This document shows, piece by piece, positions 1-64,000 of a stretch of DNA of 64,000 nt (within the stretch, counting starts at the first letter, position 1; each line of letters begins with the position of its first letter). The stretch is taken from the NCBI RefSeq assembly GCF_018446385.1, contig NC_055992.1, positions 103,186,947 to 103,250,946 of the forward strand. The letters are read 5' to 3'. The DNA comes from Zingiber officinale (lineage: Eukaryota > Streptophyta > Magnoliopsida > Zingiberales > Zingiberaceae). Position numbers and translations under genes: made by a program. A model generated the notes under the pieces. It was not told the origin of the DNA and ran no database searches. It was given only the letters and a program-made list of their open reading frames with translations.

Positions 1-11
1 CTGATACCATT

Positions 12-202
12 TGTTGTGTCCTAAAGGATATTTACATATCCCCATAATGACATGATATTGTCCACTTTGGGCCTAAGCCCTTATGCCTTTACTCTTTGGC
101 TTTATCCAAAAGGGTTCATACCAATAGAGATATCATATAAATTTTTAAACTCATGATCTTTTCCATATCTTTCTAATATGGGACTTTAACTGTATCCCAA
201 CA
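12..202 (-). repeat. TRIM LTR copy A
   Basis: This 191-bp direct repeat matches 394-583 along its length with scattered substitutions. It has TG...CA ends and is followed on the minus strand by TGGTATCAG at the window edge. Confidence 0.6.
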
Positions 203-393
203 ATCCTTCCGCCAAACGAATTACCACAATTATTCTCATGCTCTGAGCCTTCCTTGTGAGCATCCGATTACTCTGACCTCCTCCGGAGCTCCCCGCGAGC
301 ATCAAATTACCTTGACTTGCTCCGCGCCCTCCAGCAACTTCGTTCAAAACCACCTCACTGACATTTGGTCTGGATTATGACTCTGATACTATT

Positions 394-583
394 TGTTGTG
401 ACCGAAAGATATTCACATATCTCTACAATGATATGATATTGTTCACTTTGGACCTAAACTCTCATGACTTTGCTCTTGAGGTCTACCCAAAATGCCTTAT
501 GCCAATAGAAATATCTTACATACTTTTAAACTCATAATATTTTTTAAAATTTTCTAATGTGAGACTTTGATTAAATCCCAACA
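394..583 (-). repeat. TRIM LTR copy B
   Basis: This 190-bp partner of 12-202 has TG...CA ends. On the minus strand it is followed by TAGTATCAGAG, a slightly degraded methionine-tRNA primer site. Confidence 0.6.
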
Positions 584-767
584 ATAGGCGACAGTCAAAA
601 GTCTCAGGTAGAACAAGGACTAAGGAACCTACCTAGTGGGAATCCCTCATCCTGATCGACTAAGGTTGATCAGAAGGGGTCCAACTCCCAGCTCGACCGA
701 AAATTTACGGGGCCAATCAGACACTCTAAGAGACCCAGCTCCCTGCTCGATCAAATACTTATGGAGC

Positions 768-1015
768 TATGCTCCCCATCACTTCCCGATCGGCTGATGC
801 TAATCGGGTATGCTCTTAAGATCCTTGCACCCCAGTCTGCCAGTTATTAATGGGATTATGCTCCCCATCACCTCCCGATAGCCTGATGTTGATCGGATAT
901 GCTCTCAGGGGCGTTGTGCCCCAGTCTGCCAGTTATTTGCATAACTCTGCTCCCCATTGCCTGTTGTCGATCAAACATGCTCTCAAGAGTCTGCACCCCA
1001 GTCTGCCAGCTACTT
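768..1015. repeat. degenerate tandem repeat, three units of about 85-90 bp
   Basis: Each unit starts near TATGCTCCCCAT, contains a variant of GATCGG...TGATCGG and ends at CCCAGTCTGCCAG. The three units start near 768, 855 and 949, and the last is shorter. It is probably a relic of the internal satellite of a larger retroelement. Confidence 0.6.
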
Positions 1016-1497
1016 ATAAAGCTCAACTCCTCATGGGGATACTATCACAACCTATTCACTCCTTATGAGAAATTAGGCTTCTTGTTCATGGCTTATCTTC
1101 TGACTAGCAGTTCAATAGGACTCCCGGTCCATGATTTAGTTTTATCATTAATACAACACGTGAGTTTATTAGAAAATCAGAAGATTATACTTTTTTATGA
1201 ATACGTAACACTTTCCACACCTACGATGAGACTACAGGATACAGAAGCATAGTGATAATGATTAAACATGTTATCAAACATAATTATAAGACATTATAAA
1301 AGAAGTCCTATGATATTCTTACTTATATTTTTTTCCCTTCTTCCACTAGCGCTTGCAAATATTCCCAGGTCAAAAATCTTTATTTAGTCAAACTCCTAAC
1401 TAACTCATGGATAATTCTATCTATTGCCACTTCCGGACGGAATCAATATTCATTCAATACTTATAAAATCAATTCAATAATAAAATTAAACAATTCA

Positions 1498-1605
1498 TTC
1501 AACTTAAATACTTATACATTCAACTTAGTAATATTCAACTTAAATACTTATACATTCAACTTAGTAATATTCAACTTAAATACTTATACACTCAACTTAG
1601 TAATA
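1498..1605. repeat. 36-bp tandem repeat, three units
   Basis: Three almost identical 36-bp units, each starting TTCAACTTAAATAC, begin at 1498, 1534 and 1570. The third has one clear substitution. No coding role is seen. Confidence 0.85.
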
Positions 1606-2004
1606 TTCTGAACAATATTTTTAAACCGTATTAATCAATAAAACTTTAATCAACCAATTAAAAATAAATAAATAAAATTTAAAATAAACTAACAACTTTA
1701 TATATAAAAGTTTTAAATAATCAAATAAATTTAACTTGATAACTCAATAACAATAAATAAAAAAAAAGTTTAAACTAAACTTAAATAATCATTTAAAGCG
1801 AATTAATTCATTTTAAACTCACTTGCTTACATTTATTACAAAACTCGACTCGACTTACAGCTATAGAGTCGAACTTATAATGCTTTATTTGCTATTATTA
1901 AAGTAAATTGATTAAGCAAAACTACCACGCAAAAGAAAAATGCATGAAAGAAATTCATTATTCATCCTTCGTCTTTATTCGGAGACTACTAGTTCAAAAC
2001 CCAC

Positions 2005-3845
2005 TCACTCCTCCTTCCTTCCTTCCTTCCACTCTTCCTCTCTTTTCCGCTCCTCTTCTTCCTCCCATCTCCTCTCCTCTTTCTCTTTCTCTTCCTCTTC
2101 TCTCTTCCTTTCGTCTTCTTCCTTCTCCTTCCTCGCCGCCGCCTCCTCTTTCTTCTTCCTCGCCTCTTCCTCTCTTTCCCACTCTTCTTCTTCCTCCTCC
2201 TCCTCCTCTCTCTTCCTCGCCTCCTCTTCCTCCCTCTTCTCCTCTTCCTCCCTCTTCATCTTCGCTTTCATCTCCTCCGCGCACGACGTGCACGGACGCA
2301 TGATCGACTCGTCCCGAGAGGCCAGAAAGCCCTCTACCACGCTCGAATTCACATTGAACGCCGCCGCCAACACATCCACGCCGATCGTCCGCAGCACTGA
2401 CCTCTTCCCCGTCAGGAACTGCGGGTGGTTGTTTTTCGTCGAGCTGCTGAATCCCACGAACGCCAAGGTCTCGTTGTTGTACGAGATCTGCGCCATCGGG
2501 TGGAATCGCGGCACCACGAACACATCCCCTTTCTTCACCTCGAACCTCGTGTTCTGGCATCTGGCGGCGGCCCTGATCTTCTTTCCCGATGCATCGCTGG
2601 GGCAAATTAGTTGTACCACGCCTCGCCCCTCTATCACGATGGCGACCTCCGTCGCCCTAGGGTTCCAGTGCGGCCCCATCATCGAGCCCTTCAAAATGCC
2701 ATTAGCAAATCAACACAAGTCCAGATTTCTCGAAGATTTTCAAGAATTCGATCGCTAACCCTCATCAAATTGACCATGAATGGGGCAAAATGGGAGCCCT
2801 TGAGAGCTTTGAGGTCCTTGTGCGTCAACGCAGTGCTCCATCCATTCGCGTTCTGCACGTCCGGTTTGGCCTTGAAGAAATTGAACGCCTTGCTTCCGCT
2901 CATCTTTTTCTTCTTGCTCAGAAAATCGGACGTTCCTCTGACGCCAAAAAGGGCTCCAATGATCTCTTTCTTCCAGTTTGGCTCCTCCGTCTCATTCCTT
3001 CCAGACGAGAGCACTATCGGAGGAGGCGTCGGAGCAGATTTGATGTCTCGAACTGTTTCCGCCGAAACCTTGCACATCCATTACAGAAATCAATCACTCG
3101 TATATCAAATCCAGATCTTGTCACAAGTTCAAATTATTAAGGTACCCCAAAACCCATCTGGAGAACGCCGTCATCGAATCCTCGAACTAAGTCGCTGACA
3201 TTCGAGTAAGCTCCTGCAGAAAGCCCCTGCAACCAAGAAGCAGTTAGCCTCGTCAACAATGCCCAAAGATCGACTTACAAACCTACCAATGCACTGTAAC
3301 AATCAATCTCTGAAGTGTCAAAGATGGCATGAATCCGGAGCCGCTCTCTCGCGGGATCGGGGTGGCTTTTCACGTAGAAGGTGGTACCTTGCTCGAGCCT
3401 GTAAACGTCGCCGCGGACGACGTCCATTTCTTCCTCGTCACCGCCCTGGCTGATGAAGGTCACTCTTCCTCTACCTACACACGAAAGGTCGAAAGCTTCA
3501 TAACAAACACTTGCACGCAGAGCGAAATCAAGAGACTGAAGAAACTGATAAATGCGTACCAGTGTGAACGTAGAAGGCCATGTCAGTGCGGAGGAGCACA
3601 GGGAGGAAGATTGAACCAGGCTCCATGGTGATGAACTGGAGGTGATAAGCGTCGCCGTAGCCATCATGCACGTCGATGGCCGTTATCTTCCCTGACTCGG
3701 ACAGTGCCAGGATTTCCCTGTTCTCTTTGGCCACGAGCGAAGTGAACTTCGGCAAGTGGTGGACGTCGTCTCCATTTTCAGCCGTGGCAAGGGTGCACAG
3801 AATGGCTGTCAGTCCGACCAGAACCAGAGCTCTCCAAGACATCAT
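2005..3845 (-). CDS. vicilin-like cupin protein with Glu/Arg-rich tail
   Basis: This encodes a bicupin of the 7S globulin (vicilin-like) family, likely secreted or vacuolar. Five exons were mapped: 3845-3560, 3474-3283, 3213-3146, 3068-2760 and 2688-2005, giving 512 residues. The first ATG is chosen because it opens a clean signal peptide of about 22 residues (MMSWRALVLVGL...CTLATA). Cupin 1 covers about residues 40-180, with HLQFITMEPGSIFLP and ending near VSDLVRGFDDGVLQ. Cupin 2 starts near residue 286 (MGPHWNPRATEVAIVIEG) and runs through VKKGDVFVVPRFHP. From about residue 420 the protein becomes an almost pure Glu/Arg/Lys tail. This layout resembles Arabidopsis At2g18540, a vicilin-like protein with a similar charged tail. 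The two-His metal motif of enzymatic cupins is not obvious, so a storage or binding role is more likely than an enzymatic one. Exon 2-3 joining was chosen to restore the LVGAYSNVSDLV block. Confidence 0.85.
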
Positions 3846-5578
3846 TTCGTACGTCCCCTCTCTCTGTCTCTGTGCTTGCGATGGACATGCAGGGAATGGA
3901 AGAAGAGAGGGCATAAGAATAAGAATGGATGGGAGAAGGGGGACCGGGACATCTGGACATGCGTGGGTCTCGCAAGGAGGCACCGTGCATGGACGCCACG
4001 TCGCGAGGCAGAGCTTCGGCGGGTGACTCGTCACCAGAGGGAGCGCGACACTTGTGCGACGATGACTGGTTGGTTGGAGGCGATTCGATTGCCGAGTTAA
4101 TGGGCCTGTGTAGTGAGCCCATTTTCATGTTGAGATTAAGCCCATAGCCCAAGCTTACATGTACAATTTGTTCTAACTTCGAGGAGCAATTTATAAAAGA
4201 AAAGTGAAGAAGCCTACGGTAGTTTCGTGACGAGGTCATCGCAACTCGCAAGCTCCTCGGCGTCCCCATCGTTCTCCTGGTAAGTCTTCTTTAGTTTCCT
4301 TCCCTCTTTCCGTTCCCTTTCCGCCGGAGAGTCCGCCGGTAGACGCCGACGGTTTGGGGAGGACATCGATCTCCTTTTCTCCTCGTTTCACCCTCCCTTG
4401 CATCCCTTACCCTATTCTTCGGCTCGTACTGGATGTCGTTACCGAGACTTGTTTCTTAGAAGCAAACCAAAAAAGACCCATCTAGAAGGAGGAATCTTCC
4501 TTTGCGTTATCGTAAAGTAATTATTTAGCAGTTATACATACGATCAACGCACCGGCTTGTATTTGTTTGGGTTGTTTATTGAACTAGGGTCTCTGTAGAT
4601 CCCAATACAAGGAAGACCCTGAGAAGGGCTATTGAAATTGTGAAGGATTATCCACTGCTACAAATTGGGGTATGGATTTTTTGGGGGAAACTATCTTCAG
4701 CTGTAAAACAGAATTTTCTGTCCCCTGGTCCATTTTGATCATAACCTTTCAGTTTCTTTTTCTCATCTCAAAAATTATGAAACGATGGATTATCCATCGT
4801 AATTTGTTCCTTACGTCACTAGTGTTATAGCTATATTTAATTGTCTTTTTCCAGTTAATGTATATTATAGTTATGGATAATTCTACAAAAACTGCAACGT
4901 GTAGATGTCCTGATATCATTGAGAAGTTAATAATTTAATGACAACTTTCATTTAGCTTATGAATTGACGGGTAGAGGTTACATTAGTGTATAATGTATTC
5001 TTATAACAAAACCACTTGAACTGTAGTTTATTTTGTCATTTGAGTAGAATTTTAATGTGCTTACTAATTTTCCTTTTGCAAGAAAATCAATGATTCTCTT
5101 GGAATAATAAAGTAAAATTTTGAAGTCTAATTGCATCTGATGTATGTAAACTTATAAGTGATTTTGAAGTCTAGTAAGTAATTCAATAAACTATGGGGTT
5201 TAAAAGATTAAGGTGGTTTTTGAAGTCATAGGTTAGCAAAAATATACAAGATGCTTAAATTTCAACCACAACCAATGACAAAAGCTTTAACTTTCTAATT
5301 ACCACGAAAAGTTTAGAAGGATATTTGTTTGTTTTTTGTTTCATTTTGAACTCTTGCTCTGCTTGGAGGTTTCAATTGGTCATCTCAACCTTCTATGATA
5401 TTCAAATCTACACTTTATAGTTTAGTTGTTTTCAAAATTTTTGATTTTTGGTTAGTAGAATATCCGATGCTAGTAGTGTCTCAGTTCCTTCTGCATTCTG
5501 GATCCTACAAATATGGCACTAGATTTTATTTTTAGTTGTTAGGAGGAAGATAATACTTTTCATATATTTTTGTCAGTA
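3846..5578. other. divergent intergenic region with probable 5' UTR intron
   Basis: This separates the start of the cupin gene (minus) from that of the coiled-coil gene (plus). At 4280 a good donor (CTCCTG|GTAAGT) follows a GC-richer stretch. A plausible acceptor (TTGTTAG|GAGG) lies about 40 bases before the ATG at 5579. This suggests a leader exon around 4200-4279 and a 1.25-kb intron in the 5' UTR, but no transcript evidence is available. No other gene is seen. Confidence 0.45.
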
Positions 5579-8500
5579 ATGGATGAAAGAGGAAACAACG
5601 AGCACACTCTTCTCTACCAGATTGAACAGCTTCAATATGGTATGATCTTTAACTTTTTACATGCATTTCTATAATATATTTTGTCTTTCATTGATCTTAT
5701 TGTTCTCAACTTCATTCTTCAGCTGATCTTTGATCATTCTACCATTAATCAATTTAGCCTCATTATGGATTCATCAAATTTGGTGGGCGCAACCGCGCAA
5801 CCATTCTATTTAGTAATAGATTAAAATTTCAGTTGTAATTCAAACTTTGCACAGTTCAACCTACTGAAAACTTCTGAGTTGTCTAGGGTAGATTCATCCT
5901 CTTCAATGATGGGTGATACATCACGCATGCATCTGGCTAAGACGTCCCTATATGTGTAGCATTCATGTTAGTAATATGTGAAAATAATGGGGTAAAATGC
6001 ATGAGTGTGGACTAGTTACATTGTTGCTGTCTACAGTTTGGTCTACAGTTTGGATTTCTTCCAGTTAGCCGTAAGTTTATTAACAACATACATGCAACTT
6101 GTATTTTGAAGAGCGCGATCAACTCAGGAAGGATATTGAGCAGTTGTGCATGCAACAAGCTGGTCCTAGTTATCTTGCAGTAGCAACTCGAATGCATTTT
6201 CAGAGGTGCATTGAATGATTATTATATTTTAGCCCACAGTTTGCTTTGTGCTTGGGGTTTTCATTAATATCAGTTTCAGCTATCTGGAACCCTTATCAGG
6301 ACAGCTGGTTTAGAGCAGGAAATTGTGGACTTGAAAAAGAAATTGGCTGGATGCATTAGAGAGAAGCAGAACCTTCAAGAGGAGCTTTCTGAAGCTTATC
6401 ACATAAAGGTTTGTGATATTTTGTCCCGTGAATAATAAATCTGATAATGTTTTTTCTTATTCTTTATGATTTACTTCCAGAGCCAGCTAGCTGATTTACA
6501 TGCTGCTGAAGTTATAAAGGTACATATATACTCTATCAAAACAGTGTAACTAATTTGCAATATGATTATCTTGAAGCTTAGTGTAGTTGACAAGGTTCTT
6601 AAATAGTAAAAGTGCTCTATCCTCTATCTAATCTGATATGGTTCATCTATAGGACAGAGGCCAATGGCTTAGGTAAAAATTGCAATTATTATAGTCATGC
6701 AGAAAATTGTAGTTCACAAGGCTCCCAACTGTTTTTACGTACTGCACATTCTTATTCTTGCTTCCATTTAGAACCTATAGATATGGTGCTCTATTATTCA
6801 AAAATTTTCTCAAAACATTGAAATCTATATGATGTTAAATATTCTGGTTGGCATTTAGGGATCGGGATGAATGTTGATTTGACCTTTTAACTTAGGCTTC
6901 ATATTGGAATTTAAAAGAACAACTGATTACATGGATCAAAATAGTGTTTCTCCAATATTTAGTAAAAATTACATTTGACTAATTCGGGAAAGACATGACT
7001 TGAAACTTTCAATCATTGACATTTCTTTCATCAATCTTGTAGGAATTTCTCATTCCAATGCACAGATCCTACATATCCTAATCTAATATTTGATATTCAT
7101 CTAGTTTGTGGTCACATACTAAATGTCATTTATTTACCTCCATAATTAGGGATGACAGCCTTTTGTAATTGGTTGATATGTAAACAGCAAAGTTTTGAAA
7201 TTTGATATGACTTCAGACAAATAAGATAGCATAATATGGTGTTCAATTGCTGTTGAGATAATGATAGTGCCCATGCCTCTTGGCTAGAGCAGGCAATTTT
7301 TTGTTTTCTATAAACATGTATACTACAATGAACAAAATTTAAATTAGTAAGTTCCTGAATAATAAAATTAGTAAATTTCCAAAATTCAATTTAATCAATA
7401 TGTGTATATGTCTATCAATTTAATCTTATGGTATTTTTATCCTATAAATGAAACTTTGTGTTTGATCAGTAATTCAGGCTAAAAACAGATCTGAGACTTC
7501 AGATGATGATGCTCATATACATGGATGATGGATTGATATCATGTCTATCTCTAACTATGACAGCAGATTACATCACTAAAAAAATTCATTAATGTGGTTT
7601 TATTTTCATCTTAAAAAATTATTAAATGGGCTAAACTAAAAGTATCTGGGTGTATATATATGAATATAATATATGAGGGAGTTTTGGTCTTTTTAATGGT
7701 GCCAACCCCAATCAAAATTGGAAAATACAATTAATCAAATGGGGTTAAAAAAACTCACTTACCTTATAAGACTTGACAACTTAGGAAATTAATTAACTAT
7801 GACAAGAAAACAGAATTGTCTACCAAAAATAGCTCGAATAATAAACCTTTTTTCTGAAATTGCACAGACTACCAAATAACTTTAAATGATGTTAAACACC
7901 ACTTACAATTCCAAATTAAATTATAATTTAAAATTCAAGTCTATTTGTTTTACCCAAAACTTTTTGAACCGTTGATTCACAGGTTGCATCAATACAGAGG
8001 TAGTCTAGCATTTAATATTTTCTCAGAATTGACATTTTTATTTTTCTTCCTGTATAAAATATTTGCTTTAAGTCAAATCTTTTAAGTGAATCTAAATTCG
8101 TGGACATGAATGGTTCTTTAGCTTCTTTAAAGTTTCCTAGCTCTCTAACATTGTTTGGCAGAACAAGGAAGCAGAGAAACAAGTGAAATTTTTTCAAGGT
8201 TGTGTGGTAGCTGCTTTTGCTGAACGAGATAACTCCCTAATGGAGGTTCTAATCATTGTCTTTCTCATTTTTTCGTTGCTCCTTTTGATATAAATAGAAA
8301 TAATACTTTGACACTATATGTTGTATAATTTTGACAGGCTGAGAAGGCTAAAGAGCATGAAGAAGCTATGTCAGAAAAAATCAATAATTTTGAGAAGAAG
8401 TATTCATCTGTTTCTTAATGGTTTATTGTCAAAACTAATGCATATTAATAGTCACAAGATAAAGTTCTGAAGAAATTGACATCATCATGCAAGACAAACA

Positions 8501-11500
8501 CTGAGAAACTTGTGCTGTTACGAATTACTCTTCAGTATAAATTCCTTTGAGCCTGCAAACTGACCTTCACATAATAGGCTATACAATGTTCTACATGATA
8601 GGACTCTGAAAATGCAGTGTCTTTACAGTAAATTGCTTCAGTGCTCTGTGTGCTAGTGCTTCCAGACATAACATCCCTGCTCCTTCAGGAATATTTTGTA
8701 CATATACACCGTTGGCATACTATTTAATGGTGATTTGCTCGGGGTTCCAAGCTTGAAGATTCAACAACTTAGATGTAAACTTAAAAGATGAACCATCAAC
8801 CATCCTATCCAAAATACCTGTTAGTTTGGTATTTGTTTGTACCTTTTTTGACACCAAATAAGTATAATAAAAAAAAGAAAGATGCTCTTCTACGTCAAGT
8901 TTGAAATTACAATTTAGATTCTACTGGCAAATAACCAATGTATTCCTTTCAGAAAAAAATCTGTGATATCAGGCAACCTTGCTTGACCCTGCTACCAAAG
9001 ATAATATCTTATAGAATGTATAACTAACTTCAGTGCTTTCTAACTCAACTTTTGCAGCAAAAGCAGATTTGATAATATGAAAAATACATAAAGCTTTACT
9101 AGTTATTTCTTCGGCTGATATAGCATTCAAATGTATGATATTCTGTGGCATGATGGTTGACAAGTATTATATTCCTTTTTCTTGCTTTTCTAGTTACTTT
9201 TGGCCAAAAAATTGTCTTCATACTCTGATTGAATCATTTCTGATTTGTCTTAACTTTTCTTAAATACGTTTCTATATCTGCTAGCAGCTTGTGTACAAGT
9301 ATTAGGTAAACCCATATTCTGGTAGTTAGGTACCCATATCTTGAAACGATGGTGTTCTGTGCTTTTAATGGTTGGATCACACTGCGACTTTATATATTGG
9401 TTTCATTGGTTGATCATGATATGGTACAAATATCATTTTAAGAAGTAATTGACATCTCTTGCAGATTAGAGGAACTTGAATCAGCATTCCTTGAGGGGAA
9501 AAAACTTAATAATTCCTTACAGGTGGAATTGGAAGAATTAAAAAGGCAAAGTGAATCTTGTCCGAAGGTAAATTTTCTCTCATGCTCTCTACTTGTCTCA
9601 ACTCTTAACAATTGCTCACTCTCAATATTTTTCATCTTTTGCATAGTAATATAACATTTTAGTGCTTTTACTTCTTTTTTTTCTTCAAGAAATCATTCAG
9701 ATGTAACAGTAGCATGGATCTCCAACGTCAATGTTCTCTGTGATCCTGATTTGTCCATTTCCAACTAAAAGGCATCTCACTATAAAATATAAGGTCATGT
9801 GAAGACTGAAGAAACAACATTTAATTTTTAAACATTGGACTGAGAAATGAGAATTTTTCTACATAGCAAACAATATTCTAGAGATACCATACTTTGTCTT
9901 GAAAGAAAAATTCAACGGGATTCTGGAGTTTGGTCTCCAATTTTATTTCAAGTTACTTGCATACCAGTGACATGTGACGAGCCATTTCTTTATGACTAAA
10001 ATAACAACTTGAATTTATTCAATTTTCCAATTATCATCTTCAACTTCCTCTGTTTTCAGTTTAATTTTAGCTTCTTGACTAAATGACTAGCATGTGTTGT
10101 CGAACTAAAATTTCCAAAATTCTTCAAACCTGTGAACTTTTCAATGAAATAATACTTGTTTAACACAGGCTTGGTTAATTTTCATTAGAGAATTATGTTT
10201 GCACATTATCTGAAGAGTAGCACTGCTCCAACTTTCTTGAGGAACAACTTGTAAGTTGCTTTGCAGTCTAAAGACTCTGAACCATCATTGTGAGATGATT
10301 CAAAATTGAAGCTGGCATTAGGGAGGAAACCAGGGTTTTGTGTGCATTAGTATTTGTATTCATAACTGATATGATGATGCTGAGATCAATTCAGTGGGTA
10401 GAAAGATGATCTGGCTGAATCTGAGGTTGTGAAATTGCTGAGGTTTTTCTTTTTGTTCTAACCATTGCCTGCTGCAATTGTGGTCTTTTCTTTGACATTA
10501 CTGATCTATATTATGCTCTAGGTTTCTTTTGTGGCCATTTTGTTGTCAACAGGTCATGGTGGAAATCATTGTTAACAAACTATAGAAAAACTAGTTTCAG
10601 CTTGGATGATGTATTACAAACTACTGTCATAATTAGAATGTAGTTTATTCAGTATTACCTAATAATTAGAGGCCTTGTTATGACTAATTCCTTTGAAACT
10701 AGAATGACAGGCATTTTGTGTTTTTTCTCTTTCTTGTTGTTATTGAGTCAATGGTCTGGTATGTCTTGCATGTGCCATAGTTTCCATGTAGACCTCATAA
10801 ATATGTTTTCTTTGATTTATACATTTCCATCCTTTTTCAGGTAGTAAGTAAGTTTTACAAGATCCGAGAACGAGATACTGGGCTTTCTGCAGATATACCA
10901 TTGCTGGACATGTGTAGTTGCCTGCTTGATGATCCTCCAGAAAGATGGATTTATAACAATGATGAGGAAACCTCCACTTCCAAATACATTGTAAAGTAAC
11001 CATGTTATTTTCTTATGACCATGCACTTTCAGAAATTCACGAACCCAATGGAACTCATATTTAAGCAAAGACAGTCAAATCATAGTATAATAATATGTTG
11101 GATTCTGGATTTCACCTTACTGGCTTCAGATAAATCTGTCTTGTAGTTTTAATAATATCAAAAGCTACTTTATATGCGAATGGATACTGTATGGTTTCAT
11201 ATGAAAACATAATTTCTAGTTTGAAGCATGCCATCAAACAAATTTCTTAGAGAAACACTGTTGTTTATGCCATCAAACAAACTGCTCTAAAGTTTGTATT
11301 GCTCTCTTTTCAGATTGTGGTTCTATTTTTTGTAAACAAATTAAGAACATAACTACTGTTCTTTCTAGCAGTTCAGAATTACAGGTCATGGAAACTTAGT
11401 TTAATCATTTGGAGTTTGACATTCTTAGTGAGGAATGAAATTTGAACCATGCCTTCTCCTATTCCATTGGATCAAATCAAGGTTTGTAAGCAGTATGGTA

Positions 11501-14500
11501 TCCATACTTGTAGGCATATATACAAACACCCCTCGTGGTAGGATGCCTCAGATTACATCCTTTTTCTTTTGCATAATTAATAAAATGATCAATTTGAATT
11601 GAGTAAAATATGAATGAAGTGTGACATTCATCTTATTACTGAATCCATTTAGCTTGTCTTGACCAATCCAGTGTTGGATTGTTTTCACTCCCAGTTCTAT
11701 CTGTTCATGAACATTAAGAAGTAGAGCTTAGTGATGGCTATGTTCAGATTGTTAATTTACTGAACCTAGAAAATATGAGGCAGCATGTTCTTTTAGCATA
11801 CTAATTCAACATGCTCCAACCTTCCCGAAGCTAAATTGAGCTTGTTTATTTTAACTTGAAATTACAACAGTAGTGTTCTTTCATTTATTGTTTGAAGCTG
11901 GCCTGCCTTTAGACCACTCAAGGGCATACTTATTGCACATGTCGCCAAATGTTTTTAGATACTTATCAACTTTGTCATTTGAAGCACTAGGTTAATTCTC
12001 TATCTTCTATTTTCTGATGAAATCTTTTGTTGAACTTGAAAATCGATTCTTGTGGTTCACATCTGTTGGTTGCAAACATGTGGGGCAGAGCTCCTTATGC
12101 TGCCTATCATGAAACAGTTTAAAGAATATCAGTTTCTTTTCCTTGCATGTTGAATGATGGTTATAGTTCTCAATTTTAGCAAATTTTCCTGTTTAATTAA
12201 CATAGCATGTGTCATACAGGCCTCCTTAGAAGAAGAGAAGGATACTTTGAGAAATTCAATTAGCAAGCTTCAAAATAATTTGCGAATGGTAGCCTTAAAT
12301 ATGGAAAGGAACAAACAAGTGAATCCATGACTCTTGATCTTCTTTACCATGATCTTTAATGTTTTGTGGACTTGTAGGGACTCCAAATCGAGCAACATCT
12401 TAGGAGAAATGTACGATCTTTAGAGACAAAACAGGTGAAAGATCAGTATTTTGATTTTGTCATAAATAGCTTTCTTTACTATAAAATGTAAGTATTATGA
12501 AACATAAATTGATATGGAATACAGATAATGTTGGCTTCGTTGGTAAAGGAAGGATTATCAGCAATGCGAAGTTATCATGTGGAACATAGGTTAAAGATCA
12601 TACAAGAGTTGGATGAAGTATCATCTTGGATGGACAAAATGCTTGTTGAGGTTCGTAGAAGATTGAGTGAATCTCAGATGGACCATGAATCAAGTGTAGT
12701 GTCCTCTGACGGAGAGAAACAATGTGATGACGTTGAATGCAAAGATGTGCATGTCATGAATGATGTTAACTCCCATTTATTGGACAGGGTTTGTATTCTT
12801 TCTATCTAATCTTTTTGTCTTGAGAAAAAAAAATATTTGAGACCTAGCTCTCTTGTCCACATTATACTAGAATAATTTGCATTAGTTGCTCATATTTTCT
12901 TGTGTTAACAAATTTATTGTGCCAATTATTAGTTAATTCCTGACATATTTACTTTGCATCGCCCTGAGAAAAAGGAAAAAATAGGTGGTAATTTCCCCTT
13001 TATTCTATGGTTACAAAGCTTTGGCTCAGTTTGTTTTTGATCATGAAGTTTGATTCAAGTTGGATGCCTATTTTTTACCATATAACTTCTAAAGAAACAA
13101 ATTTCCTTTCACTCAAAGCCTAACAGGAATGTCATGTAGCAGCACTTAGCTCCCTGCTTATCTTTTTCCCATGCATTGTCAGTCCATGCGTATGTCTGCT
13201 ATCATGAAAAGGAACTACTTTTGATTCTGTATCGGTGTCTCTCCTATCATTTTCACTACCAGTCCCATGATTGAGTGTCCTCCATATTGCTGAGAGTCAG
13301 AGGCCACTTTGCAGAAGAATTTCTGTCATTTTTTTGGCTTCTTGTTTATCAGCTCATTTGTCTGACTTCATGTTTTTGATTCTGCATCGATGTCATTTTT
13401 CTTGTTTCTTGGCTTCACAGAGGAATTCCTGTCATTGCTTGGTTTCTTTGTCGTTTTCTAACCTGTTGGTACTTAATTATTTAGGGTTTGTTTATCAGCT
13501 CAATTGTCTGGCCCTTGCATTGCTTGGTTTCTTTTCAGTTTCTAGCCTGTGGGTATTTAATTATTTAGGGCTTTTGTGTACGTCAAAGTAGTCACCTGAA
13601 AATGTAGTTTTACTTGCATAATGCTTCAACCTGGGATACCTATCCATAGTGAATAAAGACAACAATGGATTGACATTCAAGATCAAGCTGCACCATGGAA
13701 GGAATGGTGGAAAAAGGAATTTGAAAGATTTAAGAGAATTTGCACAGAATGAGAGTATAAGCTGAAACCAGCTTATAATGCTGAAAAGAGGGGAAACGCC
13801 TAGTATAACCATTACTAGCATATTGACAATCACCCGTCCTACAGTTGGCATGTGGCTCGTAGTGGACCACTCTAAATATAAGGCGGTCCACTGCCCACCT
13901 TCCAGTACTTATGCTCAAAAGTATATTTCAATTGTATCAGATGACATGCTATGAACTTATGAACACTGATTGTGCTTTTGCCTGTTCAAAGTGGACTGTA
14001 TTTATTACCTGTTATAAAAACTAGGACTTCATATGTCTCCTTTCTGTTTTTATTATTCATGAGACTAATCCTACAACAAAATGGAAAAATGGTCACTTTT
14101 GGTTTAGAATGGCAAGCATTTTGTGAACAATAAGTTACAAAAATGTTGATTTGACATGGTCTTATTAAGCACTTGTAGAGGTAAACTATTTGGTAGTATG
14201 AATTTTGTGTGGTTGATTGGTCATTAGACAGTGCCGTGATGAAGTTCATGCCGACATGCACAATCAATCATTATGGTTTGTCAGTTTAACTGTGTTATTC
14301 AACCATGCATAAGACAGAAAGCTGATGCTCTCTTGATTTAAATATTTCAAGTTCAAAAGTAAAAACTGAGTTCCATGAAAAAAAACAAGGAAATGTTCCC
14401 CGAGTGGTGATAACAATGTGATCCATTGTTACTTTTAGTCTTTACACGTGATAAGACAGGTTATAGCAATGAGGTACATGAAACCATTAACACTGAAAAG

Positions 14501-17500
14501 ATACAACAAAGCACTGTGAGGTGGTTTTTTTTTAAAATAAAAAACATGTTAAGATGTGACTCCCAAATGCAGATAAATAAAAATAGAATATATATTTTGT
14601 TTGATTATGACTTACGTGGCTGAAAATTATAGCATGAAAAAGGTGGAGGCAAGGAATGCTTAATATATGGTGTTATTTTCATGATCTACATAATGAATGA
14701 TTTGTTGATTACATCTCAAGGAATGCTTAGGCTACTCCTCAATTGCAGAAGATTGATTACATCTCAAAGAACTCTATTGTTCCTATTTTTTTGTAATTTA
14801 ATCTTTATTAAGCCACTCTCCTCAATTGCAGAAGATTGATATTCCTTCAAGTAATGCTGTGCATAGCAATGGCAACACATGTGATACACCAAGTGCCTTT
14901 GCACTAGCATTGCAAGAGAAGGTATACTGCATCTCAAATATTAAACTTTTACATTGTGTTCGACTTCAGTATCCCTTTATCTGTTTCCAACACTTTCATG
15001 CTGAGATACAAATTTTGAAAGAATGAAATATTTTAAATGTTAATTTATGAAGCTTATTCCATATTCCGCTTCCAGGTTGAAGCATTACTGCTCTTATCAC
15101 AGCAAGAAGAGAGACATATGTTGGAGAGAGATCTTAACAAAGCTCTGCAAAATAAGTTAGAGGAACTCCAAAGAAATTTGTCTCAAGTAAGTTTCTCTTT
15201 AAGGCGTTCTCCAGCTTGCATACTAAATGTTTGCTGGATATAAAACCATATCCATCATATAAAGTGTAATCTTAGGGGCATGATTTGGTGGATCACAAAA
15301 GCTTTTATTAACAAAGGTACAAGATTTGGTCTGAGTATGTGACTAACTTAACATGCCCCAGTTCCTAAAATGAGTTCTTCCAGGATCACATAGGATTGTT
15401 GGGTTCCTTTATCTCACTTGGTAAATAAATAATAAAATGTGCTGATTGCCTCCTACAGCTGTTAACCATACAGCTCAGGAAATCAAGGTCTCTAGCAGAA
15501 ACATTCTTTTACACTGTTTATTATGGATCTGGTGATAATACTGTTGGTAATTATTGTGGTTATTTCATATTTGAAATTCTTCTTGTAGACAATGACTTTC
15601 CATTTGTGATATAAAACACCCTCAGTGTGATTAGGTTTACGCGCTAAGGTTTTGTTTTAAGATGATTTATTACCTTGAATATGATATACAGAAAAAGTAG
15701 TGACTGAATATATTTCCTTTGACAGTTGACAAAATAATTGAGGGTTATGTCAAGTAACAAGGATCTGTTTGTTGGGACTTCAATACACACTAACCTTTTT
15801 ATTATGATCCTTCAACATGTTACTACAACGTGCACTTGTACTGACATGATATACATTCACAGTCCTTCCAAAATTGATACCTTTATTGTTGATGTTTTCT
15901 TTCTATTATGCTTCCTAGGTTACCAGTGAGAAGGTCAACGCTCTCATGGAATTGGCTGAACTTAAAAGAGATTATGAACTATTAAAAGAGTATGTTGCCT
16001 ATTGTCCGTTATCTTTATTAGTTTCCATTGGCTGATATTTGCTGTTCATAACTGTGAAAGGTATTGGGATTATTAGGGGCAGTGAGTTTGGTTCCAAGTT
16101 AGTACATCTAGGATTAGAGTTTTAATATAAGTCTATATATGCTCATGTAATGATTATGCCTTAAATAATGCTTTAAGAGTAGAACACCTATTTTACACTT
16201 TTAAATGACCATTTAATTCACTCGATGATGGTTGTCAATACAAATGCGATATTCCAGATGGTCGTTGTACTCCAGAGCATCCATAAAAGAAAATACAAAA
16301 TTATATGTACTGTATTTTGTTTAAATATACTTGGTCATTGTATAATGGTCGTACACGCTTGAATTGCTCGAGTTTCAGATGGCTGACAAGTTTTACCTCA
16401 TTGGTAAGTTGGTAGAACAAAAATCTTAGAAGTAGGTGATCCCTGAACGCTCGAGTTTCAGATGTCTGCCTAGCTTTATGAACATTCTAGAATTGTAGTT
16501 CATCCCTGAGTGTTATATCATGGTTTACTATGAAGCCCTTGAAGATATTCTTGAATTTTTTGTTAGTTTATGGCACTTTTAGTATGTGCACATATTATTC
16601 TATCCTTTCCATGTTTCGTCCATGCCAGATGGAAAATGCAGTTCTACTTTTAGCTTTGGAAAAACTTTGGCAAATAAAGTTCCTATGATTTAGCCATTGC
16701 AGGAACAACAGTCGTAGTTTGAAAGACAGTTGTTTTGTTGATTCTGATAAAAACATTACTATCCAAGAACAAGAAGGGAAATTGAAGAATATTTTGAAAA
16801 AAACATACTTGAAGCGTTGGATGGTGCCTGACCACAAACATCAAGATGGCTCTCCAAGAAACATTGAAGAGAGTGACCCAGCCAAAACTAAGCATTCTAA
16901 TATAAATTTTGCTAGGTTAGTATTTTTTTTTTCCCCCTTTAGATGCCAAGCAACAAACATTCTGAATATACATATAATCATGTTTGTGTAGTCAATTTTT
17001 CCAGCTACTCAGTTCATAGTACAACTGACTCTGCACTTGTATGTGCATGTGCTTTGAAAAACTAGAAAAAAATGGCACACAATTGATGCCATTAATGATG
17101 ATGGTTTTGCATGCTCACAATTACCAATCAGTTGCAAGTTGTACACCAACTACTTGATGCATTTACATGTCATTGGTAATCTTGTCAATTATTTATGAAT
17201 ATGAAAGTGTAGATACAGACAGATATGAATGGTCATATTGACATTAGTAAGGTCAGCAAAATTATTTTTTTCTTAGATTATTGAGACATGTTAGGTATTT
17301 ATAGGATTAAGATTGAACATGTGTAGTTTTACTCAATGTTTTGATTTAAGTGGAACACAATAGTTAAGTTTGGTATTAATTTTTTTTCTTGTTTTCTCAA
17401 GGCAATTGTTTTATGATCATTTTTCATTTACTGCAGATTAAAAATTGAAAATGCTACTTTCCAAGAAAGCATAGCTCGTTTGGAACACCTTACCTCCTCA

Positions 17501-18762
17501 ATTCGTAGACTTCATCTTTTGCTTTTGAAGGTTAGCCATCAATTATGGATAATTTTGATCGGCAGAATCTTCATTTAGGTGCTTTTGGCCGTATGACCTT
17601 TTTTATATCCTCATTGAACAGATGATTCTAGTTCACATTTAATTCTTATGTATAATTCTGAGTTCACTATAGAATTTATACAGATGTCACTTGGCATTTC
17701 TTTAGTTCAAACCATCGGTCATCCTGATCCTAGTTTTTTCCTTCTCTTTAAAACATATCAACCCTTGTTGTTTAAGAGAGTTTCATTTGATGTGTTACCT
17801 GATCTCTTCAATTGCTTTTGTCCTTTTCTTTTTCTTTTTGGATCTATATCAATAATTTATTAAGCAGTTTGTCTGAGTATTCATTGGAAGAAATCGGTAT
17901 GCTAGGAAACTTGCACACAGCTTTAGTTTTTGTTCTCGTTTTTGGCATACCAATTTACACACGGTGCCACCTTATTTATGGTCAATACACCTTAATGGCT
18001 TGGTCATGGAGATGATAAAAATCTTGTTCGTTATTCTATTTTCTTCTGTGAAGCTCATTTGTTTCGAGCTTGATGATATCTCAGTTTGCCCAACTTTTCG
18101 CCATTCTGTAATGACACCATCATAATCGTTGTTTTCTTCCCAATTGTTGAGTACTGTAGATGAACTCTTGCAATTGATCTGTTTACCTTCAGTTGCGTTG
18201 GTTCCCTTCCAATTGTTGACTACTGTAGATGAACTCTTGCAATTGATCTGTTTACCTTCAGTTGCGTTGGTTCCCTCCCAATTGTTGACTACTGTAGATG
18301 AACACTTGCAAGTGAACTGTTCATCTTCAGTCGCCTTTATACATGGATATATATACATAGTCATGTGTAACACACAATAACATGGTGGCGTTATCAGCCT
18401 GAAAACTATGATATTAACTTGCATCTGTTAAATATAATCCATCAAACATGATATTCCTTGCGTAGGCTCAAAATGAAGCTTCATCCATCGAAAGTACAAT
18501 TGAAGCATTGAGCAATATCATGACAGAGGCAAAGCAAATGAAGACTGTGCTTGATGGATCGCTCCCGATCAGCTGGTCCGGGGATGAATCTGATGCCTAC
18601 AAAAGTCTTTACGAGTCATCCGATCCTTCGGAGGCCTCCAAAAGTGAGAAAAGTGATGCTATTCCTGCTGCCGGACGAGAGATGGCAGAACTTCTGCTGC
18701 TTGCTACCAAGCTTCTAATCCAAAACATGAGCAAGTGCGATGATTTACATGCAAGTGCTTAA
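5579..18762 (+). CDS. long coiled-coil protein of unknown function, 17 exons
   Basis: I do not recognise a named family. Coding exons: 5579-5639, 6112-6205, 6300-6408, 6481-6519, 8162-8245, 8338-8399, 9465-9567, 10841-10990, 12220-12288, 12378-12434, 12525-12788, 14832-14921, 15076-15186, 15919-15989, 16703-16915, 17437-17530 and 18466-18762. They sum to 1968 nt (655 residues) with every phase consistent. The N-terminus carries a conserved-looking block (IEQLCMQQAGPSYLAVATRM, about residues 28-47), then heptad-rich Glu/Lys/Leu segments typical of coiled coils (about 50-180, 250-350 and 420-480). A basic stretch (KNILKKTYLKRW) lies near residue 500. The C-terminus is acidic and Ser-rich, then ends in a hydrophobic helix (REMAELLLLATKLLIQNM). 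No signal peptide or membrane segment is seen. A structural or cytoskeleton/trafficking scaffold role is only a guess. The last intron holds a 69-bp tandem repeat, and exon 12 has a duplicated acceptor. Confidence 0.85.
14735..14840 (+). repeat. duplicated 3' splice site before exon 12 of the coiled-coil gene
   Basis: An exact 23-bp sequence containing the pyrimidine tract, the TTGCAG acceptor and the first nine exon bases occurs at 14735-14757 and again at 14818-14840, 83 bp apart. The second copy is the one that keeps the reading frame. Use of the first would read 15 codons and reach a stop. A neighbouring TTGATTACATCTCAA motif is also repeated (about 14704 and 14753). Confidence 0.8.
18141..18340. 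repeat. 69-bp tandem repeat, three units, in the last intron
   Basis: Units start at CAATTGTTGA near 18141, 18210 and 18279. The first two are nearly identical and the third more diverged. The 69-bp period is a multiple of three, so it creates periodic open frames on both strands. These have no support as genes. Confidence 0.8.
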
Positions 18763-19175
18763 TGTATGATCCATAATTGTAAAATTCTTATGCTGTATAT
18801 TTCTTCTAGATTTTTTCCTTGACAAACCACTTAAACCAAGCTATTGAATAAATTTGTTTATATATTTAGTAATTTAGAATATATTTGCACAAATAAAATT
18901 TATTTAAATATAAATAATTATATAGAGAATCAATTTCAATTGCCTTTTTATATAGTAATTTTATTTTGCGGGATAAAAAACCAATGTCAATTTAAGTAGG
19001 AATGAAGCAGTATGCTATTAATTGTTTGTTAAATACTTCAATGACATTTTGAAATTTAAAACTAATATCAAAATAAAAATTCAGGAAAAATTACATCATT
19101 TCCTATGAATAATATTGACACGAAATAACATCAAACAAAAAGAGGAATGACTTGTTCATTGCCCAAAGTGCATCC
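18763..19175. other. convergent 3' spacer
   Basis: This AT-rich spacer lies between the stop codons of two convergent genes (coiled-coil on plus, PPR on minus). It must hold both 3' UTRs and poly(A) sites. No gene is seen. Confidence 0.6.
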
Positions 19176-22100
19176 TTAATCTTCTTGCCTAATCCTCCAC
19201 CTTTCAAGTATTTCTGATGCCGGCGGCGATTCTGGGAAAGGTGTTCGTATTCCAGAAGTTAACAAATCCAGTGTTGAATCAGTAAAATAAAACTCTTCGT
19301 TGTGCTCAAAACAGGAATGTTCGCTTCTTTGAGCCCCTGCAGGTGAACTGCTTTCCAAATTATCAAATTCTTCCAGCAAACTGGCATTAGCGCTGCTCTC
19401 TGCATCAAGCATTTCAACGAGACTGCATGAATAAGAAGTCGATGACAGAGATGGCGACCTGCCATCTATTCGGCCGGGCACATCAACATGTTGATAATCC
19501 TTAATTTTTTCATCATTTTCCAAACTGCCGATCGAACCTGCAACAGACTCTGTGCCCTCCAAAAATCTTCGACCAGAAATCAAGTGCAGTGACTTCAAAA
19601 AAATTGGGACGGGATCTTCCATCACAAGGCTGCAGCTCTGCAAATGGTTTAGTAGGTCTTGCAACTTCCCCATGCCCAATGTAGCGATCTGCCTCTCCAG
19701 TAAGCTGGTCCACTGACTTTCACTCACTGAAAGCGAAGCATGAGCCATACTGTTGAGTAGACTCACTGTCCTTCCCAAATCCCCTTGGGCGATGGTCTGG
19801 CATATCATTTCCATGAAAAGCGATGTATGAGGAATTTCTTCAGCCTCCAGAATTGTGTCGAATGCATGCTCTAGCAAATGCCACTGAAAAGAAACCAGAC
19901 GATACTAGTAAGTTAATCAGTATGCATACGTGAGATTACATAACAAGCAATCTCAGGCCTATAAATATTTTAACTGACATCTAAGGCATGTAAAGTTGTA
20001 AACAAAAAAGACAAGGAACCATGGAAAAGGTGCCTCATTGTTACTAGATAATTGAGGTTCGAGCCTTGTCTCTGCTTCAAGAGTTACAACATTTTACATA
20101 GATGTCCCTATCTAAATTTCATGCCAAATATGCTTTAGTACAAGAATGTGCAGAATAATTGAGCCAGTATGACAACATAAGGAAAAGATTCTAATTAATT
20201 TCCTTAGATGAATTGATTTGATGAATATAAAAGCATGTCTGAAACCATTCCGGGTCACTTTCGTTTTGGTATTCTTGATCTTCAATAAGTGTACATGCCA
20301 TGAAACCATTCAAAAGGTTTCTTCCTAGACACAACAATAGAGGTGGTACCATATGTGATAACTGTAGTAGCAAGCAACAAATAAGTTACAGAAAAACTAT
20401 TCTATCAAAATTTAATAACAAGACACCATGAGATTCATGAACCTGAGAAAACTGAAAAAAATAGTAAATAGAAGCTTACCTTTCCAGCTCTGGATGCTTT
20501 AACTAGGCACCATGAAAATTTTCTATGATCTAGCTTGAAACCAGACAAAATCATCTCCTTGTAGACATACTCAAAGTACTCCCATTGTTGGGAAGAAGCA
20601 GATGCCTCTAGCATAGATTTATATGAATATGAATCCAGCTGAAGAGATGAATAATTTCCAGAGGATTCTAAACCGCCATGTGTGGCTTTAGTAGCTTCAA
20701 ATAGTTCTTTAGCTTTTGCAAACATGTCAGCACAAGAATAGACTTTCAGCATGGCATTTATGGTTCCAACATTAGGAGCACAGTGGTCTTTCATATGTTC
20801 AAAAATTGAGATGCAGTCACTAACGAATCCACCATCCAATGAAGCTAGGATCATACCAGTGAATGCTACCTCCAAAGGTTTTCTAAAAGGGACCCTTTTT
20901 AATTTCTCAACCTGCAATTTTAACATTGAAAAAACATAATCTGTCGATAATACAGCAGCAAAATACTGAAAGAACCATAGCAGGCAGATTAATACTACTA
21001 AAGCATGTAATAATGAATATCAAAGAGAAGTGAATATTTATATTTGCTCAAAGATCAATTAGATTAAGTCAAATAAAAAGGTAAACTACACAAACAAGCA
21101 ACCAATATTATATTTTGCATGTAAAAAATTATATATTACATAGAGAGCGTTGCTTTCTAATAAGAAATAGATGGCAAAAAACTGTCTTAGTAAATCAAAA
21201 GAAAGAGTTGAGGCGTCAACTGAGAAAAAGATAGGCTTTGGAAGTAATAAAGCAAAAGAGTAGGTTGAGAGTATGATAACACATCATGCTGATAGGAACC
21301 AAAGCAGTTTGTTTAACAGTGCACGTTATTCACATAGTATTTCTGGTTCAATAAGCAAAATCTCTTAGTAGTATCGAAGGCTAAAGTCACTGCGCCAGAG
21401 GCACCAATGCATTTAATTCCCAGAGCCAATAGATCAGATGTGCATGGTGCATAACTAACAACTCAGAACATGTTTTAAGACAAATAACAAAATTGATTGA
21501 ACAATTACAAGAATATATATATGTGTTTAGAGAAAAAAAGATGACTAAGAACTCGCCTTCTGATGTGAATGAAAACCAGCAAATATAATCAGTATGTGCA
21601 TGATGCATATATGCTAAATCAGAAGTAGGGCTGTAAATAAACCAAGCGTTCATGAACAAGTTTGGTGTTCGGCTTGGTAAAAGTTTGTTTATATTCGTTC
21701 AATATACATAAGATTAATTAAACAAACAAGCTTGAACAGCTCGTTAAGCTAAACAAACAAGGTTGAACATATATGTGTTCAGCTTGTTAACGTTCGTGAA
21801 CTTTTTTCAATATGCTAAATAAATAATAAAATAAAATAAATAAATAAATTTAAATTATCATTTTTAATAACCAATTAAACAATTAAGGGTGCGTTTGGTT
21901 TGTGCGTTTTTCATTTTCATTTTCTGAAAACGTGCATTTCTGAAAAAGGTGTTTGGTTTGTATTTTTTGTGTCTGTTTTCTAAAATAATAGATAGTGTTT
22001 TCTAAAAAAAGATATTTCAAAAACTTGGTTCATTTTAAGTTCGGCTCGGCTCGGCTTGGTTACCTTATCAAACAAGCTTGAACACCCCAAAGCTCGACTC

Positions 22101-25100
22101 GGCTTGTTTACAACCCTAATCAGAAGCATCGGAGAAAATGTTTTACCACACAAAAACAATATCAAAAATAATGGTTAGAAAATCAGATGGATAAAGAACC
22201 CTCATTCTTCTGCAATGAAAATCAGTAAATAAAAGAAATACATTCTCCAGTGGAACACAGCTAAGATGAGAATGTGCATAAGTTAGTATAAATGCACACA
22301 GCTGCTTTAATAGAACAGATGCTGATAAAAAAATTGCACCTCAATCATCGCATCTCGCCATCTACCTTTGTTGCAAAGGCAACAAGCTAACTCGTAATAG
22401 ACACTAGCTGCTCCAACAACTCCTCTATGTTCCATTTCCATGACGACTTCAAGTGCGTCATCTATTTTACCTTCTTCCCAAAAGGCTCTAACAAGAACTG
22501 CAACCATCAAATCAGTGGAATTCTCCCCCCACATCAGAATCGATGTAAAAAAAAGATCATAAAATAGTACCTCTGTAGGTTTGTGCTTTGGGAGCTATTC
22601 CACCTTTTCGCATCTTTTCAAAGAACTTGTGTACCAGATCATACTTCCCCGCTTTCAGCATGACCTTTCAACAAGCAGTTCCTGTAAGACTATAGTTGAA
22701 AGTGTCTCTTCAGAAAATAAGAGGGAGATGAGTATATCGGTAATCTTAACACTGTTTGGTGCTAATATGGACCATCAGAATGCAGTAGTATAAAGTGTAA
22801 ACACAAAAGAGATAAACACTAAGAACCACCACCACTCAATATCAAAAAAGAGGAATAAGGTGGAGGGGCAAGCTCCCTTCTCTCTCTCTCTCCCCCCTCC
22901 TTTCCACTTGGTATTAGTATATAGAGTAATAACCACCACTCATTGGTCTAACCCAGTTTGACCAAACTCCAAAACCAACAACAACCAAGCCTGTATTCCA
23001 TTAAAGGGGATCAACTATATGAATACTCCTACGCCTAGATCCATACATAATATTTACCTAAGTTTTAACACTAGTTGACAACCTAGCGTAAGTCTCCTTT
23101 ATCTCGATTTATTGGCTATGGACATACCAAGCTCCAAAACCACAATCCAAAAATCAAGATATTGTCTTTTAGCTGTCATTTAAAGTTGTTCAAAAAGACT
23201 TCCATCCTTCAGTATTTAAAAAACCTCAAAAAAGCATAATAATAATAAAAAACAAATCACTATGTCCAACTGTTTAGCAGATTTTCTATAAAAATGATCA
23301 AATATTATCACTTGTAATGAACCTCCATCAAAATTATTCTTCTTTTATAATTGATTCGTGATCCAAATCTACAGACCAGCAAACATAAAACAAATCTTCA
23401 AGATTACAGCTTTGGCTTACATCCCCATATTAAACCATAATTAGGTTCATCCACAAAACATTTGATCATCTATAACAACCTACTGAATGTGCTCACGAAC
23501 AAAATTTATCTAAAGTGAACTCTGATGTTGTTTTTTGCAACAGATATAAAAGCTGGCAACTCATTGTTAGAGCAAGATTATACATTAGAAGTAGATATTA
23601 TGAGGAATCATGAATTTCAGAGATCTAAGGTGAATGAGAGAACATTCAGTCAGATGTCACAACTTCTAGTTTTTAAGCTTCTTAACAAGTTGAGAATTTC
23701 AAGAGAATAGACAAAATGGCAGTGATTTTCAAATTGAGAACTCAAGAGTTTTTGCCAAGTTGAAAAATAAAATTTTTTCTTGCCTATGATATCTAAAACA
23801 AAGAGTAATGCGGAACATACTTCCATAGCTAAACCATATGTTGCTCCAGTAGGTTTAAAACCACTATATCTCATCTGTTCCAACACCCAAAACACTCCTT
23901 TCCATTGATGGGATGGAATGCAGGCATTCAAAACCTATAAACAAGTTAATATAAAATTAAAAAAAATTAACAGAATACAGTTACTATATCATGCCAAAAA
24001 AAGACAACTGTAAACAAATAAAAAAAATCACACAGCATTATAAATGACAATATCTGGCTCCATGCAGGGATCCCAATTTCTGCGATTCATGTTCTTAAGC
24101 TTTCTGGAGGGTTTTACTTTCATGCAATTGATAATGTTGATTAGCTCATGTACAAGACCAGCTTGACCAAGTGTGACTGAGATACTATGGTATGCAGCCA
24201 TGTCTGGATATAACTGCCCATCTTCCTAAGATCATCAAAATAGGAAAAACTATACAGTTAAAAATGATGAGGTGTAAAAGAGCATGAAAATTTTGAAATA
24301 AAAAAATATATATATTACCTGCATTTTCTTGAATAGTTGAAGAGCTTCAATTGGTCTCCTTTCCTTTCCAAGAACAGACAAAAGCTTGGTGTACACAAAC
24401 CTGCAAAATGGAGCTGAATGCATCAGTACTGAGGTATTCACATAGTTATTCCAAACTTTCAGTTATCATAATGATTCAAGGAAAACAAACAATCCACAAT
24501 TAGGAAAGGCATGGCTGCAGCAAGCAAGCACCAGTTTCAAGGTGAAAACCACTTCCATATGCCATACCTGCTTTTCTTATGCTTGTAGTTCTTTTCATTG
24601 TATACCCATTCCACAACAGACAGAGCAGAACTCCACTTTCCAAGATGTCCCAGCCGTTCAATTATTTTGAGTAGGGACATCTCTGTAAACAATATATCTG
24701 ATTTCCTCATCATCCATGAAAACTTCCAATCTTGCATGCTTAGGTTCGAACTGCTCAGCCTGAATGACAAATAGATGCTTAGAGTGGTTGACTTAGTAGT
24801 TCAAATGTAAGCAAATAAACTTTCTGATCATACAGGCTAAAGTCAACTACTTGGTCTTCAAATTAAAAAAGTAAGCAGAACATATTTCTTATTATACAGA
24901 GAAATGATGATAACCAGCGTTTAGGTGATGAAGATTGATTTGCCATATCATATGAAACGTATAGTCCATATTAACATTACAAGAAGAAGAAGAGTTATGA
25001 TCCAACTATTTGAGGTTATTACATGGATCTTATCCATCATTATGCTTCATGTAAGGCCACATCTCGCATGATAACCAAACTCACTCCCCAATACTCTGTT

Positions 25101-26122
25101 AGTTGATCAGTAATCATTAAAAAGCAGAGTCTCTCTATGTTAAAAATGTGATAACATCATTCACTATTATAACACCAAATAACAATCTAGTCAATTTGTT
25201 CAGAAAATATATTCTGTCAGTAAACTCAGAACCATCTACAACATAGAGACAGAAACATAAATAAGCATGGAATGATTGACAAATAATAATAATAAAAAGA
25301 ACCTTGCATTCTTGCAAAGAACAAAAGACAATTTCATTTGAAGTGGCATTACCAATAATGAAAGCTAACTGAACTTTTCGAACTATTGACCAATACAAGT
25401 TCCGGGAGAAAGATTCACATATCAAAAAGGTTGTGCAAGTAGGTAGAGAAGAAATATAATTAAGGAATATGTAAGACAGAGAAGAGGCCAAGCGCAAATA
25501 ATTAGTACCTGTCAACAAGCAAGCGAATTCTTTCTTCTTCTTCTATCATCAGCCATGATTTCGGTGGTTTTTTCACTTCTTTATTTCCAAAATCACAACC
25601 CGTATCTTCTACTTCATCATTAATCAACAACAACCGGAACTGCTCCCCATTCCTCTCCGCAAGCATCCGCCTCAGTTCCTCCAGGTGCTCAGTCCTCAGT
25701 CTCCCATCTCCGAGGGTTTCTCTCGCGCTAGTAAGATCTCTCAAGTCGACAGCCTTGGAACCCTCCCATGGCTTCCCGGCGAGAACCACCGCCTTCTCGT
25801 CTCTACGGCGGAACTCCTCCCTCACGGCACGGTACTCAGCGGAGACGGTGCGGAAGAGATCATCGTTCTCCAAGTCCCGACTCTGCGACTCCGATACAGA
25901 AGAAGGTTGCACTTGGAGGGCTTGTTTCTTGGCTCTGCGGAGAGCCTTCTGGGTCTCTTTCTTGCGGAGGGCGTGGAGGATCTTAGGGGTGGGGAAGACA
26001 CCCTTGCGGAGAAGCCGCTTCCTGATGGCCTCGTTGTTAGGCTCGAAGGGCTTTTGATCGGATGAGGCGGCCGATAACGAAGCGGAAGGGGCAGCGGCCG
26101 AGACCACCATGGCCATGGCCAT
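19176..26122 (-). CDS. DG1: chloroplast pentatricopeptide repeat protein, DG1/EMB2279-like
   Basis: This is a P-class PPR protein, likely plastid RNA-binding. Nine exons were mapped: 26122-25509, 24759-24568, 24400-24319, 24225-24034, 23934-23821, 22664-22571, 22497-22340, 20911-20480 and 19883-19176, giving 861 residues in consistent phase. The N-terminus (MAMAMVVSAAAPSASLSAASS) is Ala/Ser-rich like a chloroplast transit peptide. A basic segment follows (KGVFPTPKILHALRKKETQK), then a WLMIEEEERIRLLVDRL block. PPR-type helix pairs run from about residue 250 to 700 (for example LGKWSSALSVVEWVY, VLNACIPSHQWKGVFWVLEQ and INAMLKVYSCADMFAKAKEL). The C-terminus is acidic and Ser-rich. The N-terminal block and exon layout recall Arabidopsis DELAYED GREENING 1 (At5g67570) and its relative EMB2279. 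DG1 is reported to interact with the plastid sigma factor SIG6 in early chloroplast development. Which of the two relatives this is remains unsettled. It shares a short promoter with RPS3A. Confidence 0.85.
21626..22118. mobile_element. hAT-type MITE with 8-bp target duplication
   Basis: This 493-bp element lies in the intron between exons 7 and 8 of the PPR gene. Its ends are inverted: the left begins TAGGGCTGTAAATAAACC and the right, reverse-complemented, begins TAGGGTTGTAAACAAGCC. It is flanked by a perfect 8-bp direct repeat, ATCAGAAG (21618-21625 and 22119-22126), the signature of the hAT superfamily. The interior is AT-rich with no transposase. A segment near 21888-21990 (GGTGCGTTTGGTTTG and GGTGTTTGGTTTG) looks like the end motif of a different small transposon and may be a nested insertion. 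Confidence 0.85.
22974..23105. repeat. possible degenerate SINE-like relic
   Basis: The stretch AACAACAACCAAGCCTG...GGGGATCAACTATATGAAT resembles a dispersed plant repeat usually seen as AACAACCAAGCC...GGGGTCGGCTATATGAATC. It is diverged, has no clear ends or target duplication and lies inside a PPR gene intron. The call rests on remembered similarity only. Confidence 0.3.
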
Positions 26123-26393
26123 GGCCGCGGACAGAGGGGAAATGGCTATGGCTTAGATATTTGTTTCTCTTCTGTTTGTTTATGTTTATAGAGGAGGAAG
26201 AAGGTAATTTCAAACATAAAAACAATTGTCTTCCCTATTATTGGGCCTACTGGGCCTGTTTTAATGGGCAACTACATGGCCCATTTCTCTAACTATATAA
26301 CCAATCAGTTTAGACCTAGGGCAGCCTCTTTCGTCGCCCGTATTCACGCGCCGAAGCCCGAGCAAAGCGAGTGCAGCATCAAGAGCAGCAGCC
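26123..26393. promoter_or_regulatory. compact bidirectional promoter between the PPR gene and RPS3A
   Basis: Only 271 bp separate the two start codons. Three site II motifs (TGGGCC, the elements common in plant ribosomal-protein and organelle-biogenesis promoters) lie at 26242-26247, 26251-26256 and, on the other strand, 26278-26283. A fourth imperfect copy is at 26265-26270. A TATATAA box lies at 26294-26300. About 30 bases on, a pyrimidine-rich stretch (CTCTTTCG) is a likely start for the ribosomal-protein transcript. No matching TATA box is evident for the minus-strand gene. Site II control would fit both genes, since both serve translation or plastid build-up. Confidence 0.7.
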
Positions 26394-28581
26394 ATGGCGG
26401 TCGGGTGGGATACGGACATAACTACAAACGCTTATATGTCGTTGATCTCGTTTCTCACCTTTGTTTCTGTTTTGGGCCACTTGCAGGAAGAACAAGAGGA
26501 TCTCGAAGGGGAAGAAAGGAGGGAAGAAGAAGATGTGATTTTTAAACTTCATTTCCATTGTTTCTATATTTTCTTTGGTCTATATCCCTTGTAAGTCTTA
26601 AAGATGTTAGTTTTTCTGGTTTCTGATCTAGCGATTTGGTGTTTCAGAGTTGATCCTTTTGCTAAGAAGGACTGGTATGACATTAAAGCTCCGTCCGTCT
26701 TCAGCGTGAGAAACGTGGGGAAGACCCTTGTTTCTAGGACTCAGGGAACCAAGGCATGCCACTATCATCTTCTTTATGTAGTATTCCCTTGAGATATCTG
26801 TGGCTTATAAGCTACTGTACTCAGGTTGTCGCTGTGGTTTATTTAGTAGCTTAAATAGTTTTTTTGCTGTAGTGAAGATATTTTTTGTTCATTTGAATTA
26901 AAAAGGAAGGCAGATTTCCTTTATATTGAAAGCTTTTCTACATGAAATTCCCTCAGATGGGTGAAATATTTTACTTGAACATTTTGAAAAAAAAACCAAA
27001 ATTCTTATCTTATCTAAGAAATTAAATATATGTTGATGGTGTGACCATATTGTTGGCCATGAATGAAAGGGAAAACTTTAATGCTATCTTGAAGAAATTC
27101 ATTACCATGTTAATTGGTGCACATACTGGAAAACAATATCATAGTCAGGGACAAAATTTTTGGCCTTGGTTGGCAGGTGGCTCCCATTATCTTAACCCCC
27201 TGCCCCTGAATGCTAAATTCATCTTGCATTGTATTATTCTTAAAATTTGATTTTTCATAACTTAACACTAGTTCTTTATGTCTTCTTCCCTTTGAATGGG
27301 TTGATGAAGAAAATTATTTCTCAGCCAATCATGCACCAGAGATCCTTTTGAATAGCAAATCAAATCCCCGCCATTGTCCACCTGATTGCCTCTCCAAAAT
27401 ATGGAGTTTTTTAGAAAGAGAAACAGGTTTGGTTGTTATGGTGGTCAAGATCCATAATATATCCACTAAACCAACTATTTTCCATGTAGAAAACTCTGTG
27501 ATTCACTAAACAATTGATGGGGGTTTTCAGTTGTCACTTTTGTTTTTAGTTAACAAGAATAAATTTTTTTTTATGTGGTTAATTTTTCCTGGTTAATCCA
27601 AAAACTGTTTTTCTATCTTGTTGATAAGTGCCAGTACATGCAAATTGCTCAATGAGGATGCTGACTTCGTGGCTCTTGTACTTTCTTCAACTTGTCTTAT
27701 GTTTTTTTTGTTTCAGATTGCCTCTGAAGGTCTCAAGCACAGAGTGTTTGAGGTTTCTTTAGCTGACCTTCAGAATGATGAGGACCAGGCATACAGGAAG
27801 ATCCGGCTTCGTGCAGAGGATGTTCAAGGGAAGAATGTTCTGACTAATTTCTGGGTATGTATCTTGTACTCCTGCAAATTGATCAATTTTATACTCTTGA
27901 TCTTTAACCTTGTCTCCTTTTTCCAGGGAATGAATTTCACAACTGATAAGCTTCGATCCTTAGTCCGAAAATGGCAAACACTCATTGAAGCCCATGTTGA
28001 TGTGAAGACCACCGATAACTACACCTTGCGGTTGTTCTGCATTGCCTTCACAAAGAGACGTCCGAATCAGGTGAAGCGCACTTGCTACGCACAGTCTAGC
28101 CAAATCAGACAGGTATGCCCATTAAACTATGCAATTCAATTCTCTTTTAAACCAATAAGATTGTTGTGGAAGATCCATAATAAACAATTTTATCACAGAT
28201 TCGTCGTAAAATGACCGAAATCATGGTTAACCAAGCGACATCATGTGATCTGAAGGATTTGGTACAGAAATTTATCCCAGAGGTTATTGGCAAGGAGATC
28301 GAGAAAGCAACAACCAGCATTTTTCCACTGCAAAACGTCTTCATCCGCAAAGTTAAAATCCTGAAGGCCCCCAAGTTTGATTTGGGAAAACTCATGGAGG
28401 TACTTTTATGGACTCCAAATTCTTTGAGCTCGTGGTATCAAAATGTTAAAATGTCTCAAATCTTAAAATCCGATGTTATTTGTAGGTTCATGGTGATTAC
28501 AAGGAGGATGTGGGCGTCAAACTGGAGAGACCTGCTGAAGATGTGCCAATGGAAGGTGAAGCCGAACCTGTTGGAGCTTAA
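26394..28581 (+). CDS. RPS3A: 40S ribosomal protein eS1 (S3a)
   Basis: This is a component of the small cytosolic ribosomal subunit. Seven exons were mapped: 26394-26404, 26487-26534, 26648-26753, 27717-27854, 27927-28112, 28199-28399 and 28486-28581, totalling 786 nt and 261 residues, the usual length for plants. Exon 1 encodes only MAVG minus one base. The protein reads [19 protein letters not shown], then [72 protein letters not shown] and [13 protein letters not shown], ending [12 protein letters not shown]. All of these are diagnostic of eS1. The intron after exon 3 appears to use a GC donor (AAG|GCATGC), because that junction restores the invariant [17 protein letters not shown]. The promoter carries site II motifs and a pyrimidine-rich start. 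Confidence 0.97.
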
Positions 28582-29287
28582 ATGAACTTTACTCTCCCCT
28601 TTATGGGTTACCAGAACTGCACTTTTTTTCCTGAAGTCTGATTTAGTTTTTGCAATTTAACTCGATGGAACTTGCTGTTTTTTCGAAGTTGCTTTATTAT
28701 CCATAGGAGAGAAGAGCTCATACAATTATATCTTTATCTATGCCGACTCTTTAATTGAAGATAAAGCGAGTGAAATTTTCGTATGGTCGGATTAGTCAGA
28801 TCGTCTCACTAAATCAAATTGATACTGATGTTCTGGATATATTTTTTTATCAAGTCCAACCCACAAACTGCTACACTGAGCTCGACGTAAGTCATGCCAT
28901 ACTTAAATAGCATTGATCTAGCAACTCAACTACTAACCAACAAACAGAGTCAACTCTCGACACAAACAAAACCACAGCAGCAATCATACTCGTAAGATAA
29001 TGTAAGTGCAGTCTATGAGTTCATCAGGATTAAATTGATGTAGCATTCGGTGGCAACTGATCATACGTCAGTTGGAACATAGATTTGACAGCAAAAATTA
29101 CAAATTGAAAATTTCGGCAACTCGAAATAGAGAGGGTTCGCCATGTACATGGGCGACACTTGAAAAAATTAGAAAACCACTAAATTGTTTTGGGAATTGA
29201 TTTATTTTGACTTGTAGTCGGAGCCCTAAAAAACTATGCACGAAGCTCTGCCTAACAAGTGCATTCAAGGAGAGCTAACAAGTGCAT
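28582..29287. other. convergent 3' spacer
   Basis: This 706-bp spacer lies between the RPS3A stop (plus) and the VDAC stop (minus). It holds both 3' UTRs. A short direct duplication, AACAAGTGCATTCAAGG, occurs near 29258 and again near 29277, overlapping the VDAC stop. No gene is seen. Confidence 0.6.
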
Positions 29288-32200
29288 TCAAGGCTTGAGA
29301 GCAAGAGCCAAACCAAACTTAGGAGCATTTTCCAAAGCCTTGGTGTCGAACTCACTGGAGAGGGTGAGAAATGATTTTGGTTTCAGTTCATGCTGCAGAA
29401 GAGCTGCAAGCTTGCCTGAGTTGTTGACCCGTGCCTTTGCTAATGTTTGGGGATCTAATGCGTATTGCCCTCCAATCGTAACTGTGTTCTTGTTCGCAGA
29501 GAATTGCCTCACAATCTCTGCGACCACAGAGGTCTTTTGTATCTCATCCAAATGATGGACATATGATGCTCTCAGAGTATCTAACTTGTCTTCCCTGGTC
29601 AAGAAATGCTAAATTGTGTGAGAAGGCCATACATGAAGTTGACGTGTTTAAGTTTCCAAAGGCACTTACAAAACTATGGAAGCATGGTATTCTGGCTTTG
29701 TTAATCCAATCCCAAGAGTATATTTGGCAAAGCTTCCTGATGCTGTGTCAAAACCTGCCTCTACACCAAATGCAGCCACTTTGGTACCGAGTGTTGCAGA
29801 AAGTTCGACCACCGGAGATTGCTTCAGAGCTACTACTGAAGCAAAGCTTGCATGATCGTGGAGATATTGCAGCTCCAACTAGAAAGATTGAAACGCTAAG
29901 CTAAAAACCCTCCATAAAATTTTCCATGATGTAAGTGAAGGAACAATAGTTACCTTTCCAGAATTATAATCAGGTATCTTGAAAGACGCAATGGCCTTAG
30001 TATATGGAACAATGTCTGTGATAGTAAGCGTTGTTGAGATCTGATTTAAAAAAAGTCACTTAACTTATTGCTCATAATGGGTTTTTAACAAGGGAAAAGG
30101 ACAGAAAGCACACATTTGAGTTCGTATCGACTTTGACATCAAGAAGAGTGTTCTGGTACTTGTATTGTGAGCCAACATCAAAGGTATAAACTCCTCCTTT
30201 GTTGACTGCAGCAGCAGTAAGCCCCTGAATTTCGTTCAGAACAAGTTAGGAGATTTCTTTTTGCCACAAGAAGCCAATAAAGATAACAAGGAAGCTGATG
30301 AGTAATTTACACTACTCAAGATTTATGAAGCCAAGTGTAAAACATTCATTTACAGGTGATATTTTCAGAAAACATTCACATGGTATAATGTAGGATCATC
30401 TGGAAACTTTGGAGAATGTAAAAGACTAGGCTAAATATCAAAGTCATCTCTGCAGACCTCAGAAAGCGAAGTCAACAGGATTCATACCAATTCTTGCCTT
30501 TTATCAGTTAAAATACCATATTAAATAACATTCAAGCAGATATTAAGAATCACAAGTATATAGACCAAACTTAGTCAAAACAAATGGAAATAAAGCAATG
30601 CAACGAGCAATAGAGCATATAAAAATGAAATAAAAAAAATTGCAAGAGATGCAAATACAAAAACTGCCATAAGCCAATCCTATCTGCAGGGCTGCGTTAA
30701 ACATTGTCAATCTGCATAAATCTATGTTAGAAGCTTAGTGAACATGGATCTTAATCATATTTGTTGAGCTTAATGAATCTTTAAATCTGACCTAAAATAG
30801 TGAGGAATAAGCCCTATATAATACACCCCAAATAATTGAGGCATACGGATTGTACTTTTTGTGCAAGATCTGCAACTAAAATTAGAAATTAGGTCAACTA
30901 TGAACCTTAAATCTCTAAGTAACCATTACAAGTTATGGAACCCATTGTCACGATTTTAACAAGGAAAGCATCATTGGAAGATCTAGAAAAATTTATGCTT
31001 CTTTAAGGGTGAAATACAAACCAATCAACTTGCAAATATGAGAAGAGACAACCGAAATATTATAAGATGAAAACAAGAAATTAGCTGTTGAGTTGAAACA
31101 AAATTTAGCATGGCTAACTGATAACATATTTGAAGGATGTGCTCAAAGTGGTGTTACATAAAGAAATAATATATGTCCAAGACACAGTACATAAATTGAA
31201 GATGCACCAGATTGATTGGGGTATTAGATCTCATATTTTGGAGAGAAAAGAAAAAAGATCGTCAGAATGGAACAGAAAAAGATTTGAAATAAATGTTCTC
31301 AGCAAGAAAGTTAGCAAATAGATTCTGCTTAGTAAACATATCAAGCAGAAATGTCTTCATAAAATTACAACATTGGATGTTTGAAATAATAATTGAAGCT
31401 CCAAAAGTCAACACCAACACAGAACAATCTGTTAGGAGTTGACACGGCTTATACAGTAATTTTTAACAAGGTTGCCAAACTAAGGTTACCATCGTGAATT
31501 GTTTTGACAAAAGTTTCTGTAAAGATAAGCTTCAGACAACATAATAAAATAGGTTAACAAGCTTCCAATCTTATTTACAATATCTCTACCACTAAAATAT
31601 ATAAGAGAATATGTGGCATAATATTGCCAATGAGCAAGTTGATATTTATCATAGAAATACATATTGGTTCTTACATTTGCAAATTATTGTTAATTCATTA
31701 CAATGACCATTCAAATAAAATGGGAAATAGACTGCCGAATGTTTTCGACCTTAGAAAATCATTGCCAGGCCCACCTTGGTTGTGTCATGAGGAAAGGCCA
31801 AGACCATTTAGATGAAGAGAGGAATACTTTTGTTATTTTAAATTCAAACTGAAACCAAAATTGAAATCCTTTCAGTTTTTTTAAATCCTTTCTGATTTTT
31901 TAAATGAAACTTAACCATAAACCAAATTTTTGCTATTTCATTCGGTTTCATTTTTTTGTTCAGTTTCAGGAGGCAATCCCTAACAAAAGATTCATCCTTT
32001 CATTCTTCTCTTATGGCTTCAGTTTATTTCTGAACTTGTTAAGTTTGCTTTTGATTGGTCAAATTTATATTCTAAAAATTTTCTCTGTATTAATATAACT
32101 TGTACAGAATAAGATTTACATTCAGTCAAACAAAAAGAGGCAAATTGTCATAGTTTCTTGAAGTTCTATCACAGCTGAATCATAACATATATGGCAAGAC

Positions 32201-32972
32201 ACGAACCGTTAATCAAGTGACTCTAACAACTATGCTTTTAAAACATAGCAACCACTTTGTATGAAAGAATGATTATCAGACATCTAGGCCACGTGGAATG
32301 AATACTTTGGGACGTTGAGTGCTTATAATAAAAAATGCAGCATCTAGGTATTCTTATTTATTTTGATACTTTTTGAACAATTAAATACCATGAAAATTCA
32401 TACTTAGATACACATATCTGTTTTATATGATCCTACAATCATTGTATTTTATAGATCACAACTTAACAACATTAAGTTTTAAAGGTAGGAGAGGCCAAGC
32501 TGTCCCCCGTGCTGATCCCTAGATAAAACCATAAACCCTTCTCCCATCCCACCTTTATGCATCACTCTCTTCTTTTCCAATAAAATATTCTCAAGAGTCG
32601 AGATCTCTCCCTCTGACAGACATCAAACAACAACTGAATCAAAGATTTTTCACCCCGACTAATCAATCCCAGAAAAAAAATAGGGAAGAGGAAAGAGAAT
32701 CCAAGGTGAGAAATCAGCTGTCAGGGAGAGGGTTTACCACTCCGGAAGAACTATAGGTGGAGATGGTCAGCTTCGGGTCGTAGGTGTAGTCCCTGTTCAG
32801 CAGATCTGCATTCCCAAGAACGGAATCAAAGCGAGAAAACATAGTATAAATAACGCAAAATCCACTCCATCTTAGAAGCTTGACGAAGAATCGAGAGAAG
32901 GCATCGAAGGTTGGATCGGAGCATACCCTTGGCCTTCTTGCCGATATCGGAGAAGAGACCCGGACCCCTCAT
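29288..32972 (-). CDS. VDAC: mitochondrial outer membrane porin (VDAC)
   Basis: This is a voltage-dependent anion channel, a 19-strand beta barrel of the outer mitochondrial membrane that passes metabolites such as ATP/ADP. Six exons were mapped: 32972-32927, 32805-32738, 30224-30114, 30040-29954, 29878-29670 and 29594-29288, giving 275 residues, the normal length for the family. The start is fixed by the N-terminal helix MRGPGLFSDIGKKAKDLLNR. The sequence continues with LTISTYSSSG, FKIPDYNSGK, LQYLHDHASF, NTVTIGGQYALDPQTLAKAR and LLQHELKPKSFLTLSSEFD, and ends FGLALALKP, the eukaryotic porin signature region. Intron 2 is long (about 2.5 kb) and AT-rich with no gene inside. Which VDAC paralogue this is cannot be settled by eye. 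Confidence 0.95.
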
Positions 32973-33410
32973 GGCGGCGACTGAGACTTGAGATGGAGAG
33001 AGAGAGAGGTGGGATCGTTTGTCAGAGAGCGAGTTCTGAGATTGAGAATTTTAAAACACCAGCATCGAGCACGGTCCGGATGCCAACTTCGCGTCCGGCC
33101 CATCACGGTCCCATTTAGGAGCACAGCAGTTCATGTTCCGAATTTATTTTATCCTCTGGAAAATTCAAATTCAAATTTATGGTATTTCTATTTTGATTAT
33201 TATCGAGAAGCACTTTCCCATTTCTTATGTGTTTATTATACTAATAATTTTATTAAAAATTCTAAATTACTATTAACTCGAAATAAAATCATTTTAATTT
33301 TGTTTCTGTAATTCTGAACTTGCTAATATCTTTCTAATATTGTAAGGAGAGGCACTCAAATTGTAAGTTCTAAGTGATTCTGGTTAGTCTGATATATAAA
33401 CAAAACGGTC

Positions 33411-33455
<45 letters not shown>

Positions 33456-34076
33456 TTGTCTAATTATTCCAGATATTAGATATCGTCAATGCAAAAGGTC
33501 GAGTTATTTATTCAAAAAAATCACTAAAACTTACCGACATATTTCAACTGAAATTTAATTAGTGAAGCATCTCATTTTGAACAAGTCGAATATATAACGT
33601 TAGCAATTTATGCGAGCGAAGTATATTAAGCATGCCCCAGAAGTAACACAATGAAACCCTTCATAAAAGTGAGATTGCACTGCACATGTTAATCATTCAG
33701 CGCCACAACTTTAAATTAATAGCTCAGATGTGCATATCATTATTAATACATAAAACATGAATTTATAACATGCATTCCACTGCCTATTGACTGCACCTTT
33801 CATCAATTCTGCCAAAAGTGTTGTTTTGTGCCATTGATCCTACCTAGACGAAGGATAGTTCTGTCAACGTGAGAATGAAAGAAAATATAAAATGGGTTAT
33901 CGAAAAAACACTTTACCTCGCAAAAGTTTAGTTGTCTGCATTACCAAAACTGAAGTCGCCATTGCAGCTGACCAAACGAACACATTCAGGCTTGACATGT
34001 TCCACAATGAAAGGATTATCTATATACAATTTGGGCGACAATATATGTGCTGCACATATAATCAAAATAGATATAT
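32973..34076. other. intergenic, VDAC promoter side, with TA microsatellite
   Basis: Upstream region of the VDAC gene and downstream region of the ASCC2-like gene, both on minus. It contains a pure (TA)n tract at 33415-33453. Short open frames here have no recognisable similarity. No gene is seen. Confidence 0.6.
33415..33453. repeat. (TA)n microsatellite
   Basis: An uninterrupted TA dinucleotide run of 39 bases. Confidence 0.95.
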
Positions 34077-37000
34077 CTAATGTCCAGTCATCCCTGATAA
34101 ATGCTTCCGTATTGCTCTATCCTTTCTGTGGTGATTCCCACCTCCTCTCCTTCCTCTTCCTCGCTGAGATGAGTTCCCTCTACCTGAATCTCCTGCAGGA
34201 TCAGATATCTGATTATCCTTCTCCTCGGCATCCAACAATCTCCTAACAGCTCCAATTGGTAAATTTCCACCACGACCCAGACCATGGATCATCTCTTTCT
34301 GGGCTTCATTCACAAGAGCTGCATCTTGAGCATTTAAAACAGCAACTGAACCTGAAACCTTATAGCTATAGTTCTTCCCATCCTTGACATAAAATTGTGT
34401 CTTCTTTGAATTCCATTTTGAGTTAGAATTTGATGAAGTTTCTATCTCTGAGCCAGTGGGCATTCCTGGAATAGGCCTAACTCTCTCAGTTAAGTAATCT
34501 GCCTCCTCACTTACTGATTCGACTATACTCAGACCTAAATCATCGAATGAATCATCATACTCATCTTCGTATTCATACTCTGCTGCAAGTGCTGCAGTCT
34601 TTGCTGCATCTTTGGTAGTTTTATAATCAAGAATAGCAGAATCAGCCACAACAATATCAGTCTTTCTAGTGTATCGCCCAGCTGAAGATGAGAAAGAAGA
34701 AGACGTGGGCCCATCTTCAACTTTACTCATCGACATGGAACCCATACTAGATGGGATGTTACCCTTTGGTTCAGGATCTATTAATAAACCTTTCCCCTTG
34801 TCATTCCTTCCAGACGCTTGTTTCCTTGATGGAATTTGTTCTAATGAAGTATCCAAAGATAATAGATCTTCATGAAGGGTTCCTTCTAGTATTCTCTGGA
34901 TCACTTCTTCAGGATTCTGGTTATAAACTTCAAGACAGGCAGATAGAAATCCTCTACCATATTCTGGAAAGAGGTCTTTGATTTGACTAATTTTAGACTC
35001 AGCAATTACAGTCTCATCAGTCTGTACTTTTCCATCGATTGAAGGGGTAAGGATCGTAGCTTCTCTCTCCCAGGACTTTGTATTTAGTGGGCTTGCAATA
35101 TTAATTAAATACTGAAATTGTTCCTCGTCCATATATAACCATCCTGTAAACAAAGTAGAAAATAGATAATCAGACAACAAAAACAACACACAATCACATC
35201 AAAGTTAGAGACGTATCATCATTAGCTAAAATCCTGTTTCTAAACCTAATGCAGCCAGTTACATGGGCTCAATTCCTCAACGTTGATGTCATGTATATAT
35301 TCCTGCAGAAGATGGTGACCTACCCGGGGAAATTAACCAAAATAAAATATCTACTCTAACAAATCTACCTAATGAATCCACTACCTAAAAGAGTGGTTCT
35401 AAAGGCTAAACAGGAGCCAGACATAAGAATCTTGCTCTCAAATACCAGCGATAACCAAGTTTATGTTAGGGCACAATCATAGAAGATAAATTAATATTGG
35501 CTAATCAAGCACACTATGAGACTAACCAGGCCGTCAAATTACCAAAAGCATATCAAAATCTCAAGTAACTGATAAACTTTGTCAATTAATTAGTTAGATT
35601 TAAATCTGATAATAACCTAAGAAATACGAGTCTCAAGCAAACCAACAATTTGGACCTATGATTCGCTAGAATCTGAAAGTGGGTGAATACCAGCAAAGCA
35701 ATTAGGCTCTGAAATTCATTTACTAAATTATGATGTAGGCCACAACTATGATCTTTATGCCACAGAAAAAGTCCCTTCCAAATTCAACACTTGAGTTTAT
35801 GAGTTTGGAATGCAATTGGATGATCATTCAATACTACCAGGTCATATTGAGAAAGCATTCTAACGCATTTTCAATGAAAATCTGAAATGTTCATCAACAG
35901 AATTACAGGCAGATGCAAGATGAAAAAAAAAAAGAAAAGAAGCAACTATTTTTCAGTAACATGGAATAAATCCAGCTTAAGAAGATGGAGGTCAAACAAC
36001 ATACCAAATGGAATATCAAAGTTATAGAATTACTAGACAAATCACAATAACAATCAGAAAGTAAGATTAACTTACCATTCCTTTGAAGGTTGTTAATGTG
36101 GTTCAAAATCTTGAACTCCTTTTCAAGTTTCTGGAGAAATCTTTCATTACCATGATTTTCAGAGAAATTATAAGAAATTTCCTCATTAATCTCTTTCATA
36201 GTATGAACAATAATGTCACCTCTTATTACAGGATCCTCTACTTTCGCAGGTAACATTTTTGAAGTGGTCTGAAGGTTATCTTCTATTGGATTATCACTCA
36301 AATAGCAATAGTTGAGCAATTTCCAACCAAAATTAACAATTCTTCCTGACAATATTCTTTGGCTGATAAGCGTATCAGTGACCATATCATTGGGATTTGA
36401 TGCCATATCAGACTTTGAACTAGATATAATTTTAAAACTTTTCTGCAAACATGGTAGCAACGAATCATGCAACCTTGCTAGAGTTTTGAGCATATCTCCA
36501 CCCCCATGACTGAAAAATGAAATAACATACAAAATTCAGAGAGAAAAAATCACGATGTCTATTTCACAATGATAGCAACAAAAGCAGACACCTGAACTCA
36601 AGTAGAGAGAAGTACAAACTAGCAGGTGCATATGTAGCGGCAAATGCATCTAGCGTCATGATAGCATCATTCACAAAATCCATTACCTGAAGATAGATCA
36701 AATACTTAAAAAACCATAATTGCATAACTCAGAATGGTACCTAAACATGTTGCAAAAAAAAAAAAAACGAAAAGTGACTTGCCTCCAAAAAATCCTTATA
36801 CAGTTGACCACATCCATGAATTTCTTGTCCTCCAGATGAAAACAATACCTAAGAGCCACATCAGTCAAATGTTTTTTGCATGCTTTGTTGTTGAAACACA
36901 AACAAAAGAAGATTTCCAGATTCATTATAATAAAGTTAACTCTAAATCTTGGCAATATTCTCCAAAAACATTTGAAATCTGAGAAATAGCAATAGATCAC

Positions 37001-39075
37001 TCTTCAACTAGCAATCATATCTTAGTCAAAGAACAAAAGTACCGAAGTCTACATCAGCTTCTTAATCTGTGAAACAAGAAAGAAAGTGGAGATCTTTGTA
37101 ATGTTTAACTAAAATAAGTGATTGGTCACAGTTAATCAATAAAGTTAAAAGATGACTCAGATTATACCGAGTTAACCGTAGCAAAAATTTCAAGGGCAAC
37201 CCTTTAGATGGATAATAGATATATGAATAACAACTGAAGAAGACTCCATTTATATAGATCAAAACAAAAGAAAACTTCTTAGATTTTTTTCTAAAAAAAA
37301 TAATTCTAAGATTGAGAAATAAAACCTCTAAAGAAGAGCTGCATCGTTCATGCATAGTTTGCACTATATTCAGGAAATGAGAGACCACTTCATCAATTTT
37401 GTTAAGAAGCTTCGGCTGGGCTTTTATAGCATTGACAACCTGAGAGCAAAATGTTCGATGAAGAAAACTAAGTCAGGAACAATAAATATAACAGAACATT
37501 GAGTCTGTTAATATATCACTTTCTATTATAAATGTCACAAATCCATAAACAAACCATCATCATCTTTGATGACGAACTTAAGGTGCTTTAATGAATCAAA
37601 TTGTAGAATTTTTTCCAGACTGAATGCTGTTTAGGTAACTACCAAAGGAATGGGCTTTCATTTACAGACATTAATAGGAAAGTAATTAGCATAAAATGTA
37701 GAGTAGTAAAAACTAGAGTCTGACTCTAGGCAATGCCTCAATTCCTTGCATTTCTATGTTTGAAATTTTATTTATTCCTCAAATAGATACGAACGTATAC
37801 TACAAAATGAGAAAAACATTTAGACAACCTAAGAAACTAAAAGTAAATTTGAATTCCTTTTCAGAAAATTAAAATTACGGGACTCCTTATGGTGCCTTTT
37901 TAGGAACCATAATTTTATTTTTCCAACAAAATTTGGTCATCCAACTAAGAGAAAAGAAAGTAGATAAGAAAAAAAAAATAATGAACGAATATTAGCAGAT
38001 GCTAGGGACCATACCAGGGACTTGGTTAACTCTTCATTTTCATGTCCATAAATAGCACAAATTTCTAATAGTTTTGGCAAATCAAGCAGATTCTTTTCCT
38101 GCAAGAGAGCTATAGAAGGAAGATTGGATGAAGGAAGTTCATCATTCTTTAAAATTATGTTACCATGGAAAAGCTATGCAACCTGTGTGCTCTTTCATGC
38201 TGAGACAATCATTTGGGTGGGCCCCAGGATCCTTGTTGGAAGACCTGTAAAGGTTCTTATATTGGTCATTATCGAAGTGTCATAAATAACAATAAGAACA
38301 GCAAATAAAAATCAGGAGAACCCCCCAAAGATATGACAAATCACTAATAGCGAGCTTACATTCTATAGAGAATCATAAAAACTCGCCGACATAGCTCAAG
38401 TTCTCCGACGATGACCCCTGCAACAACTCCCCTTGCCCCTCGATGTGTAAAATCATACCATCTATTCCGAAATTGCAGATAACTATCCAAAAACTCAAGC
38501 AACTCATCGTTCCTCGCCACTGAAAAACAAGTAACATGTTTACAAAACAGAATATGAAATCAGCACGAGGGTTTTAACTAAAGGACTAATGGATACAATA
38601 TCCCATTTTGGAATATAAAGCGACTAAGCTTCCGGGAACCAGGATCCCAACCTTCTCTCCAGAAATCCTTAGGTCTCATCTTAAGTATCCTGGATAGTTC
38701 GTCGTTAAGGAGATCAACGACCATCTGCGACTCGATCGCGTCCAGCCCACCGGCGTCAGCGCTGAGGCCGCAAGCGATTGCCTCATCGTGGGGCAAGTAG
38801 GCGATGAAGTTGCCTCCATCGCCGCGCTTCTCCTTAGATCTAGATCCTGAGGATGAAGACGACGAATTCCTCAGGGCGGTAGTGAGGGATGGAGGAAGGT
38901 TGCCACCAGTGGATATCGATGGATTTGTTGATGAAGATGATGAGGAGGAGGAGGAGGAAGCGGCCGCGGTGGTGGTGGAGGTGGAGGAGGGGGGATTGTT
39001 TCTGGGGACGAACTTCTTCTGATAACCATACGGCGCTCTCGATCCTTGGGAGCGCTGCGGCGGGGCAGAAGACAT
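34077..39075 (-). CDS. ASCC2-like CUE-domain protein
   Basis: This is the plant counterpart of activating signal cointegrator 1 complex subunit 2 (Arabidopsis At1g27752 type). In animals ASCC2 binds K63-linked ubiquitin through its CUE domain and works with the ASCC3 helicase on collided ribosomes and alkylation damage; a like role here is inferred. Nine exons were mapped: 39075-38652, 38519-38360, 38244-38183, 38109-38015, 37439-37326, 36848-36783, 36686-36592, 36509-36076 and 35143-34077, giving 838 residues in phase. The N-terminus is Ser/Pro-rich and disordered with a poly-Ser run. The conserved N-terminal region includes ESQMVVDLLNDELSRIL, FLDSYLQFRNRWYDF, GVVAGVIVGELELCRRVFM and LLDLPKLLEICAIYGHE. 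The CUE domain is at about residues 535-575 (LFPEYGRGFLSACLEVYNQN). The tail is Gly/Arg-rich and basic. The intron after exon 6 uses a GC donor (GAG|GCAAGT). Confidence 0.88.
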
Positions 39076-41932
39076 GGCGTCGCGAGCTAGAGGCGGCGGC
39101 GATGGAAAGGGGATCGACGCAGAATAACTTGGGAAAGGGTGAGTAAATATCGAAAATAAAATTGATTAAGGTCAGGTAAATAGGCGAAAAAATAAATAAA
39201 TTCATTTAGCCTCATTATTAGTGCTGGGTGACTGATCGGTTTCATAAAATTTTTTTACTGGCTACTATCAAGATAAATTAAGATGTATAATATTCATTAG
39301 TTGTGTGTGCACCTTATTTATAAGAAAAAATTTTATAAATAAATTATAATTGGAAAATTGAATCATGAGTATTTGGATGACAAACTAAATATCTTATCAT
39401 GGTACTGTAACCCTAGGGACAAGTAAATAGGCGAAAAGAGCATTAACAAATGATAGTATACATCTAATATCCAATAAATTTGTCATAGTTAAAATTAAAA
39501 ATATAGATTTGTATTGAACCGTGTATCTAAGTTGGTCAAATATTCATTTCACATAAGTTTTTTTGAAAATTTTCGAATCACATATAGGATATCGATTTTA
39601 CCCTCCAATTTTTCCCTCATGATTGTTGTGTGCATCCGAACCAAAAGAGAAGTATGAACCATGTCAATTTCTCTTCGCTACAAGCTTCCGAACTAACACT
39701 TACAACCAACAATGGTACAGTTTCTTCATCAAACCTAAACTTAAACACCATGTCATTTCCAACACTGACATGTTTTGATGGTCTACAGCACAGTGCAGCA
39801 ACTCAACGAAGACAAATGACCCTCCTCCAGACCACTGAAGTCATAATCAGCAAACACAACCTTCCTCCTGGTCATGTCCGACTATAACGGTCAAGCGAAA
39901 CCCAGGTATATTCTTTTTTTGGTCAGCGCTCAAATCTTCCTGTAAGGCGAAGCTTCTTTAAAACTGAAGTTTCGTGCTTTGGTTTGGTGTAAATTCTGAC
40001 AGCACCAAAACCCTCGACACTGTTCACTGTGTGGCGAAGCATCTTCAAATCTTCTTGAATTGCAAGTATTCAAGAAAAATTCTAAAATATCGACAACATT
40101 TAAAATCCTACCGAGGACAAAATTTTTCACTGTGAATAATTAAGACATGTATTTTCTTCTACTGGATTTCCCTTTTTTATAGATAATTAGTATTATTAAT
40201 TTATAGGAAGATTAACATTTCCAATTTTTAAATATCTCTATTTAACTTTTATAATCAAAATCCTAATTATGTCTTTATTTACAAGATAATTACTTCTAAA
40301 AGGATAAATCCTAAAAGATTTATAATATAATTTTAATAAGATACACATTTAATGATCTATTGACTTCCTCTATTGTAAATTTTAAATATTCACAATCTTA
40401 TATAATTTTTGTCACAATATGATTAATTTATGATTATATCAATACATGGAAGATCAAATTTCTGATGAGATGCTCAGAGTTATTATGCAATCTATAGATT
40501 CATAAATAAAGAATTGAAACAAATCCATTAGTTCAAATATGGTTAATTTATAATTGTATTAATACATGGAAGATCAAATTTACATTGAGGTGCTTAGAAT
40601 TATAATGCAATCTATAGATTCACAAATAGAGAATTGAAACAAATCTATTACTCCAAATATAAATATGATTACCAACAATATGTCACCTTCAACTTCCTCT
40701 AGTGTTATGGTTAATACTAGAGAGACTATTAATTACAGTTTCAATTTGAATGAACAAACTCCTAGTTTTAAGGATAACCCAGTACTTACAGGATTGGAAG
40801 ACCTTTCTGAGGACATGTAGACTGAATAAGAATATAACGAGAATAGAATGGAAGTGGAAATTCAAATGGATGTTTCTAAGGATAAATTCTTAGTAAATGA
40901 TATGCACTATTCATTAGATGAGTCAATCAACACTAGCAAAATTCAAAGAATATTTCTTTGAATTTTCCTTTCAGATATTACAAATAAATCAAACTCAATG
41001 TATTTAACAAAAGCAAAATTCAGATTAAAGAAAATATAATTACTTTAATCAAAATTAAATATCATTGCATAAATGTCAACTTACTTTAATAACATTCAAT
41101 CTCATAGTCTTAATTTGATTGCCCCTGCTTTTCTTTTTATTAACCTCTTCTTCATCCTCAATTTCATCCTCAACTAATATAATTTTATCTTCTTCTTTCA
41201 TATTAAAATCAACCTCCCTAGACTTTATCTCCAAGTTACCCACTTCACCCTCTTTTTTTTCTCCTGGTCTTCTTCCTACCTAGGACCAATGTTAGCCAAT
41301 TAAGTGCATCTTTAGTGGTGAACCTAAGGTTATAGTGACTTCTTTGATGCCCTCTCCTTGTCACATTGGTTGAAACGAGGTTAGGATGAGGATCTTTGGT
41401 AGGGTGGCTAGTTGGATAAGAAATATCCCTTTTCCAATATGACGACTAATTCTCGTTTAACTTTCACTAAACTTTCATTATCGAGTGTAAGCTTTTGGAT
41501 TTGTTTTGGATTTTCAGTGCAATGAGAACATCTAGTTTCTTCCTCTAAGTCTATGTGAAATTTTGAAGTAGATGTCTTATCCTGTTGTGGTATTGACTCA
41601 AATTTAATAAGGATGGAGGTACCAAGTAAATTTACTTCCTCGAGAGGTAGGGAGAATATCAACAATAATCTACAAAATCAATAACGATATATAATTAATT
41701 AAAAACATTTAACTATATAAGATGAATTTAGCATGAGTTGAAATACACATAATGGTTACCTAGCTAGGTAAGACTCTTGCTAACTTAGCCTTTGTTTTAT
41801 TTTTATGAGAATAAGTAGATCTCCACTTACTTATCCTTGGTGTTACAATGTTGTTTGTCACTTGAATAGGGACATGCTTAAGAAACCAATCCCGTGTCAT
41901 AATTCAACAATTAGATACCGTTGATGTATTTA
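39076..41932. other. AT-rich intergenic region, origin unresolved
   Basis: No convincing gene. It contains a 120-bp tandem duplication (40415-40654). Weak open stretches occur on both strands (about 40680-40990 plus and 41100-41665 minus, the latter Glu/Lys-rich). They are interrupted and match nothing I recognise. The region flanks the Tekay-like solo LTR on its left. Its pre-insertion neighbour is the stretch starting at 57053. Confidence 0.5.
40415..40654. repeat. 120-bp tandem duplication
   Basis: Two consecutive units with an exact 120-bp period share AATACATGGAAGATCAAATT and TGCAATCTATAGATTCA. They differ by roughly a tenth of positions, so the duplication is not recent. Confidence 0.85.
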
Positions 41933-42042
41933 TGTCACGCCCAGGGGGTATAGTTCCTGGTATCTCACTCAGTGACAATATAATACAAAGAAACCCTAAG
42001 AACAATCTAAACATAATAATTAGGAAATTTATCAAATTATAT

Positions 42043-42941
42043 TGATCCGGCGATAAGAACAGGGGACCCTCGTTGTAAGGGGTCAACGCCACGTGGAAGT
42101 TAAAGAGTCGGGCGGTCCATCGAAGAAGGTCGGACCAGCTAGGCTGACCGACCGGGAGGCCAGATTGGACGACCAGATAAATTAGGCTGACCGTCCGGGC
42201 GGCCATCCAGTGTTTAGCTAGGCAAAAAGGCACCCTTATGGAAGGGGTTCCGACGCTCATTGGGTAAGATCGTAGGGCCGAGCGTACAGCACGCTCAGCC
42301 GAAGACATTAAGCATACTGCTGACAGTCACCACAAAGCACTACCGATAGTTTCCCAAGTGCACTATCATACGTGACCGGTCGGACAGAAGACGGACATGG
42401 GTCGGCCTGATATCGGAGGTCGTCCGGCCGGACGCTCGACGGTCAGCTGGTCGACGTCCTCTAGTGCAAGAATCGAGTGGAAAAGGACAAGGGACATCTT
42501 TTTCTGACAGCAAGTAGGTCGCACGTGTAGGCCATGCTCCAAATCTTATGACAGGGGATTCCGCTGTCCCATCAAGGACATGCGGGGACTGTAGCAGTAT
42601 GGGGTCAAGTAAGCTCACTGACGGGCCTTTACTATGGTATGGGCAGAGGACACGTGTACACCTCGGTATGTGTGCACCTGTTTCTCCACAGCCCTATATA
42701 AAGCCTCTCATCCTTCACCGGAGGTACGTTTTTGGGCTATGCGTTCTGAGACTTTGGGAGCCACCTTTTTTATCGTTGTTTACCTGACTTGAGCGTCGGA
42801 GGGTCGCTGCCGGGAACCCCTTCCCGGCCCGACTTTGGTGCAGGTTCGCCAGAGCATCGTGCCACCCATCGAAGATCCACATCAGCAGTCGAAGAGTGCC
42901 TCGTGCCCAGCGTCCGTTGATTCGGCCTTCGGACAGGATCA
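42043..42941 (+). repeat. 5' LTR of the Tat element
   Basis: 899 bp, TG...CA, with a TATATAAA box at 42695-42702, 652 bp into the repeat. The same box sits at the same offset in the other LTR. Confidence 0.95.
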
Positions 42942-42986
42942 ATTTGGCGCCGTCTGTGGGAACGCTCCTGCATCCGAACGGAAACA

Positions 42987-45097
42987 ATGGACGAGGCTGG
43001 ACGACAACACACGGTGACGCTTTTGACGGAGGAACTCGACGCCTTGATCGAGATAAGGGCCGCCAAGCTTGTGGAGCAAAAACAGAAAGCCACAGCCGAG
43101 CGGCCGGAGCAGCAAGCAACCTCAGCTTCTGGTGGCCGAGCGGAAGCACCTCAAGCCACCGTTGCATTCCATCGAGTCTTATTTCGCACCCCCGAAGCTG
43201 CAACAACTCACAGAGACCGGGGATCTTCTTCTGATGAAAGACCCAGACGAGATGATAGGAAAGGGAAAGCCCCCCGATCGGACGCATCGCCCGAGCGGAT
43301 TAACCGCCAATTTTCAGAAGCCATCTTGAAAGATCCTCTGCCAAAGCACTACGTGCCTCCGATGATCGGCAAATATAATGGGACAACCAACCCAGATGAT
43401 CATCTGGGTAAGTTTGATAACACAGCCACGCTCCATCAATACACAGATGGAGTAAAGTGCCGAGTTTTTCTTACCACTCTTTCGGGATCGGCTCAACGGT
43501 GGTTTCGGAGGCTGCCGGACGGATCTATCACAAGCTTCAAGGACTTCCGAATGGCCTTCCTCCACCATTTTGCGAGCAGTCGACGCTATCAAAAAACGAG
43601 CGTGAGCCTGTTCGCCATCAAGCAGGAAGCCCGCAAATCACTCCGAGTTTACATACAGCGGTTCAACAAAGTGGCAATGGATATTACAACGGCCACTTCG
43701 GAAACCATGATGAACGCCTTCACACAAGGGCTAGTGGATGGGGATTTTTTCCGATCGCTCATCCGAAAGCCGCCCCGGGACTATGATCACATGTTACACC
43801 GGGCAAACGAGTACATCAACGTGGAGGAAGCACAAGCGGCAAGGAAAAAGGAAACTCCAAGCGAGCGGGCTCCTCAGGCCGAGCGGAAACAGAACGCCAC
43901 TCATCAGCCGCCTAGAGGACCCAGGGCCGAAGCAATCCGATCCACCCACGCAAGGTCCCATGTGCAAGAGGTAGCGGCCGCCCGACCCAAGCGAAAGAAG
44001 AGATGGACCTCGATGTTCTGCTCCTTCCACCGGACGGATACGCACAACACAAGGGATTGTCGAAGTCTTCCCTTCGTGGCTCATCCTGTGCCCCGGAATG
44101 CCGGACGACGGTCTCCCTCAGTCGACAGGAGACAGAGAACTCATGAAGCCGATCGGACGCGGTTTGATAGACCACGGCAGCAAACTCCCGATCGGCATCG
44201 TTCTCCAAGGCAGGAGAATCGCCGAGCGTCCAGAGAACGGTCTCGACCGTCCGCTCGGGAAGAGGAAAATAGAAGTAATACTTCCCGAGGTGAGATTAAC
44301 GTTATTGCTGGCGGGCCGACCGGAGGAGACTCCAACCGAGCTAGAAAGGCGAGCGTCCGACAGCTCCAGATTCACGTGGTCGGTTGTAGCCAAGAGCGGG
44401 CGAGCGGACCAGAAATCCTTTTTGGGCCCGGGGACTTGGAAGGAGTTGAAGTGCCCCACGACGATGCCCTGCTCATCAAAGCGGTAATAGCCAATTATAC
44501 TATTCACCGCGTATTTATTGACACAGGGAGCTCAGTAAACATCATATTCAAGAAGGCGTTCGATCAGCTGCAAATTGATCGAGCCGAGCTGCTACCCATG
44601 ACAACTCCGCTCTACGGGTTTACGGGTAACGAAGTTCAACCTGTCGGACAGATCTGGTTGGCTATCTCGCTGGGAGAAGAGCCGCTCAAGAGGACAAGGA
44701 CAATAAACTTCGTGGTGGTTGACTCTCCCTCGTCCTACAACGTCATTTTGGGACGACCGGCGCTCAGTGAATTCCGAGCGGTAGTCTCAACCTTTCATCA
44801 GAAGATCAAGTTCCCCATGGAGGACAAAGTGGGAGAAGTGCGGGAAGATCAGCTAGCAGCTCGGCGATGCTACATCGAGATGGTCCGAGCAGAAGCCCAT
44901 TCCGCTCGGAAGTCACCCCGGATCGAGGTAAACGCCATCACCGAAAAGTCACCCTCTTTAATTTATAAAGAAAAAAAGGAAGTGCGGATTCACCCAACCC
45001 GATCGGAGGCCACGACTTTTATTGCGTCCGATCTGGAGGAGAAGCAGAAAGAGGAGCTAATCCAATGCCTTCGAAGAAATCATGATGTCTTCGTCTG
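42987..45097 (+). pseudogene. Tat element gag and protease region (fossil)
   Basis: The gag region contains the retrotransposon gag core (KCRVFLTTLSGSAQRWFRRL, FRMAFLHHFASSRRYQKT) and a basic, Arg-rich nucleocapsid-like stretch with a zinc-knuckle-like CSFHRTDTHNTRDC motif. The aspartic protease follows with FIDTGSSVNIIF and NVILGRPAL. The region stops at the Sirevirus solo LTR insertion. Confidence 0.9.
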
Positions 45098-45680
45098 TGT
45101 TAGGATCCTTCGTACGGCTAGAGAGGGGGGGTGTGAATAGCCGCCCCAAATCTTTCGCGTTTCTTCCTACAATTCGTTAGCGCAGCGGAAAAATAAACTA
45201 GAAACGAAAGGAAGAATATCAAACCTTAACACAGCTATGTACGAGGTTCGGAGATGATGCTCCTACTCCTCGGCGTGTCCGTAAGGTGGACGAACCCAAA
45301 TCAATCCGTCGGTGGATGAGTCCCCGGAAAATCGGCTAATACAAACTCCTTCTGGGTGGAGAAACCTCGCCACACTTATTTGCAACAGCAAACAGGAGTA
45401 CAAGTACAAAGAATAAGCAAGAAATACAATAAGAATACACAAGCACTCTACCAATCTTGCTTTCTCGTCGACTGGAGTCCAGATGAAGCAGCAGCTTCAA
45501 AAACCCTAACAGCAGCAGCTGTTCCAGTCGGGGAAGCTCACGCGAAGCTTTCGGAAGGAACTCAACAGAGCTCTTATCGCAGCCCACAAATCTTCAGCAG
45601 AAGAGAGGAAAAGTAGGAAGTAGAAGCACAGAAGATGCCCTCGATCCTTTATACCTGTGAAGGAGAAACAGCGAAGAAAC

Positions 45681-46040
45681 TAGCCGTTGCGTCGCAACGG
45701 CTAGAACCCTGATCGGTCTGTGGACCGATCAGGGAAGAAGCCTTCGCTTCTGTTCCGTCCCTGATCGGTCCATGGACCGATCAGGGATCCTCCTGATCGG
45801 TCCACAGACCGATCAGGGAACTTCCTGATCGGTCTGGGGACCGATCAGGCTTTGTGCTGATCGGTCCCCTGACCGATCAGCCCCTCTTGCGCCTCGCTCC
45901 TGTTCGGCTTCTGATCGACTCCTGATCGGTCACCAGACCGATCAGTTATCACACAGTATGCTACTGATGTGTTACTGATCGGTCACCAGACCGATCAGAA
46001 TATTCGCGGTATCACTGGATCGATCACCAGATCGATCCAG
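45681..46040. repeat. cluster of about nine palindromes in the Sirevirus LTR
   Basis: Eight inverted repeats of the form CTGATCGGTC-N4-GACCGATCAG (the last is a variant with GATCGATC) follow one with arms TAGCCGTTGCG/CGCAACGGCTA (45681-45703). Arms are kept complementary while the central four bases vary. Repeated short palindromes in LTRs are a known feature of Sireviruses. Confidence 0.9.
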
Positions 46041-46299
46041 CTCATGGTTTTCGCCCAAACCAAGTCCAAACCAACATCCGGTCAATCTACATTATGCCTA
46101 GCATCTGGTCACTCCCTTGACCTGCTAGCACTCCCCGCTAAGTGTCCGGTCAATCCTTTTGACCCACTTAGACTTTTCCACACCAGATGTCCGATCATCC
46201 CTGATCCATCTGGATTTTCCACTTCGTGCCAAGTATCCGATCACTCCCTTGACCTACTTGGACTTTCCAACACCAGAAGTCTGATCATCCCTGATCCAT

Positions 46300-46635
46300 C
46301 TGGATTTTCCCTTGCCTGGCTTCACTCACCAGGACTTTCACCTGGCTTCACTCACCAGGATTTCCACACTGCCTAACATCCCAGTTAGGACTTTCTCACT
46401 GCCTGGCTTCACTCACCAGGACTTCTCCGTGCCAAGTCTCCATACTTGGACTTTCCGTGTGCCAAGCTACCTGCTTGGACTTTTCCCGTGCCAAGTCTCC
46501 ATACTTGGACTTTTTGCGTGCCAAGCTCCCTGCTTGGACTTTTCCAGTGCCAAGTCTCCATACTTGGACTTTTCCAGTGCCAAGTCTCCATACTTGGACT
46601 TTCCAGTGCCAAGATCCCTGCTTGGACTTTTCCCA
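46300..46635. repeat. array of about 30-bp repeats in the Sirevirus LTR
   Basis: About seven clear units of the type TACTTGGACTTTTCCAGTGC plus CAAGTCTCCA run from about 46430 to 46635. Looser relatives (TGGCTTCACTCACCAGGACT) lie from 46300 to 46430. The period of 30 is a multiple of three, which makes long but meaningless open frames. Confidence 0.85.
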
Positions 46636-46882
46636 AATCAGGTCAACCAGGTCAACCTTGACCTACGGTTGCACCAACAACCTCCCAAACATCTATTCTT
46701 GTCCCATATCAAGAATAGAACTCTCTCACGAGTGTCAAACATCAACATGCAACTCAACTAGGTCAACCTTGACCTAAGGTTGCATCGACAATCTTCCTAA
46801 GTCAAACATCAAAATACAACTCGAGTCAAGTCACCTCGAGTCGGGTCAACCAGGTCAACCTTGACCTAAGGTTGCACCAACA

Positions 46883-48640
46883 GTCTGGTCGACACATGAG
46901 CTGCCTGGAATTTCGCCGAGCATAGCGCAGCATGAATTGCATGTCCGACCGGACGCTCGGCCGGTAAAGCAGAGAAAAAGAGATTTCAGCGCCAAACAGA
47001 ACGCCATCATCCGGGCGGAGGTGGAGAAGCTTCTGGAAGCCGGCTATATACGCGAAGTGCAATTCCCGAGCTGGCTGGCGAACGTAGTCTTAGTCTCCAA
47101 GCCGGACAACAAATGGAGAGTATGCATAGATTTTCGGGATCTCAACAAAGCCTGCCCGAAAGATTTTTATCCTCTGCCTCGGATAGATCAGCTGGTTGAT
47201 TCTACGGCCGGCTGTGAATTAATCTGTATGCTCGACGCCTACCAGGGCTATCACCAAGTGCCGCTCGCCCGTGAAGATCAGGAAAAAGTCAGCTTCGTGA
47301 CTGCCGATGGCACTTATTGCTACAATGTGATGCCGTTCGGATTGAAGAATGCGGGGGCCACATATCAGCGCTTGATGAATAAAGTTTTCCGAGAGCAGAT
47401 CGGGCGGAATCTAGAAGTTTATGTGGACGACATTCTCATTAAATCCGTCCGGGCGGCGGATCTCTTCAAAGACATGGAGGAAACCTTCAGAACGCTGCGC
47501 AAATATAGAGTCAAGCTAAATCCCCAGAAGTGCCTGTTCGGAGCAAAAGGAGGGCGTTTTCTGGGATACATAGTGACCGAGCGGGGTATTGAAGCAAATC
47601 CTAGCAAGGTGAAAGCTCTGCAAGACATGCCGCCGTCGAGAAGCACGAGGGAGGTGCAGCGTTTGACCGGTCGGATAACGGCTCTCTCCAGGTTCATCTC
47701 CAAAACTACCGACCGGAGCCTCCCATTCTTCAAAATCCTGCGCAAGGCCACTAAATTTCACTGGGACGAAGAATGCGACCGGGCATTTGAAGATTTGAAG
47801 GCATATCTGAACTCCCTCCCAGTGTTAGCCAAGTCGGCTGCGGGTGAGCCACTGTGTATTTATTTATCTTCCACCGAACAAGCAATTGGCTCAGCACTAG
47901 TGAGGGCGAGCGGAGAGGAGCCGGTGTATTTCCTCAGTCATATTTTAAAAGACGCTGAATCTCGCTACACCGGGCTCGAAAAGTTGGCGTTTGCTCTGGT
48001 CCTCGCCGCTCGGCGACTTCGCCCATACTTCCTGGCGCATACTATTATCATCAAGACCAACAGCCCGCTCGGGCGAGTGCTATTGAATCCAGAAGCTGCC
48101 GGGCGACTCATCAAGTGGACGACGGAATTAAGTGAATTTGACATCCAATACCAGCCCCGCTCGGCGATCAAAGCGCAATCCTTGGCCGATTTTGTGACTG
48201 AAGTGCAAAGGCCAGAGCCGGAAGCTATGTGGAGAATATATGTGGATGGGTCGTCCACTCGGCTCGGAAGCGGGATTGGAATATTGTTACTCTCCTCTCA
48301 AGAAGAGAAGATGCACGTATCCGTCCGGCTGGATTATAAAGCTACCAACAATGAAGCAGAGTATGAGGCCCTCATAGCTGGCTTGCAGGCAGCTCGGCAT
48401 GTGGGAGCCGGTCGGGTAACGCTTCACTCGGATTCGCAGTTGGCCGCTCAGCAACTCTTTGGTACCTTCGAAATTAATAGTGCTCGGCTCAAGCTCTACG
48501 CGGAAGCCTTCGAAAAGCTAAAAGCTGACTTCAGGGAAGTTATTGTCCAGAAGATACCCAGAGCAGAAAATCAAGCAGCCGATGAGTTAGCCAAACTCGC
48601 GAACTCAATAACGCCGGTCGCCATTCAACAATCAATGAAA
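46883..48640 (+). pseudogene. Tat element reverse transcriptase and dual RNase H region (fossil)
   Basis: Reverse transcriptase motifs include WRVCIDFRDLNKACPKDFYP, MPFGLKNAGATYQRLMN and YVDDILIKS. The gypsy-type RNase H follows (LCIYLSSTEQAIGSALV, SHILKDAESRYTGLEKLAFA). Then comes a second, archaeal-type RNase H (WRIYVDGSSTRLGSGIGI, ATNNEAEYEALIAGL, LHSDSQLAAQQL, RAENQAADELAKLA). The second RNase H is a hallmark of the Tat lineage. Confidence 0.93.
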
Positions 48641-48649
48641 AAGTACTGT

Positions 48650-49923
48650 TGGTGGCGCACATCGACCGGATCGAAGGCCTCACTTTTCCATGCGACTGGC
48701 GGACACCCATCATAGAGTTTCTCCGCTCGGGAGCCACACCGTCCGATCGGAATGAAGCCCAGCTGCTAAGGAGAAGAGCCGGTCGGTTCACACTCATCGG
48801 CGATCAGCTTTACAAAAAGGCTTTCTCATGTCCGCTGTTGAAATGCGTGAGCTCGGAAGACTCGACTTACATCCTCCAAGAAGTACATCAAGGATCGTGC
48901 GGAGGACATCCGGGCGGACGAGCACTAGCTAAGAAGATCCTGCTAGCCGGATACTTTTGGCCGACCTTACAAGCAGACGCCGCTCGGACAGTGTCTACGT
49001 GCCTTTCGTGCCAGAAGTACCATAACTTCTCCCACCGACCGGCCGAGGAAATGAAGACATAAACCGTTTCATGTCCGTTCGATCAATGGGGAATGGATAT
49101 TGTTGGTCCATTCCCGATGGCGACCGGGCAGCGGAAATTTTTGCTAGTGGCAGTTGATTATTTCTCCAAGTGGGTGGAGGCCGAGCCGCTAGCCAGGATC
49201 ACCGAACAGATGGTCAAAAAATTTATCTGGCAACACATCATCTGTCGATTCGGCATCCCTCGCCGATTGGTATCAGACAATGGGCGGCAATTCACCGGGA
49301 AGATGCTAGAGGATAGGTGCAAAAGCTATGGTATCGAGCAACACTTCACGTCCGTGGCTTACCCTCAAAGCAACGGTCAAGCCGAAGTGGCCAACCGGGA
49401 AATTCTCCGTATTTTGCGCGCTCGGCTCGACCATTTGGGAGGAAGTTGGCCAGATGAGGTGCCGGGCGTCTTATGGGCTATCCGAACGGCTCCAAAGGAA
49501 GGGACGGGCGTCACGCCTTTCCACTTGGTGTATGGCGGCGAAGCAGTCATTCCTGTTGAAGTGGGAGTGGAATCCGGTCGGATCCAAAGTTATGACGAGG
49601 ACAACGCCGAGCGGAGGAACCTGGAGCTGGATTTGGTCGATGAAGAAAGAGCCAAGGCATCCGTCCGGCTGATGGCGTACCGGCAGCGGATGAAGCAAAA
49701 CTACAACCGCCGAGTAATTCCCAGATCATTCCAGATCGGCGATCTTGTGTGGAAGAAAGTCAAGCCGGTCGGCGACGTCGGCAAGCTGGAAGCTCCCTGG
49801 GCAGGCCCCTTCAAGGTTATTGAAAAGCTCCGCTCGGGCGCTTATTATCTGGACGATGAAGACGGGCGTCAATTGGACCGGCCCTGGAGCGTGAATCATT
49901 TCCAGCCTTATCGGGCCGGGTGA
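48650..49923 (+). pseudogene. Tat element integrase region (fossil)
   Basis: The zinc-binding part (VHQGSCGGHPGGRALAKKIL, then CLSCQKY) precedes the catalytic core with MDIVGPFPMATGQRKFLLVA, DYFSKWVEAEPL, LVSDNGRQFTG and YPQSNGQAEVANREIL. A C-terminal domain ends near PWSVNHFQPYRAG. Confidence 0.93.
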
Positions 49924-50065
49924 AAGGTGCACTAATACAACTTTTGCATATATTTTGGTCGCCCGTACCCTTGTAATGCAGGATGCCAAATTAATTCAAA
50001 GGATGGCCAATGGGTTTGCTGAACTATTGTCGCCGAGCGGGTTGTATGGGAGTTAGCCTTGAATC

Positions 50066-50512
50066 GACCGTCGAGCTCCGACGTTAAATATCGAGAGACG
50101 AGCCGGCGTCTATAAATAATCCGAGCGGAAGACCGTCGAGCTCCGACGTTAAATATCGAGAGACGAGCCGGCGTCTATAAATAATCCGAGCGGAAGACCG
50201 TCGAGCTCCGACGTTAAATATCGAGAGACGAGCCGGCGTCTATAAATAATCCGAGCGGAAGACCGTCGAGCTCCGACGTTAAATATCGAGAGACGAGCCC
50301 GCGTCTATAAATAATCCGAGCGGAAGACCGTCGAGCTCCTACGTTAAATATCGAGAGCGGCTGTGTTAAAAATAATCCGGAAGACCGTCGAGCTCCGACG
50401 TTAAATATCGAGAGACGAGCCGGCGTCTATAAATAATCCGAGCGGAAGACCGTCGAGCTCCGACGTTAAATATCGAGAGACGAGCCGGCGTCTATAAATA
50501 ATCCGAGCGGAA
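50066..50512. repeat. 65-bp satellite array in the Tat 3' region, seven units
   Basis: Six units of 65 bp and one shortened unit of 57 bp (about 50326-50382) fill 447 bp. Each full unit contains GACCGTCGAGCTCCGACGTT and a TATAAATAAT box. Units are nearly identical, so the array expanded recently. Tandem arrays downstream of integrase are common in Tat elements. Confidence 0.9.
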
Positions 50513-50845
50513 AATACCCATAAAAGGGATGCGGTTGCCCCAGAAACCCGTCTTCAATAGTTAGATCGTCTCTACGGTCCGCTCGGCCTAGCACCTAAAG
50601 GTACATAGGTGTCTAGCGAGCGATTTTTGCAATCAGAGCGGAATATTGAATAGTTGAAATATTGCGTATGAAGCCGAGCGGAAATATGATGCCAAATACT
50701 TAAGCGAGGTGATAATAGGCGAGCGGGCAACACATATTCGACAGCAAAAAGAGTACGTGAAAGATAAGCATTGCATTAAAATTCAAGCTTAAGGCTGAGC
50801 GGCCTAAGTACAAAAAAAGGTCTTTTTGGCCTAGCGGCCTAGAGT

Positions 50846-53131
50846 CTATTCAATGAAGTCATAGAGGTCCCTCGGAATATTGCTTAGAAGTGCCACCTGA
50901 TCGCCGGCCGGAATATTGGTGGATTCCGGAAGAAGGCCCTTCGACTTCAGATAGGTCATAGTGGCAGTAATGGCCAAGTCAAAAGCTGAGTACATCCGCT
51001 CGCAAATTTTCTCTGAGAATTCAGGCGATCGGATGTAACTCTGTCTTAATGCAGCGATCCGGCTTGGCTCGGCATCTTGATATTCTTTGAGAGCTGCCTG
51101 GGAGCCGGTAAGGGCCTCATTTAACTGCTGAATCTTCTCCGCGTCACCCGAATGGCTCGCCTTCTCCTTGTCGAGCTGCTCTGTCAACTCTTTTATCTTC
51201 AGCTCCAGGCCCCGAGCCTCCACGTTCTTCTTCTCCAGGTCGGATATAGCAGTATTCTTCCGAGTGGTGGCCAGAGTTATTTTTGTGTCAAGCGACTTGA
51301 CTTGTCGCTCGGACTGGGCCAAGGCGTGGGCCTGGTCGGTCGTCTTCTTCTGCTCGCCCGCCAGCAGATTTTGAGCTTTCTTCAGCTCCTTTTGCAGCTC
51401 GGAATATGAGGGGCCTTGAGAACCGGACGGACCGACTCCCGACTTCAGTTGTCGCAGTTCTTCATCCACCATCGCTAGGCGGTTGGAAACTGCTATCTCT
51501 TCCACCCATCTCTGGCAATAGAAAAAATTAAAATTGGTTAGTGGCCGAACGGCGATAGCGCATCCCAAACCTCGAAGAAGACAAACTTACCCCCGTGGCC
51601 TCTTGCATATGACTGTTGGCCAAGTTGCGTAGGGGGATCAGTGCAACCCGCTCCCGAGCATCAGCCCACATCTCGGCTAGGGGCCCCTTTAAAGTGATGG
51701 TGTGCTCGGGCACGGTCGGGCGGTCGGCCTCGGGCATCAACTCTTCGGTCGGGAGATGAAGAGAGACTCGGATAGTGCGGCCATGTCCGGGGATTGTTCG
51801 ACCGGCACCCGGAAGGGGATCAAAAGCCGGCGCAGAAAACTGCGAATGAATGGTCGAACGTTGGACTGAATGGCGAGCAGGTGGGAGAGTGCTGACCGGA
51901 GTGGCCTCAACCGGAGCAATTGGCTCATCCCAGTCAGAAGGAGTCCGGTCGGACGAAATGGTTTCGGTCACCGGCGCCTTGCCTCGAGCAGTCGCGGCGG
52001 CCCGGTCGGAGGGTTGAACCGCGGAGGTAGCAGAGCGCAGCGGAGTCTCCACCCGGCGCCTCTTTTGCAGGGGTTGCTCCTCCTCCCGAGCGGAACCTTC
52101 CTCGGGGGTCGTTGGTTCTCCTGAGAGGGTAGCTCCGCTGGCCACGTGCTGTTGAGAAGCCTGAGCGGCCGATTCAGCTTGGGTGCCGCTCTCTCCCTCA
52201 TGGGAGCCGACCAGTTGGATGCCCCGCGCTTCCATTTCCTTGGCCGCTGCGGCTTCCAAAGCCGCCGCCTTTCTCTTCAGAACGCCAGCCATCACCGAGT
52301 CCATGACGATGTCAGCTGCAGGAAAAAGAAAAGAAATCAGTTAGCAATTAAAGCAAATGCCCAAGCAAAATTCTTACTGAATCCGGTCGGAAGAGGAGTC
52401 CGTATAGGACTCAGCCCAAAAATGTACATCACTCCCTCGTGAAGAAGTTTGTTGATGTCGAGTCGCAGACCGGCTAGTACATTGGCGGCATGAAGATAAT
52501 CCGGTCGGGTTTTGAATTTCTTCAACTCGGGAGTAGGAGGTAGACTGACCTGCCACTGGGTCGGGAAGTTTGCCTGACTGGGCATGCAGATGTAGAAATA
52601 ATAATCCTTCCAATGTTTATTGGAGGTGGGTAGTTTGTTGAAAAAGACCAAGCCGGGCCGAGCTTGGAACATAAAGGTGCCCGGCTCGGCTTGCTTAGGG
52701 TAGTAGAAATAAAAGAAGACCTCCGGTCGGAGGGGGATGTTGTGAATCTTAAACAAAACGACAACACCGCAGAGGAGACGGAAGGTATTAGGTACTAAAC
52801 TTCCGAGCGACACACCAAAATAATTACAGACATCTACAATGAAAGGATGTACAGGGAACCGCAGACCGGCGGTAAACTGGTCGCGAAAGACACAGAATGC
52901 ACCGCGAGGCGGTTTGTTCGGCCGAGCGGAGGGACCAGCTAAGCGAACTTCGAAATCCTCGGGAATTTCGAAATTGTCTGTCAAAATATCGAAATCTCGT
53001 TGTTCGAATCGGGACCGCATGGTAGTATACCATGGGCCGAGGGATTGTTCTTCGGGATGAGAAGAACTGGCCATGAGCCGGATGGAAGAAATCAAAAAAG
53101 GGCAAAAAGGCCAGAGGAAAGCAACCGACAA
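50846..53131 (-). pseudogene. antisense additional gene-like region of the Tat element (fossil)
   Basis: Three open blocks lie antisense to the element, between integrase and the 3' LTR: about 52337-53131, 51580-52304 and 50846-51520. They are separated by short gaps that look like introns with AG-type acceptors. The first block has FCVFRDQFTAGLRFPVHPFI and VCNYFGVSLGSLVPNTFRLL, the pattern of plant transposon-associated proteins. The second is Ala/Ser/Pro-rich and disordered. The third is a coiled coil ending IPRDLYDFIE. Antisense extra ORFs of this kind (for example gene 23 of Grande) are known in the Tat lineage; their function is not known. Integrity was not judged further. Confidence 0.75.
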
Positions 53132-53710
53132 CGAAAAGAAGTTTCAAGGATTGGAGCTAAGGAAAGAAATGCGAATGAGACACCAGAAATAAGGAAGGGA
53201 AGTGATAAAGCCTTACAGAGAAGAAAGGGATCGAGGAAGGGGCACCGGAGAGCAGAAATCGGATCGCCGGAGCTCCAAAAGCGCAGGATGCAGTGGTGGA
53301 AATCGCGGAGGTAAGTGAGGGAGAGAAGGAAACGAAGAATTTATAGGGTGAAGGCCGGGCGGTCCACACCGTCGGATCCAGTCACGGGAATCAAAGCATG
53401 CATCTAGCCGTCCATTTCGAATTGCTTCGATCACATCAAAATACCATGTCACTACCGCCGTACGCTGATGGCAGCGCTCCACGTGGCATTCAATCATTCG
53501 GAGCATTTAATGAAAGCATGCTCAACCTTAATGTCGAAGATTGGCGCAGAACACGAGGGGATCCGGTGAATACCATTGTTGGTCCGTTCAAGGTTATATC
53601 TATGGTTGACCGAGCGGAGGGTACTAGCACGAAGGAGCCGTTCGACCATACTCGCAGTCCAGTCAGTCGGACTAATCGCTTCCTTCGACAAGACTTGAAG
53701 GGGAGGCAAG

Positions 53711-54605
53711 TGATCCGGCGATAAGAACAGGGGACCCTCGTTGTAAGGGGTCAACGCCACGTGGAAGTTAAAGAGCCGGGCGGTCCATCGAAGAAGGTCG
53801 GACCAGCTAGGCTGACCGACCGGGAGGCCAGATTGGACGACCGGATAAATTGGGCTGACCGTCTGGGCGACCATCCGGTGTTTAGCTAGGCAAAAAGGCA
53901 CCCTTATGGAAGGGGTTCCGACGCTCATTGGGTAAGATCGTAGGGCCGAGCGTACAGCACGCTCAGCCGAAGACATTAAGCATACTGCTGACAGTCACCA
54001 CAAAGCACTACCGATAGTTTCCCAAGTGCACTATCATACGTGACCGGTTGGACAGAAGACGGACATGGGCCGGCCGGATATCGGAGGTCGTCCGGCCGGA
54101 CGCTCGACGGTCAGCTGGTCGACGTCCTCTAGTGCAAGAATCGAGTGGAAAAGGACAAGGGACACCTTTTTCTGACAGCAAGTAGGTCGCACGTGTAGGC
54201 CATGCTCCAAATCTTATGATAGGGGATTCCGCTGTCCCATCAAGGACATGCGGGGACTGTAGCAGTATGGGGTCAGGTAAGCTCACTGACGGGCCTTTAC
54301 TATGGTATGGGCAGAGGACACGTGTACACCTCGATATGTGCGCACCTGTTTCTCCACAGCCCTATATAAAGCCTCTCATCCTTCACCGGAGGTACGTTTT
54401 TGGGCTATGCGTTCTGAGACTTTGGGAGCCACCTTTTTTATCGTTGTTTACCTGACTTGAGCTTCGGAGGGTCGCCGCCGGGAACCCCTTCCCGGCCCGA
54501 CTTTGGTGCAGGTTCGCCGGAGCATCGTGCCACCCGTCGAAGATCCACATCAGCAGTCGAAGAGTGCCCCGTACCCAACGTCCGTTGATTCGGCCTTCGG
54601 ACAGG

Positions 54606-54609
<4 letters not shown>
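53711..54609 (+). repeat. 3' LTR of the Tat element
   Basis: 899 bp, equal in length to the 5' LTR with no net indel, with a TATATAAA box at 54363-54370. The polypurine tract lies immediately upstream. Confidence 0.95.

Positions 54610-54677
<68 letters not shown>
54610..54677. repeat. (AT)n microsatellite abutting the Tat 3' LTR
   Basis: About 68 bases of pure AT dinucleotide begin with the TATAT target duplication of the Tat element. The other flank of the element has only a few AT bases. Confidence 0.95.
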
Positions 54678-54681
<4 letters not shown>

Positions 54682-55918
54682 CTTTTTCATAGACAACAAA
54701 ACTATATAAGTAAGATGACACCTGAAACAAAACAAAAATACAATGAAACACAATTAAAACAAAATAGGAACTAGAACGTCGAGATCTCTGAGTAACTCTA
54801 TGTAAAGTTAGGACTAACTATAATATTAAAAGGATCTTTGTGTCTGCAAAACTGGAGGCCAAGGAATGCAGAAAGTTAGCAAAATGGCTAAGTGGGTAAT
54901 CAAGAAAGATGTGCATGAATTTAATCTTGTTTAAGAAATCAAAGGAGTAAAGTAAATCACCATCTTTTATTACAACTTTAAGTTATTATTTTTAAATTCT
55001 CCATTTATATATATATATATATATATAATCATCTTCAATTATCATTATCTATAAGCAAGTAATATTTTTATATTAGAGTTTAGGATTTTCACTTTATCAT
55101 CATTTATTATCATCAATTAAAATCAATTCTCCAGTCTTACTATTTAATCAATCGGTATACAAGCTATCATGGTAATATCAACATGTATCAATGGTCTAAA
55201 TATGATAAATCAACTAAAAAATGAATCACTAGAGCCAATATCATCAGAGTGTAATGTCATATGTATAGGTTAAAGCTTCCTCAGAATATAATTCTATCGC
55301 ATACGTCATTTGACGTATGGGCTATCAACTCTCACTGGTGGAAGATATAATAAACATTGATTGAGCGTTACATCACGCCACCATGCCTCAGGTATATGGT
55401 CAGGTACTCTGAACCGTGGGTCACCACTCTACCACAATAACATGTGGGTGATCTAGTACTCCAATATAAAGCTCTGGTATAAAGCTAGATTCATAGTCTT
55501 CATTTTTTTTAATATTCTTCATTTACTATCTTTGTTATTTCACTTTAAGGATTTCATTTTATCCATTTATCATAATTAGTCTCTTTTCATATCAAATGGG
55601 CAATCAAGTTAATACTTTCGTACCAAGTCTATTAATTTATCCTCCTAGGGTTCACAAATAAAAAGCTATAAGTATCAATAGGTAGAACATCAAAAAGCAT
55701 AGAGTATGAAAGGTTAAATAAGTCAAAAAGACAAGTATCAATAGAAGAGTAATTCAGAATATTTATTTAATTTTAAAACAACCCTTCCCATATTAATTCC
55801 AGTATGAACCCACATGTGAACAAGAAATAATATCAATTATTTTTCCTCCATGATTTTATTATTTTAACCCATTTCATTAATTGTAATATCATTTTAATTC
55901 CTTTTTAAAAATAATTAT

Positions 55919-55922
<4 letters not shown>

Positions 55923-55989
<67 letters not shown>
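55923..55989. repeat. (AT)n microsatellite
   Basis: About 67 bases of pure AT dinucleotide inside the Tekay-like solo LTR. A shorter run lies at about 55006-55026. Confidence 0.95.
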
Positions 55990-55993
<4 letters not shown>

Positions 55994-57003
55994 CATTATT
56001 CATGCACAAGGATAAATAAGAGAGATGTACCCATTTATATATAGCAAAATCTTCGAGTGTCGACAGGTCATCGTGCTGCACTCGAGCTCGGGTCTACAAA
56101 CATAATACCAAACATAACTTAAATAATCAAAATACTATCTAATAAGAATAATGACCTAAAAACTAAATATTGTCTATGATTCGAAATCGGTGAATAATTT
56201 TGATCTCGCTATCTCATACCACTTTGCATTCCTAAATGAAACCTCTGTTCTAACCTAGATAGCTCTCCTAACTATACATCGATTAATACAAAGCATAAAA
56301 TATACCTTCTACGGGTTACTGTGGTTGCTAGAAAAAGAGGATAGCAACTAGGGTTGTTTTCCCTTTATCGTTGGTCGTCTCAGCTAGCTCCGACGAGCTT
56401 CGGTGGTGCTGCCAAGAAGAGGACAACAGCTAGGGCTGCTGTTGGAGAAAACAAAAGGTAGCAAGATGCTATTGCTGGTGGGGGAAAAAGGAGAGAGCAA
56501 CTAGGGTTGCTATTCTTGGCTGTTGGAGGAGAAGAAAGGCAACAATGTTAGTTGGAGAAGGTTGAAAACAGAGAGGATGACTGCTGGAATAGTAAAGGGA
56601 AAGGAAACCTTTTTTCTTTTCACCGGTTGTCTTAGTGAGCTCTGACAAAGGCCACAGCTAGCTCCGGTGGCTACTGTGCTTGGCTAGAAAAGAGGGCAGC
56701 AACTAGAGCTTTGTCCCCCCTTCCTTTTCTAATGGCCCAACGAGCTCTGATGCACTCTGAGGAGCTCCGACAGTGCTGCCAAGATCAAGGGCTAGTGGCT
56801 GGAGAAAAAGGCAGCAAGGCTACCTACTCTGCTCTTCACTAGAGGAGGAGAAAAGGTGTGAGAGGAGGAAACAAGGGCTGTTGTAATTTTTCTACCGTTG
56901 AAGAGAAGCAGAAAAGAGAAGGAATGGGAGAAGAAAAAGAAAATAAAAGTCAGGGATGGGATGGAGAAATGGGCATGAGCGTGGTAGGTATGGACTTGTC
57001 CTC

Positions 57004-57028
57004 TTATTATTATTATTATTATTATTAT
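57004..57028. repeat. (TTA)n microsatellite
   Basis: A run of TTA/ATT triplets close to the minus-strand start of the Tekay-like solo LTR. Confidence 0.9.
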
Positions 57029-57052
57029 CATTATTTTTTTTCATACTTAACA

Positions 57053-58225
57053 ATTTATGAAATAAATTAACCAACAATCAAAACTTATAACAAGGAGACC
57101 AGCAAATTCCTTCATATAAGGTAGTGAGAGAATAGACCTAGGAGTCTTCGATGCAAAAACATTCTCAAATATTGAGAGTTGATAAGCCATATAATTATAT
57201 ATTGCCTCAACCTAATTATAACTTCCTAGATTGTCAAATCATCAAAAAAATATATATAATCCTTAAAGGTAGCTTATATATACTAGAAGCAAATAAAACA
57301 GAAAAAAAGATACAAAATATAAAATTTACAAAATAGCAAAACATTCTTATTTGAATGGACTCGGAGACAATATGTCCTCATTAGATTTTTCAATTTAGAT
57401 AGATTTAGTTCTTTACTTGGAAAAAAATATTTCGAATAATGCACCAAAAGCAACAAGGAATCCATCTCGACGTGTCTGCCACTATTTTGGATTCCAAGCA
57501 ATAATGTTACATCTTTGGTTATGAAGGACACATCTATGTTAAAGAATTTGAATGTCTCTTCTACTAAATCTCAATTCTTAAATATGTTTACCAGTAAATC
57601 CCCTAAGATGTTGAATTTCAAGTATGCCGAGGAATAACACAAAGGGACCACTTCTTATAATACTGATGTATTTTTCATGGAGTATAACTCCTGAAATCCT
57701 TTGTCTTTCCCTTTGTGGAAGTTTCAGAATAAAAATTTATGATATGTCCCAACTTGCTCATCCAATGTAACTTGTCATCCAAAGTTGATAATTGAATCTC
57801 ACTTGCTAAACTTGATGTAATTATTTTACTTTCTTGTCGTATAACAAAACAACAATCAAGTTTTGTAAAATTCAATCAAATATCTTTAGTAACACAAAGT
57901 TAAACTAAATTTAGTCACTGGCTCTCTACAAAGAATGAAAACATAAATAACAATTATGGAATTAAAATGAATTCAAACATAAATAACATATAATCTAAAA
58001 AATATTAAATTTATTGATAAGTTAAATTAAGTTGATAAACTAAGAAAACAACATGATGAGATCTATACACAAATAAGGGGTAGGTTAGAAATGATATAAC
58101 CTATTAGATTAAGAGATCCTTAACACATTTTAGGTAGAAAGTATGACATAGAAGAAATCAAAGTGCAATTTGTACTAAAGTTAAATAGTATTAACAATTC
58201 ATTTTATAGTGTTAACCTATTTAGA
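57053..58225. other. AT-rich intergenic region, origin unresolved
   Basis: This lies right of the Tekay-like solo LTR. Before that insertion it adjoined 41928. Broken minus-strand open stretches (about 57283-57531 and 57675-57875, the latter with TLDDKLHWMSKLGHI) hint at a decayed coding sequence, but I cannot assign a family. No gene is supported. Confidence 0.4.
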
Positions 58226-58581
58226 TTAAGGTGGTGTTTGATACATGGGTATGGGAATGAGGGATTGAATTCATTCTCAAACCTTATGTTTGGTTGATGG
58301 GAATGGAATCAAGATTTAAGAATAAAATGCAAAACTTAGGTATTGATGAAATTATCTCCTCCCTTGGATTTTGATAGAAATGGGAATGAGAATTAAGTTT
58401 TGGATAAAAGTACCCTTAATATATTTGTTAAAATTTTCTTTCATATTACTTTCTCTCTCCTTATTCTCTCTCATCATATTTTCTCTCTTCTCATTTTCTC
58501 ATCACACTTTCTCTCATCATACTTTCTCTCTCCTCATTCTCTTTCATCACGCTTTCTCTACCATTTCTCTCTCATCATGCA
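58226..58581. mobile_element. possible small DNA transposon fragment, interrupted by the copia element
   Basis: The stretch GGTGGTGTTTGATACATGGG, then GGGAATGAGGGATTGAATTC and TTTGGTTGATGGGAATGGAA, resembles end motifs of plant MITEs that start GGGTGTTTGG. It runs into a CTCTCATCATACTTT-type low-complexity tract and stops at the copia LTR. The other half and any target duplication would lie beyond the window. Confidence 0.3.
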
Positions 58582-60407
58582 TGTTGGGTTTTTCGGGCCG
58601 CGAAAACCGCTTTTCGCGTCGCGAAAACCCCGAAACACCCAGCCACGGATCTGTGCGAAGTAAAAACTTTCGAAAGCATACGAGTACGAGTTTACAAAAC
58701 CTAGATCTACTCTAGATCTACAAAGAAGAAGAGCTTATACCTTCGATGCGTGCCCTTTTCATATCCCACTCGTCCAACGAGATGTCGAATCTCAAATTGT
58801 CAAGGTAGACAACTCTCTATGCGTATCCACATGAACAACTCGATGGAGGGAGAACCTTTGACTGTGCTAGCACTCCAAGAAGGTCTCGGTAATGGAGAGA
58901 AGAGGGAGAGAAGAATTGGAGCAAGGAAGAAGATGAGAGTTACACTTGCAAAATGAAACTTATTTCATCCAATAAAGTGGCCGGCCACTTATGTGGTTTG
59001 TAACCTCCATGGGATACCAAGAGTCACAACTCTTGGTAACTCCCATGAGGTGGCACTTCACTTAAGTAACCATGGTGATGTGGAGCATTATCATTGGTCC
59101 ACTTAATGTCAACTCACCAATGAGGTGACATAAAGTCAAGTCAAACTTGACTCTTCATCTTCCTCTCAAGTCAAGTCAAACTTGACTTAATCTCTCTCAT
59201 GGTTGATCTAATCCAACCATTTAATTCAAGCCAATTTAATATAATGAATCTTATTCATTTAATTAAATTGATTAAATGAGTCATAATCTAAATTAGACTC
59301 ATTGAACATATGAATCAACTTGAGTCCAACTCAATTAGCCCAATTAGGATTACTCTTAATCCAATTTGATTCATCAAATGAATCTAATCCTCTTTGTTCA
59401 TCATATGAACCTAATCTCCATCTAATTGTCCTTAGTGTGTGACCCTATAGGTTCTTGTAACGTTGGCAATGCCCCTAAACCCATTTAGGAGCATAAGTAA
59501 TGAGCGGTATCTAGCAACACATCATTACTACCCAAGTTACAAGAATGTTGAGATCCAACATCACCTTGTGACTACTAATTGTGACTCCTCACAATATATG
59601 ACAAGTGTCCTTCTATCCTAGACATCTAGATTGATCAATGTGAGGCATAGACCGTGTTATCCTCTGATCAATCTAAATCTTGAACTCCAAGTAGACTCAC
59701 TAAATCAAATGAGCTCAATATCTCATATTGACTCATTTGGGCATGACCATGCACTTCGTGGTCTCACTCTATCAAGAATATCGATGTCTCTCCCGTCATA
59801 TAGGAGGGATAGATCCCATCTACATCACTCACATCCCTCTGCATAATTCGTTACATACCCAGTAATTGCCTTTATAGTCCACCCAGTTACGGGCGACGTT
59901 TGACGAAACCAAAGTACATAACTCCTTATGTAGGGAGCCATGGTGACTTCAGGTCTAAGGACTAGTAGTCATACTAATAGCCACATGAGAAAGTATATGA
60001 CACTCATATAACGATCCATGATACTTTCTCATGGCGGGTCATTTAGTATACATTCTCCAATGCATACCCATGTATCAACTTGATATCTCTATATCCATGA
60101 CTTGTGAGATCAAGTCATCGAGTTGACCTACATGTTAGTCTTATTGCATTAACATTGTCCCTGAATGTTAATACTCGACTAGGAATGATTAAGAGTAGTG
60201 TTCCGTACATCATCTCACTATCGGTTCAACTAACTGATTGATATAGGTGAGAACCGTCTACTCAAGGACGCTATTATACTTATTTTATTTAGCACCAATA
60301 CAAGTAATTATAATAACCAAAATACATGCCTTTATTTATATAAGAATATGATACAACAAGTCCATAATACAATCATCAAATGATTGGTTCTAGGGCTCTA
60401 ACTAACA
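58582..60407 (-). repeat. 3' LTR of the copia element
   Basis: A 1826-bp repeat. On the minus strand it begins TGTTAGTTAGAGCCC and ends AAAACCCAACA. A TATATAAATA box lies at about 60331-60345 on that strand. The partner LTR is outside the window, so the boundary rests on the TG...CA ends and the adjacent polypurine tract. Confidence 0.8.
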
Positions 60408-63400
60408 ATCTCCCACTAGCACTAGTGCCAATTAGCGTAGGCTCTAAGCCCCAATGACCTAGTGTGACCATCATGCTTCCTCTGTGCCAAAGCCTTGGTC
60501 AAGAGATCTGCGATGTTAGCCTCTGTAGGTACTCTGCATATCTTCACATCTCCTCTCTCGATAATCTCTCGAATGAGATGGAAGCGCCGTAGTATGTGTT
60601 TGGTCCGCTGATGTGAGCGAGGTTCCTTCGCCTGTGCTATAGCTCCATTATTGTCACAATAGAGCTCAATAGGGTCAGCGATACTGGAAACCACCCCAAG
60701 TTCAGTGATGAACTTGCGGATCCAAACTGCCTCCTTTGCTGCCTCTGATGCAACAATGTACTCGGCCTCTGTCGTAGAATCAGCTACTGTGTCCTGCTTC
60801 GAACTCTTCCAGCTCACAGCACCACCATTAATGCAAAATACGAACCCTGACTGCGATCGATAATCATCCTGATCGGTCTGGAAGCTGGCATCACTGTAAC
60901 CCTTTACAGCTAGCTCATCATTGCCTCCATATATCAAGAAATATTCTTTAGTCCTTCTTAAGTACTTAAGAATATTCTTGACCGCTATCCAGTGACTTTC
61001 ACCTGGATCTCATAGTCATGGTATGCTCAATAGCAAGACATCAGGTCGAGTACATAGCATGACGTACATGATAGATCCTATGGCTGAGGCATAAGGGATC
61101 TGATCCATGCGGTCTCTCTCCTCTCTAGAAGAGGGGCCTTGAGTCTTCGAAAGACTCACGCCATGTGACATCGGCAGAAATCCCTTCTTGGAGTTCTGCA
61201 TGGTAAACCGAAGGAGTACCTTGTCAATGTATGTACTCTGACTTAGGCCAAGCAATCTCTTAGATCTATCTCTATAGATCTGTATCCCTAGAATGTGGGA
61301 TGTCTCACCTAAGTCCTTCATTGAGAAGCAACTCCCTAGCCAGGTCTTGACAGACTGAAGTAAAGGGATGTCCTTCCCAATGAGTAGTATGTCATCCACA
61401 TACAATATGAGGAAGACAACTATATCCCCTACAACCTTCTTGTAGACACAAGGCTCATCTTCGTTCTTGATGAAACCAAACTATTTGATTACATAATCGA
61501 ATCGAAGATTCCAGCTCCGAGAAGCTTGTTTTAGTCCATAAATGGACCTATGCAGCTTGCATACTCTGCTAGTATGTTGTGGATCTACAAAACCCTCAGG
61601 TTGTGCCATGTACACATCCTCGAGCAGGTTTCCATTCAGAAACGCGGTTTTAACATCCATCTGCCATATCTCATAGTCATGGTAAGCTGCAATAGCAAGC
61701 ATGATCCGAATGGACTTAAACATCGCTACTAGAGAAAAGGTTTCATCATAGTCAATACCATGAATCTGTTTGAAACCTTTAGCTACCAAGTGACCCTTAT
61801 AGATAAGTCCATCCATGTCAATCTTTCTTTTAAAGACCCACTTACACCTTATGGGTTTTACCCCTTCAGGTGGATCAACCAAAGTCCATACTTGGTTGGT
61901 GTACATGGATTCCATTTCGGATCTCATGGCCTCTAGCCATTTCTCGGAATCTGGTCTCATTACAGCTTCCTGATAGGTGGTAGGCTCATCATCTATGAGC
62001 ACAACGTCATCATGGTCAGACAAGAGAAATGAGTATCTCTCAGGCTGACAACGTACCCTATCAGACCTGCGAAGAGGTATGTCTACTTGAACTGGTTGTT
62101 GTTCCTCAACTCTTTGTGGAACAACATCATCCACAACACTTTGTGGTTCCAGTTCAACTTCCATCGAGGCTTCAGTGCTATGGTCCGCATCTTGAACTTC
62201 TTCAAGATCGAACGTACTCCCACTAGTCTTTCTAGAAACAAAGTCCCTTTCTAGAAAGACCCCAGTCTTTGCCACAACTACCTTGTGCTGACTGGGAATG
62301 TAGAAGTAATATCCCTTAGTTTCCTTGGGATATCCAATAAAATAGCACTTGTCAGATTTGGGTCCTAACTTGTCTGAGACTTGACGTCGAACGTAAGCCT
62401 CACAACCCCAAATCCTCATGAAAGACACCTGGGCATCTCTCCCAGTCCATATCCTATATGGTGTCTTTATTACGGCCTTGGATGGAACTCGGTTGAGTAT
62501 AAAAGCTGCCGTGTCTAGAGCACAGCCCCAAAGGTATGTCGGAAGATCTGTGTGACTCATCATAGATCGTACCATATCTAATAGGGTACGATTCCTCCTT
62601 TCGGATACACCATTCCACTGTGGTGTTCCAAGAGGAGTGAGTTGTGATAGAATCTCACACTCAGCTAGATAGTCACGAAACTCATGGCTAAGGTATTTTC
62701 CACCTCGATCTGATCGAAGTATCTTAATACTCTTGCCAAGTTGGTTCTGTACTTCATTCTTGAATTCTTTAAACTTTTCAAAGGATTCAGACTTATGTGT
62801 CATCAAATACACATAACCATATCTACTGAAGTCATCAGTAAATGTGATGAAGTACCTATAACCGCCTCTAGCAGCGACATTGAAAGGGTCACATACATCA
62901 CTATGTATAAGACCTAACAAGTCAGTCGCTCTCTCACTGTGTCCACTAAAGGGAGTCTTAGTCATCTTGCCTAGTAGGCATGACTCGCACGTCTCATAAG
63001 ATTCAAAATCAAATGAGTCCAACAAACCATCCTTATGGAGCTGGGATAAGCGCTTGCCATTTATATGACCTAAGCGACAGTGCCAGAGATAGGTTTGGTT
63101 CATGTCATTTGACTTGAACCTCTTGGTATTTATATCATAGATAGGACTTTCAAGGTCTAGAATGTAGAGTCCGTTCATCAGAGGTGCACTACAATAGAAC
63201 ATGTCTTTTAAATAAACAGAACAACATTTGTCCTTTATAATAAAAGAGAAGCCTTTCTTGTCCAAACAAGAAACTGAAATTATGTTCTTTGTTAATGCAG
63301 GCACATAACAACATTCATCTAATTCTAATACAAGCCCAGAGGGCAGAGATAGATGATAAGTTCCTATAGCAACAGCAGCAACCTGTGCTCCATTGCCTAC

Positions 63401-64000
63401 GCGTAGGTCCACCTCGCCCTTCGCCAATGCCCTGCTATTTCTCAGCGCCTGCACATTAGTACAAATGTGAGAAGCACATCCGGTATCTAATACCCATAAT
63501 GAAGAAATAGATAGATTGGCTTCTATAACATATATACCTGAAGTGGAAGTCTCACTTCGCTTCTTCTTAAGATCTTCCAGGTACACCTTGTAGTTCCTCT
63601 TCCAGTGCCCGGTCTGACCGCAGTGGCGACCCCTCCTTTAGGCTTCAGTGCCTTGCCTTTGCCCTTGGCTTGAGACTTTCCCTTGCCTTTGGGCTTGCCC
63701 TTGCCCTTGTGTTTTTGAACCATCAGAACAGAGTGGGGCTTAGCCTTCTTAAGGTTCAGCTCAGCAGTTCTTAACATGCTAAGCAGGTCGGGTAGTGACT
63801 TGTCAATTTCGTTCATATTATAGTTTAGAATGAACTGACTATAGCTATTCGACAAGGATTGCAAGATCAGGTCAGTGGCCAGCTGTTGGCCAAGCGGGAA
63901 TCCCAACCTCTGTAGGCTTTCTATGTACCCAATCATTTTGAGTACATATGGGCCTACGGGAGCCCCATCTGACATCTTGCACTGAAACAGTGCCCTTGAG
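58582..64000 (-). mobile_element. Ty1/copia retrotransposon, Tork/Angela-like, 5' part beyond window
   Basis: Antisense element. Its 3' LTR is 58582-60407. A polypurine tract (GCTAGTGGGAGAT on minus, 60408-60420) sits directly before it. Reading leftward from the window edge come gag (about 63520-64000, with a Lys/Gly-rich tail), protease (LWVLDTGCASHIC, about 63470-63510), integrase (HCRLGHINGKRL, HSDVCDPF and DDFSRYGYVYLM, about 62400-63100), reverse transcriptase (WKWVFKRKIDMDG-like and YVDDILLIGKD regions, about 61000-61980) and RNase H (GYSDASFQTD, STTEAEYIVASEAAKEA, about 60422-60910). Protease-integrase-RT order marks Ty1/copia. The LTR length of about 1.8 kb suits the Tork/Angela group; the lineage is not certain. 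The coding region is broken in a few places, so it is a fossil. Confidence 0.9.

Follow-up and report, generated by a model that had tools for sequence, protein, structure and literature searches.

How three LTR retrotransposons came to lie one inside another at a single place on ginger C7, in what order they arrived, and why the outer and the inner one are reduced to solo LTRs while the middle one keeps both of its LTRs are the questions raised by the locus described here. The window, a stretch of 64,000 nucleotides of Zingiber officinale (C7:103186947-103250946), was compared within the same 3.09-Gb assembly, which holds both haplotypes. A first-pass annotation had described a three-level nest with readable target copies at every level and had seen in its solo LTRs a removal that acts selectively. 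The nest itself was borne out, with empty sites for every level; the claim of selectivity fared otherwise, as described below. We put the probability at about 95% that three retrotransposons inserted one after another at this place on C7, the first of them into a repeat of dispersed type.

A Tat element lies inside an outer solo LTR, and an inner solo LTR lies inside the Tat element. The outer LTR spans 41933-57052, the Tat element included, and measures about 2.55 kb once that insert is left out; ATTTA borders it at 41928-41932 and 57053-57057. The Tat LTRs (42043-42941 and 53711-54609), the sole long LTR-like pair in the self-comparison of the window, measure 899 bp each and align without gaps at 97.66% identity. 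Their target copies, TATAT, stand at 42038-42042 and 54610-54614, the right copy continuing into a (TA)n tract that is some 68 bases long. GTCTG flanks the inner LTR (45098-46882, 1785 bp) at 45093-45097 and 46883-46887. On re-measurement, the boundaries given in the first-pass annotation proved to be exact. Because the same LTR ends recur elsewhere with other 5-bp duplications, and because empty sites were found at every level, the arrangement is not a product of chance.

The sequence outside the outer LTR is a dispersed repeat. Among the best 40 places scored for each side, the left flank is matched at 82-87% by 38 places besides C7 and C8, and the right flank at 79-86% by 39 places besides C7. 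The left part of this host repeat (40953-41932, ending in the first ATTTA) aligns from 40953 to dispersed copies such as L042, L044, L051 and L052, and the right part, opening with the second ATTTA, occupies 57053-58240 according to the flank matches and the junction alignment. In all 11 of the 11 places aligned (L041-L046, L049 and L051-L054, in which alleles may be counted twice, as L042/L044 and L051/L052 look like allele pairs), the flanks run on without a break and hold the target once, as ATTTA at nine places and as AGTTA at the other two. The outer LTR is therefore itself an insertion, and the nest has an extra layer below it. The one longer frame of the host repeat that was tested gave no Pfam match at E up to 1.

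The outer LTR is split into two pieces on the minus strand. Piece 1 (41933-42042), the 3' end on that strand, closes with TATAT; it is matched by 39 other scored places, C8 included, and its start agrees with that of a two-LTR relative at C9:33494845-33504836. Piece 2 (54610-57052) opens with TATAT in (TA)n and ends at 57052, the 5' end of the LTR on the minus strand. The C9 relative has LTRs of about 2.38 kb, TATAC on both sides and the ends TGTCAC...CTTAACA. In the pieces of it that were read, RT not among them, its minus strand carries a primer site like TGGTATTAGAGCC, zinc knuckles in gag (E 6.3e-7 and 7.4e-12), an SH3 domain at the integrase end (E 3.5e-26) and a chromodomain match of 17.4 bits, below the Pfam cut-off of 25.1. 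A gag with zinc knuckles and a chromodomain at the integrase end are marks of Tekay/Del. Because of this layout in a two-LTR relative, the outer LTR is placed on the minus strand and regarded as of chromovirus type. The earlier name, Tekay/Del-like, fits by LTR length and by the layout of this one relative, with its zinc-knuckle gag, its SH3 domain and its chromodomain match below the cut-off, a placement by layout and not by a tree. Copies of the outer family agree only in part with the outer boundaries: CTTAACA forms the right end in 2 of 3 copies read, those of the C9 relative and L077, but is lacking in L078. Two of the 39 other places that match 56010-57052 reach the very end and two nearly do so; in all the others the match extends no further than about query base 781, so that the last 270 or so bases of the outer LTR are poorly conserved.

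The middle element has two LTRs with 5-bp target copies and carries gag, RT, RNase H and integrase in the Ty3 order on the plus strand. Its 5' LTR (42043-42941) was delimited by the LTR pair alignment and by genome matches, and its 3' LTR (53711-54609) by the same pair alignment. The gag-protease part (42942-45092) matches Retrotrans_gag (E 1.6e-17) and, below the cut-off, aspartyl protease, in an open frame (42921-45140) that enters the inner LTR. Pfam matches place RT, RNase H, a second RNase H (RVT_3, E 5.7e-19, behind RT_RNaseH) and integrase at 46888-49923. This pol is interrupted by the inner LTR and by a further frame break between about 48.59 and 49.06 kb. The region that separates pol from the 3' LTR holds a 65-bp tandem array (50066-50512), detected by self-comparison and present too in the relative L064, and antisense open frames (50846-53143, minus strand), in which 52340-53143 matches PF04195 (Transposase_28, E 1.6e-9). 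A second RNase H is a mark of Tat. According to PMC11963269, tandem repeats and antisense frames with PF04195, both located downstream of pol and ahead of the 3' LTR, are common marks of the Retand lineage. Judged by domains and layout and not by an RT tree, the middle element thus has Retand (Tat) features, and at this broad level the Tat assignment made earlier holds, on its second RNase H, antisense PF04195 frame and tandem array.

TATAT alone is weak evidence for the second level, because its right copy lies in the (TA)n tract and cannot be told from it by sequence; it is the C8 allele that settles this level. Apart from its own place on C7, the stretch at window positions 35000-36200 is matched just once in the whole assembly, by C8:90503675-90504876 at 99%, and C8 is for this reason taken as the allelic chromosome. 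The C8 allele matches the window to 42042, continues with (TA)n and then matches 54660-54924; the Tat element is absent. Only one of the two haplotypes therefore carries the Tat element and the inner LTR that it contains. If C8 had instead lost a Tat element by deletion, for which one may point to apparent deletions on C8 some hundreds of bases beyond the site, LTR recombination would have left an 899-bp LTR. No LTR remnant was found between the equivalent of 42042 and the (TA)n/54660-54924 continuation, where a clean run leads from AAATTATAT through (TA)n into the following sequence. We regard a deletion as very improbable, and C8 as a site that in all likelihood never had the Tat element. 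C8 has its own deletions beyond about window position 54926 and is, for that reason, silent on whether the outer element had become a solo LTR by the time the haplotypes split. A preference of the Tat family for (TA)n was considered and rejected, the window copy being the only one among 13 flank-read insertions that lies in a long (TA)n tract.

The two Tat LTRs differ by 19 transitions and 2 transversions over 899 sites, a distance of 0.0239. With a substitution rate of 1.3e-8 per site and year, the Tat insertion would be about 0.9 million years old. The C7-C8 distance is uneven along the window: it is about 1% at 35.0-36.2 kb, rises to 0.0297 at 39.9-42.0 kb (2,137 sites compared) and reaches 0.0547 at 54.7-54.9 kb (247 sites). 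Since it ranges from about 1% to 5%, the LTR date is not decisive on whether the Tat element inserted before or after the haplotypes parted, and dating by comparison of the two distances was dropped. The evidence that the second insertion followed the haplotype split is the empty C8 allele, not a divergence date.

Within the Tat frame, the inner LTR separates protease from RT. Seven relatives other than the window copy were fetched (L064-L070, from 40 scored places), and in all 7 the Tat sequence is uninterrupted there and has a single GTCTG, which in the window stands on both sides of the inner LTR. These empty sites also bear on whether the nest, or the difference between C7 and C8, could be an artefact of assembly, as might be feared of a locus that is made of repetitive DNA and of a nest that is read from the assembly alone. 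Exact 5-bp duplications at levels 1 and 3, with single-copy empty sites, are unlike mis-joins, and we consider an artefact very improbable indeed. Genuine insertions, in the order outer, Tat and inner that the first-pass annotation had proposed, are backed by empty sites at all three levels.

Relatives of the inner LTR carry AGTGGTATCAGAGC and AAAGGGGGAGAT abutting the LTR borders, and it is from these that the inner LTR of the window is placed on the minus strand. Two-LTR relatives with the same LTR ends as 45098-46882 were found, and the idea that the inner element is not an LTR was rejected on their account. They have a primer site, TGGTATCAGAGC, and a polypurine tract adjoining the LTR; these exact primer-site letters are a mark of Sireviruses. 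The inner LTR itself carries seven CTGATCGGT and seven ACCGATCAG boxes, as expected because Sirevirus LTRs, as described in PMC2829016, have palindromic repeats with a CGG...CCG core. Among the best 40 of 13,214 candidate places there are 10 pairs of inner LTRs with a start-to-start spacing of 5.1-5.5 kb, the two-LTR relatives are about 6.9 kb long, and where both LTRs match in full the interior takes up about 3.4 kb. The relative at C17:82.43 Mb, whose interior was read in three pieces, has behind its primer site a frame that stays open for at least 480 residues. No pol was found in the parts of the two-LTR relatives that were read (the three interior pieces at C17 and end pieces at C15). Two further loci with the frame (of 40 scored) were followed from a point 400 bases past the matched stretch, and both show this same non-coding interior there, at 98% and at 85-91%. 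The frame matches zinc knuckles only in Pfam (zf-CCHC, 21.4 bits against a cut-off of 20.8), with no match to a retrotransposon gag model at E up to 0.05, and is called Gag because of its position and its zinc knuckles. The label Sirevirus given to the inner LTR in the first-pass annotation thus fits the LTR type, by primer site, polypurine tract and palindromes, but not the relatives, which are short and lack pol where read. On this account we file the family as Sirevirus-like and non-autonomous instead of as an autonomous Sirevirus; the inner element apparently came from a gag-only family with the LTR and primer features of Sireviruses.

Of 14 copies read, 10 keep the Gag-like frame open across the 1.5 kb that was available. 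Among these 10, which were picked for their open frame, pairwise dN/dS is 0.15-0.34 wherever dS exceeds 0.08, that is, between subfamilies; closer pairs give 0.25-1.14, one pair being identical, with too few changes to judge. We would tentatively suggest, at odds slightly short of even, that the inner LTR belongs to a large gag-only family in ginger that spreads with pol borrowed from other elements and whose own Gag is under selection. The selection may, however, date from a pol-bearing ancestor. No title on a gag-only Sirevirus family was found in the literature, a search of titles only, so one may be in print.

We now turn to the claim that removal acts selectively, which holds that the outer and inner lineages are prone to become solo LTRs and that Tat elements escape this fate. 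In the nest itself, two of the lineages are indeed solo and the Tat element is not. The inner family, however, has solo copies with their own target copies elsewhere (L014, CTTTG; L015, GGTTA), showing that interior loss is not special to this spot, and it does keep interiors, as 10 two-LTR copies stand beside 3 shown solos (that of the window, L014 and L015; 30 loci fetched). The Tat family, for its part, gave 13 insertions, 7 with two LTRs and 6 solo, or 5 solo of 12 without the distant copy at 77%. These 13, which may include alleles, were resolved from the top 20 LTR places, of which 19 match at 88% or above and one at 77%, among the best 40 scored of 8,425 candidates; the other 20 scored places, including a C6 pair with one flank fetched (L098), were left out. 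Target copies are exact in five of the six solos and agree at 4 of 5 bases in the sixth. In the seven pairs, five are exact, although for the window copy the reservation about (TA)n applies; one agrees at 4 of 5 bases, and the seventh has ATTAG provided that a change at its first LTR base is assumed. With 6 of the 13 insertions examined being solo, the Tat lineage is often reduced elsewhere. For the ginger genome as a whole, PMC8342452 gives a ratio of solo to intact elements of 2.06 and calls removal low. Given this ratio and the Tat-family count, two solos of three need no selectivity, and on that count we rejected selective removal, which we now think very unlikely.

LTR-LTR recombination is the standard mechanism of solo-LTR formation. 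Taken together with the levels described above, it suggests the following course of events. A chromovirus, probably of Tekay/Del type, inserted on the minus strand into the dispersed repeat on C7, at the target ATTTA, and would, presumably before the next arrival, have lost its interior by LTR-LTR recombination, leaving the outer solo LTR. A Tat/Retand element then inserted 110 bp inside the outer LTR, at the edge of (TA)n, on one haplotype. Next, a Sirevirus-like and apparently gag-only element landed, in minus orientation, in the part of the Tat frame that lies between protease and RT, and would finally have recombined to the inner solo LTR. The earlier reading of the outer and inner levels as solo LTRs stands; two-LTR relatives exist for both families.

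The nest is a standard retroelement stack, a clean and well documented case of ordinary plant genome dynamics, and it leaves current knowledge of retroelement turnover unchanged. Its value is that of a checked stratigraphy, in which every insertion was compared with unoccupied sites in the same genome. Because the middle insertion differs between the two haplotypes of one plant, the locus makes a useful worked example and a possible haplotype marker for ginger. The apparently gag-only Sirevirus-like family is a side result that deserves a family study of its own.

The three element types can each be compared with known systems. With Tekay/Del, in which LTRs exceed 2 kb in many Del groups (PMC4029996), the outer LTR shares its length; the chromodomain match of its C9 relative is below the cut-off, and the likeness is one of layout, not of a tree. 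The middle element shares with Retand (PMC11963269) the antisense PF04195 frame and the tandem repeats between pol and the 3' LTR, but unlike Retand its pol is broken by the inner LTR and by the extra frame break. The inner family shares with Sireviruses (PMC2829016) the polypurine tract against the LTR, the CGG...CCG palindromes and a Gag-like frame by the primer site, and differs from them in its interior of only about 3.4 kb, which is pol-free where read and has Pfam matches to zinc knuckles only. The stack as a whole resembles the nested LTR retrotransposons of large plant genomes such as maize (PMC2773423; for a further comparison, PMC6911290), where younger elements lie inside older ones and solo LTRs occur within the stacks. 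What sets the ginger nest apart is that all of its levels could be compared with empty sites elsewhere in its own genome, an allele among them.

We compared the locus at the nest site on C8, the chromosome taken as allelic to C7 (L055, C8:90511587-90512368), with positions 54926-58216 of the window. The C8 sequence skips from window position ~54926 to ~55731-55757 and then enters the host repeat past ~58190. On this alignment, we read the two jumps as two deletions that together would have taken out most of the outer, Tekay/Del-like LTR on C8. At the insertion point of the Tat element, the (TA)n tract (54610-54677) appeared by eye to be ~68 bases long on C7 versus ~19 on C8. Within the Tat element itself lies a 65-bp tandem array (50066-50512), which is exceeded in length by the array of a relative, L064 (L064 1-811).

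The base of the nest is a dispersed host repeat (40953-41932 and 57058-58240). A minus-strand frame in it, at 57283-57570, gave 0 matches in a Pfam search and, by eye, resembles a frame in L044, a copy of the repeat elsewhere in the genome. After the host repeat, a putative Copia-type element, also judged by eye, occupies ~58580-64000 on the minus strand.

The C17 relative of the inner LTR, read in the pieces L013, L071 and L011 (C17:82430240-82440173), represents a Sirevirus-like family that is apparently gag-only. A 643-base stretch of the frame of this family found 4,209 candidate places in the genome, of which the best 40 were scored.
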